Shown: positions 1-64,000 of the stretch, one piece after another | How the letters are laid out: the number at the start of each line of letters is the position of its first letter | How positions within the stretch are numbered: position 1 is the stretch's first letter | Assembly: GCA_009785605.1 (NCBI GenBank) | Contig: WQVY01000003.1 | Span: 1 to 64,000 of the forward strand | Direction of reading: 5' to 3' | Length of the DNA: 64,000 nucleotides | Source: Defluviitaleaceae bacterium | GTDB taxonomy: Bacteria > Bacillota > Clostridia > Lachnospirales > WQUN01 | Notes under the pieces: generated by a model | What the model saw: only the letters and a program-made list of their open reading frames with translations | Databases searched by the model: none | What the model was told of the DNA's origin: nothing | Position numbers and translations under genes: made by a program

Positions 1-408
1 ACTTGGGATATCAAAAATGTGCCCCCTTACGACATTTGCGGTTTTGCGACCTACGCCGCTTAGGGCGGTAAGGGCTTCTATTTCCGAAGGCAGCTCTCCA
101 TTGTGCTTGTCCAAAAGCATACGCGCACTGTCTCGCAAGTGCCGTGACTTTGCACGGAAAAACCCAGTAGAGTGGATTATTGTTTCCAAAGCCGGTAGCT
201 CTGCATTGGCTATAGACTCCAGTGACGGATATTTTTCAAATAAAGCGGGGGTGACCATATTTACCCGGTCGTCTGTACATTGTGCGCTTAATATTGTAGC
301 AAACAGCAACTGCCAAGGGGTTTTATAGTCAAGGAAGCACCGGCCATCCCATGGGTATAGTTCGTCCAACACAGCCAATATACGGGGTATTTCTTGTTGT
401 ATGTACAT
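1..408 (-). CDS. nth: Endonuclease III (DNA glycosylase/AP lyase), 3'-truncated by window edge
   Basis: Read on the minus strand from an ATG at 408 that follows a CCGGAGGTTAA ribosome binding site; the open frame runs off position 1, leaving about 136 residues. The translation has the HhH-GPD landmarks of endonuclease III: WQLLFATILSAQCTDDRVN near the N-terminus, a FFRAKSRHLRD stretch and the hairpin LSGVGRKTANVV. The family excises oxidised pyrimidines and cleaves the abasic site in base excision repair. The catalytic Asp and the C-terminal 4Fe-4S cysteines lie beyond the window and cannot be checked. It is divergent from pcrA, with a 100-base gap between them. Confidence 0.93.
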   Translation of the reverse strand, partial: MYIQQEIPRILAVLDELYPWDGRCFLDYKTPWQLLFATILSAQCTDDRVNMVTPALFEKYPSLESIANAELPALETIIHSTGFFRAKSRHLRDSARMLLDKHNGELPSEIEALTALSGVGRKTANVVRGHIFDIPS

Positions 409-422
409 TTTAACCTCCGGCC

Positions 423-451
423 TTTATACATCATCATTTCCGCGATATAAT
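423..451 (+). promoter_or_regulatory. Candidate sigma-A promoter for pcrA
   Basis: TTTATA at 423-428, a 17-base spacer and TATAAT at 446-451 lie 58 bases before the pcrA start. The -10 box is perfect and the -35 box is weak. Prediction by eye only. Confidence 0.4.
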
Positions 452-508
452 ACACGATGCACAGCCAGTTGTTCAAGAAGTCTAATAATCATGCGAAAGA
501 GGAATACA

Positions 509-2743
509 ATGAGCTACCTAGAAAAACTCAACCCCGCACAGCAGTCCGCCGTGCTACATACAGAAGGGCCGCTTCTAGTCTTTGCTGGAGCCGGAAGCGG
601 TAAGACCCGTGTATTAACTTACCGCGTAGCCCACCTTATAGAACAGGGCGTTGACCCTTATCATATCATTGCAATTACTTTCACTAACAAAGCCGCCAAA
701 GAAATGCGTGAACGCATAAGTGCCATCACTCCCATGGGCGAACAAGTATGGGTAAGTACCTTCCATGCGGCATGCACGCGAATATTAAGGCGTGAGATTG
801 ACGCGCTGGGCTATGGAAGCGGTTTTTCTATTTACGATGCGTCGGACAGCGAGCGTCTTATTAAAGAATGCATAAAAGAACTAAACCTAAACGACAAGGA
901 CTACCCCCCGCGTAAGCTGTCAGAAGTAATAAGCGCACAAAAAAACGAGCTAATCACACCAGAAGAATATGAAAAGACAACCGCTGGCCACTTCCGCGAG
1001 GGTAATATGTCCGAAGTCTACACCCTTTACCAAAAAAAACTTAGAAATAGCAACGCCCTAGATTTCGACGATATCATAATGCAAACGGTTAACTTATTAA
1101 CCAACCACGAAAATATCCGCACAAAGTATCAAAATCGCTTCCGCTATGTACTAATAGACGAGTATCAAGACACCAACCACGCCCAATACAGGCTTGTTAA
1201 CCTGCTGGTAGGCCATACCCATAATATTTGCGTAGTAGGCGACGACGACCAAAGTATATACGGCTGGCGCGGTGCTAACATAGAAAACATCCTAAGTTTC
1301 GAAAAAGACTATCCCAACGCCAAAGTAGTAAAGCTGGAAGAAAATTACCGCTCTACCCAGCGCATACTCAATGCTGCAAATGCGGTAATATCCAAAAACG
1401 ACACCCGCGCATCCAAAAGCCTATGGACCCAAAACGACGAAGGCCCCCCAATAATGCTGCATACCGCCGCCACAGACAAGGAAGAAGGCGCTTTTGTAGC
1501 CAACACAATCAAGTCCATGACAATGGAAGAAGCCGCATATAGCGATTTTGCTGTACTATATCGCACCAATGCCCAATCCCGTGCTATAGAAGACCAACTG
1601 GTAATGCATGGGCTGCCATACAGGCTGTTTGGCGGGGTGCGCTTCTACGAACGGATGGAAATAAAAGATATCTTGGCATATCTTAAAGCCATAAACAACC
1701 CAGCAGATGACTTAGCTTTCACGCGGATAGTAAACGTGCCAAGGCGGGGTATAGGCGCTACAACAATTTCAAAAATCCAAGGTTTTGCCACACATATGGG
1801 AATATCTTTTTACCAAGCTATAGCAGAACCTGACCGTATACCAGGCCTTAAAAATAAAGGCATAAAAGACTTTGCAAGGTTTATGGCAGAGTGTATAGAG
1901 TTTGCAAAACACAACCCCGTATCTGGGCTGATGGTAAAAATCTTAGAAGAAACAGGCTATTATAGAAGCCTAAACGACGGCACAGTAGAAGGCGAAGGTC
2001 GGATGGAAAACATAGACGAGCTACTGTCCAAGGCCAGCCAGTTCGAGCGTGAATCCGAAGAAGCGACTTTGGGGCGGTTCTTGGAAGATGTGGCGTTGGT
2101 AGCTGATATAGACAGTTATCAAGAAGACTCTGGCGCGGTATCACTTATGACACTTCATAGTGCAAAGGGGCTAGAGTTTAATACCGTGTTTGTTGTAGGG
2201 CTAGAGGAGAATATCTTCCCGTCTTCCCGTGCAGCAAAAGACGAAAATCTAACCGCACTTGAAGAAGAAAGACGCCTGTGCTATGTAGGCTTTACAAGGG
2301 CCAGGAAGACATTGTATATAAGCCATGCAATGCGGCGGTTTAGATATGACGGGTTCCACAACAACCCGCCCAGCAGGTTCTTAAAAGACGTACCCGTTTT
2401 GCATATGGAGCATGTAAATATGTTTGGCCGGGTAAGAGAGCGGGTAGTCTCTCCAAGCAATTCCGCTTTACCCGGGGCAAAGATACTTCCATTTCCAAGC
2501 AAAATAACTCAGACCCCAAAAGGCGACCTGCCTATGTATGATGTTGGAGACATTGTGGTCCAGCCAATTCACGGGATAGGTAAAGTTGTAGAAATGAAAC
2601 CCTCTGGCCCAGATTACGAAGTGACGGTTTACTTGTACAATGCCAAAAGAAATCGCAAGTATATATCCAAGTACTCTAACCTGGAAAAATACGACTCAAG
2701 GCATCTAGCACAATATGGGCCCAAGCCAGAGGGTGACGAATAA
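509..2743 (+). CDS. pcrA: ATP-dependent DNA helicase UvrD/PcrA
   Basis: A superfamily 1A 3'-5' helicase of 744 residues, the usual PcrA length. Motifs run in order: Walker A AGAGSGKT near residue 30, FTNKAAKEM, DEYQDTNHAQY (Walker B), VVGDDDQSIYGWRGA, LEENYRST, LMTLHSAKGLEF and RRLCYVGFTRA. The C-terminus (GDIVVQPIHGIGKVVEM) matches the Tudor-like tail of PcrA that binds RNA polymerase. The start at 509 is chosen because a GAAAGAGGA ribosome binding site precedes it and the N-terminus (MSYLEKLNPAQQSAV) is family-typical; an in-frame ATG at 491 lacks such a site. PcrA works in nucleotide excision repair, clearing of replication-transcription conflicts and plasmid replication. Confidence 0.96.
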   Translation: MSYLEKLNPAQQSAVLHTEGPLLVFAGAGSGKTRVLTYRVAHLIEQGVDPYHIIAITFTNKAAKEMRERISAITPMGEQVWVSTFHAACTRILRREIDALGYGSGFSIYDASDSERLIKECIKELNLNDKDYPPRKLSEVISAQKNELITPEEYEKTTAGHFREGNMSEVYTLYQKKLRNSNALDFDDIIMQTVNLLTNHENIRTKYQNRFRYVLIDEYQDTNHAQYRLVNLLVGHTHNICVVGDDDQSIYGWRGANIENILSFEKDYPNAKVVKLEENYRSTQRILNAANAVISKNDTRASKSLWTQNDEGPPIMLHTAATDKEEGAFVANTIKSMTMEEAAYSDFAVLYRTNAQSRAIEDQLVMHGLPYRLFGGVRFYERMEIKDILAYLKAINNPADDLAFTRIVNVPRRGIGATTISKIQGFATHMGISFYQAIAEPDRIPGLKNKGIKDFARFMAECIEFAKHNPVSGLMVKILEETGYYRSLNDGTVEGEGRMENIDELLSKASQFERESEEATLGRFLEDVALVADIDSYQEDSGAVSLMTLHSAKGLEFNTVFVVGLEENIFPSSRAAKDENLTALEEERRLCYVGFTRARKTLYISHAMRRFRYDGFHNNPPSRFLKDVPVLHMEHVNMFGRVRERVVSPSNSALPGAKILPFPSKITQTPKGDLPMYDVGDIVVQPIHGIGKVVEMKPSGPDYEVTVYLYNAKRNRKYISKYSNLEKYDSRHLAQYGPKPEGDE

Positions 2744-2752
2744 ATTGCTAAT

Positions 2753-4375
2753 CTAGCCTATGCGTATATAAACACCCGCAGCCGTTTTAGAATAATCTTC
2801 AGGTATTGCAAGTGTTTTGCCTTCATGTACAGCCCAATACATTGCGTATGGTAATATCCAAAAATACATACGCAGTACATAATGAGCATATTCTTCTATT
2901 AAATCGTCGCGGATATAAGGGAGTAGAAACTCGTCAGCCATCCTGGATATTTTATTTGTATATTTTTCTACAAGCGGTTGCAATAAATCTTCAAAGCTTG
3001 TTTGTATTTTTTCTATACATTCGGCCGGTATAATTGGGACCATAACTTTAAGTTTATTGTCGTCTTTAACAATAGCACCCATAGAGATGAGGTTGGCTGC
3101 TTGCGCTTCCTCTATACTGTTTAATGTGGCGGTACCATTACTGTCTATTAACTTTAATATCAGCGGCATATTAGAGGCGTTTATCATAAATTGGCTGTCC
3201 CTGTTGGAAAACGGCCTGTCGCGGAACCAATTGATATAATGCAGCTTACCATACATAGAATGATCAAATGTTTCGTGCATGTTATTTGAGCCAAATGTTT
3301 TTACTATTTTATCGCGGTTTATTACTTCGTTGGGTAAGGTAAAAGAACCTGCTAACCTATAGTCTTTGCCGTTGGTGGCTGCGACTTTACCCTGCCAATT
3401 TTTCTCGTTGTACTGTTCGGCCATTTCGCCGTATTTGATACATACAAATACCTGCAATATCCACATCAGATAGCTGTAGTCAAATGTATTACCGTAAAAA
3501 TCTTGTGACAAAATATAGTCTTTTTTCTTCAGCAATATTTCGTTTATTTCTGGCCCAATTGTTGAGTAGATTTCACCTGCCTTGTACTCCGTGTTATGCT
3601 TCACTTGTTCGGGGATTATACAAAAATCTGTAAGGTATTTGCCGCTTGCGTCTATTTTCATGGCCTTACAATTTAGTGGGTGTGTTAGTCTATCTTCGAT
3701 GTATACTGGGGCGACTCCTATCTCGCTTGCAAGCTCGTTTATGGACTTGCTTTCGTTTCGGCATGAAATAAGTATCTGGTCTATTATTAAATCATTAAGC
3801 TGGCTAAACGGTGCCATCCCGTTTCCCCATTTGCTTAGTGTTGCGGGGGCGTATGCGCTTTTTCCTGTATTATTCATGTTATTAAACTCCTTTTTTATGT
3901 TTGTTCTCGCGTCAAACAATCTACGTTTGACTGTCCCAGCAGGGATATCCAAGACCCCTGCAATGTCAGAAACTTTCATTTCTTTGAGGTAAAACATAAT
4001 AACTATTTCCCTGTGTTGAGCAGACAGGCGTGATATCGCGTAGTTGAGCTCGTGTATTTCCTCGCTTGCTAGGACACTATCTTTTGTAGAATCTTCCGAA
4101 TACAAAGCCTTGGCAATCTCGACGTTGTTTATATCCATAGTAGAAGGCGCTTTATTCCTTTTTGAAAGAAACATGCAGTATCTATTGTGAGCAAGTGCCC
4201 AAAACCACGAGTAAAAGCTGTGGACCTCATGGCCTTTGCGCAATTGTGCTAACGCCTCAACCAATATATCCTGCGCCAAGTCCTCTGCATCGGTTTTGTT
4301 GTACAGCTTCCTAAACGAGTAGAGATAGACTTTTTCTATCAATTCTTCGTTTATGATAGTTTTGTAATCCATCAT
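2753..4375 (-). CDS. Sigma-70 family (ECF-like) RNA polymerase sigma factor with long C-terminal extension
   Basis: The start at 4375 (or 4372) follows AAGAGGTAAAC. Residues 12-75 form sigma region 2 (KTDAEDLAQDILVEAL, then SWFWALAHNRY). Residues 112-163 form region 4, with LSAQHREIVIMFYL and the helix-turn-helix KVSDIAGVLDIPAGTVKRRL. About 375 further residues (165-540) have no family I can name. They open with a second helix-turn-helix-like stretch (SINELASEIGVAPVYIEDRL) and near the end hold a hydrophobic helix (RMYFWILPYAMYWAV). Known ECF factors with C-terminal extensions use them as built-in regulators, so ligand or stress sensing is inferred. No anti-sigma gene is adjacent. GAACC with a following T-run at about 4435-4445 (minus strand) resembles an ECF -35 box. 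Confidence 0.85.
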   Translation of the reverse strand: MMDYKTIINEELIEKVYLYSFRKLYNKTDAEDLAQDILVEALAQLRKGHEVHSFYSWFWALAHNRYCMFLSKRNKAPSTMDINNVEIAKALYSEDSTKDSVLASEEIHELNYAISRLSAQHREIVIMFYLKEMKVSDIAGVLDIPAGTVKRRLFDARTNIKKEFNNMNNTGKSAYAPATLSKWGNGMAPFSQLNDLIIDQILISCRNESKSINELASEIGVAPVYIEDRLTHPLNCKAMKIDASGKYLTDFCIIPEQVKHNTEYKAGEIYSTIGPEINEILLKKKDYILSQDFYGNTFDYSYLMWILQVFVCIKYGEMAEQYNEKNWQGKVAATNGKDYRLAGSFTLPNEVINRDKIVKTFGSNNMHETFDHSMYGKLHYINWFRDRPFSNRDSQFMINASNMPLILKLIDSNGTATLNSIEEAQAANLISMGAIVKDDNKLKVMVPIIPAECIEKIQTSFEDLLQPLVEKYTNKISRMADEFLLPYIRDDLIEEYAHYVLRMYFWILPYAMYWAVHEGKTLAIPEDYSKTAAGVYIRIG

Positions 4376-4488
4376 GTTTACCTCTTGAAAATCAAACCGG
4401 TTTGTTTTCATATTAATATGTATATGTATTTTGTAAAAGGTTCGGGGGGGGGTGAAAATTTTACCGTTATAACAGGCTGTCACATTTC

Positions 4489-4525
4489 TGAACCGTCCCA
4501 AGTCAAGTAGACAGAGAAAAGAGAA
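4489..4525. repeat. Left copy of a direct repeat bounding the S41-lipoprotein block
   Basis: TGAACC, about 8 variable bases, then CAAGTAGACAGAGAAAAGA. A closely related stretch recurs at 6517-6550 in the same orientation. The two copies bracket a 2-kb segment carrying a promoter, an HTH remnant and a lipoprotein gene. Confidence 0.55.
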
Positions 4526-4529
4526 AAGA

Positions 4530-4550
4530 GTTTGGCCCAATCATCAAAAC
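4530..4550. repeat. Core fragment of the MITE-like family (third copy)
   Basis: TTTGGCCCAATCATCAAAAC at 4531-4550 is identical to the core of the small elements at 10859-10939 and 62180-62288. The rest of the element is not recognisable here, so this is a fragment or a separately conserved site. Confidence 0.6.
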
Positions 4551-4690
4551 TATAACTACTGAGGCAAATGCACGTAAAAATGATGTGCTATCTAAGCACG
4601 CGCTATTCCTACGTTGGTGGCGTGTGTAAGACATTGTTGTATTTAGACTATCATGTTTTGTCTAATTATTACGTTTAATGTAAAAATTGC

Positions 4691-4719
4691 TTGACTTGCT
4701 AGGCTGCTTGCACTACATT
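4691..4719 (+). promoter_or_regulatory. Candidate sigma-A promoter for the HTH ORF / S41 lipoprotein
   Basis: TTGACT at 4691-4696, a 17-base spacer and TACATT at 4714-4719. It lies 51 bases before the small HTH ORF and 258 bases before the lipoprotein gene. Confidence 0.5.
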
Positions 4720-4770
4720 GATAATAGGCCTTGCTCAAACAGGGCCTAATAAATTGCTAGGGGCGTAATC

Positions 4771-4932
4771 ATGGAGACATACCATGTAGGTAAAATTATC
4801 AGACACTTGCGCAAGCAGGCAGGGGTAAGCATGGAAACATTAGCCAATGAGATTATGGACCCTACTAACTTATGGCGGATAGAAGAAGGCCATATCACGC
4901 CAAGAGAAAAAGCGTGTAAAAGCTGCCATTAG
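4771..4932 (+). CDS. Truncated XRE/Cro-type HTH protein (53 aa)
   Basis: An ATG at 4771 follows AGGGGCGTAATC, which is an acceptable ribosome binding site. The 53-residue product starts VGKIIRHLRKQAGVSMETLA and continues LWRIEEGHITP. This is one helix-turn-helix motif of the XRE family that opens many Firmicute regulators with a C-terminal TPR domain. A normal HTH domain needs about 60 residues and the family usually 250 or more, so this is a remnant, a leader-type ORF or a minimal regulator. Its stop codon lies in the loop of the hairpin at 4918-4946. The S41 lipoprotein gene follows 45 bases downstream on the same strand. Confidence 0.55.
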   Translation: METYHVGKIIRHLRKQAGVSMETLANEIMDPTNLWRIEEGHITPREKACKSCH

Positions 4933-4946
4933 TCATGGCGGCTTTT
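4918..4946 (+). terminator. Hairpin with A/T-rich ends overlapping the HTH ORF stop (terminator or attenuator)
   Basis: A 12-base arm AAAAGCTGCCAT (4918-4929), loop TAGTC and arm ATGGCGGCTTTT (4935-4946), with one T-G pair. The T-run is only four bases and lies inside the stem, so termination strength is uncertain. It sits between the predicted promoter and the lipoprotein gene. Confidence 0.5.
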
Positions 4947-4977
4947 CCGCTGTAAAAATATATTTGAAGGTGATTAA

Positions 4978-6477
4978 ATGAAACTATTAACTTTATTGAC
5001 TCTAGTATTAATTATTTTCTTTGTTACTACATCATGTGGTCAGGGTGTAACGCAATCACCCAGTCTACATACCCCTGAATCGCTTAACGATATTTTAGCT
5101 ATAGCGCTCTCTAGGCGTGTGAGCATAACAAGGCCAAGTTATGACCAGCTTACGCAACTGACATATGAAAACACCCGTACATTTACGGAATTAAATCATC
5201 GCCCTTTAGTTTTTGGCTCACGTACCCGCAGGGACGAGATATCACTCGATTTCGCTATTTATGACACTAATTTTTTGTTTAATATCTTAGCCGCAGGATA
5301 TGGCCCTTATATTTATTTTGGCGGGGATAAAGTTTTTGTGCCCATGCGCGACGTAGTTATTGATGCTATTAAAACACAACAATACTGGTGTACAAGAGAA
5401 CTAGCGCAGTTATACTACTTACATCTATCACAAGTCATAGTTGACGGGCATCTCCATATAGATGGAATAGGTATGCAGGCTTTCTATGAATTTTTTGTTT
5501 CTAATGAAGAATTCAATTTAAGCGAAAATGGATTTAGCAATAAAGAGAGTGGTTTGTATGTAGAAAGTATATGGTTATCATGCAGTCCCGAATTGTATAT
5601 AGACATTAATGATATTTTTCGCTTAAGTATGGACGATAGCGGTAGCCGTTTTTTTTATGTCCCTGTTATAGCGCTGCCTTTTGTCCATGACGAAACGTCA
5701 CATTCCCAACTGTATATTCGTTATACAGATAACAGTATAACAGCACTATCATTGGAAGTTACACAAACACAATGGTTTGGGGGATGGGATTCACAGCCAT
5801 CTTTAGATTTTATTCAAGGTATTCCGGTTATTGCTGTAAGAGGTATGGGTAGCTCTTCGGAGCCAGGGCCACATGGAGACGGTGCGAGGCAATTTTTAGC
5901 ATACGCGGAACAATTAAGGGACGAAGATGTTCTGATAATTGACTTGCGCGGAAATATGGGAGGCAATGGAATACTGCATAAAGAATGGCTATATATGCTA
6001 ACCAATGAAAACATCCCTCATAACTTCCATCAATTAAGTACAAGAAGTTTCAATTACGCCTACGAATCCTTTTTTAGAGTAGACATGACACTTGGTGGAC
6101 GGGTTATCCCATTTGATTATTATCATAGTATCTTTGTAAACCCCCCGGAGAGGATTGTCCCAAATAACCAATTAATAATTGTATTGTCAAATCGTCATAC
6201 CGCGTCAGCCGCTGAAAAAATGATAGATTCATTTTTTAGCATGGAAAATACATTGATAATTGGCCAAAACACAAGTGGGGCTGCTCTAAGCTCAGGTGCT
6301 TCACTAGGTGGCATACGCTTACCGCGAAGCCGCATTCCTATCGAACTTGGGGCATTAATTTCAATTTTTCCTGACGGCCATTTTCAAGAGGGCTTGGGTT
6401 TTGCCCCGGACATTTGGGTAGTCGGCGATGCGTTAAACGCCGCGGTGGGGCTAATAGAAAATCACTTCCAACCCTAA
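4978..6477 (+). CDS. Lipoprotein with C-terminal S41-family (tail-specific/C-terminal processing) peptidase domain
   Basis: GAAGGTGATTAA precedes the ATG. Residues 1-20 form a lipoprotein signal (hydrophobic run, then TTSC with Cys20 as the lipidation site), so the protein should sit on the outer face of the membrane. The C-terminal part shows S41 features: DVLIIDLRGNMGG, LIIVLSNRHTASAAEKM with the nucleophile-type Ser in TASAAE, and IIGQNTSGAAL. No PDZ domain is evident. S41 members clip C-termini of exported proteins; the substrate here is unknown. It is a single gene in a short block bracketed by direct repeats. Confidence 0.82.
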   Translation: MKLLTLLTLVLIIFFVTTSCGQGVTQSPSLHTPESLNDILAIALSRRVSITRPSYDQLTQLTYENTRTFTELNHRPLVFGSRTRRDEISLDFAIYDTNFLFNILAAGYGPYIYFGGDKVFVPMRDVVIDAIKTQQYWCTRELAQLYYLHLSQVIVDGHLHIDGIGMQAFYEFFVSNEEFNLSENGFSNKESGLYVESIWLSCSPELYIDINDIFRLSMDDSGSRFFYVPVIALPFVHDETSHSQLYIRYTDNSITALSLEVTQTQWFGGWDSQPSLDFIQGIPVIAVRGMGSSSEPGPHGDGARQFLAYAEQLRDEDVLIIDLRGNMGGNGILHKEWLYMLTNENIPHNFHQLSTRSFNYAYESFFRVDMTLGGRVIPFDYYHSIFVNPPERIVPNNQLIIVLSNRHTASAAEKMIDSFFSMENTLIIGQNTSGAALSSGASLGGIRLPRSRIPIELGALISIFPDGHFQEGLGFAPDIWVVGDALNAAVGLIENHFQP

Positions 6478-6516
6478 CAATATGTTAAGCCTAGTAAAAC
6501 TGAAAGAAGGCAATTG

Positions 6517-6575
6517 TGAACCACCTCCAGCCAAGTAGACAGAAAAGAATTGGTTTTTATTACCTCTGTCTACTT
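6517..6575. repeat. Right copy of the direct repeat, continuing into an inverted repeat
   Basis: Bases 6517-6550 repeat the motif at 4489-4525 (TGAACC, then CCAAGTAGACAGAAAAGA). The AAGTAGACAG part at 6533-6542 also pairs with CTGTCTACTT at 6566-6575, a perfect 10-base inverted repeat with a 23-base loop. No T-run follows, so it is not a clear terminator. The remaining intergenic bases up to 6663 show nothing else. Confidence 0.5.
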
Positions 6576-6663
6576 CCGTGGAGCATATCATACATAATGC
6601 GACAGCCTACTTAGATTGCCCGGTACAGTTGTTTTGATACAAATGATAAAGGCGATATTTGGT

Positions 6664-6894
6664 TTATTGTTCTTCTTCCAGCTTTTCTACCAGGGCAAGT
6701 AAAGAGGCATACGAGTTAAAATTTTCTGGTATCAATTCCTCTGCCGGGATTGCGATATCCATACGGTCATTGATTTCGGCCACCAGTGTAATAATATCAA
6801 AGGAGTCTAGCACCTTTTCGTCAACCAATGCCTGATGAGTGGCGTAGTCAACCTCTGGGTGCATTTCTTGCAAGATTTTTAGTAGTTCGCACAT
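6664..6894 (-). CDS. Acyl/aminoacyl carrier protein (DltC-like)
   Basis: A 76-residue carrier protein; AAGGAAGGAAGATAACAT precedes its ATG. The phosphopantetheine attachment serine is in VLDSFDIITLVAEI near residue 31, the DSF/DSL signature of this fold. DltC-type carriers hold an aminoacyl thioester made by the partner ligase. The gene starts 3 bases after the stop of the adenylating ligase and is the last of a seven-gene minus-strand cassette, so cytoplasmic delivery of an activated amino acid to the MBOAT protein is inferred. Acyl carriers for fatty acids usually show DSLD, so DltC-like is the better reading. Confidence 0.85.
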   Translation of the reverse strand: MCELLKILQEMHPEVDYATHQALVDEKVLDSFDIITLVAEINDRMDIAIPAEELIPENFNSYASLLALVEKLEEEQ

Positions 6895-6897
6895 ATG

Positions 6898-8412
6898 TTA
6901 TCTTCCTTCCTTATATTTATTAAGCAGCCCAACCCGGTCGAATTTACCGCCCGGCGTAAGCGGCAATGTGTCCAATGCAAAAATAGCGTAGGGCATCATA
7001 TATCGCGGCAGGGTGGCCTTTAGGTAGGCTTTAATGTCTGCCATATCAACTAAGCTCCTGGTCGTATAGTAAAGGACTATACGGCTTTTGTCCTGGTCAA
7101 ATACGGCACATGCAAGCTCTATACTTTGGTGGCGGGCGGCTATATATTCTATCTCTGCCAACTCTATCCGGTAACCCATGTGTTTTATCTGATGGTCCCT
7201 CCTGGATATGAAGTATAGCACACCATTATCGTCCCGGTAGCCGATATCGCCGGTCTTGTAAATTGTGTCTGGAAAGCAGGACAAGGGATTTTGCACAAAC
7301 ACGGCTTGTGTCTTTATAGGGTCTTTATAATACCCGAGGCTTAGACATGCCCCGCGTATACATATCTCCCCAGGTTGGTTGGCAGCTGGGGTGGCGTTAT
7401 TATCATCCAACAGTACAATATCGGTATTAGAAAACGGTTGCCCAATGGGTATTGCCTCCCCATCATCAAAAAAACGGTCGGCTACATAAAAAGTAGCAAC
7501 ACCTGTTGCCTCGGTAGGCCCATAAAAATGTACAAACCGTGCATCTGGTACCAGCTCGCGCCATTTGTTGAAATGCTTTGCCGGCAATACTTCACTGGTA
7601 AAAGCAATCGTACGCAATGTGTGGGGCACAGCCTTTTCTAAAGCCCCAAGCCCGGCAACCAACCCCAGTGCAGACGCTACCCAGCAGATTGTGTTAATAC
7701 CATGCATATTTAAATATTCTATGAGCTTAACCGGGAACATAAACAGCGATGGCGGGATGATATAAGTGGTTGCACCATACTTAAGTGTTGGGAAAATTTC
7801 TTTTAGGCAAGCGTCTAAGTACAGCGGTGACTGCATACCAAATACCGTATCCGGCCCTGCTTTTAAAACCGGTGATAGATTTTCTATATAATCAATTACA
7901 CTTTGGTGGCTTGCTACTACGCCCTTGGGTGTCCCGGTTGAGCCGGATGTGAACACTACATATAGCGGGTCAATATCTGTTGTATGCAGGCGCACACATG
8001 CCAAATCTTCATCCGAAACATGATGCTGGCATAAGTCCGTATAAAGCTGTGTTTCGATGTCCAGTCCCCATAGAGAAATTAACTCCTGTGTGGTTTCGTC
8101 GCAAATAATTAGTGGCGGTGCAGTAGTTTTTAGGATTAACTGTATACGAAAAGCTGGCATTTCTGCATCCAAAGGCACATAAAAATTGCCGCCATACGCC
8201 ACCCCTAGGAAGGCGGTTATCATGGCAGTGGATTTTTTCATGAAAACAACGATGGGTTGCTTGCGCATACCATGCGAACATAAATAAGTGCCAATAGCCC
8301 GGGATTTATGATATAGCTGGCCAAAGTTTACATCACCATCTCCATCAATAAATGCGGGTTTGCCGGCACTGTGGGTTACTGTGTGTTCTAGATATTCCAG
8401 TACATTCTTCAT
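6898..8412 (-). CDS. Amino-acid adenylating ligase (DltA / NRPS A-domain family)
   Basis: A 504-residue AMP-forming enzyme of DltA length. P-loop VVFTSGSTGTPKG, FYGPTEAT, the YKTGDIGYRDDNG hinge region and the C-terminal lysine in LTPGGKFDR are all present. It should activate an amino acid as adenylate and load it on the adjacent carrier protein. The amino-group-binding Asp is present (YLDACLKE). Two positions that line the D-alanine pocket in DltA differ: the Cys of FCGEVLP is Thr here (FTSEVLP), and the Val of PTEATVAV is Gly (PTEATGVA). A substrate other than D-Ala is therefore plausible. The start at 8412 has GGAGATTTAC before it; the upstream in-frame ATG at 8424 overlaps that site. Confidence 0.86.
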   Translation of the reverse strand: MKNVLEYLEHTVTHSAGKPAFIDGDGDVNFGQLYHKSRAIGTYLCSHGMRKQPIVVFMKKSTAMITAFLGVAYGGNFYVPLDAEMPAFRIQLILKTTAPPLIICDETTQELISLWGLDIETQLYTDLCQHHVSDEDLACVRLHTTDIDPLYVVFTSGSTGTPKGVVASHQSVIDYIENLSPVLKAGPDTVFGMQSPLYLDACLKEIFPTLKYGATTYIIPPSLFMFPVKLIEYLNMHGINTICWVASALGLVAGLGALEKAVPHTLRTIAFTSEVLPAKHFNKWRELVPDARFVHFYGPTEATGVATFYVADRFFDDGEAIPIGQPFSNTDIVLLDDNNATPAANQPGEICIRGACLSLGYYKDPIKTQAVFVQNPLSCFPDTIYKTGDIGYRDDNGVLYFISRRDHQIKHMGYRIELAEIEYIAARHQSIELACAVFDQDKSRIVLYYTTRSLVDMADIKAYLKATLPRYMMPYAIFALDTLPLTPGGKFDRVGLLNKYKEGR

Positions 8413-8442
8413 GTAAATCTCCATTCTGAGGCTTTAGCACAA

Positions 8443-9156
8443 CTATTGCATTGCCAGCGCTGCATTGGCTAGTACTTCCAATGCCTCGATGTATATATAC
8501 CCGCTGCTTTTATGTAGCAGACCAAGCTCTGTACAGCCTAGTACAATGGCTTGTGCATCTAAGTCATACAAGTCGGCAGATATTTTATCCAGCGCACATG
8601 TAGGCATATCTCCACGCTTGAGTTGATAAATAACGTCACTTAAATATTGTTGCGCTTTACTGCCAGGCAGGACTACGTCAATTCCCCGTTTAGCAAAAGC
8701 CTTATGAAACAACCGCCCATGCAACGTACCATCTGTCGCCAATAATCCTATCTTGCCAAACTCTTTATCTTGCACATACTTTGCTGTCTCGTCCATCATA
8801 TTAATAAAAGGTACAGAAACCGCACATGCCAAATCATCATAAAAAAAATGCGCTGATACGCAGGGCATGGCAATACAACCAACACCGGCTTCTTCCAGCA
8901 CTTTCGCGGCATTAAGCAATGGCCCAAGCGGGCTTGTGCTGGTTTTGCCAGTTATAAATGCGGTACGGTCTGGTATAGATGACTTGCTGTAAATTAGTAC
9001 ATCCAGGTATTCTTGCTCGGTGGTGACGGACTGGTTGTTTGTTAGCATAGAGTAAAAGCGAGCTGTAGCTTGTACCCCCATCCCGCCTACAACGCCCAGT
9101 GTACGGTTTGTTAGCTTGTTATTGGGTGTGCTTACTGGTGTAAATGTGCTGCTCAT
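8443..9156 (-). CDS. Aspartate/glutamate racemase-family protein
   Basis: A 237-residue cofactor-independent racemase-family protein. Both catalytic cysteines are visible: Cys99 in AMPCVSAH and Cys208 in VLGCTELGL. The Asn of the usual CNTAH motif is Val here, which may alter substrate recognition. The family racemises Asp, Glu or broader amino acids by a two-base thiol mechanism. The start overlaps the transglutaminase stop by four bases (ATGA), so the two are translationally coupled, and the ligase gene follows 30 bases later. Supplying a D-amino acid to that ligase is the natural inference. The first 17 residues are a non-conserved extension; an internal start is possible. Confidence 0.88.
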   Translation of the reverse strand: MSSTFTPVSTPNNKLTNRTLGVVGGMGVQATARFYSMLTNNQSVTTEQEYLDVLIYSKSSIPDRTAFITGKTSTSPLGPLLNAAKVLEEAGVGCIAMPCVSAHFFYDDLACAVSVPFINMMDETAKYVQDKEFGKIGLLATDGTLHGRLFHKAFAKRGIDVVLPGSKAQQYLSDVIYQLKRGDMPTCALDKISADLYDLDAQAIVLGCTELGLLHKSSGYIYIEALEVLANAALAMQ

Positions 9157-10820
9157 TGTTCTATCTCCGGGTACAGTTCTGGGTAGTAGGTATAGTAGTC
9201 CCGCATCCCCAAGTAGCTTAATATCAGCTCTGTACTGCGCCGCGCTTGCGAAGATGTAAACATAAAACGGTTGAGCCTTTGACCAAAAATTGGCCGCAGT
9301 GGTGTCGTGTCAAAATGGTGCCATCCCAACCCGTCGGGGTTGATAAGATTCCAGGAATGCCTTGTAAATGTGCCTTCTATTCTTTGGATATGCAAGTTGG
9401 GTATCCCGGCTTGGGTTAGCAACATCTCGGATACAGAATAAAATACAAAACAATCCCCACGCCTGTTGCGCAAAGCCTGATACGCCCCGTCGTACATAGA
9501 TGTACGGCTGACATCTGCTGCATAGGCAATGTTATTGGATATCCAGTCAAAGATAGCCTGGGCTTGCTCTACTTGGGTCATACCTTCGTGCAAGATGCTT
9601 TCAAGTACCATATCAGCCATGTTGCGTACCCTGTCGGGGTCAACTTCCAGTACATGTACATAAACCAATACCTCTGTCCTTAGGCCCCATGCGTCCTGTG
9701 TATAATATATAGCCGTATAAGTCCCAAGTTCGCGGATATTTACATCTGTACTGTCTACAGAAAAAGCAAGTGGCCTACCAAAGGCATCCATTGCACTTAT
9801 ACCTCGCCTAAAAATTATGGGGCTGCCAACTTGGACATATAAGTCCTGAGCGCCAACTATCTGCGGCGGCACAATATTAGGAAGTACATACAACTGCGCC
9901 AAATATACAGCGCTATTACCAAAATAGTCCGTAAACATAATTTCGACATCTTGCGCGCCGGGAGCAAAAACATATGGCTCATGTACAAATTCAATTGCCA
10001 CAACAGGCGATATGTCAAAATAATCTATGATAAAATCGTCAGGCAAAATGTCTTGGCCCATTGGTATTATTATGTTATCAAGCGTTGCGGTTGGCGGGGT
10101 GGTATCCAATACCCTAACTTGCGAATAAAAAAACACACCATTAATAGAAACATTAACGGTATGCTCCCCAACCCCCAATACCCCCGCTGGCAAACCATCA
10201 TGGATGGTAATATCTATTACTGTGCCGGGGGTGATATACCCTATATGCACAAACTCCTGGGGTGAAATATATGTACCTGCTTCAACTTCTACATACATTA
10301 GCGGTACCAGTACATACAGCGGCATTGTAGCTTCACTGACCCGCCTACCGTTTCGTAAAATCAGAGCCACTTCATGCCTACCGCTTAACATAAAGTCTAT
10401 GGCATATGGGTCACGAAACTCCGCATAAACCCCTTCCATTTCCATATTATTAGAAACAAAAGCAGCAGGGGTAACGGGTACACCCTGTAGTGTAGCTACA
10501 CTGTTTAATCCGTTTTCTGGTATATCTAGTGCAAGTGTTAAATTATTAACCAGCAAAAATACCAAAAACCCGATTAATATAACCGCCCCAAAACCAACTA
10601 AGTACGCGCCTCGTTTGCGCTTGTTGGCCTTAGCTTCGGGGTTGTAATCTAAAGCGGGTTGGGATTTTTCTGGTTTGGTTTCAGCTTGTATGTGAAAGCT
10701 ATTTGACCCTAGCACTTGTGTGCCGGTAGTAGAAACAACGGCTTTTGACTTTAGATTCTTGTTGCGTATCCTTCTTTTGGATGCACGTTTTAGTATATAT
10801 CTTTGCGAGTTTTTAGCCAC
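9153..10820 (-). CDS. Membrane-anchored transglutaminase-like protein
   Basis: A GTG start at 10820 follows AGAGGGGGATGCACGA. The 555 residues open with a basic cytoplasmic tail (KRASKRRIRNKNLK), then one membrane segment (AYLVGFGAVILIGFLVFLLV, about residues 72-95), placing the rest outside. The middle looks like repeated beta-sandwich (Ig-like) domains with PPTATL and PPQIVG boundaries. The C-terminal transglutaminase core carries the triad: Cys in RRGDCFVFYS, His in FTRHSWNL and Asp in WHHFDTTPL. Members cross-link, hydrolyse or transamidate amide bonds. Its place between envelope-modification genes suggests action on the cell surface. The substrate is unknown. Confidence 0.84.
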   Translation of the reverse strand: MAKNSQRYILKRASKRRIRNKNLKSKAVVSTTGTQVLGSNSFHIQAETKPEKSQPALDYNPEAKANKRKRGAYLVGFGAVILIGFLVFLLVNNLTLALDIPENGLNSVATLQGVPVTPAAFVSNNMEMEGVYAEFRDPYAIDFMLSGRHEVALILRNGRRVSEATMPLYVLVPLMYVEVEAGTYISPQEFVHIGYITPGTVIDITIHDGLPAGVLGVGEHTVNVSINGVFFYSQVRVLDTTPPTATLDNIIIPMGQDILPDDFIIDYFDISPVVAIEFVHEPYVFAPGAQDVEIMFTDYFGNSAVYLAQLYVLPNIVPPQIVGAQDLYVQVGSPIIFRRGISAMDAFGRPLAFSVDSTDVNIRELGTYTAIYYTQDAWGLRTEVLVYVHVLEVDPDRVRNMADMVLESILHEGMTQVEQAQAIFDWISNNIAYAADVSRTSMYDGAYQALRNRRGDCFVFYSVSEMLLTQAGIPNLHIQRIEGTFTRHSWNLINPDGLGWHHFDTTPLRPIFGQRLNRFMFTSSQARRSTELILSYLGMRDYYTYYPELYPEIEQ

Positions 10821-10858
10821 TCGTGCATCCCCCTCTAGAGTTAGTACAATTCACATTT

Positions 10859-10939
10859 AGAAGCTGTGTCCATATCCGCAGTTTAAAATAATCGCTTTTG
10901 GCCCAATCATCAAAACCGCCGGCCTGTATAGCGCTTCTT
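10859..10939. repeat. MITE-like small inverted-repeat element, copy A
   Basis: Starts AGAAGCTGTGTCCATATCCG and ends near GCGCTTCT, an imperfect terminal inversion. It holds a core running from CGCTTTTGG to CAAAAC at 10893-10916, identical over 24 bases to 62221-62244. It fills most of the 117-base gap between the lipoprotein and transglutaminase genes and touches the lipoprotein stop codon. Confidence 0.6.
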
Positions 10940-11558
10940 AATACATGATCAACCCATAAATTATCCCGGTTACCATATCATCCTCAATAAAAAACGACAG
11001 TGTTGTACGGTCAATTGTAAAGGTAAACATGTTTGTGTCTTGTTCGTAGTTGCTGCCATATGCAGCCAGTACATCGTCTAGGCTATTGCCAAGGGTAATA
11101 CCTTCACTTGTTGTTATGCTGTCATCTAAGAAACTGATTGTGTGCACCCTGTCAAGGTCACCGTCAGGATATGTGTGGATTTGTATTCCAGGGAAACCGA
11201 ATATACGGTCTATACCATCAAAGGCACAGCTTGGGGCTTCGAATATCCCAAGTGGCTCACCAAGCAGTGTCAATAGGTAGGCCATGTCTTGGTCCATTTG
11301 TATTGTTACGCTGTTGTATATTAGTGTAAAGCCAAAAGCCAGCGTATGTGCTGCATCGGCTTCGTTATCATCATATGAGCCAGGCTCATCGTAGTCGCTT
11401 GTATTTTGGTTGTATGTTATAGCATCGTATGCACTAATATAGTCCTCTGTTTCGTCTTGCTGGTTTGGTACTATCTCTGGCTCTGTAGCCGGTGACCCGC
11501 ATGCGGCCAATATTGCAACTGCTATTAATAAAAATACACTAGTAGTTAGTATTTTCAT
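10938..11558 (-). CDS. Putative lipoprotein of unknown function
   Basis: The ATG at 11558 follows AAAGGATATACC. Residues 1-20 are a lipoprotein signal ending LAACG with Cys20 as the lipidation site. An acidic, low-complexity linker follows (to about residue 80), then a compact C-terminal domain with GITLGNSLDDVLAAYG and a beta-rich end. I do not recognise the family; the domain faintly resembles small SmpA/BamE-type or PepSY-like folds, which is only an impression. The context (inside the Dlt-like cassette, between the SGNH protein and the transglutaminase) suggests an accessory envelope role. Confidence 0.75.
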   Translation of the reverse strand: MKILTTSVFLLIAVAILAACGSPATEPEIVPNQQDETEDYISAYDAITYNQNTSDYDEPGSYDDNEADAAHTLAFGFTLIYNSVTIQMDQDMAYLLTLLGEPLGIFEAPSCAFDGIDRIFGFPGIQIHTYPDGDLDRVHTISFLDDSITTSEGITLGNSLDDVLAAYGSNYEQDTNMFTFTIDRTTLSFFIEDDMVTGIIYGLIMY

Positions 11559-11612
11559 GGTATATCCTTTCTGTGATATATTTTCGTTCTTATAACTCAT
11601 TGTTTATTTTTG

Positions 11613-12674
11613 TTAGTTTATTAGGAAGTTTATGATCCGCCCGTAAGTTGATATTTCTGCTTGCTGTCTTTCGATAATCCTATGATATAGCTCACTTTTG
11701 TTATTCCACGCAGCGGCCGTATCCGACTCGTTGCGGCGGTCAGGCAAGTCAAAATGTTCGAGTAAAATTTCACCAAAAAAGCGTGCTAGTTTTTCTGCGC
11801 CAAAAACGTTCAAATGCAGCCCAGCGTTAAACGTATCTGTATCAAAATCTAGCCCCATAGCCTCAATATACTCTAAGAAGTTTATATAAAGCAAGTTGTT
11901 TCTTTGCGCAAAGTCAACCATTTGCTCATCCCACTGGGCGTGCCAGTGTGGGTACAATGTTGGTGCTTTAACCAAAACAAGATTAATATCATTGTGCGCA
12001 GCCAATTGAACCATGCGGTCCAAATAATAATATGCCGTATCGCCAAACTGGAAATTGGCCCTAGGTAACGGCGCAGGGATAAACCCCGCAGGTACAACAT
12101 CGCTACGGATCATAAACCCGTTTATAGAAACCCTGGGACTGCGAAAGAAATATCTAAAATCTTCGCCGGATATATCCCGCCAGCGGTCCTTGTAGCGGAA
12201 AAAGGGAAGGAAATAAGACAACCAGCTTTCGTCATATAAACGTGAAGCTGATATAGCACTAAATTTGGCACGCGACCAACGCATCCCGTCCAAGGTTAGC
12301 CGGTTGTATGGTTCATATTGCGGCTCGTTATACTGCATGGCTAAGACATTAAATACTACAACATCAGGTGTCTCAAACCGCAATGTATCATGAAATAAGT
12401 AATATGACTGCCATATCAGTTGCTGGGGGCTACCCCGCAAGAAAGACGTAATACCAAACTCATCCCACAATGTAATGGGCGAAAAATTAGCGTAAACCTC
12501 GCAATCCCCAATAAATACAACATTGTGATCAAAGTTTGATGAGTAATATTCCCTAATAAGCCCGCCTTCCAGTACTACAGTAGCATACTTAGGCACAAGT
12601 AGGCGCTGCACAACAAAAAACACTAACACAAATGCAATAATAGAAGAAAATATTTTTACCCATCGCATATACAT
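11613..12674 (-). CDS. DltD/AlgJ-like SGNH-fold protein, membrane-anchored
   Basis: 353 residues with one N-terminal membrane anchor (residues 7-24) and an outside domain. The first SGNH block is VVFIGDCEVYANFSPI, where Cys58 occupies the position of the usual nucleophilic Ser (GDS/GSS). The C-terminal block NAGLHLNVFGAEKLA supplies the Asp/His-type end of the fold. DltD and AlgJ/AlgX partners work beside an MBOAT transferase in D-alanylation or O-acetylation of surface polymers, and this gene starts 11 bases after the MBOAT stop. Whether it is catalytic through Cys or is only a binding partner cannot be read from sequence. Confidence 0.8.
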   Translation of the reverse strand: MYMRWVKIFSSIIAFVLVFFVVQRLLVPKYATVVLEGGLIREYYSSNFDHNVVFIGDCEVYANFSPITLWDEFGITSFLRGSPQQLIWQSYYLFHDTLRFETPDVVVFNVLAMQYNEPQYEPYNRLTLDGMRWSRAKFSAISASRLYDESWLSYFLPFFRYKDRWRDISGEDFRYFFRSPRVSINGFMIRSDVVPAGFIPAPLPRANFQFGDTAYYYLDRMVQLAAHNDINLVLVKAPTLYPHWHAQWDEQMVDFAQRNNLLYINFLEYIEAMGLDFDTDTFNAGLHLNVFGAEKLARFFGEILLEHFDLPDRRNESDTAAAWNNKSELYHRIIERQQAEISTYGRIINFLIN

Positions 12675-12685
12675 GACAAACCGCC

Positions 12686-14275
12686 TTAAAACTGATTATA
12701 AATAAACTGCCTGGCATCATAACCGTGCCCATATGCCCCTAGAATCAACACTGTAAACAAAATCGCACCCACAACTCCGTAGCGCACAGGCCACGCAAAG
12801 GTAGCCCATTTATCCCTAAAATCTATACCACCGCGTCCCAGCCAGCTCAACCAAAACAGCACCAGTAGTCCAATACCGGCACTTACATAGTCAGATATAG
12901 GCAAAGTAAGCTCAGAAATATTGCGGGATATAAAGCCAGATAAATCAAACTCGGTAATAACAGAAAGCATTAACCTAAAAGCATTCATAACTCCGGGATA
13001 TATGTCAAACGAGCGTATCATGTTCATCAACCAAAAAGTGCGGAATATTTGAAAAATACGATAAAACTTTTTCTCACCCAAAGAAGGAAACACTTTGTGA
13101 AACCGCTCATACAGCGGCGCAAGCTCCAAAGAAACCATAATAACTATCCCGTTTGCCAGCCCCCATGCAACAAAATTCCATGTCGCACCATGCCAAAAAC
13201 CCGTCAAAAACCAAGTCCAAAGCAGTGTGATATGTACCGGAAGCCGCTTGCCAATACCATCGCCAAAAAACCTGCGGCTAAACTTAGAAAACCGCAACAT
13301 GGACTTGCCTACAGACACAGGATAAAAAACATAATCCCTAAACCATGTATACATAGTTATATGCCAGCGCTGCCAATATTCTTGTGTAGAGCGGGAGTAG
13401 AAAGGCCTATTAAAGTTTTCTGCTAAGCGTATGCCAAAAATCTCTGCTATGCCTATAGTAATATCCAGCCCACCAGTAAAATCGGCAAACAAAATTATTG
13501 CGTACAATAAAATACTAAAAAGGTAAAACGCGCCACGAAACTCATCTGGTGCCTCTATCAATACAAGCAATGCCGGCCACAACCTGTCCGCAATGACCAG
13601 TTTCTTAAAAAAGCCAATTAGTATACGTTGGGCAGCACGTGTAAACCCATGACGGTTAACAGGCGTGCCGCTGTAAAGGGTTTGCGAAAGGTCATCAAAC
13701 CGGCTTATTGGCCCCTGTATGACTTGTGGGAAAAACGAAACAAAAAGTGCCAGCTTAAATGGGTTTGTAAGAGGGGTAGTTTTTTCCCGGTATACGTCAA
13801 TGATATAACCCACTGTTTGGAAGGTGTAAAAAGATATCCCCATGGGCAGGGCTAGATGCATAAAACCAAACCGCCTGCCTGAGCCAATAAGCCCCAGCAA
13901 TGAGTTTGCGTTTCCTATTACAAAGTCCGTATATTTTGCAATGGCCAACAGCCCAAGCGTAACCAGCAAGCACGCCACAAACCACCGCTTGCAAGCGGCT
14001 TTTGCTTTTGCTCTAATGGCCTTGCGTGCGGTCTTGTCTACTGTGTCTGCTACGGCGTTGTCTCTTGCATTGCGCAATAGCCGGATACGTGTTGTGCAGA
14101 TATATGTACATACTATTGTAGCCGTGATATAAAATAAAAAAGATGGCCCCGCGAAGCCATAAAAAGTCATAGATGCTACCAATAACACAAACCAACGATG
14201 CCTTTGTGGGAAGACTCGATACAGTATTAAAACAATCGCCATAAATGCCACAAATGCCGATGATGTAAAAAGCAT
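12686..14275 (-). CDS. MBOAT-family O-acyltransferase (DltB/AlgI-like)
   Basis: 529 residues with many hydrophobic segments. Family landmarks are LALPMGISFYTFQTVGYIIDVYR, SFFPQVIQGPISRF, YWQRWHITMYTWFRDYVFYP and the catalytic-His motif TGFWHGATWNF. MBOAT proteins move an activated acyl or aminoacyl group across the membrane to an outside polymer. Being first in the cassette and next to the SGNH protein, carrier protein and ligase makes a DltB-type role the best inference. It is longer than classical DltB (about 400 residues) and nearer to AlgI length, so acetyl transfer remains an alternative. Confidence 0.9.
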   Translation of the reverse strand: MLFTSSAFVAFMAIVLILYRVFPQRHRWFVLLVASMTFYGFAGPSFLFYITATIVCTYICTTRIRLLRNARDNAVADTVDKTARKAIRAKAKAACKRWFVACLLVTLGLLAIAKYTDFVIGNANSLLGLIGSGRRFGFMHLALPMGISFYTFQTVGYIIDVYREKTTPLTNPFKLALFVSFFPQVIQGPISRFDDLSQTLYSGTPVNRHGFTRAAQRILIGFFKKLVIADRLWPALLVLIEAPDEFRGAFYLFSILLYAIILFADFTGGLDITIGIAEIFGIRLAENFNRPFYSRSTQEYWQRWHITMYTWFRDYVFYPVSVGKSMLRFSKFSRRFFGDGIGKRLPVHITLLWTWFLTGFWHGATWNFVAWGLANGIVIMVSLELAPLYERFHKVFPSLGEKKFYRIFQIFRTFWLMNMIRSFDIYPGVMNAFRLMLSVITEFDLSGFISRNISELTLPISDYVSAGIGLLVLFWLSWLGRGGIDFRDKWATFAWPVRYGVVGAILFTVLILGAYGHGYDARQFIYNQF

Positions 14276-14362
14276 TGCGAAAAAACGCCCCCCTAAGCTT
14301 CTTAAGCTTAAATGTCACACAATATTAATTATAAACCATTTCTCTTAATTTCTGCAAATTTT

Positions 14363-14463
14363 ATACGAATCTCGAAAATCATCGTCGACAACACATCGCG
14401 AAAAACGGCTTAAAGTCGCCGATTTTCCACTCTGTCGTCGACGTGATTTTCTGAGATTCGTAT
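14363..14463. repeat. Long imperfect inverted repeat upstream of the MBOAT gene
   Basis: Arms ATACGAATCTC (14363-14373) and GAGATTCGTAT (14453-14463) are perfect, and pairing continues inward through AAAATCA and CGTCGAC with single-base bulges. The inner loop is about 45 bases. No protein is encoded. It lies in a 312-base intergenic region that also holds a terminator; nothing else is seen there. Confidence 0.65.
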
Positions 14464-14514
14464 TAGCTGGTGATGTATCGCGAACAAACACGAAATGTAT
14501 CGAAAATAATTTCA

Positions 14515-14550
14515 AAAGAGGCTATTGTGTATAATTACAACAGCCTCTTT
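14515..14550 (-). terminator. Rho-independent terminator downstream of dacA (bidirectional shape)
   Basis: Arms AAAGAGGCTATTGT (14515-14528) and ACAACAGCCTCTTT (14537-14550) with an 8-base loop. It is 37 bases past the carboxypeptidase stop and separates that gene from the Dlt-like cassette on the same strand. Confidence 0.8.
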
Positions 14551-14587
14551 CTTTTGGTGATATAATCCAAGAGAAGGGATGATTATA

Positions 14588-16288
14588 TTATTTATATCTA
14601 TATGACCCGTAGTACCGTATTCGCCTGTTGCCTTTTAAGACCTTGCGCATCCGGCGTTTGCGACTAGTAATAATAAAAAATACCGAAATTAATATTGTAA
14701 GGACAGATACCGCAACAGGTGTAACAACTGTAAGCAAAAACTCATTGGCCCATATTGGGGTAGGGTAGGCAGTCAAACTTGGATACCCCATTGGCGGTGA
14801 TGCATACTGCATCGGCCCTGTTCTTTCGCTTCCGCCGGCAGCATGACGGTCATCATGGGTACTAGCTGGTAAGCTAAGCACAAGGTTTTGGGCAATAAGA
14901 TTAAGCTCCCCTGCGCGCAAATTTTGGATATATACCACAACTTGCCCCACGATATCGCCGGCCAACACCGGCGGTGCAATACGTTCTGGTAAAGAAAGCT
15001 CGTATCTTAGTTCGCGTATATCAAAGTCTGCCGGCAGCTTAAAATGCAGGTCATCGTCGGCTTGTACAGCCACATAGCCAATGTTTAGCGGTCTGCCATC
15101 TATATCTTGGTAGACGGGTACCCTGCGTGTATATATACCAGATTCAAATACCAGCCGTTCTTCAAAAGGCATAGAAAACCCAAAAGACATAAGTGCCAAT
15201 GTGTCCCTAAAAGTACCACCACCCTCGCTGTTGAGGGTTACAATTATTAGGCGGCGGCCATCTCTTACTGCATAGGTTACAAGTGTGTGCCGTGCTGCAT
15301 GTGTCCAGCCGGTTTTGCCGCCTACAACCCATTCGTTAAAATATGACCCGGCTTGGATTAAGCGGTTTGTGTTTAATAGCGGGCGCGAGTAAGGTTGGCG
15401 CTCTGTTGGTGGGATACTGTATCTTAGAGTGCTTATGACTTCTACAAATACCGGGTGGTTTACGGCTTCCCGCATTATAAGTGCCATGTCATATGCTGTG
15501 GTGATGTGCATAGTGCCATGCAAGCCGCTGGGGTTTTCGAAGTTGGTGTTAGTGGCCCCAAGTGACTCTGCCCGGCGGTTCATAAGGTCTACAAACTCGT
15601 AGACTGTACCTGCTACATGTTCGGCAAGTGCAATAGATACCTCGTTGGCAGATGATAGCATTAGGCCATACAGCGCCTGCATTACAGTCAAAGTCTCGCC
15701 TACATCCATGGCTATATGGCTGGAGTTGCGCGGGATAGAAAACACTGCATTATGGGAAAACTCGATACGTTCGGATAAATCGTGTACATGCTCTAGTACA
15801 AGCAAAGCAGTCATGACCTTGGTCACGCTTGCCGGGAAATGTGCCGTGTTGTGGTCACTTCCGTACAATACCAGGCCAGTGTCTGCATCCATAATAATTG
15901 TTGCGGCCGATGTGTATCGCGGCGGCGGTATGACTGGTGGCGATGGCGGGGGCTCGAAACTCACCGCTTCTTCTTGCAGTAAGCTGTCGCCAGTGGCATA
16001 TATTGGCATGTAGCCGGCACTTGTATGGAGGTCTTCTATTGTTGCTGTGGCAAAATGGTCACGGACTGGGGTTGTATCGGGTTCTTGCATGTAGTTGTCT
16101 GCTTCGTAATAATCCGCTTCGTAGTAATCGTATTCTGTGCCATAATCATGATAGTCGTAGTTGTAATGATGATCATAATCGTCGTCATAATCATCATAAT
16201 AGTCTTCGGATGGCGTGTAGTCGTTAGCATAAACCGTAAGTGGCAACACTAGGGCCAAACATAATAAAAGTGCTGATATTTTTCTCAT
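14588..16288 (-). CDS. dacA: D-alanyl-D-alanine carboxypeptidase (S11/DacA family) with Asp/Tyr-rich segment
   Basis: The ATG at 16288 follows AAAGGACTTAAT; the 566-residue product has a signal peptide (to about residue 21) and a C-terminal membrane helix (TVVTPVAVSVLTILISVFFI) with a basic tail. Active-site motifs are SVTK in FPASVTKVM, SAN in LSSANEVS and KTG in VGGKTGWTH. The enzyme trims the terminal D-Ala of peptidoglycan stems outside the membrane. Residues 29-66 are almost only Asp, Tyr, His, Glu and Asn, which is unusual. The gene is divergent from comEA with only 39 bases between starts. Confidence 0.92.
   Translation of the reverse strand: MRKISALLLCLALVLPLTVYANDYTPSEDYYDDYDDDYDHHYNYDYHDYGTEYDYYEADYYEADNYMQEPDTTPVRDHFATATIEDLHTSAGYMPIYATGDSLLQEEAVSFEPPPSPPVIPPPRYTSAATIIMDADTGLVLYGSDHNTAHFPASVTKVMTALLVLEHVHDLSERIEFSHNAVFSIPRNSSHIAMDVGETLTVMQALYGLMLSSANEVSIALAEHVAGTVYEFVDLMNRRAESLGATNTNFENPSGLHGTMHITTAYDMALIMREAVNHPVFVEVISTLRYSIPPTERQPYSRPLLNTNRLIQAGSYFNEWVVGGKTGWTHAARHTLVTYAVRDGRRLIIVTLNSEGGGTFRDTLALMSFGFSMPFEERLVFESGIYTRRVPVYQDIDGRPLNIGYVAVQADDDLHFKLPADFDIRELRYELSLPERIAPPVLAGDIVGQVVVYIQNLRAGELNLIAQNLVLSLPASTHDDRHAAGGSERTGPMQYASPPMGYPSLTAYPTPIWANEFLLTVVTPVAVSVLTILISVFFIITSRKRRMRKVLKGNRRIRYYGSYRYK
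16091..16204 (-). repeat. Low-complexity tract coding the Asp/Tyr-rich segment of dacA
   Basis: Runs of GAT/GAC, TAT/TAC and CAT codons produce a near-microsatellite. It encodes residues 29-66 of the carboxypeptidase. Confidence 0.7.
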
Positions 16289-16327
16289 ATTAAGTCCTTT
16301 CGTATATATTTTAGGATGTGATAATCC

Positions 16328-16987
16328 ATGGATTTTGTTAAACGATACGCATATGTCTTTTTGGGTGTGCTTTGCGCACTGGCATTGGGTGGGCTGTTTA
16401 TAGTAAACAGCAACAGGCCGTCTGGTGTAATGGATTTGGGGCAAAACATAAACGAGCCAAGACTAGAATCAACCCCACCGCCCCAGGAACCCCAAGCAGA
16501 GCCAGAGATAAACAATGTCGTACCAACCGAGCCCGATACAATAATGGTGCATATAGTAGGTGCCGTGTACTCGCCGGGCGTATTCGAGGTCCCATATGGC
16601 TCGCGTGTCAACGATGTGTTGTACCTGGCTGGCGGCCATACCTACGAAGCAGACCTGGCACTAATAAACCTTGCAGCCTTTGTACATGATGCCATGCAAA
16701 TACGTATCCCCGTTGTAGGTGACCCAATGCAAGTGCTACCGGGCGACCAGCCAAGCGCAGGAACCACCACATCAGGCACCAACAGTGATGGCCTTATTAA
16801 TATAAATCTTGCCAGTTTTACAGAGCTTCAAACCTTGCCTGGTATAGGCCCTGTAATGGCCCAAAGTATCATAGACTATAGGGAATCAAATAACGGTTTT
16901 AGCCGTATAGAGGATTTGCTTAATGTCTCGGGTATAGGCCCTGCTAGATTTGAAAACATAAGAGAAAGAATTACTATAGAGAGGTGA
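16328..16987 (+). CDS. comEA: ComEA-type DNA-binding competence protein
   Basis: 219 residues: an N-terminal membrane anchor (about residues 8-28), a Pro-rich linker, a SLBB domain (IMVHIVGAVYSPGVFEVP) and a C-terminal helix-hairpin-helix pair (INLASFTELQTLPGIGPVMA and LLNVSGIGPARFENI). This is the ComEA layout; the protein binds incoming duplex DNA outside the membrane for the ComEC channel. comEC lies four genes downstream in the same run, separated by two-component genes, which is not the classical order. The ribosome binding site (AGGATGTG) is modest. Confidence 0.92.
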   Translation: MDFVKRYAYVFLGVLCALALGGLFIVNSNRPSGVMDLGQNINEPRLESTPPPQEPQAEPEINNVVPTEPDTIMVHIVGAVYSPGVFEVPYGSRVNDVLYLAGGHTYEADLALINLAAFVHDAMQIRIPVVGDPMQVLPGDQPSAGTTTSGTNSDGLININLASFTELQTLPGIGPVMAQSIIDYRESNNGFSRIEDLLNVSGIGPARFENIRERITIER

Positions 16988-16992
16988 TAGAA

Positions 16993-17682
16993 ATGGCTTA
17001 TTCGATCTTGGTAGTGGATGACGAGAAATTAATTGTAAAGGGGATAAAATTTAGCCTAGAGCAAGACGGGATGAAAGTAGACGCTGCATACGACGGCGAA
17101 GAAGCACTAGAATTGGCAAAAAAAAATAATTATGACCTAATAATATTGGATGTGATGCTGCCAAAAATAGAAGGCACCGCCGTATGCCAACAGATAAGGG
17201 AGTTTAGCCCCGTACCGGTGGTTATGGTCACAGCCAAGGATGATGATATAGACAAGATTATGGGCCTAGAATACGGAGCAGACGACTATATAACCAAGCC
17301 CTTTAATATCCTAGAGCTTAAGGCCCGCATAAAGGCCATACTGCGCCGTAGCGGCCTAAGCCGCCCAGCAGCCCCAGCAGTAATAGAGAGTCTTACACTG
17401 CGTGATATAACCCTGGACACCCAATCCCGGCGCGTAACCGTACGCGATGCTGAGATATATCTCACCGCAAAAGAGTATGACTTGCTGGAGTTTTTTATGA
17501 GTAATATTGGCCGGGTATACACCCGCGAGCAATTGCTTGCCCAACTGTGGGGAAGCGAAAATGCAGGTGATGTGCGCACAGTAGACGTGCATGTACGCCG
17601 GTTAAGAGAAAAAATCGAAGATAACCCAAGCGACCCCAAATATATATGTACAAAATGGAGAGTGGGCTACTATTTTAGATAA
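16993..17682 (+). CDS. OmpR/PhoB-family response regulator
   Basis: The start at 16993 follows GAGGTGATAGAA and is 5 bases after the comEA stop. Of 229 residues, 1-120 form the receiver domain (VVDDEK, phospho-acceptor Asp in LIILDVMLP, VVMVTAK, KPFN). The rest is a winged-helix domain (LTAKEYDLLEFFM, VDVHVRRLREKIE). It pairs with the histidine kinase that follows. Target genes are not evident from the sequence. Confidence 0.94.
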   Translation: MAYSILVVDDEKLIVKGIKFSLEQDGMKVDAAYDGEEALELAKKNNYDLIILDVMLPKIEGTAVCQQIREFSPVPVVMVTAKDDDIDKIMGLEYGADDYITKPFNILELKARIKAILRRSGLSRPAAPAVIESLTLRDITLDTQSRRVTVRDAEIYLTAKEYDLLEFFMSNIGRVYTREQLLAQLWGSENAGDVRTVDVHVRRLREKIEDNPSDPKYICTKWRVGYYFR

Positions 17683-17749
17683 TGTATTATGGTATAAGAG
17701 CTTACGCTGGAGGCTGGCTCTTAGTTATATACTACTAAGCGTTGTACCG

Positions 17750-19108
17750 ATGTTTATTTTCTATATCACTGCAATGAACTATACAGAAACTCATTATTTA
17801 AGTGAGCTTAAGAGTGATATGCAAATGCACGCCAGGATTGCTACAACGTTTTTGTCGCGCCGCGGAATGGACAACCTTCTAGAAGGCGGTGGGCCTTTGG
17901 CCGTAGTGCAAGGCGATATTGCAGGGCGCGGCTCGGAATGGAACATGCGTGTACTGGTGTTTGACGAATATGCAACGGTGTTTATAGACTCAATTACAAC
18001 GCCTGGGCGCGTAGGGCAGACACTTATTATCCCAGAAGTACTAAGCGCACTAGAGCGCCAATATCAAGAGCCTTTGTTGCGGCGTGAGTACCAGGCCATA
18101 TACTATGCAATAAGCATACCCTATGGCGATGGCGAGCGGTTTGGCGCTGTATTATTGGTTGCCTGTGTAGAGGATATATTTAACTCACTTTCACAAATAA
18201 GCGACAGGATACTTTTGTACAGCCTAATGGTAGGTATTGCGGTTGTTGCACTGGTTTTTGTCGCATCTCATTGGCTTATAGCCCCGCTAAGGCGGATGCT
18301 AAGGGTCGTGCAAAGGACGGCGGCCGGCCGGTTGGACCAGCGCGTACCAGTAACGGGCGGTGATGAATACGCCGTTTGGGGGACAGCCTTTAACTCCATG
18401 ACCGAAAAGCTAGAGCAAGTAGAAAAAACTCGCGAAGAGTTTGTGTCCAACGTGTCTCACGAGTTAAAAACGCCACTGTCTTCTATGAAAGTGTTGAGCG
18501 AGTCCCTTCTTTTGCAAGAGTCTGTCCCGGAAGAAGTATATCGGGAATTTTTGCAAGATATAGTCTCGGAAGTTGACCGTATGACAACCATTAACAATGA
18601 CCTTTTAGCCCTGGTTAAAATTGACCAACGGGAACAGGGGCTAAATATCAGGCTTGTATCTATAAACCTCATGGTAGAAGATATCCTAAAGCGGCTATCT
18701 CCTTTGGCCGAGCAAAGAAATGTCGCATTGTATTATGATGATGTGCGCCCCGTGGAAATGGATGCAGATGAAATAAAACTCTCCTTGGCTATCTCCAATA
18801 TTGTAGAAAATGGCATAAAGTACACCCCAGGCGGCGGTACAGTAAAAGTTGTTGTTGATGCAGACCATCAGTTTGCATACATTACCGTGCAAGATACAGG
18901 TATTGGCATACCCGAAGAAGAACAATCCAAGATATTTACCCGTTTTTACCGGGTTGACAAAACTCGTGACAGGGAAACGGGAGGTACTGGTTTGGGGCTT
19001 TCTATTTCATATTCTGCGGTGCTTATGCATGGGGGTAGCATCCGAGTTAACAGTAGACAAGATGAAGGCTCTGTTTTTATTGTGCGTATCCCTATAAGGA
19101 GGAGTTGA
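17750..19108 (+). CDS. Membrane sensor histidine kinase (start uncertain)
   Basis: From the first ATG (17750) the protein has 452 residues: an outside sensor loop (to about 155), a membrane helix (LYSLMVGIAVVALVFVASHWLIA spans about 160-180), HAMP, the H-box VSNVSHELKTPLSSMKVL, the N-box SNIVENGIKYTPGG, DTGIGIPEEE and GTGLGLSIS. The open frame continues upstream without a stop to about 17600. Codons just before 17750 encode SLRWRLALSYILLSVVP, the typical start of the first membrane helix. No ATG, GTG or TTG lies in frame there, so the true start may be a rare codon (ATT near 17671) or involve coupling to the response regulator. Confidence 0.9.
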   Translation: MFIFYITAMNYTETHYLSELKSDMQMHARIATTFLSRRGMDNLLEGGGPLAVVQGDIAGRGSEWNMRVLVFDEYATVFIDSITTPGRVGQTLIIPEVLSALERQYQEPLLRREYQAIYYAISIPYGDGERFGAVLLVACVEDIFNSLSQISDRILLYSLMVGIAVVALVFVASHWLIAPLRRMLRVVQRTAAGRLDQRVPVTGGDEYAVWGTAFNSMTEKLEQVEKTREEFVSNVSHELKTPLSSMKVLSESLLLQESVPEEVYREFLQDIVSEVDRMTTINNDLLALVKIDQREQGLNIRLVSINLMVEDILKRLSPLAEQRNVALYYDDVRPVEMDADEIKLSLAISNIVENGIKYTPGGGTVKVVVDADHQFAYITVQDTGIGIPEEEQSKIFTRFYRVDKTRDRETGGTGLGLSISYSAVLMHGGSIRVNSRQDEGSVFIVRIPIRRS

Positions 19109-19109
19109 T

Positions 19110-20210
19110 GTGGCAGGTATAAAAAAATGGGCCGCTATAGGGGTTGCAATTGTGGTTGTTACTGTTGCAGTGGTTGCAGCACTTGTTCTATATCGTGGCG
19201 GCAGTGATGCTAATCAAATAAATGTATATTTTTTTAACCAGATAGAGAGGCAGATGGAAGCAGAAGTGCGACCGCTGCCAGAAGGGGAATTTCAGATATA
19301 TGACATTATTATGTATTTGCATGCCGGCCCTAGGACAGGCGGCCTGGACACTACATGGCCCTTGGAGCTTGCACCGCAGCCAGAGGATTTGATTAGCGCT
19401 GTAAAACTACAAGATACAACGCTGTATGTCTTTTTAACACCTGTCTTTCATGAAATGTCACCTATAAATCAATCCTTATTTAAGGCGGCATTTATCCATA
19501 CACTTGGCGAGGCCCCACTAGTATCAGACATAAAACTACTGGTGACAGAAAATTATAACTACGCCTTTGAGGCAATTATGCGGGGCTTAGATGATGACGG
19601 TCAAAACAATGACAATGACGAGGATTATACCCCGTATGTGCCATTGATTATTTATGATAGCAACCATGCAGGTATCTTAATAAACCCACTAGACCCGCCA
19701 ATTTCACCCCAGTGGATGGCAAATCGTACCTTTAACAATTTGCATTTTGTAGATGCCACTGGTACAGGCTTAGTAGTCGAGTCATATTTTGCAGAAGACA
19801 TAAACATGCAACCCCGGCGTTTGGCAGAATACATGCTGGACCTTTTAATTGCCGGCCCGCGCCAAGAAGGGGCTGTGTCTTTGGTCCCACCAGAGACAAG
19901 TGTATTGCGAATAGAGACAGACGGCTCTGACATTTATGTAAACCTTAGCAGTGACTTTTTTACACGGTTTGTTGGCAGCAGGCGGGATGCGCATCTGATG
20001 ATATATTCTATTGTTAATACCCTAACTGCAGAGCTTGCGCAGACCCGCGTTTTTTTCCTTATAGAGACACAGCAGGTAGAGCAGTTCCATGGGGTAGAGG
20101 ACTTTAATACGGAGTTTACACGGGATAACACCTGGCTGCTGTCATATATAGAAGCACTTGCTTTGGAAGATGAATCCGACGAATATGAAACAGAGGAAGA
20201 AACAGAATGA
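19110..20210 (+). CDS. Membrane-anchored GerMN-domain protein
   Basis: A GTG start at 19110 follows AAGGAGGAGTT, one base after the kinase stop. A membrane helix (residues 6-28) anchors 366 residues with two GerMN-like repeats: INVYFFN...LISAVKLQDTTLYVFLTP, and LAEYMLDLLIAGPRQEG...YVNLSSDF. The tail is acidic. GerMN domains occur in spore germination protein GerM and in LpqB of the actinobacterial MtrAB-LpqB system, where the protein modulates the adjacent kinase. The response regulator-kinase-GerMN order here matches that arrangement, so a sensory accessory role is inferred. Confidence 0.85.
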   Translation: MAGIKKWAAIGVAIVVVTVAVVAALVLYRGGSDANQINVYFFNQIERQMEAEVRPLPEGEFQIYDIIMYLHAGPRTGGLDTTWPLELAPQPEDLISAVKLQDTTLYVFLTPVFHEMSPINQSLFKAAFIHTLGEAPLVSDIKLLVTENYNYAFEAIMRGLDDDGQNNDNDEDYTPYVPLIIYDSNHAGILINPLDPPISPQWMANRTFNNLHFVDATGTGLVVESYFAEDINMQPRRLAEYMLDLLIAGPRQEGAVSLVPPETSVLRIETDGSDIYVNLSSDFFTRFVGSRRDAHLMIYSIVNTLTAELAQTRVFFLIETQQVEQFHGVEDFNTEFTRDNTWLLSYIEALALEDESDEYETEEETE

Positions 20211-22336
20211 AGCGCCCATTATTGGCGGCGCTTGGGTGCCTAATTTTAGGCATTGTGTTGGGAAGGGTTGAGATATTTAGGACGCTTAGCCCTATGTTGC
20301 TTGTTGGCCTTGGTCTTGGACTGGGGCTTATTTTTTGCCTATTTGTGTACCGAGTTTACCGCTATGGGGCGATTTTTGTAGTTGTGTTGTTTTTACTAAT
20401 GGGGCTGTGGCGGGTAGAGAGTAGTATGTATAGTCATATTACATCACCTGTGTACGCGAAGTTTACGGGTGTAGTAGTAGATACCGGGCGCACAGGTGGC
20501 GGGAACCAGTGGGCAGCAGTCGTAGGCGATGTTTATATGGTTGCTGTGTACGATACATATGACTATGACATATACCGCGAGTTTACATACGTAGATATGC
20601 CAAGCTTTAGGATAATGGCCTATATACGCCCGCACCAGCCACAGGCTGAAATTGGCGCAACTATGACCCTAACCGGGTACCTGCGTCCGCTTGCGCGAGC
20701 GCAAAACCCGGCAGGGTATGACCAGTTCCAGCACTTGCGCAGCCAAAAAATAGACTCTGTAATGTGGCCGGACGAAATATATATAGGCGAACACGTGCCG
20801 TCTTTAATAGTGATTCTTAGGCAATTTAGGGACAGGCTTGCACATGTATATGACAGCTTGCTACCTATGCGCGAGGCTGGGGTCATGAAGTCTATGGTAT
20901 TGGGTGACAGGTTGGATATGGACCAAGACCTGGCTGGGCAATATCGTATGATGGGGATTTTTCATATCTTGTCCATCTCTGGTATGCATGTGGGTATACT
21001 TACATTGGCGGCGTTTTCGCTCATGAAACTGGTAATGCCCGAGCGTACTGCCGGGGTTATTGTGCTGGTGGTTATGGTCGCATACTGCCTTATGACTGGT
21101 GCAGCCGTGCCAACTGTGCGGGCGGTAACAATGGGTGGGGTGTTGGTTTTTGGACGGATTTTGTACAGGGATTATGATTTGTTGGCTTCTGTTTCGCTTG
21201 CGGGCATTGCTTTGCTTATTTATGAGCCGCTATTTTTATTTAATTTAGGGTTTCAGCTATCTTTTGGGGCTGTGTTTGGGATAGGGATACTCAAAGCTCC
21301 TATAGAGCGGGGGCTTGCTTTGCTTAGGTTGCCGGCTGGCCCGTTTAGGGGTAGCTTGTCTGTTGGGGTTGCGGCGGTGGCGGCTTCTTATGTTGCGTTT
21401 CAGCATCATTTGTATGAGATACCGCTTTATAGTGTTATTGGCAATATTGTTATCATGCCCACGGTTACTATACTTTTGGTGATGGGTGCCATGGTTGGGC
21501 TGGTTGGGCTTGTATGGATGCCGGGGGCGATGGTCTTGGCCGGGCCGGTATATTATATTTTGCGTTTTTACGAGCTTGCCAGTAGCTTTTTTGCGGCATT
21601 GCCGGGTGCAATGGCTCTTACAGGCGGCGCTAGTCTGGTTGTGACAGCGGCGGCAGTATTGGTGCTTTTGACTTTTGCATTTGCATTTAGCGGTTATGGG
21701 GAAGATTTTACTAGGCGGCTTTCGCTGTTTTTTGGGGCTGTGCTGGTTTTGGTTGGGTGTATATTTGTGCGGGATTTTCCTATGGACTTGCGAGTTACGG
21801 CTTTACATACCCATGGGGGATACGTTGTAGTAAGGAATTGGGGTGACACACTAATACTAGGAAGCGGAAGGGGAGGGGAAGCGGCCCTGCTTAGTTACTT
21901 GGACATGCGAGGTGTGAGGCGCGCAAATGGGCTTGTATTAACAGAAATGCCACGCCAGGCTGATATAAGAAGGGTCCAGGAGCTGCTGCCACGTGTATAT
22001 GTACTGTATCTGCCCTACGAATTCGCCCCATCAGATGAACTGCGTATAGCAGCTATGACCCATGATGTGGAGCTTATATGGCTTGCCACCGGGCATACAC
22101 ATGAAATAGGGCATATAAGCATACAAGCAAAAACCCAGCCAATATTGCGGCTGGGCTTTGGGGATGCGGTTATCGATTTTACATACATTTATGAATACAT
22201 GGATATGATGGCAGATGTAGTTATTGGCACGGGAGTTGTGGCCATAGGAGAACATGTGTACCAGACAGAAATACATGGCGCGGTGCAACTACGTATTAAT
22301 AGGGGGCAAGTGCGGTATTGGGTGAGGTATAGATGA
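20207..22336 (+). CDS. comEC: ComEC/Rec2-type DNA uptake channel protein
   Basis: 709 residues, overlapping the GerMN gene by 4 bases. An N-terminal DUF4131-like part with three helices is followed by the competence domain (FHILSISGMHVGILT, TGAAVPTVRAVTM, LFNLGFQLSFGAVFGIG) with many membrane helices. The C-terminal region (from about residue 520) sits where ComEC normally has a metallo-beta-lactamase-like domain, but the HxHxDH zinc motif is missing (LHTHGGYVVVRNWGDTLIL). ComEC forms the channel for single-stranded DNA import; activity of the C-terminal domain is doubtful here. Confidence 0.92.
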   Translation: MKRPLLAALGCLILGIVLGRVEIFRTLSPMLLVGLGLGLGLIFCLFVYRVYRYGAIFVVVLFLLMGLWRVESSMYSHITSPVYAKFTGVVVDTGRTGGGNQWAAVVGDVYMVAVYDTYDYDIYREFTYVDMPSFRIMAYIRPHQPQAEIGATMTLTGYLRPLARAQNPAGYDQFQHLRSQKIDSVMWPDEIYIGEHVPSLIVILRQFRDRLAHVYDSLLPMREAGVMKSMVLGDRLDMDQDLAGQYRMMGIFHILSISGMHVGILTLAAFSLMKLVMPERTAGVIVLVVMVAYCLMTGAAVPTVRAVTMGGVLVFGRILYRDYDLLASVSLAGIALLIYEPLFLFNLGFQLSFGAVFGIGILKAPIERGLALLRLPAGPFRGSLSVGVAAVAASYVAFQHHLYEIPLYSVIGNIVIMPTVTILLVMGAMVGLVGLVWMPGAMVLAGPVYYILRFYELASSFFAALPGAMALTGGASLVVTAAAVLVLLTFAFAFSGYGEDFTRRLSLFFGAVLVLVGCIFVRDFPMDLRVTALHTHGGYVVVRNWGDTLILGSGRGGEAALLSYLDMRGVRRANGLVLTEMPRQADIRRVQELLPRVYVLYLPYEFAPSDELRIAAMTHDVELIWLATGHTHEIGHISIQAKTQPILRLGFGDAVIDFTYIYEYMDMMADVVIGTGVVAIGEHVYQTEIHGAVQLRINRGQVRYWVRYR

Positions 22337-22338
22337 GT

Positions 22339-22367
22339 TTGACAACCTGCCTGTAGCGGGTTAGTCT
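22339..22367 (+). promoter_or_regulatory. Promoter with operator-like inverted repeat for the GH27 gene
   Basis: TTGACA at 22339-22344, 17 bases, TAGTCT at 22362-22367. The spacer is an inverted repeat, AACCTGC-CTGTA-GCGGGTT (22344-22362), the usual place for a repressor site. Confidence 0.5.
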
Positions 22368-22404
22368 ACTGGTAAGAACGCGCTTGCGAAAAAGGAGAAT
22401 AAAT

Positions 22405-23691
22405 ATGACAAAAGTTGCTCAGAAACCGCCTATGGGCTGGAACAGTTGGGACTGCTACGCCGCAACAGTTACAGAAGAACAAGTGCTAAACAACGCAAAG
22501 TACATGAAAAAGCATCTGAAATCGCATGGGTGGGAGTATGTTGTGTGCGACATTCAGTGGTCGGAACCCGGTGCGGGTACAACCGCGTGGGAGTATCGCC
22601 CAATGGCACCCCTTAACATGGACAAATGGGGTAGGCTTATTCCCGCCGAAAACCGCTTTCCAAGCAGTGCGGGCGGCAAAGGTTTCAAACCCATTGCCGA
22701 CCAGGTTCACGCGATGGGTTTAAAGTTTGGCATTCATATTATGCGTGGTATTCCGCGTCAGGCGGCATATGCTCGTATGCCTATTCTTGGTTGCGAAGGC
22801 GTAACCACCGACCAAATTGCCAATCCATTTTCCGTTAGCAAATGGAACTCGGATATGTACGGGTTGTTTCACAAAAACAAAGGCGCACAAGAGTATTACG
22901 ATTCTATTTTTAAACTCTACGCAGAATGGGAAGTTGATTTTATAAAGGTAGACGATATTTGCAACACAAACCTTCACGCACACGCGCCGTACTCCGCAAA
23001 GCGCGAAATAGAAATGATGCGCCGCGCAATAGAAAACAGCGGCAGGCCAATGGTACTTAGTCTGTCTCCCGGCCCGGCAGTTATAGAAGAAGCCTGGCAC
23101 CTAAAAAAACACGCCGAAATGTGGCGCATTACCGACGATTTTTGGGACCACTGGCCGCTACTTTTGGATATGTTCCGCCGTTGCGAGGTTTGGCAACATC
23201 ACGTAGGCCCGGGCAACTGGCCGGACTGCGACATGCTTCCACTGGGGCATATTGGAATAGGCCACAAAAACCCACGTCAAACCCGCTTTACAAAGGCAGA
23301 ACAGCTTACCATGATGAACCTCTGGTGCATCTTCCGCTCGCCACTAATGATGGGCGGCGAAATGAACGACAACGATGACTGGACACTCTCGCTTATGACA
23401 AACGATGACGTACTTTCGGTAAACCAGGACGGCTGCAACCCTCGCCAAATTGCTTTCCAAGACGGCTACGCCATATGGGTAAGCGATGCACCAAACGGTG
23501 CGGTTAATCTTGCCTTATTTAATCTTTCCGATAAAACCGCCGAAGTTTCCTGCACGTTAAGCGAAATTGCGCAGGCTGTGAAGTCACGTACCATTCGTGA
23601 CCTTTGGAGCGGTAAGGAGTTTGAGGTTACGGGGGACGTTATAAAAACGGAATTAGAGGCGCATGGGTCGGTGTTATATAGGTTGGGTTAG
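22405..23691 (+). CDS. Alpha-galactosidase / alpha-N-acetylgalactosaminidase (GH27)
   Basis: The start at 22405 follows AAAGGAGAATAAAT. The 428 residues open with PPMGWNSWDCY, the GH27 signature. The nucleophile Asp is in DFIKVDDICN and the acid/base Asp in WRITDDFWDHW. GH27 enzymes cleave terminal alpha-Gal or alpha-GalNAc with retention. No signal peptide is visible, so it acts in the cytoplasm on imported oligosaccharides. No transporter is adjacent. Ile codons are mostly ATT, whereas neighbouring genes favour ATA, a mild hint of recent acquisition. Confidence 0.92.
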   Translation: MTKVAQKPPMGWNSWDCYAATVTEEQVLNNAKYMKKHLKSHGWEYVVCDIQWSEPGAGTTAWEYRPMAPLNMDKWGRLIPAENRFPSSAGGKGFKPIADQVHAMGLKFGIHIMRGIPRQAAYARMPILGCEGVTTDQIANPFSVSKWNSDMYGLFHKNKGAQEYYDSIFKLYAEWEVDFIKVDDICNTNLHAHAPYSAKREIEMMRRAIENSGRPMVLSLSPGPAVIEEAWHLKKHAEMWRITDDFWDHWPLLLDMFRRCEVWQHHVGPGNWPDCDMLPLGHIGIGHKNPRQTRFTKAEQLTMMNLWCIFRSPLMMGGEMNDNDDWTLSLMTNDDVLSVNQDGCNPRQIAFQDGYAIWVSDAPNGAVNLALFNLSDKTAEVSCTLSEIAQAVKSRTIRDLWSGKEFEVTGDVIKTELEAHGSVLYRLG

Positions 23692-23699
23692 GCTTGCAT

Positions 23700-24824
23700 T
23701 TACTTTTCAACAAGTGTCGTGCGTGATCCTTTTTTCTTATTTTTGGCTGCTGCAATTTCGCGCGTAATTATCTCATTATAATAACCAACATCGCTAACGT
23801 CATAGCTGCTAATTTCAAAATACTGCTGGTACGCGCACGCTTCGTATGTTATCCCTTGGAATGTCCATGTGTTGAGCATTGCGCAGTTTTCTTGACAATT
23901 ACGGCATGTTGACTGTGTGCGTACAAGGGATTTCACACTCTCTGGTACTGTTTCGAGATATTGGGTATATGCATCTATGTTTCGCAATCTTAATAGTATG
24001 CGGAGTTTTTTATTGTTGGTTAGACATGCAACCAGGCGTGATGTAGCTTTTAGGGTCAATAAATATTCTACCCTAAACGAGATGCTACTATAGTCGTCCG
24101 AATTACCTACTATAAGCCCTTGTGACATGAGATGCTTGTTAATGCCGGCATAAAATTCCTGGTCACTGCTAGACAGATATGCGGAGAAAATTGTCTGGTG
24201 AAGGTCCTCTGGCCATTCTTCTTGTGGTATGGCCAGGAAATAATTAAGTGAGAATATGGCATGTTTCCTTAATGGGGTGTTTGCCATATAGCCGAACAAA
24301 GCAGGTATTATATTGTTATCATCCGGGTATAAAATTGTGAAGGTATCGCTGTTTTTATCAAGAGTTTTACCGTTAAAATTTTGAATTATAAACCCAAAAT
24401 CGCATAATTTACTAAATATCATGTTGCTGTTGGAGATACTGTACATCTTAAGTTTTTTGCATGTTTCTGTGAATAGCTTTCTGTCTACAGTGATACCGTC
24501 GCCAGAAAGCGTACCAAACCGTACCATTGTATGAAGCGTGGATACTAGCCTATATGCAGACTGCCCCGACGACGCGGCTTTGGGGTTATACTTCCCATAG
24601 TCGATATCTTCTACAAGCAATAGCCCGTATCCTTTGGGGTCTTGAATCATATCTAAATATAGGGATTGGACGATTTCTGTTAACGACTTTAAGCCGTCTA
24701 TAAATGCTTCTTTAGTCATCCCGCACAAACAGTTAGGGTTTACATTAAAATCATCCGGGACAGGGATGATATGGTCTAGATAATATTGCAAGGTGTTTTG
24801 GCAACAATAAGTATGTTTCTTCAT
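23700..24824 (-). CDS. Unknown protein with C-terminal Cys cluster, last gene of the microcompartment operon
   Basis: 374 residues I cannot assign. The ATG at 24824 follows CCGGAGGGGATAAG and comes one base after the PduT-like stop, so it belongs to the microcompartment transcript. The N-terminus has CCQNTLQYYLDHI and CLCGM. Near the C-terminus CRNCQENC plus CAYQQYF make a metal-binding-like cluster. The middle is alpha-helical in appearance with no membrane segments or signal peptide. A metal-dependent or regulatory function is only a guess. No encapsulation-type helix is evident. Confidence 0.75.
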   Translation of the reverse strand: MKKHTYCCQNTLQYYLDHIIPVPDDFNVNPNCLCGMTKEAFIDGLKSLTEIVQSLYLDMIQDPKGYGLLLVEDIDYGKYNPKAASSGQSAYRLVSTLHTMVRFGTLSGDGITVDRKLFTETCKKLKMYSISNSNMIFSKLCDFGFIIQNFNGKTLDKNSDTFTILYPDDNNIIPALFGYMANTPLRKHAIFSLNYFLAIPQEEWPEDLHQTIFSAYLSSSDQEFYAGINKHLMSQGLIVGNSDDYSSISFRVEYLLTLKATSRLVACLTNNKKLRILLRLRNIDAYTQYLETVPESVKSLVRTQSTCRNCQENCAMLNTWTFQGITYEACAYQQYFEISSYDVSDVGYYNEIITREIAAAKNKKKGSRTTLVEK

Positions 24825-24825
24825 C

Positions 24826-25419
24826 TTATCCCCTCCGGTTAGCTATAGCTGCCAGCATCTTATCATCTGGGTTGGGTATGAGTGCGGTGTCTATTAGCAT
24901 CCCTTTATCTACGGCTTCTTTTTTTGCTGCTTCCAGTGCCGCTGTTACGGCGGCTACCTCCCCTGTAAACATAACAGTAGATTTGCCACACATGCCGTGT
25001 GCGATGCGTATCTCTGCCAAGTTGACCCATGACGTTTTGGCGGCGGTGTCCGCGGCCTTTATTGCCGCCGCACCAGTGGATGCCTCTACCAAGCCAAGTG
25101 CCGCCCTTTGCGGCAAGGCTTCTTTCCCATTTATGGCTGCAAAAATGCTAATGTGTGGGCGGCCCAGTATAAACTCATCTATCAAGCCTGACACATGCCT
25201 TGCCGCCTCCAAGGAGGCTTTTACTGCACCAATGCCACCACAAAACAGTATCATATACTTGCCAGGGCAGATGGTTTGGGCCGCTAAAACATCCACATCG
25301 GCAGTTTTTGTTACAATGTCTAAAGCCGTAATGCCAGCGGATACGGTACTATACTCTATCATGGCCAAGGCCTTGCGTACTGGGGCCTTGGATATAACTA
25401 GGCTTTGGTTATCGTTCAT
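24826..25419 (-). CDS. pduT: BMC-T shell protein with Fe-S pore motif (PduT-like)
   Basis: 197 residues with two BMC domains in tandem (about 12-95 and 105-190), forming a pseudo-hexameric trimer. ICPGKYMILF with Cys51 matches the PduT Cys that binds a 4Fe-4S cluster at the centre of the trimer. PduT is thought to pass electrons across the shell. The second domain has the usual ALGLVEASTGAAAIKAADTA. The ATG at 25419 (GGGGTAAACAT before it) is preferred to an upstream TTG at 25437. Confidence 0.9.
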   Translation of the reverse strand: MNDNQSLVISKAPVRKALAMIEYSTVSAGITALDIVTKTADVDVLAAQTICPGKYMILFCGGIGAVKASLEAARHVSGLIDEFILGRPHISIFAAINGKEALPQRAALGLVEASTGAAAIKAADTAAKTSWVNLAEIRIAHGMCGKSTVMFTGEVAAVTAALEAAKKEAVDKGMLIDTALIPNPDDKMLAAIANRRG

Positions 25420-25433
25420 ATGTTTACCCCATA

Positions 25434-25700
25434 TCAAATAGAGATGCCCATGTCTGGGCCATCTACGATACCTACAATTACTGCATCTACTGGCGCGCTG
25501 GGGTTATCTAGTGCTACCCTGGCGGCACTTCCAATTGTCACAAGTACTATCTCGCCGGCACCGGCGCCCACATTATCTACTGCCACCACGCGCTTAGGCT
25601 CACAGCCATGCATTGACTCAACAATCAAGAACTTGCTACCCGTAAGTTTCTCATTTTTCCTGGTGGCTATTACAGAGCCTATTACTTTTCCTATCAGCAT
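25434..25700 (-). CDS. pduN: BMC-P pentameric vertex protein (EutN/CcmL/PduN family)
   Basis: 88 residues beginning MLIGKVIGSVIATRKNEKLTG, with VAVDNVGAGAGEIVLVTIGS, the EutN/CcmL signature. Pentamers of this family close the twelve vertices of the shell. The start overlaps the PduL stop and follows GGAGGTATCACA. It lies between PduL and the PduT-like protein. Confidence 0.93.
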   Translation of the reverse strand: MLIGKVIGSVIATRKNEKLTGSKFLIVESMHGCEPKRVVAVDNVGAGAGEIVLVTIGSAARVALDNPSAPVDAVIVGIVDGPDMGISI

Positions 25701-26392
25701 TGTGATACCTCCATAGTGGTGTGGGGGTGCTTTAGAAGCTGCGCGTGTGTACCCGGTTTTATACCAAAGGCGTTGGCTTCGTCTGTATCTATGTGCATTT
25801 CTAGTGTAAATGTTGCATCTACCCGTACCAGTACATTGGAAAAGACACCACCGCGTGGGCCATCAACAAGGACATTAACAATATCCCTATCACTTACGCC
25901 AAAAATTGCGGCATCTGTAGGGGACATGTGAATATGCCGCCTAGCCATTATGCAACCCTCGCCCAAGTAAACTGCGCCTTTGGGCCCGATAATGGTAACG
26001 CCAGCGCTACCGGCTATATCACCAGAATCACGTAGCGGTGCAGTAATGCCAAGGGCGCGGGCATCAGAAGCGGACACCTCAACTTGTGTGGCACTGCGTA
26101 GGGGGCCAAGCACCCTTGCCTTTAATATCTCACCGCTATTACGCCCTACTATGGAAACAGTCTCATTGGCGGCAAACTGCCCGCCCATGAGCTCCTTGTA
26201 AAACGTAAGCTGGCTTCCTGGCCCAAATAAGATATCCATATGCATGCGACATAAATGCAAATGTCTGGCGGATATGCCTATGGGAAGTGGTGGGGTGGGG
26301 TTAATGGTATTTACATATCCCCCACCCGTATCTTGTGCGGCTAGTTCACGCAACACTTTGGCTGCTATGTCGCGGATTAATTGCTCATTCAA
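25694..26392 (-). CDS. pduL: PduL-type phosphate propanoyltransferase
   Basis: 232 residues. The zinc-binding motifs of the PTAC family are visible: ISARHLHL near residue 40 and MARRHIHMSPTDAAIFG near 150. The enzyme converts propionyl-CoA and phosphate to propionyl phosphate, regenerating CoA inside the compartment. Residues 3-18 (EQLIRDIAAKVLRELA) form an amphipathic helix of the encapsulation-peptide type, followed by a Gly/Pro linker. The start appears to be TTG at 26392 behind AGAGTGAT; no ATG is suitably placed. No propionate kinase is in the window to complete the route. Confidence 0.93.
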   Translation of the reverse strand: MNEQLIRDIAAKVLRELAAQDTGGGYVNTINPTPPLPIGISARHLHLCRMHMDILFGPGSQLTFYKELMGGQFAANETVSIVGRNSGEILKARVLGPLRSATQVEVSASDARALGITAPLRDSGDIAGSAGVTIIGPKGAVYLGEGCIMARRHIHMSPTDAAIFGVSDRDIVNVLVDGPRGGVFSNVLVRVDATFTLEMHIDTDEANAFGIKPGTHAQLLKHPHTTMEVSQC

Positions 26393-26403
26393 GGCTAATC
26401 ACT

Positions 26404-26799
26404 CTACTTAGGCAGTATGCCTTCCACGTCGCCGTGGGGGCGTGGGATTACGTGAACCGCTACTATTTCACCCAGGCGGGATGCGGCGGCTTCACCTGCT
26501 TCTACTGCGGCTTTAACTGCGCCAACATCGCCACGTACCATTACGCTTACTAGGCCACTGCCTATTTTTTCTGTGCCTACTAGGTTTACATTTGCGGCTT
26601 TTAGCATTGCGTCTGCTGCTTCTATTGCGGCTACTAGGCCCCTTGTTTCTACTAATCCTAATGCTTGAAGTTCCATTTTTATTGCCTCCTTGGGTTTATT
26701 TATTATTGGTTTGTTTGCTACGGGTACTGCAACGGGTGCTACAATGGGTGATGGTGTAACACTAGGTGGCGCTTGTGGGGTTGTTGGGGGTTTTTCCAT
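26404..26799 (-). CDS. BMC-H shell protein with optional Pro-rich N-terminal extension
   Basis: The conserved 90-residue PduA-type hexamer subunit starts at 26676 ([20 protein letters not shown]) behind AAGGAGGCAATAAAA. An in-frame ATG at 26799 also has a strong site (AGGAGGTATTCATC) and would add 41 residues rich in Pro, Ala and Val. Both starts look functional, so two products are likely. The core contains [21 protein letters not shown], where the pore-loop KIGSGL matches PduA/PduJ. About four fifths of residues match the 27106-27381 paralogue. Confidence 0.9.
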
Positions 26800-27100
26800 G
26801 ATGAATACCTCCTATTTTTGCGGCGCTTTCGCGCACCATTTTCCAGATTTCGGGGTGGGGTGCGGGAATGACCAGCGATGATTTTATATCTTTATTGTGC
26901 GCTACTGCATCAACTGCCGCCGTGACGCTGGATACTGTACCACTTACAATTATAGTCACAAGCCTGCCGCCTAGCTTTTTTTCCCATGTTACAAATGTTA
27001 CAGCGGCGGCTTTTAGCATTGTATCTAGTACGGTTATGGCGTTACATAGGCTGGGGAGTTCTACAAACCCAAGCGCGGATTTTTCTGTGTTTGCTGTCAT
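26762..27100 (-). CDS. BMC-H-family shell protein, divergent pore
   Basis: 112 residues with one BMC domain ([22 protein letters not shown], then [13 protein letters not shown]). The pore segment reads [11 protein letters not shown] rather than the KIGSGLV of PduA-type paralogues, so its pore should differ. The C-terminal tail (about 25 residues, ending NNPTSAT) is unlike the paralogues. Its last 38 bases overlap the extended start of the following shell gene. Confidence 0.88.
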
Positions 27101-27105
27101 TGCTA

Positions 27106-27381
27106 TTATGCCTTGGGCAGTATTGTTTCAACATCTTGGTGTGGGCGTGGGATTACATGCACTGCTACTAGCTCCCCAAGACGCGCTGCGGCTTCTGCGC
27201 CTACTTCTGTTGCGGCTTTTACAGCGCCAACATCACCGCGCACAATTACTGTTACCAAGCCACTGCCGATTTTTTCGCTGCCTATAAGGCGTACGTCGGC
27301 GGCTTTAACCATTGCGTCGGATGCTTCTATTGCGGCTACTAAGCCCCTTGTTTCTACTAATCCTAAAGCTTCTTGTTTCAT
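27106..27381 (-). CDS. BMC-H shell protein (PduA/PduJ-like)
   Basis: 91 residues of canonical single BMC domain: [21 protein letters not shown], pore [15 protein letters not shown] and [29 protein letters not shown] precedes the ATG. PduA-type hexamers tile the facets and let diol pass. Tandem duplication with the 26404 paralogue is evident. Confidence 0.93.
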
Positions 27382-27403
27382 GTTAATTCCCTCCTGATAT
27401 TTT

Positions 27404-27721
27404 CTATGAAAATGCGCTTATTTTTAGCATTTTTTCTGTGTCTTGTGTTGGGCGCGCTATTATGTGCTTGGATAGCACACCGCCTAGGCTTGTTGCGGCT
27501 TTTTCCCCTGCTTCTAGTGCAGCTTTTATATCCGCGACACTACCGCGCAGCTTTACCAGTACCAACAGTGGGATTTCTAGAGTGTCTGCCTTGTCTGGTT
27601 TGTTTTTGTCGAAGGACTCTATTGTGACATTGGCGGCCTTGCATGCTGCGTCTGCTGCTGCAAATGCTGTAACCAGCCCGTACACTTCTAGCAGGCCTAC
27701 TGCCTGGCCGGCGCTACTCAT
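27404..27721 (-). CDS. BMC-H-family shell protein with insertion
   Basis: 105 residues. [26 protein letters not shown] and [22 protein letters not shown] mark the BMC fold. A charged insert ([14 protein letters not shown]) of about 14 residues lies before the second half, at the edge of the pore-facing region. It starts 8 bases inside the end of the dehydrogenase gene and follows AAGGTGGCAG. First of four single-domain shell genes. Confidence 0.9.
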
Positions 27722-28916
27722 TTATAACTGCCACCTTAATCCCCTCCATGCGGAGGTTTGTTTGTAGTGCTTGGTCAATTTGTGTAAGCGGATATTTGTG
27801 AGTTATAAGTTTCTCAAGTGGCAACCCTATGGCCTTGGCCCGCTTCATGAAGTCAAATGTCGTAGCATAGTCCCTTAATGTGTACACCCATGAGCCTACT
27901 ACAGTAATTTCTTTTTTGCATATGTCGTGATGGGGGTTTATGGGTGCATCGCCGTTGTCTACAAAAAAGCCCAACTCGCATAGCCCACCGCCACGGCGTA
28001 TAAACTTCCAAACTGCCGCATGAGCCGCGGGCGAACCGGTGCATTGGAATGCAAAATCTGCAAGTTTGCCAGATGTGGCTGTTGTAATGGCTGCCAATAC
28101 GGCATCCGCACTGTTATAGCGCTTTATGTTGACTGTTTCTGTAGCGCCTAAGTCACGTGCAAAGTCCAGCCTTTTGTCTTCGCCGTCTACAGCCACTATG
28201 TTGTGGATACCCATGGTGCGCAGCACCGCAATCAACAACAGGCCAATAGGGCCGCAACCTTGTACCAACACCCGACTGTTAAAGCGTAGTAGGTTGGTTT
28301 TTTTGGCTTGCTCTACTGCATGTATTACAACCGCTGCCGGCTCTACCAACAAGCGCAACTCTAGGTTAAGGTCATTGACAACAAAGAACGATGAACCGCC
28401 CCGTATCATAAGATAGTCTGCAAACCAGCCATTAAAATGCACATCGTCGTCCGGTAACAGCCCGTAAACAGATGATGTATCGGACAAGTTTAGCTTGTTC
28501 ATGTCCATCATAGCTATATCCGCGTCATCGTCGAACATCACGCTGGTCACGACTTTGTCGCCCAGTTTTACTGGATTGCCGGCGCTGTCTTGGGTGACGT
28601 TTTTGCCCATTTTTATGATAGTGCCGCTTCCTTCGTGGCCCAGCACAACCGGGATTAGACCAAACGGGTCTTTTTTGTACTCGTGAGCATCTGTGCCGCA
28701 TACCCCACAGCCTTCAATTTTGACCAATATCTCATTGTCGCCTGGGGTGGGGATTGGGTAGTGCTGGATTTCAAACTTTTCTTTTGCCGTAAGCATAGCT
28801 ACCCGGCCTGTAGTAGGGGTGGGCTTAGAGCTGGGGAGGGTAGGGGTGGCAGTGGCAGTCATTTCGCTTAGGACTTGTTGTACAATTTTTTCGATGTTGA
28901 CTGTGTTTATTTCCAT
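27714..28916 (-). CDS. Zinc-type (MDR) alcohol dehydrogenase with N-terminal encapsulation helix
   Basis: 400 residues. Residues 6-19 (VNIEKIVQQVLSEM) form an amphipathic helix followed by a Thr/Pro linker, the hallmark of microcompartment cargo. The MDR core has GCGVCGTDAHEY (catalytic zinc Cys), VLGHEGSGT and the NAD-binding VQGCGPIGLLLIAV. The four-Cys structural zinc lobe appears absent. Other Pdu operons use an iron-type PduQ to make propanol; here this enzyme could reduce propionaldehyde or lactaldehyde and recycle NADH inside. Substrate is inferred from context only. Confidence 0.88.
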   Translation of the reverse strand: MEINTVNIEKIVQQVLSEMTATATPTLPSSKPTPTTGRVAMLTAKEKFEIQHYPIPTPGDNEILVKIEGCGVCGTDAHEYKKDPFGLIPVVLGHEGSGTIIKMGKNVTQDSAGNPVKLGDKVVTSVMFDDDADIAMMDMNKLNLSDTSSVYGLLPDDDVHFNGWFADYLMIRGGSSFFVVNDLNLELRLLVEPAAVVIHAVEQAKKTNLLRFNSRVLVQGCGPIGLLLIAVLRTMGIHNIVAVDGEDKRLDFARDLGATETVNIKRYNSADAVLAAITTATSGKLADFAFQCTGSPAAHAAVWKFIRRGGGLCELGFFVDNGDAPINPHHDICKKEITVVGSWVYTLRDYATTFDFMKRAKAIGLPLEKLITHKYPLTQIDQALQTNLRMEGIKVAVINE

Positions 28917-28954
28917 GGTATCACCTCATTTATTCGTTTTAAGATGGCTTTATT

Positions 28955-30379
28955 TTACCTGATGCATAGGCTATCACCCATCACACAGCGCCGGCTTTTT
29001 GTAAATGTCCTGGCGCTTGTAAGCCCCTCGCCGGTGCGGCTGGCTATTGTAAAAGAGCAAAAACCCTCGCCACCAAAGCCTAGTGCCGCGTAAGACGGTG
29101 CATTTTTTACAAAAATGGCAGTGTCTGCTTCCTGGCCCAAGCGGGTTAGGTTGTCTACATTTTTAGAATGCATATGCACAGAGTGTCTGTGGCCCTGCTC
29201 TAGCTTTACGGCAATGCGTATGCCCTCGGCAACATCTGTAGCACGCACAATGCCCAAGATTGGCATCATAAGTTCTTCACGTATTAATATGTGATCTTCG
29301 TCGCCTTCGAAAATGATGCACTTTATTTCATCGCTAGTATTGGTGGTTATATTAATCATTTTTAGTAGTTCTGTTGCGCTTTTGCCTACGCAGTTGCGGT
29401 TGAGGCGTACTTGGTTGCCATTGTGTTCTAAAACAGTCATACACAACTTTTCTACTTCGTGGGGCTTGGCTAGATAGCAGCCGTTTTGCTTTAAATAATG
29501 TATCAGCTCGTCTGCTATTTTGGTGGTAGCTATTATCCCTTTTTCGGCAATGCAAGGTAGGTTGTTATCAAACGTTGCACCTGCAACTATATCTACCGCG
29601 GCTTGTTTTATGTCTGCTGTATCGTCTACCAAAACAGGGGGGTTGCCGGCACCGGCACCTATAGCGCGCTTGCCGGATTTAAGCGCGGCCGTAACCACAC
29701 CCGGCCCACCGGTTACAACCAGGAGTTGTATGTCAGTGTGTTTAAACAAGATATTGCCGGTTTCTTGGGTAGGATGGGACGTAGAAACAGCGATATTGTC
29801 CGGCCCACCTGCTTCAAAAGAGGCCTGGTTAATAAGATGCACTGCATAATTTGATGACCTTACCGCCGCTGGGTGCGGGTTAAACACAACCGTGTTGCCC
29901 GCGGCAAGCATCCCTATAGTGTTGCATAGTACTGTTTCGCTGGGGTTGGTACAGGGGGTTATTGCCCCTATAACCCCAAAGGGCCCGCGTTCTACCAATG
30001 TCAGGCCGCTATCACCAGAGAAGGCTAATGTATTTATATCCTCTGTGCCTGGGGTTTTTGTGGCTAGTAGTTTGTGTTTGGCACGCTTGTGGTCAGCGTT
30101 GCCCATACCAGTCTCTGCTACGGCCATATCTGATAGTATGCCAGCGTTTTCTATTGTTTTTTTGCGGATATTGGCAATAATTTTTTCACGGGTGGCCATG
30201 GATAGGCGGGCTACTTGTTTTTGTGCATGTGCAGCTTGGGCTATTGCGGTTTCCATGTTTGGGAAAATGCCGTACTCTGCAGGGTGGGGTTGTGACACGG
30301 TCTCGAGCTGCGTTTGTGAGACATTAAGCTCTTTTATTACATCGCTTACTATGCGTGATATAAGGTCAGCTTGTTGCAA
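28955..30379 (-). CDS. pduP: CoA-acylating propionaldehyde dehydrogenase (PduP)
   Basis: 474 residues from a TTG start at 30379, behind GGAAGGAGCACCCCCA; no ATG is available there. Residues 4-17 (ADLISRIVSDVIKELN) form the N-terminal encapsulation helix known from PduP. The ALDH core shows ITPCTNPSETVLCNTIGML, NTVVFNPHP and the catalytic Cys in FDNNLPCIAEKG. It turns propionaldehyde, CoA and NAD into propionyl-CoA. PduO lies upstream and the zinc-type dehydrogenase downstream. Confidence 0.94.
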   Translation of the reverse strand: MQQADLISRIVSDVIKELNVSQTQLETVSQPHPAEYGIFPNMETAIAQAAHAQKQVARLSMATREKIIANIRKKTIENAGILSDMAVAETGMGNADHKRAKHKLLATKTPGTEDINTLAFSGDSGLTLVERGPFGVIGAITPCTNPSETVLCNTIGMLAAGNTVVFNPHPAAVRSSNYAVHLINQASFEAGGPDNIAVSTSHPTQETGNILFKHTDIQLLVVTGGPGVVTAALKSGKRAIGAGAGNPPVLVDDTADIKQAAVDIVAGATFDNNLPCIAEKGIIATTKIADELIHYLKQNGCYLAKPHEVEKLCMTVLEHNGNQVRLNRNCVGKSATELLKMINITTNTSDEIKCIIFEGDEDHILIREELMMPILGIVRATDVAEGIRIAVKLEQGHRHSVHMHSKNVDNLTRLGQEADTAIFVKNAPSYAALGFGGEGFCSFTIASRTGEGLTSARTFTKSRRCVMGDSLCIR

Positions 30380-30481
30380 TGGGGGTGCTCCTTCCCAGTA
30401 AAAATCGTGTAAAATGCAGCAAAAATTTGCAAAACGGCTTAAATATAGCACAATATTAAAGGATCGCTTATTACAAAAGTA

Positions 30482-31480
30482 TCAAAACCGGGCTGCTGCT
30501 GCCAGTTCGTGGTCTTGAGCTGCTGTGCCACCACTTACACCCACGGCACCAACGATATTACCCTGCTGGTTATATAGCGGTATGCCGCCGCCAATTGGTA
30601 GGATTTTGCCATCGCCTATAGCCTCTAAGCCATAAAACTGCTGGCCTGGTTGTACTAGTTGGCTAAGGTCTGCTGTGGACATTTTTAGCGCGGCGGCGGT
30701 GTAGGCTTTCGCGAGCGCTGCTTCGTAGCTTACCAGCAGTGCATTATCCATAACATGAACGGCTACTGGGTTGCCAGCGGCATTTACACAGGCGGCTACA
30801 ATGGATAGGTCTAACTCACATGCTTTGTGTTCGATTATCTCTAATATGGTTTTGGCTTGGGCTAGGTTTATGTCATTGGTGCTACATGTTGTGCTTGTTT
30901 TGGTTTTATTAAGCGCATCGCTTACGGCCTGTGTTACTGCTTGCTCAAAATCCGCATAGCGGGCTTTTATATATAAGAAGTCGGATAACCGATTGATATA
31001 TGCCAGTGTTGCTTTGGCGTAGCCAGACGATTCTGCTATTTGTGTCAGTTTAGTCTCTGCTCGTCTTGCTATGGCTCTTGCCAGGTCAAGGTTGGCTGAT
31101 TTGGGGTTTGCACCGTAAGTCACGAAGGATTTTGCTGGCGGCATTTTAGAGCTTATAGCGTTTATACCTGATTCTAAAATTGCTACCTCGTCTTCGAAAA
31201 AGTCGTCCCATCCGGTGCTAGAAGACTTGTCTTTCCATGAGTGAGCCGGTGGTTTTTCTGCAGTTGATATTAGTGATAATACTGTCATGATGTTTTTTTG
31301 TATTTTTTCGTAATCTGCTATTGACTCGACTTGTGATGCTTGGCTCTTTATTATGCCAATATGCGCGTTTAACTCGTCAAGCGCGGCCATGGCTTGGACA
31401 ATGGGGTGATGTTTTGGGATAGGGTTGCCGTTTTGTAGCATGGTTTTGCCGTTATCACCTGTTCTTGTGTAGATACTCAT
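30482..31480 (-). CDS. pduO: PduO: cob(I)alamin adenosyltransferase fused to HbpS-like domain
   Basis: 332 residues. The N-terminal half is a PduO-type ATP:cob(I)alamin adenosyltransferase (TRTGDNGKT, ARAIARRAETKL, AYINRLSDFLYIKARY). The C-terminal half (from about 190) is a DUF336/HbpS-like domain (VAACVNAAGNPVAVHVMD, GGGIPLYNQQGNIVGAVGVSGG). It makes the adenosylcobalamin needed by the diol dehydratase. The ATG at 31480 overlaps the reactivase small-subunit stop by four bases and follows AAAGGTGG. Confidence 0.93.
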   Translation of the reverse strand: MSIYTRTGDNGKTMLQNGNPIPKHHPIVQAMAALDELNAHIGIIKSQASQVESIADYEKIQKNIMTVLSLISTAEKPPAHSWKDKSSSTGWDDFFEDEVAILESGINAISSKMPPAKSFVTYGANPKSANLDLARAIARRAETKLTQIAESSGYAKATLAYINRLSDFLYIKARYADFEQAVTQAVSDALNKTKTSTTCSTNDINLAQAKTILEIIEHKACELDLSIVAACVNAAGNPVAVHVMDNALLVSYEAALAKAYTAAALKMSTADLSQLVQPGQQFYGLEAIGDGKILPIGGGIPLYNQQGNIVGAVGVSGGTAAQDHELAAAARF

Positions 31481-31839
31481 ATGAATATGCCACCTTTTAC
31501 CGCTCGGGCAGCGTTTGTGCCCAATATACGGCAATTAGAGTTTGCTGTTGGGCTGCTTAGCTGTATATAAAGTGTTGGACTTTGGTTGTCATGTGTTGTG
31601 TCATTTGTGGGGATATTTATTGGACAATTACGCATTTGCAACATTGCAAATTCGTGTGTGATGCCTATACCCACATGAAGGCGGGAACTATTAGCGGCAT
31701 TGGCAGCCAAGTGTCTTACATCACCGCTTGTGCTTGTAACCGTATACGGGATACCTTCTTCTTCCAGACCCGCACAAATCTCCGCTATATGGAGTGGCTT
31801 GGCATAGGCTTCGTGTATGTGTACTGCTGGTTTTATCAT
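31477..31839 (-). CDS. pduH: Diol dehydratase reactivase, small subunit (PduH-like)
   Basis: About 120 residues from the ATG at 31839 (MIKPAVHIHE); an in-frame ATG at 31866 would add nine residues but has no clear site. LEEEGIPYTVTS, LHVGIGITHEFAML and NAARAVKGGIF match the small reactivase subunit, which has the fold of the dehydratase beta subunit. With the large subunit it swaps damaged cobalamin out of the dehydratase. Unusually, a membrane-protein gene separates it from the large subunit gene. Confidence 0.88.
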   Translation of the reverse strand: MIKPAVHIHEAYAKPLHIAEICAGLEEEGIPYTVTSTSGDVRHLAANAANSSRLHVGIGITHEFAMLQMRNCPINIPTNDTTHDNQSPTLYIQLSSPTANSNCRILGTNAARAVKGGIFI

Positions 31840-31881
31840 ATAGTAATCATACCTTTCGCCATGCATATATGTTGTGCTGAG

Positions 31882-32601
31882 TTAGTTTACATTCGGGGCT
31901 TCTTCCAGCGGGGCTGGCGGCTGGCTTGGTATACGGAAGGACTCATTGTGAATGTCGAATACATATGTGTTTGCATCCTCTGGATGCAATAATATCTTCA
32001 CATGGTCGCCAATGTTTAGTAAATCATTATTATCCAGCGGGCCGCTAACAAATTGCATGTGGCCGTGTGCGGCTACCAACACGGTTGCGGGTTGCCCGTT
32101 TATTTGGATTCTCCAGTTATGCTCTGTCCCTAATACATTGGCCCATATAGGGTCGCCGTACTCTAGTAACCATTGAAATTTGTGCTGCTTGCGCTTGTCG
32201 TAAATCAAGAAACCTGCACCCAAACTGCCAAATATCACTGCAAGCCCCAGCAGTATCCCTACCGGTATCCAATAAAACGGCCACGTATTTACAAACTCAT
32301 GCGGGTTTTGACTACTTACCAATATCTCTAAACGCTGTCCCACAAACATGTTGGTGCTAGACCAGCGAAGGGGAGCTGTAACTATCATGCCACAAGCTTC
32401 GTACTCTACATACACACGAAGACTATCACCACCAACGCCGTGGCGTATATCTACAATTGTTGCAGTTGTACGAATAGAATCGCGAGCTATATCCCTGTAA
32501 TTGCGCCCAATGGTCGCGTACAAGATTATTGCAATAACGGCCAGCAGTAGCCCAACACTAAAAAAAACAACGCCTAGAATGTGTAGTACTTTTTTGTGCA
32601 T
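31882..32601 (-). CDS. DUF3592-like membrane protein inside the microcompartment operon
   Basis: 239 residues, start behind AAGGAGACATATATAA. Membrane helices at about residues 7-29 and 110-135 flank a beta-rich outside or loop segment with RTTATIVDIRHGVGGDSLRVYVEYEACG, the DUF3592-type pattern. A soluble C-terminal domain (about 140-239) follows. No function is known for the family. It sits between the two reactivase genes with ordinary operon spacing (29 and 42 bases), so co-expression is likely. It has no cargo helix and no shell-protein domain. Confidence 0.8.
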   Translation of the reverse strand: MHKKVLHILGVVFFSVGLLLAVIAIILYATIGRNYRDIARDSIRTTATIVDIRHGVGGDSLRVYVEYEACGMIVTAPLRWSSTNMFVGQRLEILVSSQNPHEFVNTWPFYWIPVGILLGLAVIFGSLGAGFLIYDKRKQHKFQWLLEYGDPIWANVLGTEHNWRIQINGQPATVLVAAHGHMQFVSGPLDNNDLLNIGDHVKILLHPEDANTYVFDIHNESFRIPSQPPAPLEEAPNVN

Positions 32602-32630
32602 TTATATATGTCTCCTTTGCAAGCGGTTAA

Positions 32631-34478
32631 CTATTTATGAGTACCGGCATATGCCATAATAAGCCCGGTTGCCACGGCACCTCTTGCACCTTCTGTGCCA
32701 CGGATATTGCCGCGCCCACATACCATACCCATATCTGCAAAAGCAGTTGATATAAAACCTGGTATTTCAAAATCCTCTGCAGAGCCACCCACCAGGATTA
32801 CGTGCTTTATATTGCCCTGGCTTGGCATTGACATTGGCAGTAGTTTATTAATGGCACGAGTCGTGTTTTTTACAAAAACACTGCGCTTTGCATCCTGCCT
32901 TACGCTTACAATTTTTTCTATTGGGCGGTCTTCGTCTATTTTTATCATGCCTTCTGGCGCCATAATTACTACAGCACCAAAAAATCTTGGGTTTATGCCA
33001 TCTTCATAAAAAATAATCTCGCCGGTTTCTAATCTTATATGAAACATGCTTTCTACTTTGGCTACTGGGTATTTTTTTATATTTTCTGCTGTTATGCGAT
33101 TTGTGAGGCTAAGCTGGGACTGTATCATCATCGTAACCAGCTCCCCGGCCCCAGCTACAGATATAGAAGCAACTGTACCACTTGCATCTATTATAGCCGC
33201 ATCGGTAGAGCCGCCACCTAAATCCAAAACTGCCAGTGGAAGGCTAACCCCGGGTGTTGTTAGTGCACCCAGTGCCGCCATCACAGGCTCTATACCAGAG
33301 ACGGTTGTATAAAGTCCAGTTTTTTCTGAAAGAGTCTTGGCGATTTCTTGCATCGGTAACCGCCCTGCCGTTACCATCGCGGCTACTGCTATGGCTTTTT
33401 CTAAGCTAGTCTCGCCAGCCAGTGCGCCAGATATGGCTACAGGTGCAAAGGTATCTACCGCAAAAAGGTCGCGGATTTGAACTTCTTGGTGGCAGTGACT
33501 GGAACCGGGACTGTGAACTGCATTGCTATTGGCTAAGGCAGACATATCTTTGACCGCATTGGCCAGCATGTTACCGATATTTGTACCCGGCTCACCGCTT
33601 ATATTTGATATCGTACCGGCTGTGTCTATTGCTTGCATTACCATTTCTGCGCCTTGGTTGAAGTCTACGTTTATGATGCTTTCGCCGCTTATTGTAATTT
33701 TGCCTATCTTTTGTGGTTTGGCAGGGTTGCTGTATGGGGCTTTCATGACTACAGCGGACTTTGCACCTATCAAACTCTTGGCTATGGGTGTGATGTGAAT
33801 AGTTTCCTCTGGGGTAAGCCGTAAAAGTGTAGCTATCCCATAAGGGTTTGACAGCATCCGCACTGCATGGCCAGCAAGTGCAACCTCTATTGCTGTTTGT
33901 ATACCATCTTTTATTTTGTGTATGCCGCGCACTTCGTCTATGATTGGGATTTTACGGTTTAAGCGGTTGTATACCAGCACGGCTTCGTCTTGTTGTAGTA
34001 TTGCGCCGGTGATGTTTATGTTTTTGGCTTGGTTTATAAGCTTGGCTGCGGTTTCGTAGTTTGTGCTTTCTGGTACTACTACTATATATGGGTCGCTTGT
34101 ATTTGCGTGGTTTATGTGATTTATATTTATAGTCTTGCCAACGCCAGTGCCATAGCCCGCAGGGGTTTTGGGGTTGTGCCCTAGCATAGATGACTCCGTA
34201 ACAACGGTTTGGGTTAGGGTTTCCATAGCAGCGCCGCCTATTACCGGGGCTGCTTCGTTTATGCGTATATGGCTTATTTGCGATAAACTAATGTTGGCGG
34301 CGGTGGCGGCTTCTTCTAAAGCTGATAGTATTCCAGTTACATTATCGGCTGTACCCTTTAGCCCTGTAGTAAACACAGCGGCACCAGAAAGAAATCTAAT
34401 CTTGCCTACATCGTCCTCCTTAGCTAGGCAGACCTCGGTTGTAGAGTTGCCTATATCTACCGCAGCTAGGATTTTCAC
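32631..34478 (-). CDS. pduG: Diol dehydratase reactivase, large ATPase subunit (PduG/DdrA)
   Basis: 615 residues of the actin-like ATPase family: AAVDIGNSTTEVCLA at the N-terminus, AVLDLGGGSTDAAIID near the middle and VILVGGSAEDFEIPG near the C-terminus. It exchanges inactive cobalamin on the dehydratase at the cost of ATP. The ATG overlaps the PduE stop by four bases (ATGA). Length matches the family (about 610). Confidence 0.95.
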   Translation of the reverse strand: MKILAAVDIGNSTTEVCLAKEDDVGKIRFLSGAAVFTTGLKGTADNVTGILSALEEAATAANISLSQISHIRINEAAPVIGGAAMETLTQTVVTESSMLGHNPKTPAGYGTGVGKTININHINHANTSDPYIVVVPESTNYETAAKLINQAKNINITGAILQQDEAVLVYNRLNRKIPIIDEVRGIHKIKDGIQTAIEVALAGHAVRMLSNPYGIATLLRLTPEETIHITPIAKSLIGAKSAVVMKAPYSNPAKPQKIGKITISGESIINVDFNQGAEMVMQAIDTAGTISNISGEPGTNIGNMLANAVKDMSALANSNAVHSPGSSHCHQEVQIRDLFAVDTFAPVAISGALAGETSLEKAIAVAAMVTAGRLPMQEIAKTLSEKTGLYTTVSGIEPVMAALGALTTPGVSLPLAVLDLGGGSTDAAIIDASGTVASISVAGAGELVTMMIQSQLSLTNRITAENIKKYPVAKVESMFHIRLETGEIIFYEDGINPRFFGAVVIMAPEGMIKIDEDRPIEKIVSVRQDAKRSVFVKNTTRAINKLLPMSMPSQGNIKHVILVGGSAEDFEIPGFISTAFADMGMVCGRGNIRGTEGARGAVATGLIMAYAGTHK

Positions 34479-34861
34479 TTCAAAATACCCCGCTTTTCAT
34501 AAATTTCGGCTGCATCTGTGACTAGTTTTGCGCATATTGGTGCGTTGTAAGTTGTCATTAGGTCATTGGCCATGGCAACAAGTTCTGCCTTGGTTGCGCG
34601 GTAGGGGCGGAGCTTACCGTACATCTCTAATAACAACTCGTCTGGGATATCCACCAGCTCTGCCGCACGCTCGAAATTTTTAGCCAAGTGTGTACGGCCG
34701 TTTTCTCTTGCGGCTTGGCCTTGTAGTAACAATGTTTCTTTGGATATTTTTATATCTTCGGGCGTAATCTCTCCACGGCGTACGGCTTCTAGTGTGATTT
34801 CGGATTGTTTTTTGCCTGTCTTGGATAGTACATCCATGTGGGCGCTTAGCGGATATTGCAT
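34475..34861 (-). CDS. pduE: Propanediol/glycerol dehydratase small subunit (PduE)
   Basis: 128 residues from the ATG at 34861. Short, alpha-helical, with TPEDIKISKETLLLQGQAARENGR and LRPYRATKAEL, both typical of the gamma subunit of B12-dependent diol dehydratase. It caps the active-site assembly made with the large and medium subunits. TAATG overlap joins it to the medium-subunit stop. Confidence 0.93.
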   Translation of the reverse strand: MQYPLSAHMDVLSKTGKKQSEITLEAVRRGEITPEDIKISKETLLLQGQAARENGRTHLAKNFERAAELVDIPDELLLEMYGKLRPYRATKAELVAMANDLMTTYNAPICAKLVTDAAEIYEKRGILK

Positions 34862-35526
34862 TATACAAGCCCCCAATCTATAGTCTCTTTGTTGCGGTCG
34901 GCTTTTTCTGTTTCTTTTATATGCATGATGGCCGCTTTTACTTGGTATGCGGCACGTATCATCGGGTCATTTTGTGTGGCTATGGGGGTTACGCTTTCAC
35001 CCTTTGCGTATTTTGCGGCATTTTTGCCTATTTGGCGGTAATGAGACAATGTAAGCAGCGGGGCTTGTGGAAATAGTTCTATATTAGAAAGGACTTGCAA
35101 GTCTGTCTGGTGGATGATGGTAGTGCCCTTAGACTGGATACCTATGCCTATACCCGAGCCAGATAGGTTGGCGGCTTCCTTGCCAATTACAGCTACATCA
35201 GATGACTTAAAGACCTTAACAATGCGTATGTCCATGCCTTCCTCTTCTATGCCGGCTTTTATTTCGGATATGACTTGACTGTGTGGCAAGCCATTAATAG
35301 TTGCGGCTGCACCGGTGCCAAAGGCAGGGCCTACGCCTATTACCACTTCCGTTGGGCGGTAAGATGGTGATACTGGCATAGGCTGTGAAGCTTGCAAATG
35401 TTCAAGCACTATTTTTGTGACCAACGTCACAAGAGCTTCGTCTGGTAAGGCATTCTTTGTTGTGTGCCCGCCGTTCTTGCAAGAGAGGATTGTGTTGTCT
35501 TGCTGGCCCAATAAATCTTTTGGCAT
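34861..35526 (-). CDS. pduD: Propanediol/glycerol dehydratase medium subunit (PduD)
   Basis: 221 residues. The core has [20 protein letters not shown] and [19 protein letters not shown], the beta-subunit pattern. Residues up to about 50 form an extension with an amphipathic helix ([14 protein letters not shown]) and a Pro/Ser linker, as in PduD, where it targets the dehydratase to the compartment. The ATG at 35526 overlaps the large-subunit stop by one base and is preferred over the preceding TTG. Confidence 0.94.
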
Positions 35527-37187
35527 CAAATCCCCTCCCTATCAATGACATTGGCAATATTTTTTATTTCATCCCAGCGCTGCCCGCCCACGCGGTAACC
35601 CGTACCTGGGCCTTGGTAGTCATTGGGGGCGCTTATGGCAGATACAACTTTATAATCTTCATCCAAAATAGCAGAAGTTTGCATATAATCCCCATTTATG
35701 CGCTGTTTTAGCATGTTTAGCACCCGCTCGGCTATATGCTCATACCCTGTTTCGGACAGGGCTTTTACTATGTCAAGCCCAGTTAGGCCGCGCCGCATCA
35801 AGCTTTCTGCCGCTGCTATATCTGCGGCAGCATCCCTTGCCAAGGTATCCTTGCTGCCATGAGCATAGGTAACGGCTTCAACTTGCGCGTCTGTTATTTC
35901 GGCCAAGTTTAAATATCTAAAAACCGCTTGCACGGCTCGCCCAGCTTCTTGTCTTACACGTATAACTTCATCTTCGGATACGGGCCTAAGCCCGCCGTCT
36001 ACCATCATATCCCGTTGCAAAATATTATAATCGTCATAATCTTCTGCATCGAAATTAGAACCGGCAAACAAGTTATCGTAATTGGGCTCACCGGCATAGC
36101 CAGAAAATATAAAGTCTGTACCGGGCAAAAACTGAAGCATCGTGCGTGCCGTACGGCGCATGTCCGAGTGGGAAAAACTTTGGTCGTTGGAAGATGCTAC
36201 TTCCAAGTCAAGGGTTGCGGCAATAAGATTTTCGGCCAGCACAGCACGTATCCCAGATGGGACAGATGCTGTAATACCAATACAGCTTACAGAGCCGTTT
36301 TGTATCCCTTGTGAGCCAGCACCCTTGGCTACATACAAACAACGCGCTTCCAAATAAAGCATGGACTTGCTTTGGGCCGCGCCCATAAGTGCCTCCGAGC
36401 CTGTACCGGAGGTAAAGCGCGTCTTAAGCCCCCTAGACGCATATGCAGATGCCAAGAAAGCCTTAGAGTATGGGGTATCATCCCCATCAACAAAAACCGG
36501 CTCTGTGCCATAGACAGACATTGTTTCTGCATAAGTGGTAAAGCCGCGTATACCTAAGACCAACTCTGTAGCTTCTTCTACAGCGCACTGGGTCAGTACA
36601 CCAGGGCGGCCTACTTGTGAGCCAATTAACAAAGCAATAGCGTTTAAGGGTGCATATCGTGCAACGCCAACCGTTGTTTCTTCTTCTGCAAAACCACGAA
36701 GCGCTCCCTCTGCACTGTCTGCCGCAATCTGTACTGGGTCATCCTTTACGTTGGTTATATGAGCTTGTGTGGCAGGGATGCTTCTTGCGCGCATTTTTTG
36801 CATGGCCATCATCATCTCAACTACATTAAGATGGTTCATGACTTCTGTAATTTTGGCTGGGGTGATACCGGATACTATTTCTATAATTTCTTTGCGAGCG
36901 ATGTTGATATCTGTGAGTTTGCGAGCAATTTCAACAGATGGAATATCCATAAAATGCACTAGGCTAGCGTTGATTGTATAGTCGGCAATAAAACGGTCTA
37001 TAAAATCGAAATTTTCGCGTGTTATGCCGTCTATTTCAGTTATTGTTCCGTCTACTACTTTAATAGACGGTTTTGGGTCGTAGGGGCTGTGCATGGCAAT
37101 AAAACCAGCCTCTGGCCACTCTGCAATAAAGCCATCGCGGTTTACGGGGCGGTTGTTTAATATTTGAAAACGCTTAGACTTACTCAT
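35526..37187 (-). CDS. pduC: B12-dependent propanediol/glycerol dehydratase large subunit (PduC)
   Basis: 553 residues, the usual length. Opens with [21 protein letters not shown] and contains [41 protein letters not shown] and [19 protein letters not shown]. The alpha subunit holds the TIM barrel for adenosylcobalamin and substrate. It converts 1,2-propanediol to propionaldehyde (or glycerol to 3-hydroxypropionaldehyde); the aldolase next door favours propanediol. AAAGGGGCAAAACC precedes the ATG. Confidence 0.95.
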
Positions 37188-37227
37188 GGTTTTGCCCCTT
37201 TACATAAAAATAGAGCTCTGCTTAGAG

Positions 37228-38049
37228 TTATTGTTTATAACTTGCCAGTACCTTTCGCACAACGGCTTCAACTGTTTCAGGAGTATATGGTTGGCTATCA
37301 CTGGTAGTGTAAGGGGCGGCAGCGGCAGTCCCATTTAGCGAATGGCAACTGCACCCACCCGCACTATTTACACGTGCACAAATATCTGCCGGGTGTTTGC
37401 CTGGCAGGCCCATTTCCTTGCGAAGCTCATACAGCCTTGTTACCTTTTGTTTGTCCAGTTGTTGAGGCTTGCCTATTTGGCTGGAAATAAACAATAGCTT
37501 TGCATAAAACTCTAAAGATTCCATTTTGTGATAAGCCGAAAGCAGGTCACCCGCATACGTGAGTGCACCATGGTTTTCTAACAATACAGCATCATAGTGC
37601 TGCAAGTACTTGGCTACTGCATTGGGTATCTCGTCTGTAGAAGGCGTACCATATTCTGCAATAGGTACACAGCCCAAGATTATTATAGCTTCGGGCATAA
37701 TAGGTTCTGTTAATGGGGTCCCAACAATTGCGTAGCTGGTTGCATAAGGTGGGTGGGCATGAACTACAGACTTTACATCTGGCCGCTCTTTATAAACGCG
37801 CAAGTGCATCTTAATTTCAGATGATGGACGATACCCGCCTTTGGCCTGTAATACTGCGCCGTTTGCGTCTACCTTGCATATCATGTCCGGTGTCATAAAA
37901 CCTTTGCTAACGCCGGTGGGCGTGCAAAGATACTCGTTTGGGCTTATTTGAACAGAAATATTGCCGTCATTGGCGGCGATAAAGCCCTTGTCGTAGATGC
38001 GTTTGCCTATTTCGCAAATTTGCTTTTTAATTTCAAAATCTGATGGCAT
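37228..38049 (-). CDS. Class II (fuculose/rhamnulose-1-phosphate-type) aldolase with C-terminal encapsulation helix
   Basis: 273 residues. AldC fold: GFIAANDGNISVQ, TPTGVSKG, the zinc ligands in VVHAHPPYATSYAI and the acidic MPEAIIILG. It splits a ketose-1-phosphate into dihydroxyacetone phosphate and lactaldehyde. After a Ser/Ala/Pro linker the last residues (TPETVEAVVRKVLASYKQ) form an amphipathic helix of cargo type, so the aldolase should be inside the compartment. It is the first gene after the predicted operon promoter. A Cys-rich bit (GGCSCH) lies in the linker. Confidence 0.92.
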   Translation of the reverse strand: MPSDFEIKKQICEIGKRIYDKGFIAANDGNISVQISPNEYLCTPTGVSKGFMTPDMICKVDANGAVLQAKGGYRPSSEIKMHLRVYKERPDVKSVVHAHPPYATSYAIVGTPLTEPIMPEAIIILGCVPIAEYGTPSTDEIPNAVAKYLQHYDAVLLENHGALTYAGDLLSAYHKMESLEFYAKLLFISSQIGKPQQLDKQKVTRLYELRKEMGLPGKHPADICARVNSAGGCSCHSLNGTAAAAPYTTSDSQPYTPETVEAVVRKVLASYKQ

Positions 38050-38083
38050 GGTTGGCCCCTCTTTCGTTTTTAAGTATGTCCAT

Positions 38084-38116
38084 AGAATATCACAACATCA
38101 AAAGCAAATCAACATC
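38084..38116 (-). promoter_or_regulatory. Promoter of the microcompartment operon with direct-repeat operator candidate
   Basis: On the minus strand TTGATT (38112-38107), 17 bases, TATTCT (38089-38084), 35 bases before the aldolase start. GATGTTG occurs twice on that strand (38116-38110 and 38099-38093), 17 bases apart and overlapping the promoter, which suits a DeoR-type repressor. Confidence 0.55.
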
Positions 38117-38156
38117 TTCACAGATATGTAATCAAAATATAACCAGGCAAATAAAA

Positions 38157-38178
38157 GACCCCGCCACTTGGCAGGGCC
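38157..38178 (-). terminator. Terminator after the DeoR gene
   Basis: On the minus strand a 9-base stem GGCCCTGCC-AAGT-GGCGGGGTC followed by TTTTATTT. It separates the regulator transcript from the microcompartment operon. Confidence 0.85.
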
Positions 38179-38195
38179 TTACACTACTAATTATA

Positions 38196-38951
38196 TTATA
38201 GGTACCTAATATTTGTTTCATCAAAAAACTTTGCCCATTCTGTGGGTATGTTGTCAGACACAACGGTGTGTATCTGTAATAAATCCAGGGTTTTTGCAAA
38301 AGACATCCGGTCAAACTTGCTACTATCTACGGCCAATATCACTTCTTGGGCATTGGCAGCCATGACTCTTTTAATCTCAGCTTCTTCCAAATTTGATTCC
38401 ATAACACCTTTTTCGAAATCTAGACCCTTGCATGAAATTATTGCTTTATCTGCGGTAAGTTGGTTTAAAACATAAGTTGTACCGCTTCCCACAAGCGAAA
38501 GGGATGAGCCGCGCAGCACCCCGCCGGTTGAGATGGTATTGATGTTGGTACTGCTAGATGAACATTCCATAAGTATTTCAACGGAGTTGGTAATAATGGT
38601 TATGTTGTCTACACTTTTAATCCGCCGCGCAATGTGGACGCATGTAGAGGATGCGTCCAGTATAATATTTTCTTTTGGAGTTATGAGTTTGTGGATTTTT
38701 TCTGCAATTATTAGCTTTTGTGCTTTGTTTGTTTCTGCACGCATCTTGTATGGCATCTCACTTGAGAGATTGTGAGCCTTTACCGCACCGCCATATGTTT
38801 TTTTAAGTAGACCTTCTTTTTCTAGCTTTTCTAGGTCGCGGCGGATGGTTTCTTCTGTTACTGCGTATTTCTTGGCTAGTTCTGGAACCAGTACGCGTTT
38901 TTCTGCTTCCAGGGTGGCTAGTATTAGATTTCGTCTTTCTACGGCTAACAT
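38196..38951 (-). CDS. DeoR-family transcriptional regulator
   Basis: 251 residues from the ATG at 38951 (AAAGGTGTGTCC before it). The N-terminal HTH (VPELAKKYAVTEETIRRDLEKLEKEGLLKK split over about residues 20-50) is followed by a sugar-phosphate-sensing domain (ILDASSTCVHIARRI, TNSVEILMEC, STGGVLRG, CKGLDFEKG, AVDSSKF). DeoR proteins usually repress sugar operons and release on a phosphorylated sugar. Its position directly upstream of the aldolase and microcompartment operon makes that operon the likely target. Confidence 0.92.
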   Translation of the reverse strand: MLAVERRNLILATLEAEKRVLVPELAKKYAVTEETIRRDLEKLEKEGLLKKTYGGAVKAHNLSSEMPYKMRAETNKAQKLIIAEKIHKLITPKENIILDASSTCVHIARRIKSVDNITIITNSVEILMECSSSSTNINTISTGGVLRGSSLSLVGSGTTYVLNQLTADKAIISCKGLDFEKGVMESNLEEAEIKRVMAANAQEVILAVDSSKFDRMSFAKTLDLLQIHTVVSDNIPTEWAKFFDETNIRYL

Positions 38952-39036
38952 GGACACACCTTTTCTTTGTTTGTGCTTTTATTTTCTTTATTCTATTGGG
39001 TTGTGGTGATATCGTCAATCAAAATATGCATTAATT

Positions 39037-39702
39037 TTATTTGAGTATCGTCACTTGCTTTCCACTAATAGTTATTAACCCATCATCTGCCATTTTTTTG
39101 AGTTCTTTGGACAAGGCACTCCTGTTGGCCATCAAGTAACTGGCCAGCATGGTTTTTGTAAAGGGGATTGTTACTACTGTTGTCTGCCCCTTACTGCGCA
39201 ACATATGTAGGTATGCAAGTATTTTTGCCCTTAGATTCTTCTCTCGCAAGATATTAATCCTGTCAAACATGCGGAAATATTTATCCCCTATATTCCTTAG
39301 CATGTTTTGAATAAACATCCTATGAGCTACACATGCCTTTGTGCATATAGAAAATAACTGCCTATACTCTATAAGCGCTACCGTCATGTCAGACATGGCA
39401 TACACCGTCACAGGGCTTTTGTGTGTTCGTGTGCTTACTAATATTTCGCCATATATGCTAGTTTGTGTGAGATTCGAAATTAATATGTGGGTCCCGTCTA
39501 TATGCTCTAGGTATGCGTGCGCGGTTCCAGATAAGACTACCCCCATATGCGTGACTATGTCCCCGGTAATAAGCAGCATCTCGTTTTTGGAAAAGTGCTT
39601 GATGCCTGGGGATAGACAATTTAATAGGTTTTCATATTCGCAAGTATTGATATCTGAAAATAATGTAGACTTTTGAAGGGTTGATTTATAATCTAATTCC
39701 AT
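39037..39702 (-). CDS. Crp/Fnr-family transcriptional regulator
   Basis: 221 residues, start behind CAGAGGTGAGAA. A cyclic-nucleotide-binding-like beta-roll (about 15-120; LLITGDIVTHMGVVLSG) and a C-terminal winged helix with MLASYLMANRSALSKELKKM as the recognition region. The Cys pattern of Fnr 4Fe-4S sensors is not present. The gene is divergent from an ECF transporter S component, with a palindrome between them, so both are probably under its control. The effector is unknown. Confidence 0.9.
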   Translation of the reverse strand: MELDYKSTLQKSTLFSDINTCEYENLLNCLSPGIKHFSKNEMLLITGDIVTHMGVVLSGTAHAYLEHIDGTHILISNLTQTSIYGEILVSTRTHKSPVTVYAMSDMTVALIEYRQLFSICTKACVAHRMFIQNMLRNIGDKYFRMFDRINILREKNLRAKILAYLHMLRSKGQTTVVTIPFTKTMLASYLMANRSALSKELKKMADDGLITISGKQVTILK

Positions 39703-39717
39703 TTCTCACCTCTGATG

Positions 39718-39733
39718 TGTTGCGTAGGCAACA
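39718..39733. promoter_or_regulatory. Perfect 16-base palindrome, candidate Crp/Fnr-type operator
   Basis: TGTTGCGTAGGCAACA, two perfect 6-base halves around GTAG. It has the 5-6-5 geometry of Crp sites with altered half-sites and lies 15 bases before the regulator start, in the divergent region shared with the S component. Confidence 0.65.
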
Positions 39734-39792
39734 GTTTTACATTGGCGATTATAGTACAATGCAAAAAAATAACAAGGGGATGGATATCAGAT

Positions 39793-40353
39793 ATGAATAA
39801 TGGACATACAAAAAGACGTGCGTTGTGGATTGCACAAACTGCTATGCTTATAGCGTTAATGGTAACTGCGCAAATATTTACACAACCATATGGGCAGTTT
39901 GTTACAGGGTCAACAGTAAACTTTATTTTGGTAATGGCTTGTATCTTAGTTGGTGTATCGTCAGGCATAACTGTTGGTGCTATTTCGCCAATTATTGCAT
40001 ATATGATAACCGGGCGGCCTATTTTCCCGGTGCTTATACCGTTTGTTATAACCGGGAATGCGGCACTTGCTATTGTGGTACATTTTATATTTGCTAAAGC
40101 GTATGTAAGGACATGGGACTTTTCTTATGTCAGGGCTGTATTGGCTGTTATTGTTGGGTCTGTAGCCAAATTTTTGGTGTTATGGGTTGGGATTGTACAG
40201 GTTGCGCTATTATTTATCCCCAACATAATGCCGCCACAAGTCGAGGCTTTGTCACATATGTTTTCTTGGCCTCAGCTTGTAACGGCATTGATTGGGTCTA
40301 CTCTTGCCATGGTTGTTGCGCCACGTTTGGTAAAGGCTATTAAAACCCGGTAA
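39793..40353 (+). CDS. ECF transporter S component (substrate unassigned)
   Basis: 186 residues with about six hydrophobic segments, starting after a short basic N-terminus (GHTKRRALWIAQTAMLIAL). The first helix carries the Ala-rich pattern by which S components bind the shared T subunit. The substrate could be a vitamin, and the nearby B12-dependent operon makes cobalamin or a precursor tempting, but no sequence feature proves that. No A/A' or T subunit genes are adjacent, so it would use the shared module. AAGGGGATGG lies 10 or so bases before the start. Confidence 0.82.
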   Translation: MNNGHTKRRALWIAQTAMLIALMVTAQIFTQPYGQFVTGSTVNFILVMACILVGVSSGITVGAISPIIAYMITGRPIFPVLIPFVITGNAALAIVVHFIFAKAYVRTWDFSYVRAVLAVIVGSVAKFLVLWVGIVQVALLFIPNIMPPQVEALSHMFSWPQLVTALIGSTLAMVVAPRLVKAIKTR

Positions 40354-40361
40354 GATATATA

Positions 40362-40673
40362 TTATTTGGTACAGGTACAAATAAACTCGAAACTACATTC
40401 CTTCATATTTACACGCCCGTCTGGCAAGAATATCACGCCTTCGGACTCTAACATCCCCTTGCGCATATCTGCAAATTGGCCGCCGGTTACGGTGCCGTCG
40501 GCCATTACTACCCTTTGCCAGGGTATATCTTCTGGGCAGATACGCATTGCCCGTCCAACTTCACGCGCAGCGCGTGGGCGGCCCAGCATACGAGCTATTT
40601 GGCCGTAAGAAATTACTTTGCCCAGCGGCACCTTTTTTACGGTTTCATATATTTGTTGATAAAATTGGTTCAT
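40362..40673 (-). CDS. Alkyltransferase-like protein (ATL, MGMT-related)
   Basis: 103 residues matching the DNA-binding domain of O6-alkylguanine-DNA alkyltransferases (VPLGKVISYGQIARMLGRPRAAREVGRAM). In true alkyltransferases the active site reads PCHRVV; here it is PWQRVV, with Trp in place of the acceptor Cys. That is the mark of ATL proteins, which bind alkylated guanine and hand it to nucleotide excision repair. Single gene, convergent with the S component. Confidence 0.9.
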   Translation of the reverse strand: MNQFYQQIYETVKKVPLGKVISYGQIARMLGRPRAAREVGRAMRICPEDIPWQRVVMADGTVTGGQFADMRKGMLESEGVIFLPDGRVNMKECSFEFICTCTK

Positions 40674-40869
40674 AATTTAACCAGTGCTCCTTTATTCATA
40701 CTAATCTCATATAAGACTTTGCCCAAATGAAAATATCAGGCATCAATGATTTTTCGTTTGGGCAAATTTTCTTTTATTTGAGATTTGTATCTCACATATC
40801 TTCTTGCATTTTGTAGAAAATATAGTACTATCCTGTCGTACATACCGCAAGCCAAGAATGGAGCAAGCC

Positions 40870-41763
40870 ATGACAAAAATTGTTGAGTGTATCCCCAACT
40901 TTAGTGAAGGCCGATGCAAAAATACAATAGACAAACTTATAAACACCGCGCAATCAGTCCCTGGAGTATCGCTGCTGGATGTGAATGCCGACCCAAGCCA
41001 TAACCGTACCGTGCTTACATTACTAGGTACCCCAGAAGGCATAAAAACCGTTGCATTATCTTTGACAAAATGTGCAAGAGATAATATTGACCTGTCTCAT
41101 CAAGTGGGTGAGCACCCACGTATGGGCGCAGTAGATGTCATCCCCTTTGTGCCAATAAAAAATATATCTATGGCAGAGTGTATAGCTTTAGCCATAGACA
41201 CAGGCCGCACAATTGCCCATGAACTTGATATCCCGGTCTACTTATATGAAGAAGCCGCAAGCACTCAGCGTAGGCGTAACCTTGCCGCTATTAGGAAAGG
41301 CCAGTACGAAGGTATGGCAAAGAAAATGCAGTCTCCACTTTGGAAGCCGGACTACGGCCATCCTGTACCACACCCTACAGCCGGTGTGGTGGCCGTGGGC
41401 GCAAGGCAGCCGCTATTGGCGTTTAATGCCAACCTGTCGACTTCGGACATCACTATTGCCAACAAAATCGCAAAAAAAATCCGAGCAAGCTCAGGAGGGT
41501 TGAAATATTGTAAAGCCATTGGCATAATGCTTAAAGAGCGCAACCTGGCTCAAGTGTCTATGAACTTGGTGGATTACCAAAAGACATCTATTTATACGGC
41601 AGTAGAGCTAATAAAAGCCGAGGCAAAGCGCTTTGGGGCACACATTGTTGGGACAGAGTTAGTAGGCCTGGCCCCAGCCAAAGCACTAATTGACTGTGCC
41701 GAGTACTACCTGCAACTCGAGAATTTTGATTACCAGCGCCATGTGCTGGATAACCATATATAA
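40870..41763 (+). CDS. ftcD: Glutamate formimidoyltransferase
   Basis: 297 residues from the ATG at 40870 (GGAGCAAGCC before it). IVECIPNFSEG at the N-terminus, GEHPRMGAVDVIPFVP with the catalytic His, and VPVYLYEEAA-like IPVYLYEEAA. This is the transferase half only; the cyclodeaminase half of the bifunctional enzyme is absent. It moves a formimino group to tetrahydrofolate. folD follows 11 bases downstream and glyA after that, so a folate one-carbon operon is clear. No histidine-degradation genes are present. Confidence 0.92.
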   Translation: MTKIVECIPNFSEGRCKNTIDKLINTAQSVPGVSLLDVNADPSHNRTVLTLLGTPEGIKTVALSLTKCARDNIDLSHQVGEHPRMGAVDVIPFVPIKNISMAECIALAIDTGRTIAHELDIPVYLYEEAASTQRRRNLAAIRKGQYEGMAKKMQSPLWKPDYGHPVPHPTAGVVAVGARQPLLAFNANLSTSDITIANKIAKKIRASSGGLKYCKAIGIMLKERNLAQVSMNLVDYQKTSIYTAVELIKAEAKRFGAHIVGTELVGLAPAKALIDCAEYYLQLENFDYQRHVLDNHI

Positions 41764-41774
41764 AGGAGCATAAA

Positions 41775-42611
41775 ATGGCAATTCTTTTGGACGGTAAGGC
41801 CTTGGCCAAAAAAATCCGCATCAAAGTAAAGTCCAAGGTATCAAAAATGCCATCCCCACCGGGGTTAGCAGTAGTTATTGTTGGGGACGACCCAGCCTCC
41901 CGTTTTTATGTAGACAACAAAAAAAAGGACTGCGTAAAATGCGGCATTGTAAGTCACGAGTTTGCACTCCCAGAAAACGTATGCGAAGACAAACTAATGA
42001 CTTTGATACACGAGCTCAATCACCGCCATGACATCCACGGTATACTCGTACAAACGCCCTTACCACACGGTTTAAATACTCAAAAAATCATCCAAGCCAT
42101 ATCCTCCAACAAAGATGTTGACGCTTTTCATATGTTAAATGCCGGGCGTGTACTGTATGGGGAATATGGCTTTGTGCCGTGTACCCCAGAAGGTGTAATT
42201 ACTATGTTGGACCATTATAATATTGATATCAAAGGCAAACATGCAGTTGTGGTTGGGGCTTCAAACATAGTGGGTAAGCCCATGGCTATGATGCTACTGC
42301 ACCACCACGCCACTGTTACTGTGTGCCATATCCATACTGTAGACCTAGCGTCGTTTACCCGTATGGCCGATATATTAGTGTGTGCAGTAGGCAAAATTAA
42401 CCTTATAACTGCTGACATGGTAAAGCCAGGCGCGGTGGTTATAGATGTAGGCATCAACCCCAAAAGCGACGGAACAATATGTGGCGATGTAGATTTTGAA
42501 GCTGTAAGCCAGGTGGCTTCTTATATCTCACCGGTACCGGGGGGCGTAGGGCCAATGACCCGCGCAATACTAATGCAAAATACCGCGAACGCTGCAGATA
42601 TGTTAAACTAA
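41775..42611 (+). CDS. folD: Bifunctional methylene-THF dehydrogenase / methenyl-THF cyclohydrolase
   Basis: 278 residues; AAAGGAGCATAAA precedes the ATG. FolD motifs: SRFYVDNKKKDCVKCGI with the catalytic Lys, HGILVQTPLPHGL, CTPEGVITML, NIVGKPMAMML and SPVPGGVGPMT at the C-terminus. Two usually conserved spots vary: VQLPLP is VQTPLP, and the Arg of GRSxxVGKP is Ala. It interconverts methylene-, methenyl- and formyl-THF in the cytoplasm between ftcD and glyA. Confidence 0.95.
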   Translation: MAILLDGKALAKKIRIKVKSKVSKMPSPPGLAVVIVGDDPASRFYVDNKKKDCVKCGIVSHEFALPENVCEDKLMTLIHELNHRHDIHGILVQTPLPHGLNTQKIIQAISSNKDVDAFHMLNAGRVLYGEYGFVPCTPEGVITMLDHYNIDIKGKHAVVVGASNIVGKPMAMMLLHHHATVTVCHIHTVDLASFTRMADILVCAVGKINLITADMVKPGAVVIDVGINPKSDGTICGDVDFEAVSQVASYISPVPGGVGPMTRAILMQNTANAADMLN

Positions 42612-42663
42612 CAAGTACATTCATGTAAAATCAAGTATATTTGTATACGAAAGGAAAACAGCC

Positions 42664-44169
42664 ATGGAGATTTTAAAAGACTACCTGTCTAGTAAGCCCG
42701 GCGAGCACAACGCCGAAATGATTACATTTGTTGCTAACATAGACATGGTTGCCAAAAAAAGCCCCCAAATCGCTTGGGGAATTGTAAAAGAGCTGAAAGA
42801 CCAACGTAGCTACCTAAAGCTTATAGCTAGCGAAAATTATTGTTCGCTGGCCACGCAAAGTGCCATGGGCAACCTGCTAACAGACAAGTACGCAGAAGGG
42901 TTTGTAGGCAACCGTTTTTACGCTGGGTGTGACAACATAGACGAAATAGAGCGTCATGCAAGCGAAGAAGCTTGCAAGCTATTCGGGTGCGACCATGCAT
43001 ATGTACAGCCCCATTCTGGTGCAGATGCCAACTTAGTAGCTTTTTGGGCGATACTAAGAAAAAAAATACAAACCCCCATCATGGAACGCTTAGAAAAAAC
43101 AAACCTGTTGGCTCTAACAAACAATGAATGGAACGAAATACGTGCAGCACTAGGCAACCAAAAATTGCTAGGGATGGACTTGTTTTGTGGGGGACATCTA
43201 ACCCATGGGTATAGGCACAATGTATCAGGCCAGATGTTTGATGCACATTTTTATTATGTAAACAAGGAAACAGGCTTACTAGACTATGACGATATCCGCA
43301 AAAGGCTTCACGAAGTTAAACCATTAATTTTCTTGCTAGGTTTTAGTGCTTATACAAGAAATATAGACTACTCGCTATTGCGCCAATATGCAGACGAAGT
43401 GGGTGCGGTTATGATGGTAGATATGGCACATTTTGCTGGGCTTGTAGCAGGCGGTGCAATATCTGGCAAGTATAACCCTGTACCCTATGCAGATGTATGT
43501 ACCACCACAACCCACAAGACCCTGCGCGGCCCACGTGGCGGCATGGTGCTATGCAAAAAAGAATATGCAGAGTATATAGACAAGGGTTGTCCTCATGTTA
43601 TTGGGGGGCCACTTCCTCATGTTATGGCAGCAAAAGCCATAGCTTTCAAAGAAGCCGGTACAAGCGAGTTTAAAACATATGCCCACAAAATAATAGAAAA
43701 TTCCCAGTCCATAGCCGCAGCACTGGTAGAGAAGGGCATGGACGTACAAACCGGTGGCACAGACAATCACATAGTGCTTGTAAGCGTAGAAAAACTGGGG
43801 ATAACAGGCCGGCAAGCCGAAGATGCACTGCGTGAATGCGGACTAACTCTTAACCGCAACACTATGCCATATGACACAAACGGCCCATGGTATACAAGCG
43901 GGTTAAGATTTGGTACAGCAGCCGTAACCACACTTGGCATGGGTAAGCCACAGATGTTGGAAATAGCAGATATAATGGCAAATGTACTCAGTAGTGTAAA
44001 ACCTACGTTAACAAAAAGCGGCGCTGTGAGTAAGGCAAAATATACCCTTGATGCCGCGGTCAAGGCCGATGCTATAAAAAGGGTGAAACATATACTGGGC
44101 GAATATGTATTGTATCCAGAAATATCTACTGACTTCTTTGAGAAATATTTTTGTGATATAGCTAACTAA
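42664..44169 (+). CDS. glyA: Serine hydroxymethyltransferase, long form
   Basis: 501 residues against about 415 in most bacteria. LKLIASENYCS, AYVQPHSGADANLVAF, GGHLTHGYRHNVSGQMF, VDMAHFAGLVAGG and VCTTTTHKTLRGPRGG (PLP lysine) are all present. The extra length comes mainly from an N-terminal extension, an insert of about 35 residues after HSGADANLVAFWAIL and a C-terminal tail. Long forms of this kind are known from spirochaetes and chlamydiae. It makes glycine and methylene-THF from serine. GAAAGGAAAACAGCC precedes the ATG and a strong terminator follows. Confidence 0.93.
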   Translation: MEILKDYLSSKPGEHNAEMITFVANIDMVAKKSPQIAWGIVKELKDQRSYLKLIASENYCSLATQSAMGNLLTDKYAEGFVGNRFYAGCDNIDEIERHASEEACKLFGCDHAYVQPHSGADANLVAFWAILRKKIQTPIMERLEKTNLLALTNNEWNEIRAALGNQKLLGMDLFCGGHLTHGYRHNVSGQMFDAHFYYVNKETGLLDYDDIRKRLHEVKPLIFLLGFSAYTRNIDYSLLRQYADEVGAVMMVDMAHFAGLVAGGAISGKYNPVPYADVCTTTTHKTLRGPRGGMVLCKKEYAEYIDKGCPHVIGGPLPHVMAAKAIAFKEAGTSEFKTYAHKIIENSQSIAAALVEKGMDVQTGGTDNHIVLVSVEKLGITGRQAEDALRECGLTLNRNTMPYDTNGPWYTSGLRFGTAAVTTLGMGKPQMLEIADIMANVLSSVKPTLTKSGAVSKAKYTLDAAVKADAIKRVKHILGEYVLYPEISTDFFEKYFCDIAN

Positions 44170-44210
44170 TTCGGAATCAATATCCCAAAAATTAGCACGT
44201 AAACAAAAAT

Positions 44211-44237
44211 GGCCCTGGATTTTCCGGGGCCGTTTTT
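44211..44237 (+). terminator. Rho-independent terminator of the folate operon
   Basis: 9-base stem GGCCCTGGA-TTT-TCCGGGGCC followed by GTTTTTT, 41 bases past the glyA stop. Confidence 0.9.
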
Positions 44238-44239
44238 TA

Positions 44240-44316
44240 TGCATGTAGGAAATTGCATGCAATTTCCACTTGCATCCGCAGCAAAGTGGCGTAGCCACTT
44301 TTATGCATGTAGGAAA
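44240..44316. repeat. Repeated post-terminator sequence (first copy, plus internal partial repeat)
   Basis: TGCATGTAGGAAATTGCATG at 44240-44259, continuing through CAATTTCCACTTGCATC. A related stretch follows the tRNA-Leu terminator at 51601-51638. TATGCATGTAGGAAAT recurs at 44302-44317. A small hairpin (AAAGTGGCGTAGCCACTTT) lies between. Confidence 0.55.
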
Positions 44317-44420
44317 TATAGCAATTCACCTTTAAATCTGTCCCGCCTGTCGCCGAAAAAGCGTTGAAACGCTCGCTATTTTCGGCTCGGTCGGGACCGT
44401 TTAAAGGGGGAATTGCTATA
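44317..44420. repeat. 104-base palindromic element (long hairpin)
   Basis: TATAGCAATTC (44317-44327) pairs with GAATTGCTATA (44410-44420); pairing resumes through CCTTTAAA/TTTAAAGG and an inner TCCCG...CGGGA stem down to a GCGTTGAAACGC tip. No coding capacity. It lies between the folate operon terminator and the rrf2 stop. Confidence 0.7.
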
Positions 44421-44425
44421 AATAT

Positions 44426-44815
44426 TTATGCCAGCATATCTAGTGTTTTTTCTTGGAGCGATTTTACCCATATGCCTTGTAACGCCCAAAATTCCTCGTT
44501 TATGCGGCATTTTGTACCGCCACTGCGAGACGAACCTTCTTCATCTTCGCTTATAAATAAACGTGTATCCATTGCCAACAAAACATCAAGCATACTAATC
44601 TTATCGGGTGCCTTCGAAAGGCGATATCCGCCATTTTTGCCCCGTGTGGAGTGAGCTATCCCGCTGTGTTCTAATTTTTTTAATATTTTATATGCAAAAT
44701 CAAGTGGCACATATTCCCTTGCCGAGATAGATTTTACTGTCTGCCTTTCCATGTTGCATAGGGACCGTACTACACGCATCGCATAGTTTCTTTCTTTTGT
44801 CAAAAACACATACAT
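44426..44815 (-). CDS. Rrf2-family transcriptional regulator
   Basis: About 130 residues. The winged helix (FLTKERNYAMRVVRSL, SAREYVPLDFAYKILKKLEHSGI, RGKNGGYRLSKAP) matches Rrf2/IscR/NsrR. One Cys (KCRIN) remains where IscR-like proteins carry three, so a cluster-binding version is doubtful. The start is ambiguous: ATG 44815 lies only two bases after AAGGAG, while GTG 44809 has ideal spacing and gives a typical MFLTKERNYAMR start. An array of AATTGTGG-like boxes covers its promoter. Confidence 0.9.
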   Translation of the reverse strand: MYVFLTKERNYAMRVVRSLCNMERQTVKSISAREYVPLDFAYKILKKLEHSGIAHSTRGKNGGYRLSKAPDKISMLDVLLAMDTRLFISEDEEGSSRSGGTKCRINEEFWALQGIWVKSLQEKTLDMLA

Positions 44816-44856
44816 CACTCCTTACATTTCTTGAGATTGGTGTTAAATATGAGAAT

Positions 44857-44932
44857 ATTATACAATAAGAATTGTGGAATAGAATTGTCCAAATTGATGC
44901 GAAATTGTGGCGTATTTGTGGCAATTGTGTGG
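44857..44932 (-). promoter_or_regulatory. rrf2 promoter with phased array of AATTGTGG-like boxes
   Basis: TATAAT (minus strand) at 44862-44857. Upstream lie AATTGTGG, AATTGTCC, AATTGATG, AATTGTGG, ATTTGTGG and AATTGTGTGG starting at 44870, 44883, 44892, 44903, 44914 and 44923, that is 9-13 bases apart. Confidence 0.5.
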
Positions 44933-44989
44933 CAAAATCAATTTCGCTTGCGTCTTCATCATTTTGCATAAAGAATGTATACTAGACTA

Positions 44990-45149
44990 AGAAGCTGTAT
45001 TCAACTCCGACAATGGTGACTTTTCGCGACAGATTTTTGCCAATTGAGGCGGGTCTGACGCGGCTGATAAGGCAAGCAAGGAGGGGCCAACGAAAAGTGG
45101 CAGAAATCTGACCGAAAAGACGCCGTTGGCGGGATTGAATACAGCTTCT
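44990..45149. repeat. MITE-like element, copy C (160 bases)
   Basis: Terminal inverted repeats AGAAGCTGTATTCAA (44990-45004) and TTGAATACAGCTTCT (45135-45149) are perfect over 15 bases. Inner parts also pair (CTTTTCG/CGAAAAG, CAGATTT/AAATCTG with offsets). Same termini as the elements at 10859 and 62180 but a different interior. It lies in the 368-base gap between rrf2 and the HPt gene. Confidence 0.75.
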
Positions 45150-45183
45150 AAACTACACTACTGTATTTTAAGCGAGGTATCGT

Positions 45184-45537
45184 ATGTTATTTCTTTTATA
45201 TAACGACCACAATGCCACAAGCAGCGCCGATATGATTGATAATGAGTTGCTGCAAGAAATGAAAGCGTTGTTTATAAAGAGTAATAAATATACAATAAAG
45301 AATATTGACCAATCTATGAATCATGGGCTATTGGCAGATGCTCATAGGCTGGTGCATACACTAAAGAGCTCAGCATTGCTTATTGGCCAAGCGCGGCTTA
45401 GCAGTATTGCATACGAAGCAGAAGGCTTGCTAAAAGCAAATACACAGTTACCGCGCATACTTTTTAATAAACTGGAAAAAGAGTTAACACGAGTCTTGAA
45501 TGAGTTAAGTACAGCAACACAAGGAGATAGCGTATGA
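45184..45537 (+). CDS. Stand-alone HPt (histidine phosphotransfer) domain protein
   Basis: 117 residues; AGCGAGGTATCGT precedes the ATG. The HPt phospho-His is in AHRLVHTLKSSALLIG (H-x-L-K-S pattern), set in an all-helical domain. HPt proteins relay phosphate between a hybrid kinase and a response regulator. The response regulator gene begins four bases before this stop, so the two are a pair, but no kinase is nearby. Confidence 0.88.
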   Translation: MLFLLYNDHNATSSADMIDNELLQEMKALFIKSNKYTIKNIDQSMNHGLLADAHRLVHTLKSSALLIGQARLSSIAYEAEGLLKANTQLPRILFNKLEKELTRVLNELSTATQGDSV

Positions 45538-46238
45538 ATAGTATAATTTATGTGGCTGATGACGACGCAGTTAACCTGCGGATGGTACAAGCTATATTGG
45601 AAAGGGAAGGCCTTCATGTAGAGTGCTTCGAGAGTGGCGACTTATTGTATGAGGCTTTTTTGCGTAAAAAATGCAACTTAGTGATACTGGACGTGCTAAT
45701 GCCTGGCAACGACGGCTTCACAGTTGGCGCTAAAATAAGGCAGATATCAAACTTACCTATTATTGTACTAACCGGGCAAGAGTCCGATGATGATTATATT
45801 TTTGGTATCTCACTTGGGCTGGATGTGTATCTTACTAAGCCCTTTAACCCTGCAAAACTTGTTGCCCATGTAAGGACATTGCTAATAAAGGCCGAGCTTG
45901 GTAATCCACAGCAGCTTATTCAGCCAGAAGATAAACCTGCAATAATAACATACGCAGATATTACAATTGATACCAACAAGCTTACAGCCCAATGCAGTAA
46001 CAGTAAGCTTCAACTAACACACACAGAGCTAAACCTTTTAACATATATGTTTAGAAATCAAAACAAAGCAGTATCAAGGGACGAACTCTTAAACGCTGTG
46101 TGGGGGTACAATAGTGTTGTAGGGTCCAGAGCTATAGATGACGCAATAAAACGCTTGCGAAAAAAACTAACAGATGCCAAAACCCGGGTTTCTATTGACA
46201 CTGTAAGGGGGTTTGGTTTTAGGGTTAGCGAAAGTTAA
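45534..46238 (+). CDS. OmpR-family response regulator partnered with HPt
   Basis: 234 residues: receiver (VADDDAVNLRMVQ, phospho-Asp in LVILDVLMPGNDG, PIIVLTGQ, LTKPFNP) and winged-helix output domain (LTHTELNLLTYMF, AIDDAIKRLRKKL). Overlaps the HPt gene by four bases. The kinase that feeds this relay must be encoded elsewhere. Confidence 0.93.
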   Translation: MNSIIYVADDDAVNLRMVQAILEREGLHVECFESGDLLYEAFLRKKCNLVILDVLMPGNDGFTVGAKIRQISNLPIIVLTGQESDDDYIFGISLGLDVYLTKPFNPAKLVAHVRTLLIKAELGNPQQLIQPEDKPAIITYADITIDTNKLTAQCSNSKLQLTHTELNLLTYMFRNQNKAVSRDELLNAVWGYNSVVGSRAIDDAIKRLRKKLTDAKTRVSIDTVRGFGFRVSES

Positions 46239-46294
46239 TTAGAGTTCTCCGGAAACTCCGAATAAGTCAATTGAAAATTTGAAAGGAGATTCAC

Positions 46295-47581
46295 ATGAAA
46301 AAAAAGAGGTATGCATTAGTAGGCACTGGCGGGCGCGCCAGGATGTTTTACAAGGCAGTGGCAGAAACATATAAAGACACAAGCGAGCTGGTAGCATTTT
46401 GTGACCTAAGCCAGACCCGTATGGATTATACAAACAAGGTGCTAAAAGAAGAATGCGGCCATGCACCTGTCCCAACCTATAATTATACGGACTTTGAAAA
46501 AATGATTGATGAAACCCGGCCAGATACCGTAATCGTAACCACTGTTGACCGCACTCATCATGATTTTATTATCCGCGCAATGGACAAAGGCTGCGATGCA
46601 ATAACAGAAAAACCAATGACAACAGACGAAAAAAAAGCCCAAGCTATACTAGACGCCATAAAGCGTACGGGCAAAGATTTGCGTGTTACATTTAACTACC
46701 GCTACGCGCCAACCAACACCAAAGTCCGTGAGCTTATTATGGATGATGTGATTGGCGAGGTATTTTCTGTCCATTTTGAGTGGTTGCTCAACACCCAACA
46801 TGGTGCAGATTATTATAGGCGTTGGCACCGCAATAAAATCAACAGCGGCGGTTTGCTCGTACACAAATCTACCCATCATTTTGACTTGGTAAACTTTTGG
46901 CTTGGTGCTAGGCCAGAGACTGTTTTTGCCTTTGGTGAGCTCAATTTTTATGGCAAGCACAACGCCGAAAGGCGTGGGGTTGATAAATTCTATTACCGTA
47001 GTCATGGCAGTGACGCCGCAAAAGGCGACCCATTTGCTATAGATATGGAGAAGAACGAAGGCTTAAAGAGCCTGTACTTAGATGCAGAAGGTGATAGCGG
47101 CTACCTACGAGACAGAAGTGTATTTGGGGACGATATAAGCATAGAGGATACTATGGGTGTGCTAGTAAAATACAATACCAATGCTATCCTAACATACTCA
47201 CTCAACAGCTACATGCCGTGGGAGGGATACAATGTTTATATTAACGGCTCCAAAGGCCGTATAGAATACCGCGTAACAGAAAGCAGCTACATCAACGCCG
47301 GCGGTGAGCCAGGTGTAGAAGGTGCATATACCGGAAGCTCAATTGTTGTACAGCCTATGTTTGGCAAGCCTTACGAAGTCACAGTTGAAAGAAAAAAAGG
47401 TGGCCATGGTGGTGGCGATGTTGTTATGCTTGAAGATATCTTTGGAAACCCTAAGCCGGATAAGTTTCGCCGGGCGGCAGGTGTCGTAGAGGGGTGCGCT
47501 TCTATTATTACTGGGATTGCGGCCAACAAGTCTATTGCCGGTGGGCAGGCTATCAGGGTAAAAGATTTATTGGATTATTAG
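46295..47581 (+). CDS. Gfo/Idh/MocA-family NAD(P)-dependent oxidoreductase
   Basis: 428 residues; GAAAGGAGATTCAC precedes the ATG. The Rossmann start RYALVGTGGRARMFYKAV, TVDRTHHDFIIRAMDKGCD, ITEKPMTTDEKKA (the EKP motif) and a C-terminal substrate domain are clear. Family members oxidise or reduce hydroxyl groups of sugars and inositols. Substrate unknown; fucI and the glycosidase in the same window make a sugar likely. Followed by a bidirectional terminator. Confidence 0.92.
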   Translation: MKKKRYALVGTGGRARMFYKAVAETYKDTSELVAFCDLSQTRMDYTNKVLKEECGHAPVPTYNYTDFEKMIDETRPDTVIVTTVDRTHHDFIIRAMDKGCDAITEKPMTTDEKKAQAILDAIKRTGKDLRVTFNYRYAPTNTKVRELIMDDVIGEVFSVHFEWLLNTQHGADYYRRWHRNKINSGGLLVHKSTHHFDLVNFWLGARPETVFAFGELNFYGKHNAERRGVDKFYYRSHGSDAAKGDPFAIDMEKNEGLKSLYLDAEGDSGYLRDRSVFGDDISIEDTMGVLVKYNTNAILTYSLNSYMPWEGYNVYINGSKGRIEYRVTESSYINAGGEPGVEGAYTGSSIVVQPMFGKPYEVTVERKKGGHGGGDVVMLEDIFGNPKPDKFRRAAGVVEGCASIITGIAANKSIAGGQAIRVKDLLDY

Positions 47582-47647
47582 AATATGGTCTGGTTTTGAT
47601 AGTATTGTAAGAAGCGATCGTTGATTTTTTGCGATTATTTAGCGTAG

Positions 47648-47669
47648 TACGGCCTCTTTTGGGGCCGTA
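47648..47669. terminator. Bidirectional terminator between convergent genes
   Basis: TACGGCC-(8)-GGCCGTA stem between the oxidoreductase and acetyltransferase genes, with T-rich loop and flanks. Confidence 0.7.
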
Positions 47670-47687
47670 TTTGCGTTTTTGCATATG

Positions 47688-48194
47688 TTAAATATTTTTG
47701 CAGTAGCGTACGCCAGTTGCATTATACGGCTCTATGTTTTGTGTTGTGCCGTCATGTACATAGCCCAGCTTTTCGTAAAAGGCCCGTGCTGCGGCATTTT
47801 TTTCGAATGTCCAGATACATATCTCATTGTAACCGCGCGTGATGGCTATTGTTTCGCAGTACATGGCCAGTGCTGTGCCTATCCCTTTACCCTGGAGGCA
47901 TGGGTCCACATACAGCGCGCCCAGCTCAAAGGCATGTGGTTTATCTTGGTCCCCGCATGAGCCTACCATCAAGAATGCCCTTATGATACCATCGTCGTAT
48001 ACATATCTATCTTGTTCGTAGCTTGTATTATCATTTTTGGAAAATTGCTCTGCCAGCTTTTCTGCCCGGCCGGTAACGCTTAGCTCATTAAACAAGTGCT
48101 CATCCGAAACAATCCCGCGATATGCGCATCGCCAACCAAATACGCGAATCTCGGCTACACGCGATATGTCAGATGCTTTCATAGGTCTTATCAT
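47688..48194 (-). CDS. GNAT-family N-acetyltransferase
   Basis: 168 residues from the ATG at 48194 (GAGGTAACTGTG before it). IRPMKASDISRVAEI opens the fold and LYVDPCLQGKGIGTALAMYC is the acetyl-CoA-binding motif; FEKNAAARAFYEKLGYV is typical of the family. Acceptor unknown. It follows the carboxypeptidase gene by 10 bases on the same strand. Confidence 0.9.
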   Translation of the reverse strand: MIRPMKASDISRVAEIRVFGWRCAYRGIVSDEHLFNELSVTGRAEKLAEQFSKNDNTSYEQDRYVYDDGIIRAFLMVGSCGDQDKPHAFELGALYVDPCLQGKGIGTALAMYCETIAITRGYNEICIWTFEKNAAARAFYEKLGYVHDGTTQNIEPYNATGVRYCKNI

Positions 48195-48204
48195 CACAGT
48201 TACC

Positions 48205-49467
48205 TCAATATAGTTTTGTGTCTTGGTTTGTTATTATCACAGCTACCCTGTTGTTGCTATCCCAATATGCAATACCCCCTAGTGCTTCTGCTATAGCCCT
48301 AAGTGGTAGCATAAGCCGGCCATTTATCATCTGTTGCGGTACCTCTGGGATTATTATATCCCCATTAATACTAAAAACATCACCATAGGCAGGGATAATA
48401 ATTTGCAATTGTTGGTTAGATAGTATAGCAGCTCGTTGTTGACTATCCCAACCAACCGTGAAACCCATTTTTTCAAACACACCACGTACAGGTACCATTG
48501 TTACGCCATCTATTATAAACGGTTGCTGGTCAGGGAAGTAGACTTTATTATCGTCAACTATAACTGTAACCGGCTCTGAGTCTGCTCGCTGGTTTTTGTC
48601 GGCGGTTCGTCTTGCGATTTCTATCAAACCATATTCTAGTAGCGTAATACTGTCGCTAAAACGGTCTTGGCTACTACTTGCACCCATAACCACAGCTATA
48701 ACACGGTGACCGTCGCGTTCTGCTGTTGATGCCAAGCAAAACCCAGCTTCCCTGCTTGTACCTGTACGAAAGCCGTCTGCATATGTGAAATAAAAATCAC
48801 CACTATGCATTAATAAGTTTGTGTTGTTGCGCACTATACCCCCAAACGCAAAAGATGTAGCAGAAGTTACACGCAATATGTCAGGGTATCGCGTAATAAA
48901 CTCTCTAACAAGTATGGCTATAGAGTAGGCAGTTGTGTAGTGCAGTAGTGCCCCATGTACATTGTTAAAATAAGCTGTCATGCCTATAGCACGGGCAGAT
49001 TCGTTCATCCTTTGTACAAAAGCATCCTCGCAGCCAGATATAAATTCTGCAACTGCTATACATGCGCCGTTGGATGAAAGCGTCATCATAAGGTGGAGTA
49101 ATGTGTCCACGCTAACATATGACCCCGCCTGTATCGGCAGTACTGCCCCTTGAATACTTATGTCAGCAGATACCATAGCTGCATTAGTACTTACAGGGAT
49201 AAGTGTGTCCAGTGTAAGATTCCCGGCTTCTATTTCTTCATATACCACAAATGCTGTCATAGCCTTTGTCATACTTGCGGGTGCCCGTAGGCTATGTGCA
49301 TCTTTTTCAAATAAAATTTCACCTGTTGCGAAGTCAATAACTACAGCCGAAGGTGAGGCTATGTTATGACTACCTCCGGGTAGGCCAAGAAGTGAAAATA
49401 GTGGAGTCGCAAAGATTATAGCGCACAGTAAAACAATACATATAAATGAGTATGTATATTTTTTCAT
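48205..49467 (-). CDS. D-Ala-D-Ala carboxypeptidase-like (S11) protein with copper-amine-oxidase-type stalk
   Basis: 420 residues with a signal peptide (to about 30). The S11 domain has SMTK in APASMTKAM and SSN in TLSSNGACIA. The third motif, normally KTG, reads RTG (DGFRTGTS). Residues from about 305 form a copper-amine-oxidase N-terminal-like domain (PFIIDGVTMVPVRGVFEKMG, MLPLRAIAEALGG), used as a wall or surface stalk in Clostridia. The K-to-R change may lower activity. Separate from the DacA at 14588. Confidence 0.88.
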   Translation of the reverse strand: MKKYTYSFICIVLLCAIIFATPLFSLLGLPGGSHNIASPSAVVIDFATGEILFEKDAHSLRAPASMTKAMTAFVVYEEIEAGNLTLDTLIPVSTNAAMVSADISIQGAVLPIQAGSYVSVDTLLHLMMTLSSNGACIAVAEFISGCEDAFVQRMNESARAIGMTAYFNNVHGALLHYTTAYSIAILVREFITRYPDILRVTSATSFAFGGIVRNNTNLLMHSGDFYFTYADGFRTGTSREAGFCLASTAERDGHRVIAVVMGASSSQDRFSDSITLLEYGLIEIARRTADKNQRADSEPVTVIVDDNKVYFPDQQPFIIDGVTMVPVRGVFEKMGFTVGWDSQQRAAILSNQQLQIIIPAYGDVFSINGDIIIPEVPQQMINGRLMLPLRAIAEALGGIAYWDSNNRVAVIITNQDTKLY

Positions 49468-49524
49468 GAAATAACACTCCTCTGGGATTTTGTACCATTT
49501 TATACCAAGGCCTGGTGTTAATCA

Positions 49525-49563
49525 ACATGGGTATTTTCAATTTACCTTTCACCCATGTATAAT
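49525..49563 (+). promoter_or_regulatory. fucI promoter flanked by inverted-repeat operator candidate
   Basis: ACATGGGT (49525-49532) and ACCCATGT (49551-49558) form a perfect inverted repeat around a candidate -35 (TTTCAA, 49535-49540). The right arm abuts the -10 TATAAT (49558-49563). Confidence 0.55.
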
Positions 49564-49600
49564 CACAAATAAATCGAAATACAAAATTGGGAGGTACTGC

Positions 49601-51394
49601 ATGAACAAACTCAACTACCCCAAAATTGGCATAAGGCCCACCATAGACGGGCGCTGGGGCGGGGTGCGCGAAAGCTTGGAAGATAAAACTATGGCAATGG
49701 CAAAAGCAGCAGCAGAGCTTATATCCGCTAACCTGCGCTACCCAGACGGCACCCCACTAAAATGTGTAATAAGCCCAACCACTATTGGCGGCGGTGCCGA
49801 AGCTGCCATATGTGAAGATGCCTTTAATGCACAAAATGTTATCGCGACATTAACCGTCACGCCCTGCTGGTGCTATGGGTCAGAAACATTTGACATGAAC
49901 CCGCGCACGATTAAGGCCGTCTGGGGCTTTAACGGGACAGAGCGCCCTGGTGCGGTATATCTGGCAGCAGTAATGTCCGCATATGCACAAAAAGGACTTC
50001 CCGCATTTAGTATTTATGGCCGTGACGTGCAAGACCTAGACGATAACACCGTACCTGCAGATGTAAGCGAAAAAATCTTAAACTTTGCAAAATGCGCCGC
50101 TGCTGTGGGCTGGATGCGCAATAAATCCTATGTAAACATGGGTGGCGTGTCTATGGGTATAGCCGGGAGCTATTGCAACGAGAGCTTTTTCCAAAAATAC
50201 TTGGGTATCCGCGCCGAATGGGTTGACCTGACAGAGCTGCTGCGCCGTATGAAGTTAGGCATATACGACCATGCCGAGTATGAAAAAGCCCTAGCATGGA
50301 TTAAAACCAAGTGCAACGAAGGCTATGACAAAAATGAAGGTAAGACACTGCCAGCGATTATTACAAAGTCCAAGGTAGTTCCCCCTAGTGAGGATTGGGA
50401 GTTTATCGCAAAAATGACCGTGATTGTAAACGATATATTGTTTGGTAATCCCAAACTTAAAGAGCTTGGCTGGCACGAGGAAGCCCTTGGCAAAAATGCT
50501 GTAGCAGGTGGCTTCCAAGGTCAGCGCCACTGGACAGACTGGCTACCCAATGGTGATTTTACAGAGGCAATACTAGCCACGACATTTGACTGGAACGGCC
50601 CCAAAGAGCCAACTGCATTCGCCACAGAAAATGATACCCTTAACGGTGTATCAATGCTTTTTGGCAAGTTAATTTCGGATACAGCTCCATGCTTCCATGA
50701 TGTGCGTACGTACTGGAGCCCGGAAGCTGTAGAGCGTGTAAGTGGAAAGAAGCTTGAAGGCGCCGCAAAAGCTGGGTTTATACACTTAGTAAACTCTGGA
50801 GCATCTGCACTTGATGGTACAGGCGCGGCCAAAGATGAAAACGGAAAAGGCTGCATGAAGCCTTGGTGGGACATGACACAGGAAGATATCGCAGCTTGCT
50901 TAGAAGCTACACAGTGGAGCCGTGCAGACTATGGATATTTCCGCGGCGGTGGATATTCTAGCAACTATAAAAATGTCGCCGAAATGCCTGTGACTTTGCT
51001 TAGGGTAAACCTAGTCGACGGCATTGGCCCAACGTTACAAATTGCCCAGGGGCATACTGTTTTACTAGATGACAAGACCCACGATGCCCTAGACCACCGG
51101 ACAGACCCGACCTGGCCCACGACCTGGTTTGTGCCAGAGCTGACAGGTGAAGGCGCGTTCAAAGACGTGTATGGTCTTATGGCTGCGTGGGGTGCAAACC
51201 ACGGCGTAACGGTATATGGCCACGTTGGCGATAGGCTTCTAACATTGGCTAGTATGTTGCGCATCCCTGTGGCCCTTCATAATGTAAAGGCCAGTCAAAT
51301 TTTTAGGCCTCATGCATGGGCAGCTTTTGGGACAGACTCGGCCGAAGCGGCAGACTACCGTGCTTGTGAGACCTATGGCGCGTTATATAAATAG
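49601..51394 (+). CDS. fucI: L-fucose isomerase
   Basis: 597 residues from the ATG at 49601 (GGGAGGTACTGC before it), the usual length. YPKIGIRPTIDGRWGGVRES opens the protein; AFATENDTLNGVSMLF and FHDVRTYWSPEAV hold acidic metal ligands, and IFRPHAWAAFG the C-terminal His. It converts L-fucose to L-fuculose in the cytoplasm. Its product, once phosphorylated, would feed the aldolase of the microcompartment operon. The kinase is not in the window. It is a single gene with its own promoter. Confidence 0.96.
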   Translation: MNKLNYPKIGIRPTIDGRWGGVRESLEDKTMAMAKAAAELISANLRYPDGTPLKCVISPTTIGGGAEAAICEDAFNAQNVIATLTVTPCWCYGSETFDMNPRTIKAVWGFNGTERPGAVYLAAVMSAYAQKGLPAFSIYGRDVQDLDDNTVPADVSEKILNFAKCAAAVGWMRNKSYVNMGGVSMGIAGSYCNESFFQKYLGIRAEWVDLTELLRRMKLGIYDHAEYEKALAWIKTKCNEGYDKNEGKTLPAIITKSKVVPPSEDWEFIAKMTVIVNDILFGNPKLKELGWHEEALGKNAVAGGFQGQRHWTDWLPNGDFTEAILATTFDWNGPKEPTAFATENDTLNGVSMLFGKLISDTAPCFHDVRTYWSPEAVERVSGKKLEGAAKAGFIHLVNSGASALDGTGAAKDENGKGCMKPWWDMTQEDIAACLEATQWSRADYGYFRGGGYSSNYKNVAEMPVTLLRVNLVDGIGPTLQIAQGHTVLLDDKTHDALDHRTDPTWPTTWFVPELTGEGAFKDVYGLMAAWGANHGVTVYGHVGDRLLTLASMLRIPVALHNVKASQIFRPHAWAAFGTDSAEAADYRACETYGALYK

Positions 51395-51432
51395 CTGAAT
51401 AAAGTGTGAATTGTTATAACCAGCGCAAAAGC

Positions 51433-51461
51433 TTGACACCGACACATTAGCATATTACAAT
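51433..51461 (+). promoter_or_regulatory. Strong promoter of tRNA-Leu
   Basis: TTGACA (51433-51438), 17-base spacer, TACAAT (51456-51461), ending 14 bases before the tRNA. Confidence 0.75.
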
Positions 51462-51475
51462 CCCTTTCGTGAAAC

Positions 51476-51558
51476 GCAACTGTGGCGGAATTGGCATACG
51501 CGCTAGACTAAGGATCTAGTGGTCCTAGACCTTGCAGGTTCAAGTCCTGTCAGTTGCA
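51476..51558 (+). tRNA. tRNA-Leu(AAG)
   Basis: Acceptor arms GCAACTG (51476-51482) and CAGTTGC (51551-51557) with discriminator A. D-arm region GCGGAATTGGCATACGC, anticodon stem CTAGA/TCTAG with loop CTAAGGA (anticodon AAG), long class II variable arm GGTC-CTA-GACC and T-arm GCAGG-TTCAAGT-CCTGT. CCA is not encoded directly at the end. Confidence 0.93.
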
Positions 51559-51570
51559 AACCATAAAAAC

Positions 51571-51599
51571 GGAGCCTCCGCAGACGGGGCTCCTTTTTT
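51571..51599 (+). terminator. Terminator of tRNA-Leu
   Basis: GGAGCC-t-CCG/CGG-GGCTCC stem with CAGA loop, followed by TTTTTT. Confidence 0.9.
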
Positions 51600-51600
51600 G

Positions 51601-51638
51601 TGCCTGTAGAAAATTGGATGCAATTTTCACTTGCATCT
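51601..51638. repeat. Repeated post-terminator sequence, second copy
   Basis: TGCCTGTAGAAAATTGGATG, continuing CAATTTTCACTTGCATC, matches 44240-44276 with a few changes. Both copies directly follow a terminator T-run. Confidence 0.55.
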
Positions 51639-51729
51639 ACTGTTATTAGCCACAATTGACAACAATGCTTTATCATGCCAGAATTATATCAGGCAACACT
51701 TTGCAATTTACAAATGATAGGAGTTTAAA

Positions 51730-54102
51730 ATGAAAAGAATTTTGTATTCACTTGCCGTGCTTGTATTTATTACAGTGTTTTTGGCATCTACCAGGGCAGC
51801 ACAAGCAGATGTGCTTTTCGAAAATGTTTTCCGTGAAGAACAAAATGGTGTTGTATACGAACGCATCCGCCAAATGACCACTTATGGGATGCTGGATGTA
51901 CATGTATTAGTTGTCCCTCTTGATGACCCCAATATATACATAGCCCCGGTTGTTAGCCAACGGGCTCATGGGCGCAAAGATACAGCAACCAACCTCCTAT
52001 CTGATGTGGATGCGGTTGCGGGCATTAATGCGGATTTTTTTGGGTTGGCGGGGCAGTATTCTGTCCATTTTGGGCCAATGGCTATGGATGGGCAGTTGTT
52101 GGGCCTTAACCCTAACACAAACGCTAACCGCAACGACTTTGCAACGTTCTTTTTGGATTCTGCTGGTAATCCGTTTTTCGATTATATGCGTAGTGAAGTA
52201 CGCTTTTATAACAACGGTGTCGAGAATGTACAGGTTGCCTCCCTTAATATCATAGGGCTAGAGCTTCATTCTCCGGTGATAATTGACCGGCGCTTGATGA
52301 ATAACACTTTGCCTTTATTTGACCGTTTTGATGAACTTATCAAGTTTGTTGTACAAGGTGAAAGGGTGACACGAGTTGCACGCGGGCCGGTTGATGTACC
52401 TGCAAACGGTTATGTATTGGTAATGCCGCAGCACATGTATGACTCACACCGGCACTTGATAAATGCGGGTGACTCTGCACGGTTGTATGTGGGTAACAGC
52501 TTAGGTATTGACTTCTCTCGCATACAAACTGCCATAGGCGGTGGCGGGATGATTCTTTCTGGTGGGGAAACCGTGTATGGGCGTGGAGTTTCGCCAAATG
52601 CGCGGCATCCGCGTTCGGCCATTGGTGTAACGCGTGATGGAAACAGTATGATACTTATGGTGGCAGACGGGCGCAGCCATTCTATTGGAGCCACCCACAA
52701 CGAGATGGCAGATTTATTGCGCCGTTTTGGGGCGTGGGACGCTATGCATTTTGACGGTGGAGGCTCATCTACCATGGTGCGTAGGGATGCAACCGGTAGT
52801 TATACAGTAGAAAATACCCCATCTGACGGTGCGCAGCGGCGGATAATTAATGCCCTTGGCGTGTTTGACCGTAGGCAGTTTGTACCGCAGGATATTACTA
52901 TCCCGCCGCTAGCTGAGCTTAGGGGCCACCCAAGCGCAATTACATTATTTGAAGATGGCCAACATATAAACCTTCGCCTTTCTGGAGTAGGGGTAGACGG
53001 CAACTATGTGACAAATATTCCATTTTCTACTGTTGCCGATTATGCGGTTGTCCCGTCGTGGCTGGGTTATATCCAAGATGGTGTGTTTACCGCAACCAGT
53101 AGCGGAAGTGGGTACTTGGTTATGACAGTGCAGGGGATTAATACCTATGTCCCTATAGCCATAGGTGGTACGCCACGTGCTTTAAATACACGTGCTTCTA
53201 TGCCTAGCTTTGTGGGGTACCCGGCCGCATATATAAGCGGTGATGTTGGGCGTATGTCTAACACACTTTGGCTGGAGTATAGTTTTATTGCGGCTTCTAT
53301 TACACAGGCCGCGCATATGGCCCTTTATCCTACCGTGGCTTTGCCTGAAAATGCTGTTGCCGTTAACATGCTAGTAGAAGGTAACGGCTCTGGTCACTGG
53401 TTGCGTGGGCGTGTAAGAGATGGTGCTGGCCGGCTTCATAATATAGATTTTGTACGTGAGATGGATTTTTATGACTGGACGCTGGTCACGGCTGTCTTAC
53501 CTACCGGCGCGGTATCCCCGTTTGTACTTGATAGGATTTATATGGTGACTACAGGCTCAGATGAAGCAGCAACTTTCCGCATTCAGTTTGGTGGGTTGGA
53601 GGCTTTTGTTGCGCCAGAGCTGCCTGTGGATGTACCTGTAGGCCCTGTTTTCCGTGATACTCTTCGGGCCGAGCGTGGTTTTGCTGGCTTTAGCGGCACC
53701 AATTTTAGCTTTAGTATGCCTGATAATGAATACGAGTTGGAATATGACACAACCAACGAAGGGCCTTTCTCTGTCACAACAATGACATTGTACGGGGGTA
53801 GACTTGGCACAGAGCAATGGGCTGCTTTTATGCACGACATAAGGTCTATTAACCCGTCTTATGTGGTGATACTTATGGATGATAACCCGCGCACGGCTTT
53901 CAGGCATGATATGGAGTTTGAGTTATTGCATCTGGCTTTGACGGAACTGCAAACCCAAGAGCGCAGGGTTTTTGTAGTATCGGCTACAGGACAGCAAACC
54001 AGTGTACATGTGCGCGATGATATCCGTTATATTAACTTGAATTATGCATATGAATATATCCATTTCCGTGTTAACGGGAATCAAATCCGGTGGTCCGATT
54101 GA
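51730..54102 (+). CDS. Secreted phosphodiester glycosidase (NAGPA-domain) protein
   Basis: 790 residues with a signal peptide (cleavage near AAQADV). The NAGPA domain covers about residues 40-385: AVAGINADFFG, IGGGGMILSGG, ARHPRSAIGVTRDGNSMILMVADGR and MHFDGGGSSTMVRR. Family members remove sugar-phosphodiester caps, for example on wall polymers. Residues from about 490 look like a beta-sandwich module, and the last 120 resemble the end of a metallophosphoesterase-like domain (SYVVILMDDNPRT, VFVVSATGQQTSVH). Start follows ATAGGAGTTTAAA; murJ overlaps its end. Confidence 0.87.
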   Translation: MKRILYSLAVLVFITVFLASTRAAQADVLFENVFREEQNGVVYERIRQMTTYGMLDVHVLVVPLDDPNIYIAPVVSQRAHGRKDTATNLLSDVDAVAGINADFFGLAGQYSVHFGPMAMDGQLLGLNPNTNANRNDFATFFLDSAGNPFFDYMRSEVRFYNNGVENVQVASLNIIGLELHSPVIIDRRLMNNTLPLFDRFDELIKFVVQGERVTRVARGPVDVPANGYVLVMPQHMYDSHRHLINAGDSARLYVGNSLGIDFSRIQTAIGGGGMILSGGETVYGRGVSPNARHPRSAIGVTRDGNSMILMVADGRSHSIGATHNEMADLLRRFGAWDAMHFDGGGSSTMVRRDATGSYTVENTPSDGAQRRIINALGVFDRRQFVPQDITIPPLAELRGHPSAITLFEDGQHINLRLSGVGVDGNYVTNIPFSTVADYAVVPSWLGYIQDGVFTATSSGSGYLVMTVQGINTYVPIAIGGTPRALNTRASMPSFVGYPAAYISGDVGRMSNTLWLEYSFIAASITQAAHMALYPTVALPENAVAVNMLVEGNGSGHWLRGRVRDGAGRLHNIDFVREMDFYDWTLVTAVLPTGAVSPFVLDRIYMVTTGSDEAATFRIQFGGLEAFVAPELPVDVPVGPVFRDTLRAERGFAGFSGTNFSFSMPDNEYELEYDTTNEGPFSVTTMTLYGGRLGTEQWAAFMHDIRSINPSYVVILMDDNPRTAFRHDMEFELLHLALTELQTQERRVFVVSATGQQTSVHVRDDIRYINLNYAYEYIHFRVNGNQIRWSD

Positions 54103-55673
54103 AATTGACAGACAAAGAAATAAAAAGCGCAAGCCACAATAAAGCAGACGCAAGACCGGCGCGTACCGTTTTTGTTATGATGAGCATTATGGTAATTGGG
54201 AAAGCGATGGGTCTACTACGCGACCGTATGCAGGGCTTGACTTTTGGTATAAACACTACAGAAGCTGTTGCTTTTGCACAAGCCAGCGCTTTGCCGCGCA
54301 ATTTTTTGGACATCATGTTTGCGGCGGCATTGTCTTCTAGTTTTATCCCGGTTTTTAGTGGTTATCTTGAAAAAAAAGGTAAAAGAGAGGCGTTTGACTT
54401 AGCCTCTCTTTTTGTTAGTGTTACACTGGTTATAACCACTTTAGTAACAGTGGTTGCGGTGATATTTGCAGCACCTATTTATGATTTGTTTGCTGGAAGC
54501 GAGTATGAGATACGGCTTTTGGGGATCGAGCTATTGCGTTATATGCTACCGCTTATGATACTAAGCGGGTTGGCTTTTTCGTTTACAGGGATATTGCAAT
54601 CTCTTGGGGAGTTTCGGTTGCCTGCGGCTATGAGTGTTGTGTCCAATGGCGTAATTTTGTTTTATTATTTCTTTCTTGTGGATAGATTTGGTGTGCATGG
54701 GCTCGCTGTTGCGTTTTTGGTTGGATGGGCTATGCAGGCGCTGATTCAGATACCTTGGTTGATAAGGCATAAATTTAGGTTTAAGTTTAAGCTGGATTTT
54801 AGTAATAGCGGACTTAGAGAAATTGGGGCACTTACAATACCGGTATTGGCGGCTTCGTGGCTGCTTCCTGTCAACTCTTTGGTTAATTTAAGGGCAGTGC
54901 GGGGGCTATATGGGGGGTATTATGGTGCACCTGGGCTTCAGCTTGCTTTTAGCTTGTTTACTGTTGTTAGTGGGGTGTTTATACTTTCGGTGTCCAATGT
55001 GATCTTCCCCAAACTTTCGCGGCAGTCTGCCATTTTGGATGGCGAGGGTTTTAGGACTAGCTTGGGTGAGACTGTAAGGGTGATGTTTTTTTTCTTGATT
55101 CCTTTAACATTTGGTATGATGGCACTAAGCCAGCCGCTAGTTAGGCTGGTTTACTATGGGCAAAATTTTTGCGAAAGGTCTGTAGAAATTACAGCAAGAG
55201 CTTTATATTTTATGTCAATTGGGATTGTGGGGTACGGTATGCAAGTTGTTTTGAGCCGTGCTTGCTTTGCCCAAAAAGACGGGCGTACCCCGCTTGTGGC
55301 TACAGTTGTAGGTATTGGCGTTAATGCAGTATTGAGTTTTACGCTTCTAAGGTTTGAAATTGCGGGGCCTGCCATTGCTGGTGCGGTTGGTATAAGTCTA
55401 AGCGCGTTGGTCATGGTTGTTATGCTTACGCTTAAGGGGCAACTTGCATGGCCTACACAGCTTGTTGTGGACTTGGCAAAAATGCTAGTACTGGCTGTTA
55501 TTATGTTTTTTGTGGTGAGGTTTGTGCATGGGTGGCTTATATATAGCCATGCATTTTTTCAAGTACTTATACTGGCTGCGGTTGGGGCTGGGGTATATAT
55601 AGGTGGTTGTGCGCTACTGGGGATGAAGGAATTGAAATGGGTACTAAGTTTATTAAAACCAAATACGAAGTGA
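54090..55673 (+). CDS. murJ: MurJ-family lipid II flippase
   Basis: 527 residues from a GTG start overlapping the previous stop by 13 bases. Many membrane helices; the MurJ pattern GKAMGLLRDRMQGLTFG, ALPRNFLDIMFAAALSSSFIPVF and the LPLMILSGLAFSFTGILQSLGEF stretch. MurJ moves lipid II across the membrane for wall synthesis. No ribosome binding site is clear, so translational coupling is likely. The following ECF S-component gene starts 15 bases downstream. Confidence 0.9.
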   Translation: MVRLKLTDKEIKSASHNKADARPARTVFVMMSIMVIGKAMGLLRDRMQGLTFGINTTEAVAFAQASALPRNFLDIMFAAALSSSFIPVFSGYLEKKGKREAFDLASLFVSVTLVITTLVTVVAVIFAAPIYDLFAGSEYEIRLLGIELLRYMLPLMILSGLAFSFTGILQSLGEFRLPAAMSVVSNGVILFYYFFLVDRFGVHGLAVAFLVGWAMQALIQIPWLIRHKFRFKFKLDFSNSGLREIGALTIPVLAASWLLPVNSLVNLRAVRGLYGGYYGAPGLQLAFSLFTVVSGVFILSVSNVIFPKLSRQSAILDGEGFRTSLGETVRVMFFFLIPLTFGMMALSQPLVRLVYYGQNFCERSVEITARALYFMSIGIVGYGMQVVLSRACFAQKDGRTPLVATVVGIGVNAVLSFTLLRFEIAGPAIAGAVGISLSALVMVVMLTLKGQLAWPTQLVVDLAKMLVLAVIMFFVVRFVHGWLIYSHAFFQVLILAAVGAGVYIGGCALLGMKELKWVLSLLKPNTK

Positions 55674-55688
55674 CGAATGGAGATATAT

Positions 55689-56585
55689 ATGACAAACTTG
55701 CACTTACGGCGATTGATAGCGACTGCTGTCTTTTTGGCAGTGTCTTTGGTACTTAGGATTACCGTTTCTGGATATTTGCCTCTTTTTGGCGCGAACGGGG
55801 TGCGGGTTGGCATCCATGGTGTGTTTACAATTATGCCAGCAATATTGTTTGGGCCATGGTATGGGGCCGTTGCTTCAGGGCTTGGGGACTTTCTTGGGCA
55901 CTATGTACGGCCATCTGGGGCATGGTTGTGGCAGATTACTGTAATATCTACCGTGGGTGGGTTTATGCGCGGTTGGGCATGGCGGCTGCTAAGGGCGCGC
56001 AGCCCAGTTGTTACGCGTGGGGTTGTTGTTGTTATGACCCTGGTGTTTCTTGGTTTTGGTGCTATAAGCATGGTACAGCTACGGCAAGACGGTATTACCC
56101 GCCAGTTTTATGACAATGTTGTTGACCCGGCGGCTATTGATACGCTGGGTATGAGTAGTATAGGCCGGCTGGTTATAAACCGCACGCAAAATACCTCCAA
56201 CCCTGCCAATAACTTATCAGGTAGGATTGCGGAGGTTGCATACGCGCCGCTTGTAGCTGGGGTGTTTGGGGTAGTACTATTGGGTGTGGATATGTTTTTA
56301 TCCAAAGGCTTGCAAAAAGAAAAAGTAAGCAAAACTGATAAGCCAGTCAGCATTATGCCCTTGGCATTGACGATAATAATAATTAGCTTGATGATAAGCA
56401 CCGCAAACTCTATCGTATTGTGGGCGGTGGCTGTACCTGCATGGCGCACGTTCCCATTTGTGTATATATGGTTGCCGCGGGTGTTTATTGCGCTTTTGAC
56501 CAGTGTTGCCAATGTGTTTATTGCTGTATTTTTGCTAAGAGTCTGTGATAGGTTGCCCCATGTTAAGAAAATAGCTAATCTCTAA
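55689..56585 (+). CDS. ECF transporter S component (folate-type)
   Basis: 298 residues, start at 55689 behind GGAGATATAT. The N-terminal half (LIATAVFLAVSLVLRITVSGYLPLFGANGVRVGIHGVFTIMPAILFGPWYGAVASGLGDFLG, read across residues 8-70) has the pattern of FolT-like S components. A longer C-terminal part adds membrane helices, making it larger than most S proteins (about 180). It should bind a vitamin and share the cell's common ECF module. Probably cotranscribed with murJ. Confidence 0.85.
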   Translation: MTNLHLRRLIATAVFLAVSLVLRITVSGYLPLFGANGVRVGIHGVFTIMPAILFGPWYGAVASGLGDFLGHYVRPSGAWLWQITVISTVGGFMRGWAWRLLRARSPVVTRGVVVVMTLVFLGFGAISMVQLRQDGITRQFYDNVVDPAAIDTLGMSSIGRLVINRTQNTSNPANNLSGRIAEVAYAPLVAGVFGVVLLGVDMFLSKGLQKEKVSKTDKPVSIMPLALTIIIISLMISTANSIVLWAVAVPAWRTFPFVYIWLPRVFIALLTSVANVFIAVFLLRVCDRLPHVKKIANL

Positions 56586-56617
56586 TATAGTGTGCAGATA
56601 TGTAGGGTGGTATAGAC

Positions 56618-57400
56618 ATGAAGATGATTTATGCTGAAGTGACTGTAACTGCTAATGGCGATGACTTTGTACCGTCTATCACTACAGAGGCATGGGCAAA
56701 TGGCCCCAAAAAACGCTCGTGTACGGGGTCCAAAAGCGTGTTGCCGGGCAAACGCACACGGGTCACGCTTGTGGCAAATACACATAGGGCAGTTGTACGG
56801 GTGGCAGAACTAACAAAGCATAAGCTTACCCGTGAAGCAAAATGGCAGTTGGTAAAAGACAATTTCCCCATTGGGGCACTCATGAATGAAGAGACACATA
56901 TCTTTGATGGCAGTATATTTATAAATAAAACAGGCCGGTATTGTTTTATGATGGTAGCGCTCCCTAAAGCCATAGCGGTACCTATAAGTGAAATGGCCAT
57001 AGAAAAATGGAACAATGTACATAGGCTGGCGCGCCTAGATACCACTGAGCATATGATATTTAGGCACTTTGCACGTGAAGCCACACTCTCAAAAACAACA
57101 GAAAACCCCACACCACAGTGGGTAATATGCCCACAAGACTTAGGGTTTAGGATATTGCACATAAATGATGATTTGCCACAAGGTACGTACTACATAAGTA
57201 ATGAAAGCGAGCTGTGCTTAGCAGAGCTGGAGCGTGTATGGGAGGCGGCAACGCCCAAGCATGTAGTGATAATGACACGCACCAGTGAAGACATAGACCC
57301 TGAAGACCAGAGTGCAGACCAGTGGATATGGGAGTTTGTACAGGGTAGGGGGGCAGATATAGAAAGTAGAACATTCTGTTGCCCTGTCTGCTTTGTGTAG
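56618..57400 (+). CDS. Conserved-looking protein of unknown function
   Basis: 260 residues I do not recognise; start behind GGGTGGTATAGAC. No signal peptide or membrane helix. The N-terminal third is beta-rich with many Thr/Val and basic residues; the C-terminal half has FRILHINDDLPQGTYYISNESE and a helix with ELERVWEAA. It ends FCCPVCFV, a compact Cys group that could bind metal or be modified. It is 32 bases after the S-component gene on the same strand, so possibly in the same transcript. No function is inferred. Confidence 0.65.
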   Translation: MKMIYAEVTVTANGDDFVPSITTEAWANGPKKRSCTGSKSVLPGKRTRVTLVANTHRAVVRVAELTKHKLTREAKWQLVKDNFPIGALMNEETHIFDGSIFINKTGRYCFMMVALPKAIAVPISEMAIEKWNNVHRLARLDTTEHMIFRHFAREATLSKTTENPTPQWVICPQDLGFRILHINDDLPQGTYYISNESELCLAELERVWEAATPKHVVIMTRTSEDIDPEDQSADQWIWEFVQGRGADIESRTFCCPVCFV

Positions 57401-57420
57401 CGCAATAACATGTTATGAAG

Positions 57421-57780
57421 CTATGTCATAAATGCATTTTCTATATGAGATGCATATAGCTGGCCGTGCTGCTCTAGTACCTCCACAACATCGAAGCGAA
57501 TATCATTTTCGGATAGTTTGTGGCGGGCTAGGTAATGAAGTGCTGTATTAATTATGCGCTTTTGTTTTGTATGACCTACAGCCTCCCTAGGAAGGCCGTA
57601 GCTCAGGCTCGTGCGAAATTTTACCTCCACAAAAACTATATAGTTGTCGTGCTGCAAAATCAAATCAACTTCACCGGATTTTATACGGTAGTTGCGAGCT
57701 AGTACTTGATAGCCTTTGTTGAGGAGGAATTTCTCGGCGGCTTCTTGGCCGGACAGGCCAGCTTTATACTTATTATTCAT
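57421..57780 (-). CDS. YraN-family (UPF0102) nuclease-like protein
   Basis: 119 residues. AAEKFLLNKGYQVLARNYR, KSGEVDLILQ and YIVFVEVKFR mark the restriction-endonuclease-like fold of YraN (the E, D, E-x-K acidic residues are intact). Role in DNA repair or recombination is suspected for the family but not established. Overlaps the end of the phosphorylase gene by 8 bases. Confidence 0.92.
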   Translation of the reverse strand: MNNKYKAGLSGQEAAEKFLLNKGYQVLARNYRIKSGEVDLILQHDNYIVFVEVKFRTSLSYGLPREAVGHTKQKRIINTALHYLARHKLSENDIRFDVVEVLEQHGQLYASHIENAFMT

Positions 57781-59065
57781 GTATCAAGGGGGGTGCAGCC
57801 ACAGCATGGTCACAAAAGCTTAGACATGCAAGGTATTTTAACGCAGCAGTCTCGGCAGCTCTTTGGCTTGATGCATGTAAAATTGCTAATTGTTGCCCCT
57901 TTGCGATATGGTCGCCGGTTTTGGCGTTGATTATTATCCCTGCACGATAGTCTATAATATCGCCGGCTTTTTCCCGGCCAGCACCTAGGCCCATGGCGCA
58001 TAAACCTATACCTTCTGTATCCATGGATGCGATGTAGCCACTCCTTGGTGAAAGTACAGGATATATGACACTGGCAACGTCAAAACGCCCTGCTTCTAAT
58101 ACATATGCTTTGTCTCCGCCTTGGGCTTCTACCATTTGTGCAAATTTTTCTAAGGCTTTACCGCTTGCTATGGCTTCGACTGCCATGTCGCGGCATTTTT
58201 CTATTGGGCCTTTATCTGCCAGGTAAAGCATGTTGGCTGCCAGTTCTATGCATATAGTTGTCAAATCTTTGGGCCCTTGGCCACGTAGTACTTCTATAAC
58301 TTCTAATATTTCTAGTGCGTTGCCTATGGCATTTCCTAATGGTACGGACATATCTGTAATAATTGCAAGTGTTTTGCGCCCACAGCCTTCACCTATTTGG
58401 GTCATGGCGGTAGCAAGTGCTTGGGAATCTTGTAGTGATTTCATAAATGCACCATTGCCGGTTTTTACGTCTAGTAAGATACGGTCCGCCCCGGCGGCTA
58501 TTTTTTTACTCATGATACTGGCGGCTATTAACGGGATACTGTCTACCGTGGCGGTAACATCGCGCAGGGCGTAGATTTTTTTATCTGCCGGTGCAAGCTT
58601 GGCCGACTGGCCAGTTATGCATATGCCGTGTGATGCTACTATTTGCAAAAATTCGCCCGTGGCGATATCTGTCCTTAGACCTGGGATTGCTTCTAGTTTA
58701 TCTATTGTGCCACCGGTGTGTCCTAAGCCGCGCCCACTCATTTTGGCTACGGGTACGTCATTGGCCGCTACTATGGGACAGACGGCTAATGTGGTTTTGT
58801 CCCCAACACCGCCGGTAGAATGTTTATCTACTTTTATCCCTACAAGGCCGCTAAGGTCTTGTTGTTCGCCTGACTCGGCCATTGATATGGTTAGTGCTGT
58901 AGTTTCTTGTGGGGTCATGCCTTGGAAATAAATAGTCATCAATAGCGCCGCCATCTGATAGTCGGGTATATCACCTATTGTGTAGCCGGTAATCATGTAA
59001 TGGATTTCATCCGCGGTCAAGACATACCCGCGCTTTTTTTTATTTATTATTTCGTATGCTCGCAT
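57773..59065 (-). CDS. pdp: Pyrimidine-nucleoside phosphorylase
   Basis: 430 residues from the ATG at 59065 (AGAGAGGACTAAACAT before it). DKHSTGGVGDKTTL, AKMSGRGLGHTGGTIDKLE and the phosphate-binding region are family signatures; length equals bacterial Pdp/DeoA. It cleaves uridine, thymidine or deoxyuridine to base and (deoxy)ribose-1-phosphate. The cytidine deaminase gene ends 5 bases upstream, forming a pyrimidine salvage pair. Confidence 0.94.
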   Translation of the reverse strand: MRAYEIINKKKRGYVLTADEIHYMITGYTIGDIPDYQMAALLMTIYFQGMTPQETTALTISMAESGEQQDLSGLVGIKVDKHSTGGVGDKTTLAVCPIVAANDVPVAKMSGRGLGHTGGTIDKLEAIPGLRTDIATGEFLQIVASHGICITGQSAKLAPADKKIYALRDVTATVDSIPLIAASIMSKKIAAGADRILLDVKTGNGAFMKSLQDSQALATAMTQIGEGCGRKTLAIITDMSVPLGNAIGNALEILEVIEVLRGQGPKDLTTICIELAANMLYLADKGPIEKCRDMAVEAIASGKALEKFAQMVEAQGGDKAYVLEAGRFDVASVIYPVLSPRSGYIASMDTEGIGLCAMGLGAGREKAGDIIDYRAGIIINAKTGDHIAKGQQLAILHASSQRAAETAALKYLACLSFCDHAVAAPPLIHE

Positions 59066-59069
59066 ATGT

Positions 59070-59483
59070 TTAGTCCTCTCTCGTGGATAAATCCTTGGCT
59101 CCAAAGCCATGAGGCAGCAGTGTGTCTAGTGGGTGGACATTATAGTCCCCTTCGCATTTGACTACGATAATTTGCAAATTATCCCCACCAAACTCGTATA
59201 ACATTTGCCTACACACACCGCATGGGTAGCAATAATCCGCCCCGGTAGGCCCGCCAGATATAGCAATTGCGGCAAAATCACGCTCGCCGTCAGATACAGC
59301 TTTAACCAGCGCGGTACGCTCCGCACAGCAGGTAGGAGAAAAAGCTGCAGATTCGACATTGCACCCGGTATAAACCTTCCCGCCCTTGGTCAAAAGTGCC
59401 GCGCCTACATGAAAGTTTGAATACGGTGCATATGCAAAGGCTTTAGCGTCAATTGCTTTTTTTGCCAAAATATTATAATCCAT
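59070..59483 (-). CDS. cdd: Cytidine deaminase
   Basis: 137 residues. Zinc site: Cys in TCCAERTALVKAV with the catalytic Glu, and PCGVCRQML with two Cys. N-terminus AYAPYSNFHVGAALL is typical of the small homotetrameric form. The ATG at 59483 lies 8 bases after GAGGTG and is preferred over that at 59489. It makes uridine for the phosphorylase downstream. Confidence 0.94.
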   Translation of the reverse strand: MDYNILAKKAIDAKAFAYAPYSNFHVGAALLTKGGKVYTGCNVESAAFSPTCCAERTALVKAVSDGERDFAAIAISGGPTGADYCYPCGVCRQMLYEFGGDNLQIIVVKCEGDYNVHPLDTLLPHGFGAKDLSTRED

Positions 59484-59601
59484 TATCATTCACCTCATAG
59501 ATAAAAATAAAGCACCCTCAAACGAAGAACGTTTGCAAGATGCCAATGTGCGAATCATATAAAGCTGGTTGTTCTAAGCTGTAGCCCATATGACCTGAAA
59601 A

Positions 59602-59633
59602 ACTGGGGGAAGCGTATAAAGCCTCCCCACAGT
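59602..59633 (-). terminator. Terminator downstream of ferredoxin
   Basis: On the minus strand ACTGTGGGGAGGC-(7)-GCTTCCCCCAGT then TTTTT, 43 bases after the ferredoxin stop. Between it and the cdd start only a small AAACG-AAGAA-CGTTT hairpin (about 59520-59534) is seen. Confidence 0.85.
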
Positions 59634-59675
59634 CTCAGTCTTAAAGTCAAATGTACTATTTTGCTGCTTTGTTTA

Positions 59676-59843
59676 TTACTCTGCTACGCAAGCATCAACT
59701 GGGCAAACCCCAGCACACGCATCGCAATCGATACAAACCGATTGGTCGATTACGTATATGTCACCTTCGGAGATGCAGCTCACTGGACATTCGTCTTTAC
59801 AAACGCCGCAAGCAATACATGCATCGGTAATTTTGTACGCCAT
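59676..59843 (-). CDS. 2[4Fe-4S] ferredoxin
   Basis: 55 residues from the ATG at 59843 (GGGAGGTGAATAAG before it). Two CxxCxxCxxxCP motifs: CIACGVCKDECP and CIDCDACAGVCP. This is the small clostridial electron carrier, used with oxidoreductases and hydrogenases. Single gene with its own terminator. Confidence 0.96.
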   Translation of the reverse strand: MAYKITDACIACGVCKDECPVSCISEGDIYVIDQSVCIDCDACAGVCPVDACVAE

Positions 59844-60042
59844 CTTATTCACCTCCCTATGGGTGTTTTCGGCAGTATATATTAAGGCTTGCCTCAATGC
59901 AATATGTACAAGTTATATCATTACAAAAGTTTTAATTAATATTAATAAACCATTTCGGAATGTTTACGAAGTAATATATTTTTGTTAATATATAATCATA
60001 CCAATTTATTTACCTTACCAACGAAGGAGTATGAATTAACAA

Positions 60043-62175
60043 ATGAAGCGACTAACCTACATACTGGCATTTTTAATAGTAATTTTATATCCCGCGGTGG
60101 CCTACGGTACATCCAATGCCCGCCTTATCATAGACTACGAAGAAGTTTTAGGGCTTGATGTCCCCCCGGTTATGATGAATAACAGGGTAATGGTACCTGC
60201 CCGTAGCGTTTTTGAGCATATTGGCGGCACTGTTGAGTGGAACAACGTGCATAGGCAAATATCTGTACGTTACAACAACGATATCCTTGTAATGACCATT
60301 AATGAAACCATTGCATGGCTTAACGGTGAAGTCCTAATTATGGATGCACCACCGGTCATGATAAATAACAATACAATGATACCTTTACGCTTTCCGGCAG
60401 AGGCTTTTGGTTTTTTTGTAGATTGGGACATTGCTGCCCGGGCTGCAATTATCCTTACAAACACTAATGGCAGTGATGACAATGCCTACAATGACAATGG
60501 TTACACGGAATCAAATACAGAAGAAACCCCTGATGACCATGCCCATCAACCAGACGGTCATACCACCAGCCAACCCTACGAATATGAAGTAGATCACGAA
60601 AATAATCATGGTCATGATTTGGCAACTGATATTTCGCACGTACCAATTTTGGCAGAGTCGCACCCTGTAACAAACATTACTGCTTTGCGCACCCCAAGTG
60701 ATACAGGTGCTATGGCATATGTGATAGTGGCATCATCTGCAATATCCGATGTAAACCACTTTCTTTTGCCGGATAACCGGCTCGTGATGGATATTTACAA
60801 TGCCAGGACAAGTATATCCGGGCCCTTCCATGCATATGGGCCGGTACGTGAAATTGGTCATTCGCAATTTTCTAGGTCCCCTTATACAACAAGGGTTGTG
60901 TTCCATTTGACAGTAGCAACAGATTTTAGCATTTCGCTTTCAAATGATAGGCGTGAGCTTACTATCGAATTTAATAAAAATAATATCGCATTTACCCCAA
61001 CTGTGTATGTTGATAGGGATATCTTAACAATTAGCGGTGACTTTCAGCCGTCTATTCGTGTGTCTAAAACCAATTATCCTTTGTCTTTAACCATATATGT
61101 AGATAACTCAACAATACGAGATACAGGTGAAAGGTTGTCAATTGGGGCCTTTACTTCACATTATGTTGTAGAACAACGCCATAACGGTGTTGCGGTCATA
61201 CATGTATTTATGAGTGGCGAATGGCCCGCTATCAGCATAGACCAAGGGCGGGGCTATGTAACTGTGGTTTTGCATCCTGGCTTACATGGTACCAGGTACA
61301 ACTTTAGAAGTCGTGAGCTACGTCTGTCCCGTGATGTTGTAGCTCATATGGATATCACAAGTATCAGGCGTAATAACGAGTACCACCAGGGCCGCTATAC
61401 ATTAACATTGCCAATACCGGCTTATATGCTGGGGTGGGGTAGCTTGTATATTGCAGATAGGTACATTAACACCGTTAGCATACGAAGTAACAGTACGGGC
61501 AATGCTGAAATTGTATTTGAAACTTCGCGTATTATGGCCTTTACTATCCACGAAACGTATGACGAGATTGTCATACGAGCGCGCTTACCACAGGATGTTT
61601 ATCCTTTTATTATTGTTATTGACCCGGGGCATGGTGGGCGTGACCCAGGTGCTGTGCACCATGGTTTACATGAAAGTGACATAGTACTAGCTATTTCACA
61701 TATGGTTGCAGAGCGGTTGAGCCACCACCCTGATATTAAAGTTTATATGACTCGCCATACAAACGTAGCAGTTTCGTTGTCACAGCGGACTAGATTTGCC
61801 AACCGGCTGCCTGCAGATTTGTATATTTCTATTCATGCGAATGCTGTGCGCAATAGGCCACACGTAAGCGGTATAGAGACCTGGTACTTACCCCATACCC
61901 GTGAAGACAACTTAAGATTTAACAGTAGGCAGCTTGCACAAATACTACAGCGCCACATGATAAGCGCTACAGGGGCATATGACCGTGGGGTTAGAAATAC
62001 ATCAAGTTTTATTGTGCTAAGGGATACAAACATGCCGGCGACACTGCTAGAAGTAGGGTTTTTATCAAATGCCCAAGAAGCGGCACGGCTTGCGACGACT
62101 GCTCACCAACAACTGTTGGCACAGGCAATCTATGAAGGGATATTAGAGATGTTTGAGCTGTATCGCCAAGCGTGA
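60043..62175 (+). CDS. N-acetylmuramoyl-L-alanine amidase with copper-amine-oxidase and AMIN domains
   Basis: 710 residues with a signal peptide (to about 22). Residues 30-135 are a copper-amine-oxidase-like domain (PPVMMNNRVMVPARSVFEHIG). A His/Asp/Asn-rich linker follows (about 150-205). AMIN-like beta modules cover about 215-510. The Amidase_3 domain at 525-705 keeps the zinc ligands: His in VIDPGHGGRDPG, Glu in GLHESDIVL and His in YISIHANAV. It cuts the glycan-peptide link in the wall. AAGGAG lies 13 bases before the ATG, with an ATG-AAT-TAA triplet set in between. Confidence 0.93.
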   Translation: MKRLTYILAFLIVILYPAVAYGTSNARLIIDYEEVLGLDVPPVMMNNRVMVPARSVFEHIGGTVEWNNVHRQISVRYNNDILVMTINETIAWLNGEVLIMDAPPVMINNNTMIPLRFPAEAFGFFVDWDIAARAAIILTNTNGSDDNAYNDNGYTESNTEETPDDHAHQPDGHTTSQPYEYEVDHENNHGHDLATDISHVPILAESHPVTNITALRTPSDTGAMAYVIVASSAISDVNHFLLPDNRLVMDIYNARTSISGPFHAYGPVREIGHSQFSRSPYTTRVVFHLTVATDFSISLSNDRRELTIEFNKNNIAFTPTVYVDRDILTISGDFQPSIRVSKTNYPLSLTIYVDNSTIRDTGERLSIGAFTSHYVVEQRHNGVAVIHVFMSGEWPAISIDQGRGYVTVVLHPGLHGTRYNFRSRELRLSRDVVAHMDITSIRRNNEYHQGRYTLTLPIPAYMLGWGSLYIADRYINTVSIRSNSTGNAEIVFETSRIMAFTIHETYDEIVIRARLPQDVYPFIIVIDPGHGGRDPGAVHHGLHESDIVLAISHMVAERLSHHPDIKVYMTRHTNVAVSLSQRTRFANRLPADLYISIHANAVRNRPHVSGIETWYLPHTREDNLRFNSRQLAQILQRHMISATGAYDRGVRNTSSFIVLRDTNMPATLLEVGFLSNAQEAARLATTAHQQLLAQAIYEGILEMFELYRQA

Positions 62176-62179
62176 ACTT

Positions 62180-62288
62180 AGAAACTGCACTCATATCCGA
62201 ATTTTAAAGTGATTTGTGATCGCTTTTGGCCCAATCATCAAAACTGCCAGCTAACGTTAGAGTATTGCCGTCTATGAATACAGCTTTT
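62180..62288. repeat. MITE-like small inverted-repeat element, copy B
   Basis: AGAAACTGCACTCATA (62180-62195) pairs imperfectly with TATGAATACAGCTTTT (62273-62288). The core from CGCTTTTGG to CAAAAC at 62221-62244 is identical to copy A. It fills the gap between two convergent genes. Confidence 0.65.
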
Positions 62289-62291
62289 TAC

Positions 62292-63032
62292 TTATGCAAT
62301 GGCAATAAAAACAGCTCGGACAACATCACCCGCGGGTGTATTATCGCTGTACCCATCGCGGACATCAACACTACTAAACCCGGCTTTGCATAATAAATCA
62401 CTAATCATGTCTATAGGATATGCACGTTGGTGATGCACTTCAACAAAAGGCTCCCCGGAGTTGGGCGTAAATGTTACACGATATTCGTTGATTCCAGTGT
62501 CTATGTCGTAATGGTTGTCCCATTCATATGATGCTTCTTTGTCGTTGGCCACGAAGCTCTTGTTGCCTAGTACAGCTTTAAATTTATGTTCTGTGTTCAT
62601 GTCAAACATAAAAACACCGCCAGTGTTTAAAAACATGCGTACGCGTTTAAAAATTGCCAAAATTTCAGCTTCTTCTAGTATGTAGTTCATGCCGTCACAT
62701 ACACATATTGCGGCATCTACAGTCCCGTACAAGTCCAACTCGCGCATATCTTGTGCTAAAAATAATATTTGCTGGTTTTGCTCGGCTGCTTTGGCTTGGG
62801 CTTGGGATAGCATGTCTGTTGATATGTCTACCCCAATCATGTCATAGCCCATATGGGCAAGAGGGATGGTTATGTTGCCGGTGCCACATGCTAAATCCAG
62901 CACTATGTGGCTCTTGCGGTCTTGGCTTAAATGCTGAGTTAGAGCACAGTCTATGTAGGCCGCCCATGAGTCATATGGGGCGTTGTCCATCAGAGTATCG
63001 TATAGGTATGCGAATCCTTTGTAAGTTGCCAT
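62292..63032 (-). CDS. SAM-dependent class I methyltransferase
   Basis: 246 residues from the ATG at 63032 (AAGGGTGACATAC before it). Motif I is VLDLACGTGNITIPLA, with AQDMRELDLYG and AICVCDGMNYI following. Starts YKGFAYLYDTLMDNAPYDSW, typical of small-molecule or tRNA-adjacent methyltransferases in Firmicutes. Substrate unknown. The spore protein gene ends 13 bases upstream. Confidence 0.9.
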   Translation of the reverse strand: MATYKGFAYLYDTLMDNAPYDSWAAYIDCALTQHLSQDRKSHIVLDLACGTGNITIPLAHMGYDMIGVDISTDMLSQAQAKAAEQNQQILFLAQDMRELDLYGTVDAAICVCDGMNYILEEAEILAIFKRVRMFLNTGGVFMFDMNTEHKFKAVLGNKSFVANDKEASYEWDNHYDIDTGINEYRVTFTPNSGEPFVEVHHQRAYPIDMISDLLCKAGFSSVDVRDGYSDNTPAGDVVRAVFIAIA

Positions 63033-63045
63033 GTATGTCACCCTT

Positions 63046-63231
63046 TTATTGTGAAGTATTTTTGGCTTTTGCTTGTTTTATACGCCGCGACAAGATGCCG
63101 CCTACGCGGCCGCTTTCCCTGGCTGTTAGGCTTCTCCAACCGGTGTTGTTTACTTTGTCTAGCAGCCCTAGTTCTGCTGCTATTTCATGTTTCATGATAT
63201 CATAATCTGCTATTTTTTCTTGTTCGTTCAT
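63046..63231 (-). CDS. Alpha/beta-type small acid-soluble spore protein
   Basis: 61 residues from the ATG at 63231 (AAAGAGGTGCGCCCA before it). MKHEIAAELGLLDKV and TGWRSLTARESGRVGG match the two conserved blocks of the family, including the Glu-Ser/Gly germination-protease type site region. These proteins coat spore DNA and protect it from UV and heat. The gene marks the host as a spore former. The C-terminus is more basic than in Bacillus examples. Confidence 0.85.
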   Translation of the reverse strand: MNEQEKIADYDIMKHEIAAELGLLDKVNNTGWRSLTARESGRVGGILSRRIKQAKAKNTSQ

Positions 63232-63309
63232 TGGGCGCACCTCTTTTTGCATATATTATGGCATGAGGCTTTGTATTTTATACTAGCGAAGGGATAGGCA
63301 GCGCTTGCT

Positions 63310-64000
63310 TTATCTCAACCACTCGCTATAGCGCTCTATCCTGGCTAGTATCCTCTCCCCATCTGCGCCTTCTGCAATAGTTGGCCGGAAGTCGTTGCGG
63401 TATCTTACAGACGATACAAATATAGGTATCACATTTTTGTTTGCATCTGGCAAAAGTACGCCGTTGTAAAAGCTAAATGTCTGTTGAAATATAAAGCTGT
63501 CTTGGTCTGGTGGGTTGGCGTTCCCGCCAAAGCTGAAGTTTGCTAGTGAGTATACGATAAACCTTCCCATGTACTGCTCTATCCCCTGCACAACATGCGG
63601 GTGTGCCCCAAGTACCAGATGTGCCCCGTTGCGTATTGTATAGCGCCCTATGTTTATCTGGTACTGCTGTGGGAAATTGTCCCTTTCTACCCCCCAGTGG
63701 TAGTATGCGATTATGAGTTGGGCACCACGGTCTTGTAGGTATTCTATTGCAGCGCGTATCCTGTTTCTATTTTCGGCTGTATCTTGCCATATGCGGTAAC
63801 CATACATCCCTACTTGTATGCCATTAACATCCATGATTGTCTTAAACTCATTGCCAAAATATGCAATGTCTTCGGCTTGCAAAGCAGCTACGGTGTCTTC
63901 ATATCCACGCCGGAAGAAGTCAATAGTATGGTTGTTGGAAATGGTTACAGCATCTACATGAGAAGATGAAAGTATTTGAGCAAAATGCGGCGGCCCGCGG
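63310..64000 (-). CDS. CapA-family (PGA_cap) protein, 5' end beyond window
   Basis: About 230 C-terminal residues; the frame is open to position 64000. VDAVTISNNHTIDFFRRG, IIAYYHWGVE and LVLGAHPHVVQGIE are the metallophosphoesterase-type motifs of the PGA_cap fold. CapA relatives act in poly-gamma-glutamate capsule export or envelope biogenesis; no capBC genes are visible. The stop at 63310 is followed by 60 bases with no clear terminator before the spore protein. Confidence 0.9.
   Translation of the reverse strand, partial: RGPPHFAQILSSSHVDAVTISNNHTIDFFRRGYEDTVAALQAEDIAYFGNEFKTIMDVNGIQVGMYGYRIWQDTAENRNRIRAAIEYLQDRGAQLIIAYYHWGVERDNFPQQYQINIGRYTIRNGAHLVLGAHPHVVQGIEQYMGRFIVYSLANFSFGGNANPPDQDSFIFQQTFSFYNGVLLPDANKNVIPIFVSSVRYRNDFRPTIAEGADGERILARIERYSEWLR

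Follow-up and report, generated by a model that had tools for sequence, protein, structure and literature searches.

What does a Dlt-like gene set that carries its own racemase attach to the cell surface? The question arises from a locus in the window analysed here, the whole 64,000-nucleotide stretch at positions 1 to 64,000 of contig WQVY01000003.1 from a Defluviitaleaceae bacterium (GenBank assembly GCA_009785605.1). An earlier note on this DNA had described seven genes on a single strand, with short gaps or overlaps, and had read them as a Dlt-like envelope aminoacylation cassette. All seven are present as intact ORFs on the minus strand within 6664-14275, transcribed in the order MBOAT, SGNH protein, lipoprotein, transglutaminase-like protein, racemase, ligase and carrier. 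The intergenic gaps along transcription are 11, 54, 117, -4, 18 and 3 nt, the second of which presumes that the lipoprotein starts at codon 15. The reading as an envelope aminoacylation cassette is supported by the gene content, a non-DltA ligase pocket and conservation. To us it looks like a Dlt-like cassette that loads an acidic amino acid on a carrier, takes it across the membrane and attaches it to the cell surface. The features are as follows.

6664..6894, minus strand: carrier protein, 76 aa, phosphopantetheine Ser31 in a DSF motif (PF00550 (PP-binding), 21.9 bits, above cut-off)
6898..8424, minus strand: stand-alone amino-acid adenylating ligase, 508 aa, of DltA-like architecture (AMP-binding, 211 bits)
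8443..9156, minus strand: two-cysteine racemase of the Asp/Glu/cysteate type, 237 aa (PF01177 (Asp_Glu_race), 122 bits; TIGR00035)
9153..10820, minus strand: transglutaminase-like protein, 555 aa (PF01841 (Transglut_core), 39 bits, above cut-off)
10938..11600, minus strand: lipoprotein, 220 aa as called, probable start Met15 (11558), lipobox Cys34
11613..12674, minus strand: SGNH/DltD-like extracellular transferase, 353 aa, one N-terminal TM helix, Cys58 (GDC) at the nucleophile position (AlphaFold2 model)
12686..14275, minus strand: MBOAT acyltransferase, 529 aa, DltB-like core with extra C-terminal helices (PF03062, 47 bits, above cut-off)
14514..14551, minus strand: terminator-like hairpin, 15 pairs (consensus match only)

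The neighbourhood extends well beyond its source strain, outside which the earlier note would have counted a lack of conservation against its proposal: a genome neighbourhood search recovered it in dozens of genomes. Our survey covered 66 cassette-type loci, this one included; all seven genes occur together in half of them (33/66), and six of the seven in many more. The diagnostic SGNH protein is encoded in 49 of 391 sampled Clostridia genomes, about one in eight. Because the same gene set recurs in dozens of genomes, the cassette is far beyond chance. A residue check across loci found the catalytic residues complete in the MBOAT, the transglutaminase-like protein, the racemase, the ligase and the carrier. 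In some clades the SGNH, lipoprotein and transglutaminase genes occur together without an adjoining ligase, carrier or MBOAT gene.

The membrane-bound part of the cassette resembles bacterial MBOAT-SGNH acyl-shuttle systems. The MBOAT ends in FIYNQF (Phe524-Phe529, with Tyr526), an acyl-shuttle hexapeptide motif, and His362, Phe524, Tyr526 and Phe529 are conserved in 58/58 proteins, so that the conserved His and the C-terminal FXYXXF that characterize such systems are both found. For PatA, an acyl-Tyr shuttle via this C-terminal motif has been demonstrated, and one has also been described for DltX (PMC12148441). The best PDB matches of the MBOAT are to DltB (6bug, 8jem), while its score against the DltB model TIGR04091 is 149 bits (cut-off 375), and the motif is fused to the cassette MBOAT, which it is not in DltB copies from the same order. 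An extracellular SGNH-fold partner is encoded beside the MBOAT in most loci. This partner has no sequence match in Pfam, NCBIfam or PDB, and its profile gave only chance-level matches to PDB sequences; the label "SGNH/DltD-like", given in the earlier note, is nevertheless borne out by an AlphaFold2 model (pLDDT 84) that matches GDSL/SGNH hydrolases, including PatB, in Foldseek. Cys58 directly follows strand 52-57 of the model, in the position of the nucleophile elbow. Where canonical DltD and the bacterial MBOAT-SGNH shuttle systems have a Ser nucleophile, 62/62 cassette proteins carry Cys, whereas Ser is kept in 19/19 sister clusters; His287 is replaced by Asp in three relatives. As the nucleophile is Cys and not Ser, we file the cassette as a variant of the MBOAT-SGNH shuttle systems rather than as a plain member.

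The earlier note would also have counted strict D-Ala specificity of the ligase against its reading, and computationally it does not resemble an enzyme for D-Ala. The pocket, DAKCATFGV-K (cassette type DAKCAGLGM), differs at eight of nine positions from that of canonical DltA in the same order (DLMVLCTVA). D-A-K-C is nearly invariant among cassette ligases: the Met of DltA is replaced by Lys in 54 of 55 and by Arg in the other one, and the DltA Cys is missing in almost all cassettes. Against the DltA model TIGR01734 the ligase scores 247 bits (cut-off 560), and in the tree the cassette ligases form a single clade separate from DltA with support of 100/99. The pocket Lys suggests an acidic side chain and is silent on D versus L. 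The carrier keeps Ser31 in 58/58 proteins and scores 20.4 bits against the DltC model TIGR01688 (cut-off 52.35). Few genomes of the order examined encode canonical DltA, 7 of 385 at a relaxed threshold and five above the curated cut-off; it was not found in the source genome (90% complete).

The racemase gives a further indication of the substrate. Its score against TIGR00035 is 173.6 bits (cut-off 93.1), its best PDB match is the aspartate racemase of P. horikoshii (1jfl, 6e-38), and Arg64 and Lys180 align with Arg48 and Lys164 of that enzyme. Together with Cys99 and Cys208, these residues are kept in 41/41 racemases. Two genera (loci L044 and L050) have an asparagine synthetase gene within the cassette (443 bits, cut-off 267). 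In the lactococcal system racD adjoins the D-Asp ligase gene, and AsnH, an asparagine synthase, amidates D-Asp in the wall (PMC4155827). Of the candidate substrates, an acidic amino acid has the best support, because the racemase has the Cys pair, Arg and Lys of aspartate racemases and because two relatives encode an asparagine synthetase in their cassettes; the loaded amino acid is probably D-aspartate or D-glutamate. Two other matches to asparagine synthetase (L229, L237; E ~1e-5) are PurF-like amidotransferases and were set aside. We also rejected the racemase as the glutamate racemase of the cell: it scores 23 bits against the MurI model TIGR00067 (cut-off 147), and a separate MurI above cut-off is found in 32 of 38 genomes of the family. 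The cassette racemase is the sole PF01177 member found in the source genome (90% complete), and as those 32 genomes include both others of the genus, the missing MurI is most likely an assembly loss.

The assignment of a dedicated racemase thus stands as regards its aspartate type and its key residues, but the enzyme is not an obligatory partner. Its gene overlaps or adjoins the ligase gene in 41 of 66 loci and is missing from the other 25; among 14 genomes whose cassette lacks it, an aspartate-racemase-like gene lies elsewhere in about six and is absent from about seven, and the ligase pockets in racemase-less loci are the same. This pattern would suit an L-acidic substrate, L-Glu or L-Asp, with the racemase as an accessory that provides, for example, D-Asp for another wall step or regulates the substrate. 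The sister clusters with Lys at the same pocket position, which have a decarboxylase-like or GNAT gene instead, also speak for an L-acidic substrate. However, the linkage to the ligase gene in 41 loci and the unlinked relatives argue for a D-amino acid, for which transaminases or uptake would be other sources, and we regard the L-acidic alternative as doubtful.

We infer which amino acid is loaded and in which chirality, what accepts it and what the transglutaminase-like protein does, and the order of transfers is modelled on Dlt and PatAB. The cytoplasmic racemase would produce D-aspartate, the likeliest product, or D-glutamate, which the ligase would adenylate and then load on the holo-carrier as a thioester. 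The MBOAT, through His362, would pass the aminoacyl group across the membrane to Tyr526 of its own FIYNQF, from which it would be handed to Cys58 of the SGNH protein as a second thioester and finally to an envelope acceptor outside the cell membrane. By analogy with MBOAT-SGNH systems, that acceptor may be a wall polymer. No TagF-type polymerase (PF04464) was found in the source genome, which encodes one LtaS-like sulfatase protein; a glycerol-phosphate polymer is therefore a possible acceptor only. The lipoprotein and the transglutaminase-like protein would work outside the cell, where they probably act on the acceptor or together with it. The former has a fold of two repeats, weakly like YjgB/DUF4309 and BLIP-like proteins. 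The latter has a basic cytoplasmic N-terminus, one TM helix, Ig-like domains and a C-terminal transglutaminase core, with PDB matches to Ig-like and transglutaminase structures, and its triad Cys457-His488-Asp504 is conserved in 64/64 proteins. On balance, and with slightly better than even confidence, we favour the whole proposal, in which a carrier-dependent MBOAT-SGNH system aminoacylates its acceptor with an acidic amino acid; the loci without a racemase, the Asp at His287 in three relatives and the clades that lack an adjoining ligase, carrier or MBOAT gene count against it.

The invariant cysteine nucleophiles in both extracellular enzymes would also fit a system that does not decorate a polymer and instead links amino acids or proteins to the envelope by covalent bonds, the SGNH protein and then the transglutaminase-like enzyme making amide links. 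Thioesters are suited to transfer onto amines, and several loci contain two to four transglutaminase-like genes. Yet transglutaminase-like folds are often proteases or otherwise employed, and the Cys may merely stand in for Ser in an ester-forming transferase, so that we consider such coupling improbable. A related idea, which we offer as speculative, is a Dlt-derived system whose cysteine-thioester transferase would place an acidic D-amino acid onto amine-bearing envelope components; through this amino acid the transglutaminase-like protein would then anchor surface proteins or join them by cross-links. If the thioester and amide-link reading is true, envelope aminoacylation or acylation would gain a third class beside D-alanylation and O-acetylation.

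Another acidic or acid-like substrate, such as cysteate in place of Asp or Glu, is suggested by the cysteate racemase model CuyB (NF052483), which matches 15 of 15 racemases tested; the racemase of this locus falls just below its cut-off (183.4 against 190 bits), slightly above its score with the general racemase model (183 vs 174 bits). But the CuyB and aspartate racemase models are closely related and do not discriminate here, the asparagine synthetase of two cassettes suits a carboxylate, Asp or another, and not a sulfonate, and no sulfonate metabolism genes were seen beside the cassette, which leaves such a substrate quite improbable. The weakest alternative, a drifted ordinary D-alanylation (dlt) system with a racemase unrelated to the substrate, can draw on the same four functional classes as DltABCD and on the DltB matches of the MBOAT, but the ligase, carrier and MBOAT scores far below the Dlt cut-offs, the altered pocket, the separate ligase clade and a two-cysteine Asp/Glu-type racemase that alanine would not need make it very improbable.

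Compared with known systems, the favoured acidic-aminoacylation cassette shares with the teichoic-acid D-alanylation pathway (DltA, DltB, DltC, DltD and DltX) a stand-alone ligase, a carrier, an MBOAT with a conserved His, an SGNH partner with one TM helix and an FXYXXF acyl-shuttle motif at the membrane surface. It differs in its pocket and model scores, in the SGNH Cys, in bearing the shuttle motif on the MBOAT rather than on DltX, and in adding a racemase, a lipoprotein and a transglutaminase-like protein. The Dlt-like sister clusters from the same order, for which we know of no established name, likewise have a ligase, a carrier, an MBOAT with the C-terminal shuttle motif and an SGNH protein, and many of their ligases have the pocket Lys; however, they keep the SGNH Ser, in many the ligase and carrier genes are separated by the decarboxylase-like or GNAT gene, and neither a racemase nor a transglutaminase-like protein was seen in them. 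D-alanylation makes the Gram-positive surface less negative and resistant to cationic peptides; addition of an acidic amino acid would act in the opposite direction or create a new attachment chemistry, here in Clostridia, a class with many gut and rumen bacteria. The PatA/PatB and AlgI/AlgJ-type O-acetyltransferases (PMC12148441) also pair an SGNH protein with an MBOAT whose two additional C-terminal helices end in FXYXXF, but their donor is acetyl-CoA and their SGNH nucleophile Ser, whereas the cassette would use an aminoacyl carrier protein and has Cys. The route to peptidoglycan D-Asp through RacD, AslA/Aslfm and AsnH (PMC4155827) also places an aspartate racemase gene beside the gene that activates its product and has an associated asparagine synthetase, as in two cassette relatives, but employs a cytoplasmic ATP-grasp ligase on wall precursors in place of adenylation, a carrier and membrane transfer. 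The change from Ser to Cys and the fusion of a shuttle motif to an MBOAT that a carrier supplies may give a handle on what determines donor and bond type in MBOAT-SGNH systems.

A literature search, beyond whose reach most subscription papers lay, found no paper on the cassette. The D,D-carboxypeptidase gene upstream was rejected as a member, as the strong terminator-like hairpin at 14514..14551 stands between it and the cassette and it is not near the cassettes of close relatives. In three genomes of another family, however, an S11-like gene replaces the lipoprotein gene. The single plasmid match to the SGNH protein is 26% identical. The gene order of this locus is a rearranged form of the commoner TG-RAC-LIG-ACP-MBOAT-SGNH-LIPO, and this rearrangement, the Cys at the SGNH nucleophile and the C-terminal FIYNQF of the MBOAT are additions to what the earlier note had described.

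The seven genes described in the earlier note do lie on one strand, with short intergenic gaps and a four-base overlap between the transglutaminase-like (TG) and racemase genes.

14275 down to 6664, minus strand: MBOAT acyltransferase, SGNH protein, lipoprotein, TG, two-cysteine racemase, adenylating ligase and carrier protein (transcription order), head to tail
14551-14514: terminator-like hairpin of 15 pairs, which sets the S11 carboxypeptidase gene upstream apart from the cassette

The gene downstream encodes an S41 peptidase on the opposite strand. The host assembly (2.6 Mb, 134 contigs, about 90% complete) contains one MBOAT and one LtaS-like protein, and a search of it found no canonical DltA. 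The cassette is a novel variant within the Dlt/PatAB type, distinguished by a Ser-to-Cys switch, and by analogy it appears to work like a Dlt/PatAB relay. Because it falls below the Dlt model cut-offs and departs from the defining residues, we place it as a variant in the broad MBOAT–SGNH group, outside the Dlt family.

In Dlt and PatAB, the acyl group goes from the MBOAT to the Tyr of an FXYXXF motif, from which the SGNH partner receives it on its catalytic Ser (PMC12148441). The window MBOAT ends in FIYNQF, and F-x-Y-x-x-F is present in 58/58 cassette MBOATs, whereas the motif is absent from canonical DltB in the order. PatA likewise carries it at the end of the MBOAT itself, and in Dlt the donor is likewise a carrier protein. 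MBOAT–SGNH pathways other than Dlt proceed without a carrier protein (PMC12148441); in contrast, the cassette and the sister clusters of the order combine an MBOAT-fused motif with one. The SGNH protein has Cys where Ser is expected in all 62 cassette copies, a switch not noticed in the earlier note, whereas Ser is kept in all 19 sister-cluster copies having a letter at that position. The predicted model shows an SGNH fold with Cys58 directly after strand 52-57, at the nucleophile elbow. Cys58 would be expected to carry a thioester, and the final product may be either an ester or an amide.

Nine ligase pocket positions were assigned by aligning the proteins with a segment of the phenylalanine domain of GrsA, whose numbering was self-consistent at every code position. 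The pocket is DAKCAGLGM in 48 of 55 cassette ligases, and all begin D-A-(K/R)-C. In the order, all six copies of canonical DltA have DLMVLCTVA, so that the cassette ligases have Lys in place of the DltA Met and lack the Cys that DltA structures tie to the choice of D-Ala. Lys occupies the same position in known Glu-activating domains (DAKDLGVVDK). We regard D-Asp as the first-choice substrate and D-Glu as the second; cysteate is a less likely candidate. The window ligase (6898-8424; DAKCATFGV) departs from nearly all the others at three positions, with Thr, Phe and Val for Gly, Leu and Met, substitutions that may make its pocket narrower.

The racemase is similar to aspartate racemase 1jfl, and it retains the counterparts of Arg48 and Lys164 of that enzyme, two residues that take part in substrate binding. 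It usually belongs to the cassette, and its presence or absence requires at least six changes on the ligase tree. Of 14 genomes whose cassette lacks the racemase, six encode one of that type elsewhere (in one case in pieces) and one gives a weak match; no racemase of the cassette type was found anywhere in the other seven, some of these assemblies being incomplete. Such genomes may either obtain the D-amino acid by another route or have a ligase that also takes the L form. The earlier proposal of a non-alanine D-amino acid supplied by a dedicated racemase is thus partly supported: the ligase lacks the DltA pocket, but only 41 of 66 cassettes have the racemase. Two cassettes (L216, L218) have racemase and carrier with no ligase in between.

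Those 66 cassette-type loci include the window copy and exclude L016, a neighbourhood not of the cassette type (67 rows if counted). When 392 genomes of the order were searched for the ligase, 112 had broad-kind matches; 67 neighbourhoods were taken around such ligases, and a search with an SGNH profile supplied a further 36. Among 391 genomes of the class, that profile scored at least 471 bits in 49, the next score being 203. All seven genes occur in 33 of the 66 loci, which shows the set to be conserved beyond this strain, and TG in nearly all. The commonest order among relatives is TG-racemase-ligase-carrier-MBOAT-SGNH-lipoprotein; the window copy differs in that the MBOAT-SGNH-lipoprotein half comes first. 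The cassette ligases form a single clade apart from DltA (support 100/99). A phylum sample of 398 genomes gave three matches, the host and two genomes of its order already in the set. One cassette locus (L113) lies in a metagenome-assembled genome labelled Gastranaerophilales, which may reflect misbinning or transfer.

TG crosses the membrane once and has Ig-like domains, its Cys-His-Asp triad being intact in 64/64 aligned copies; the lipoprotein model is weakly like YjgB/DUF4309 and BLIP-like folds. Both accompany SGNH(Cys) in L233-L239 even without adjacent ligase, carrier or MBOAT. As these three travel together, they look like an extracellular core, in which the likeliest role of TG and lipoprotein would be to handle the acceptor. 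In one genus (L233, L235, L237, L239), several transglutaminase-like genes stand with SGNH(Cys) and lipoprotein beside a family-2 glycosyltransferase-like gene, with rplM/rpsI-like genes in at least two; a cassette-type ligase is missing altogether from most of these genomes. True asparagine synthetases, 73% identical to one another, lie inside the cassette in two genera (L044:3531-5369 and L050:4981-6822), recalling AsnH, which amidates D-Asp in the lactococcal wall (PMC4155827).

Sister Dlt-like clusters of the order (L056-L058, L064, L065, L067, L071, L073, L079, L090, L094) carry an extra gene between ligase and carrier. Where it is PLP-decarboxylase-like (~400 aa), the pocket reads DVKxxSLCN or similar; where it encodes a GNAT (263 aa), the pocket is DSKDxxIVD. 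Since the pocket Lys is common to cassette and sister ligases, use of acidic substrates may extend across this Dlt-like clade as a whole. Together with the inserted genes, it suggests that, before export, acidic aminoacyl-carriers could be N-acylated or lose a carboxyl group (giving, for example, GABA or beta-alanine).

Elsewhere in the window are two S11-type D,D-carboxypeptidases (14588-16444 and 48205-49467), the second bearing a copper-amine-oxidase N1-like domain also found in an N-acetylmuramoyl-L-alanine amidase (60043-62175). Regions 27714-38049 and 49490-51394 encode a coenzyme-B12 diol dehydratase large subunit, reactivase, cobalamin adenosyltransferase, aldehyde and alcohol dehydrogenases, class II aldolase and L-fucose isomerase, which looks like a set for fucose use via 1,2-propanediol. 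A Sigma-70/ECF-like protein (2753-4540, minus strand; 595 aa as called) has a long C-terminal extension of no recognised kind.
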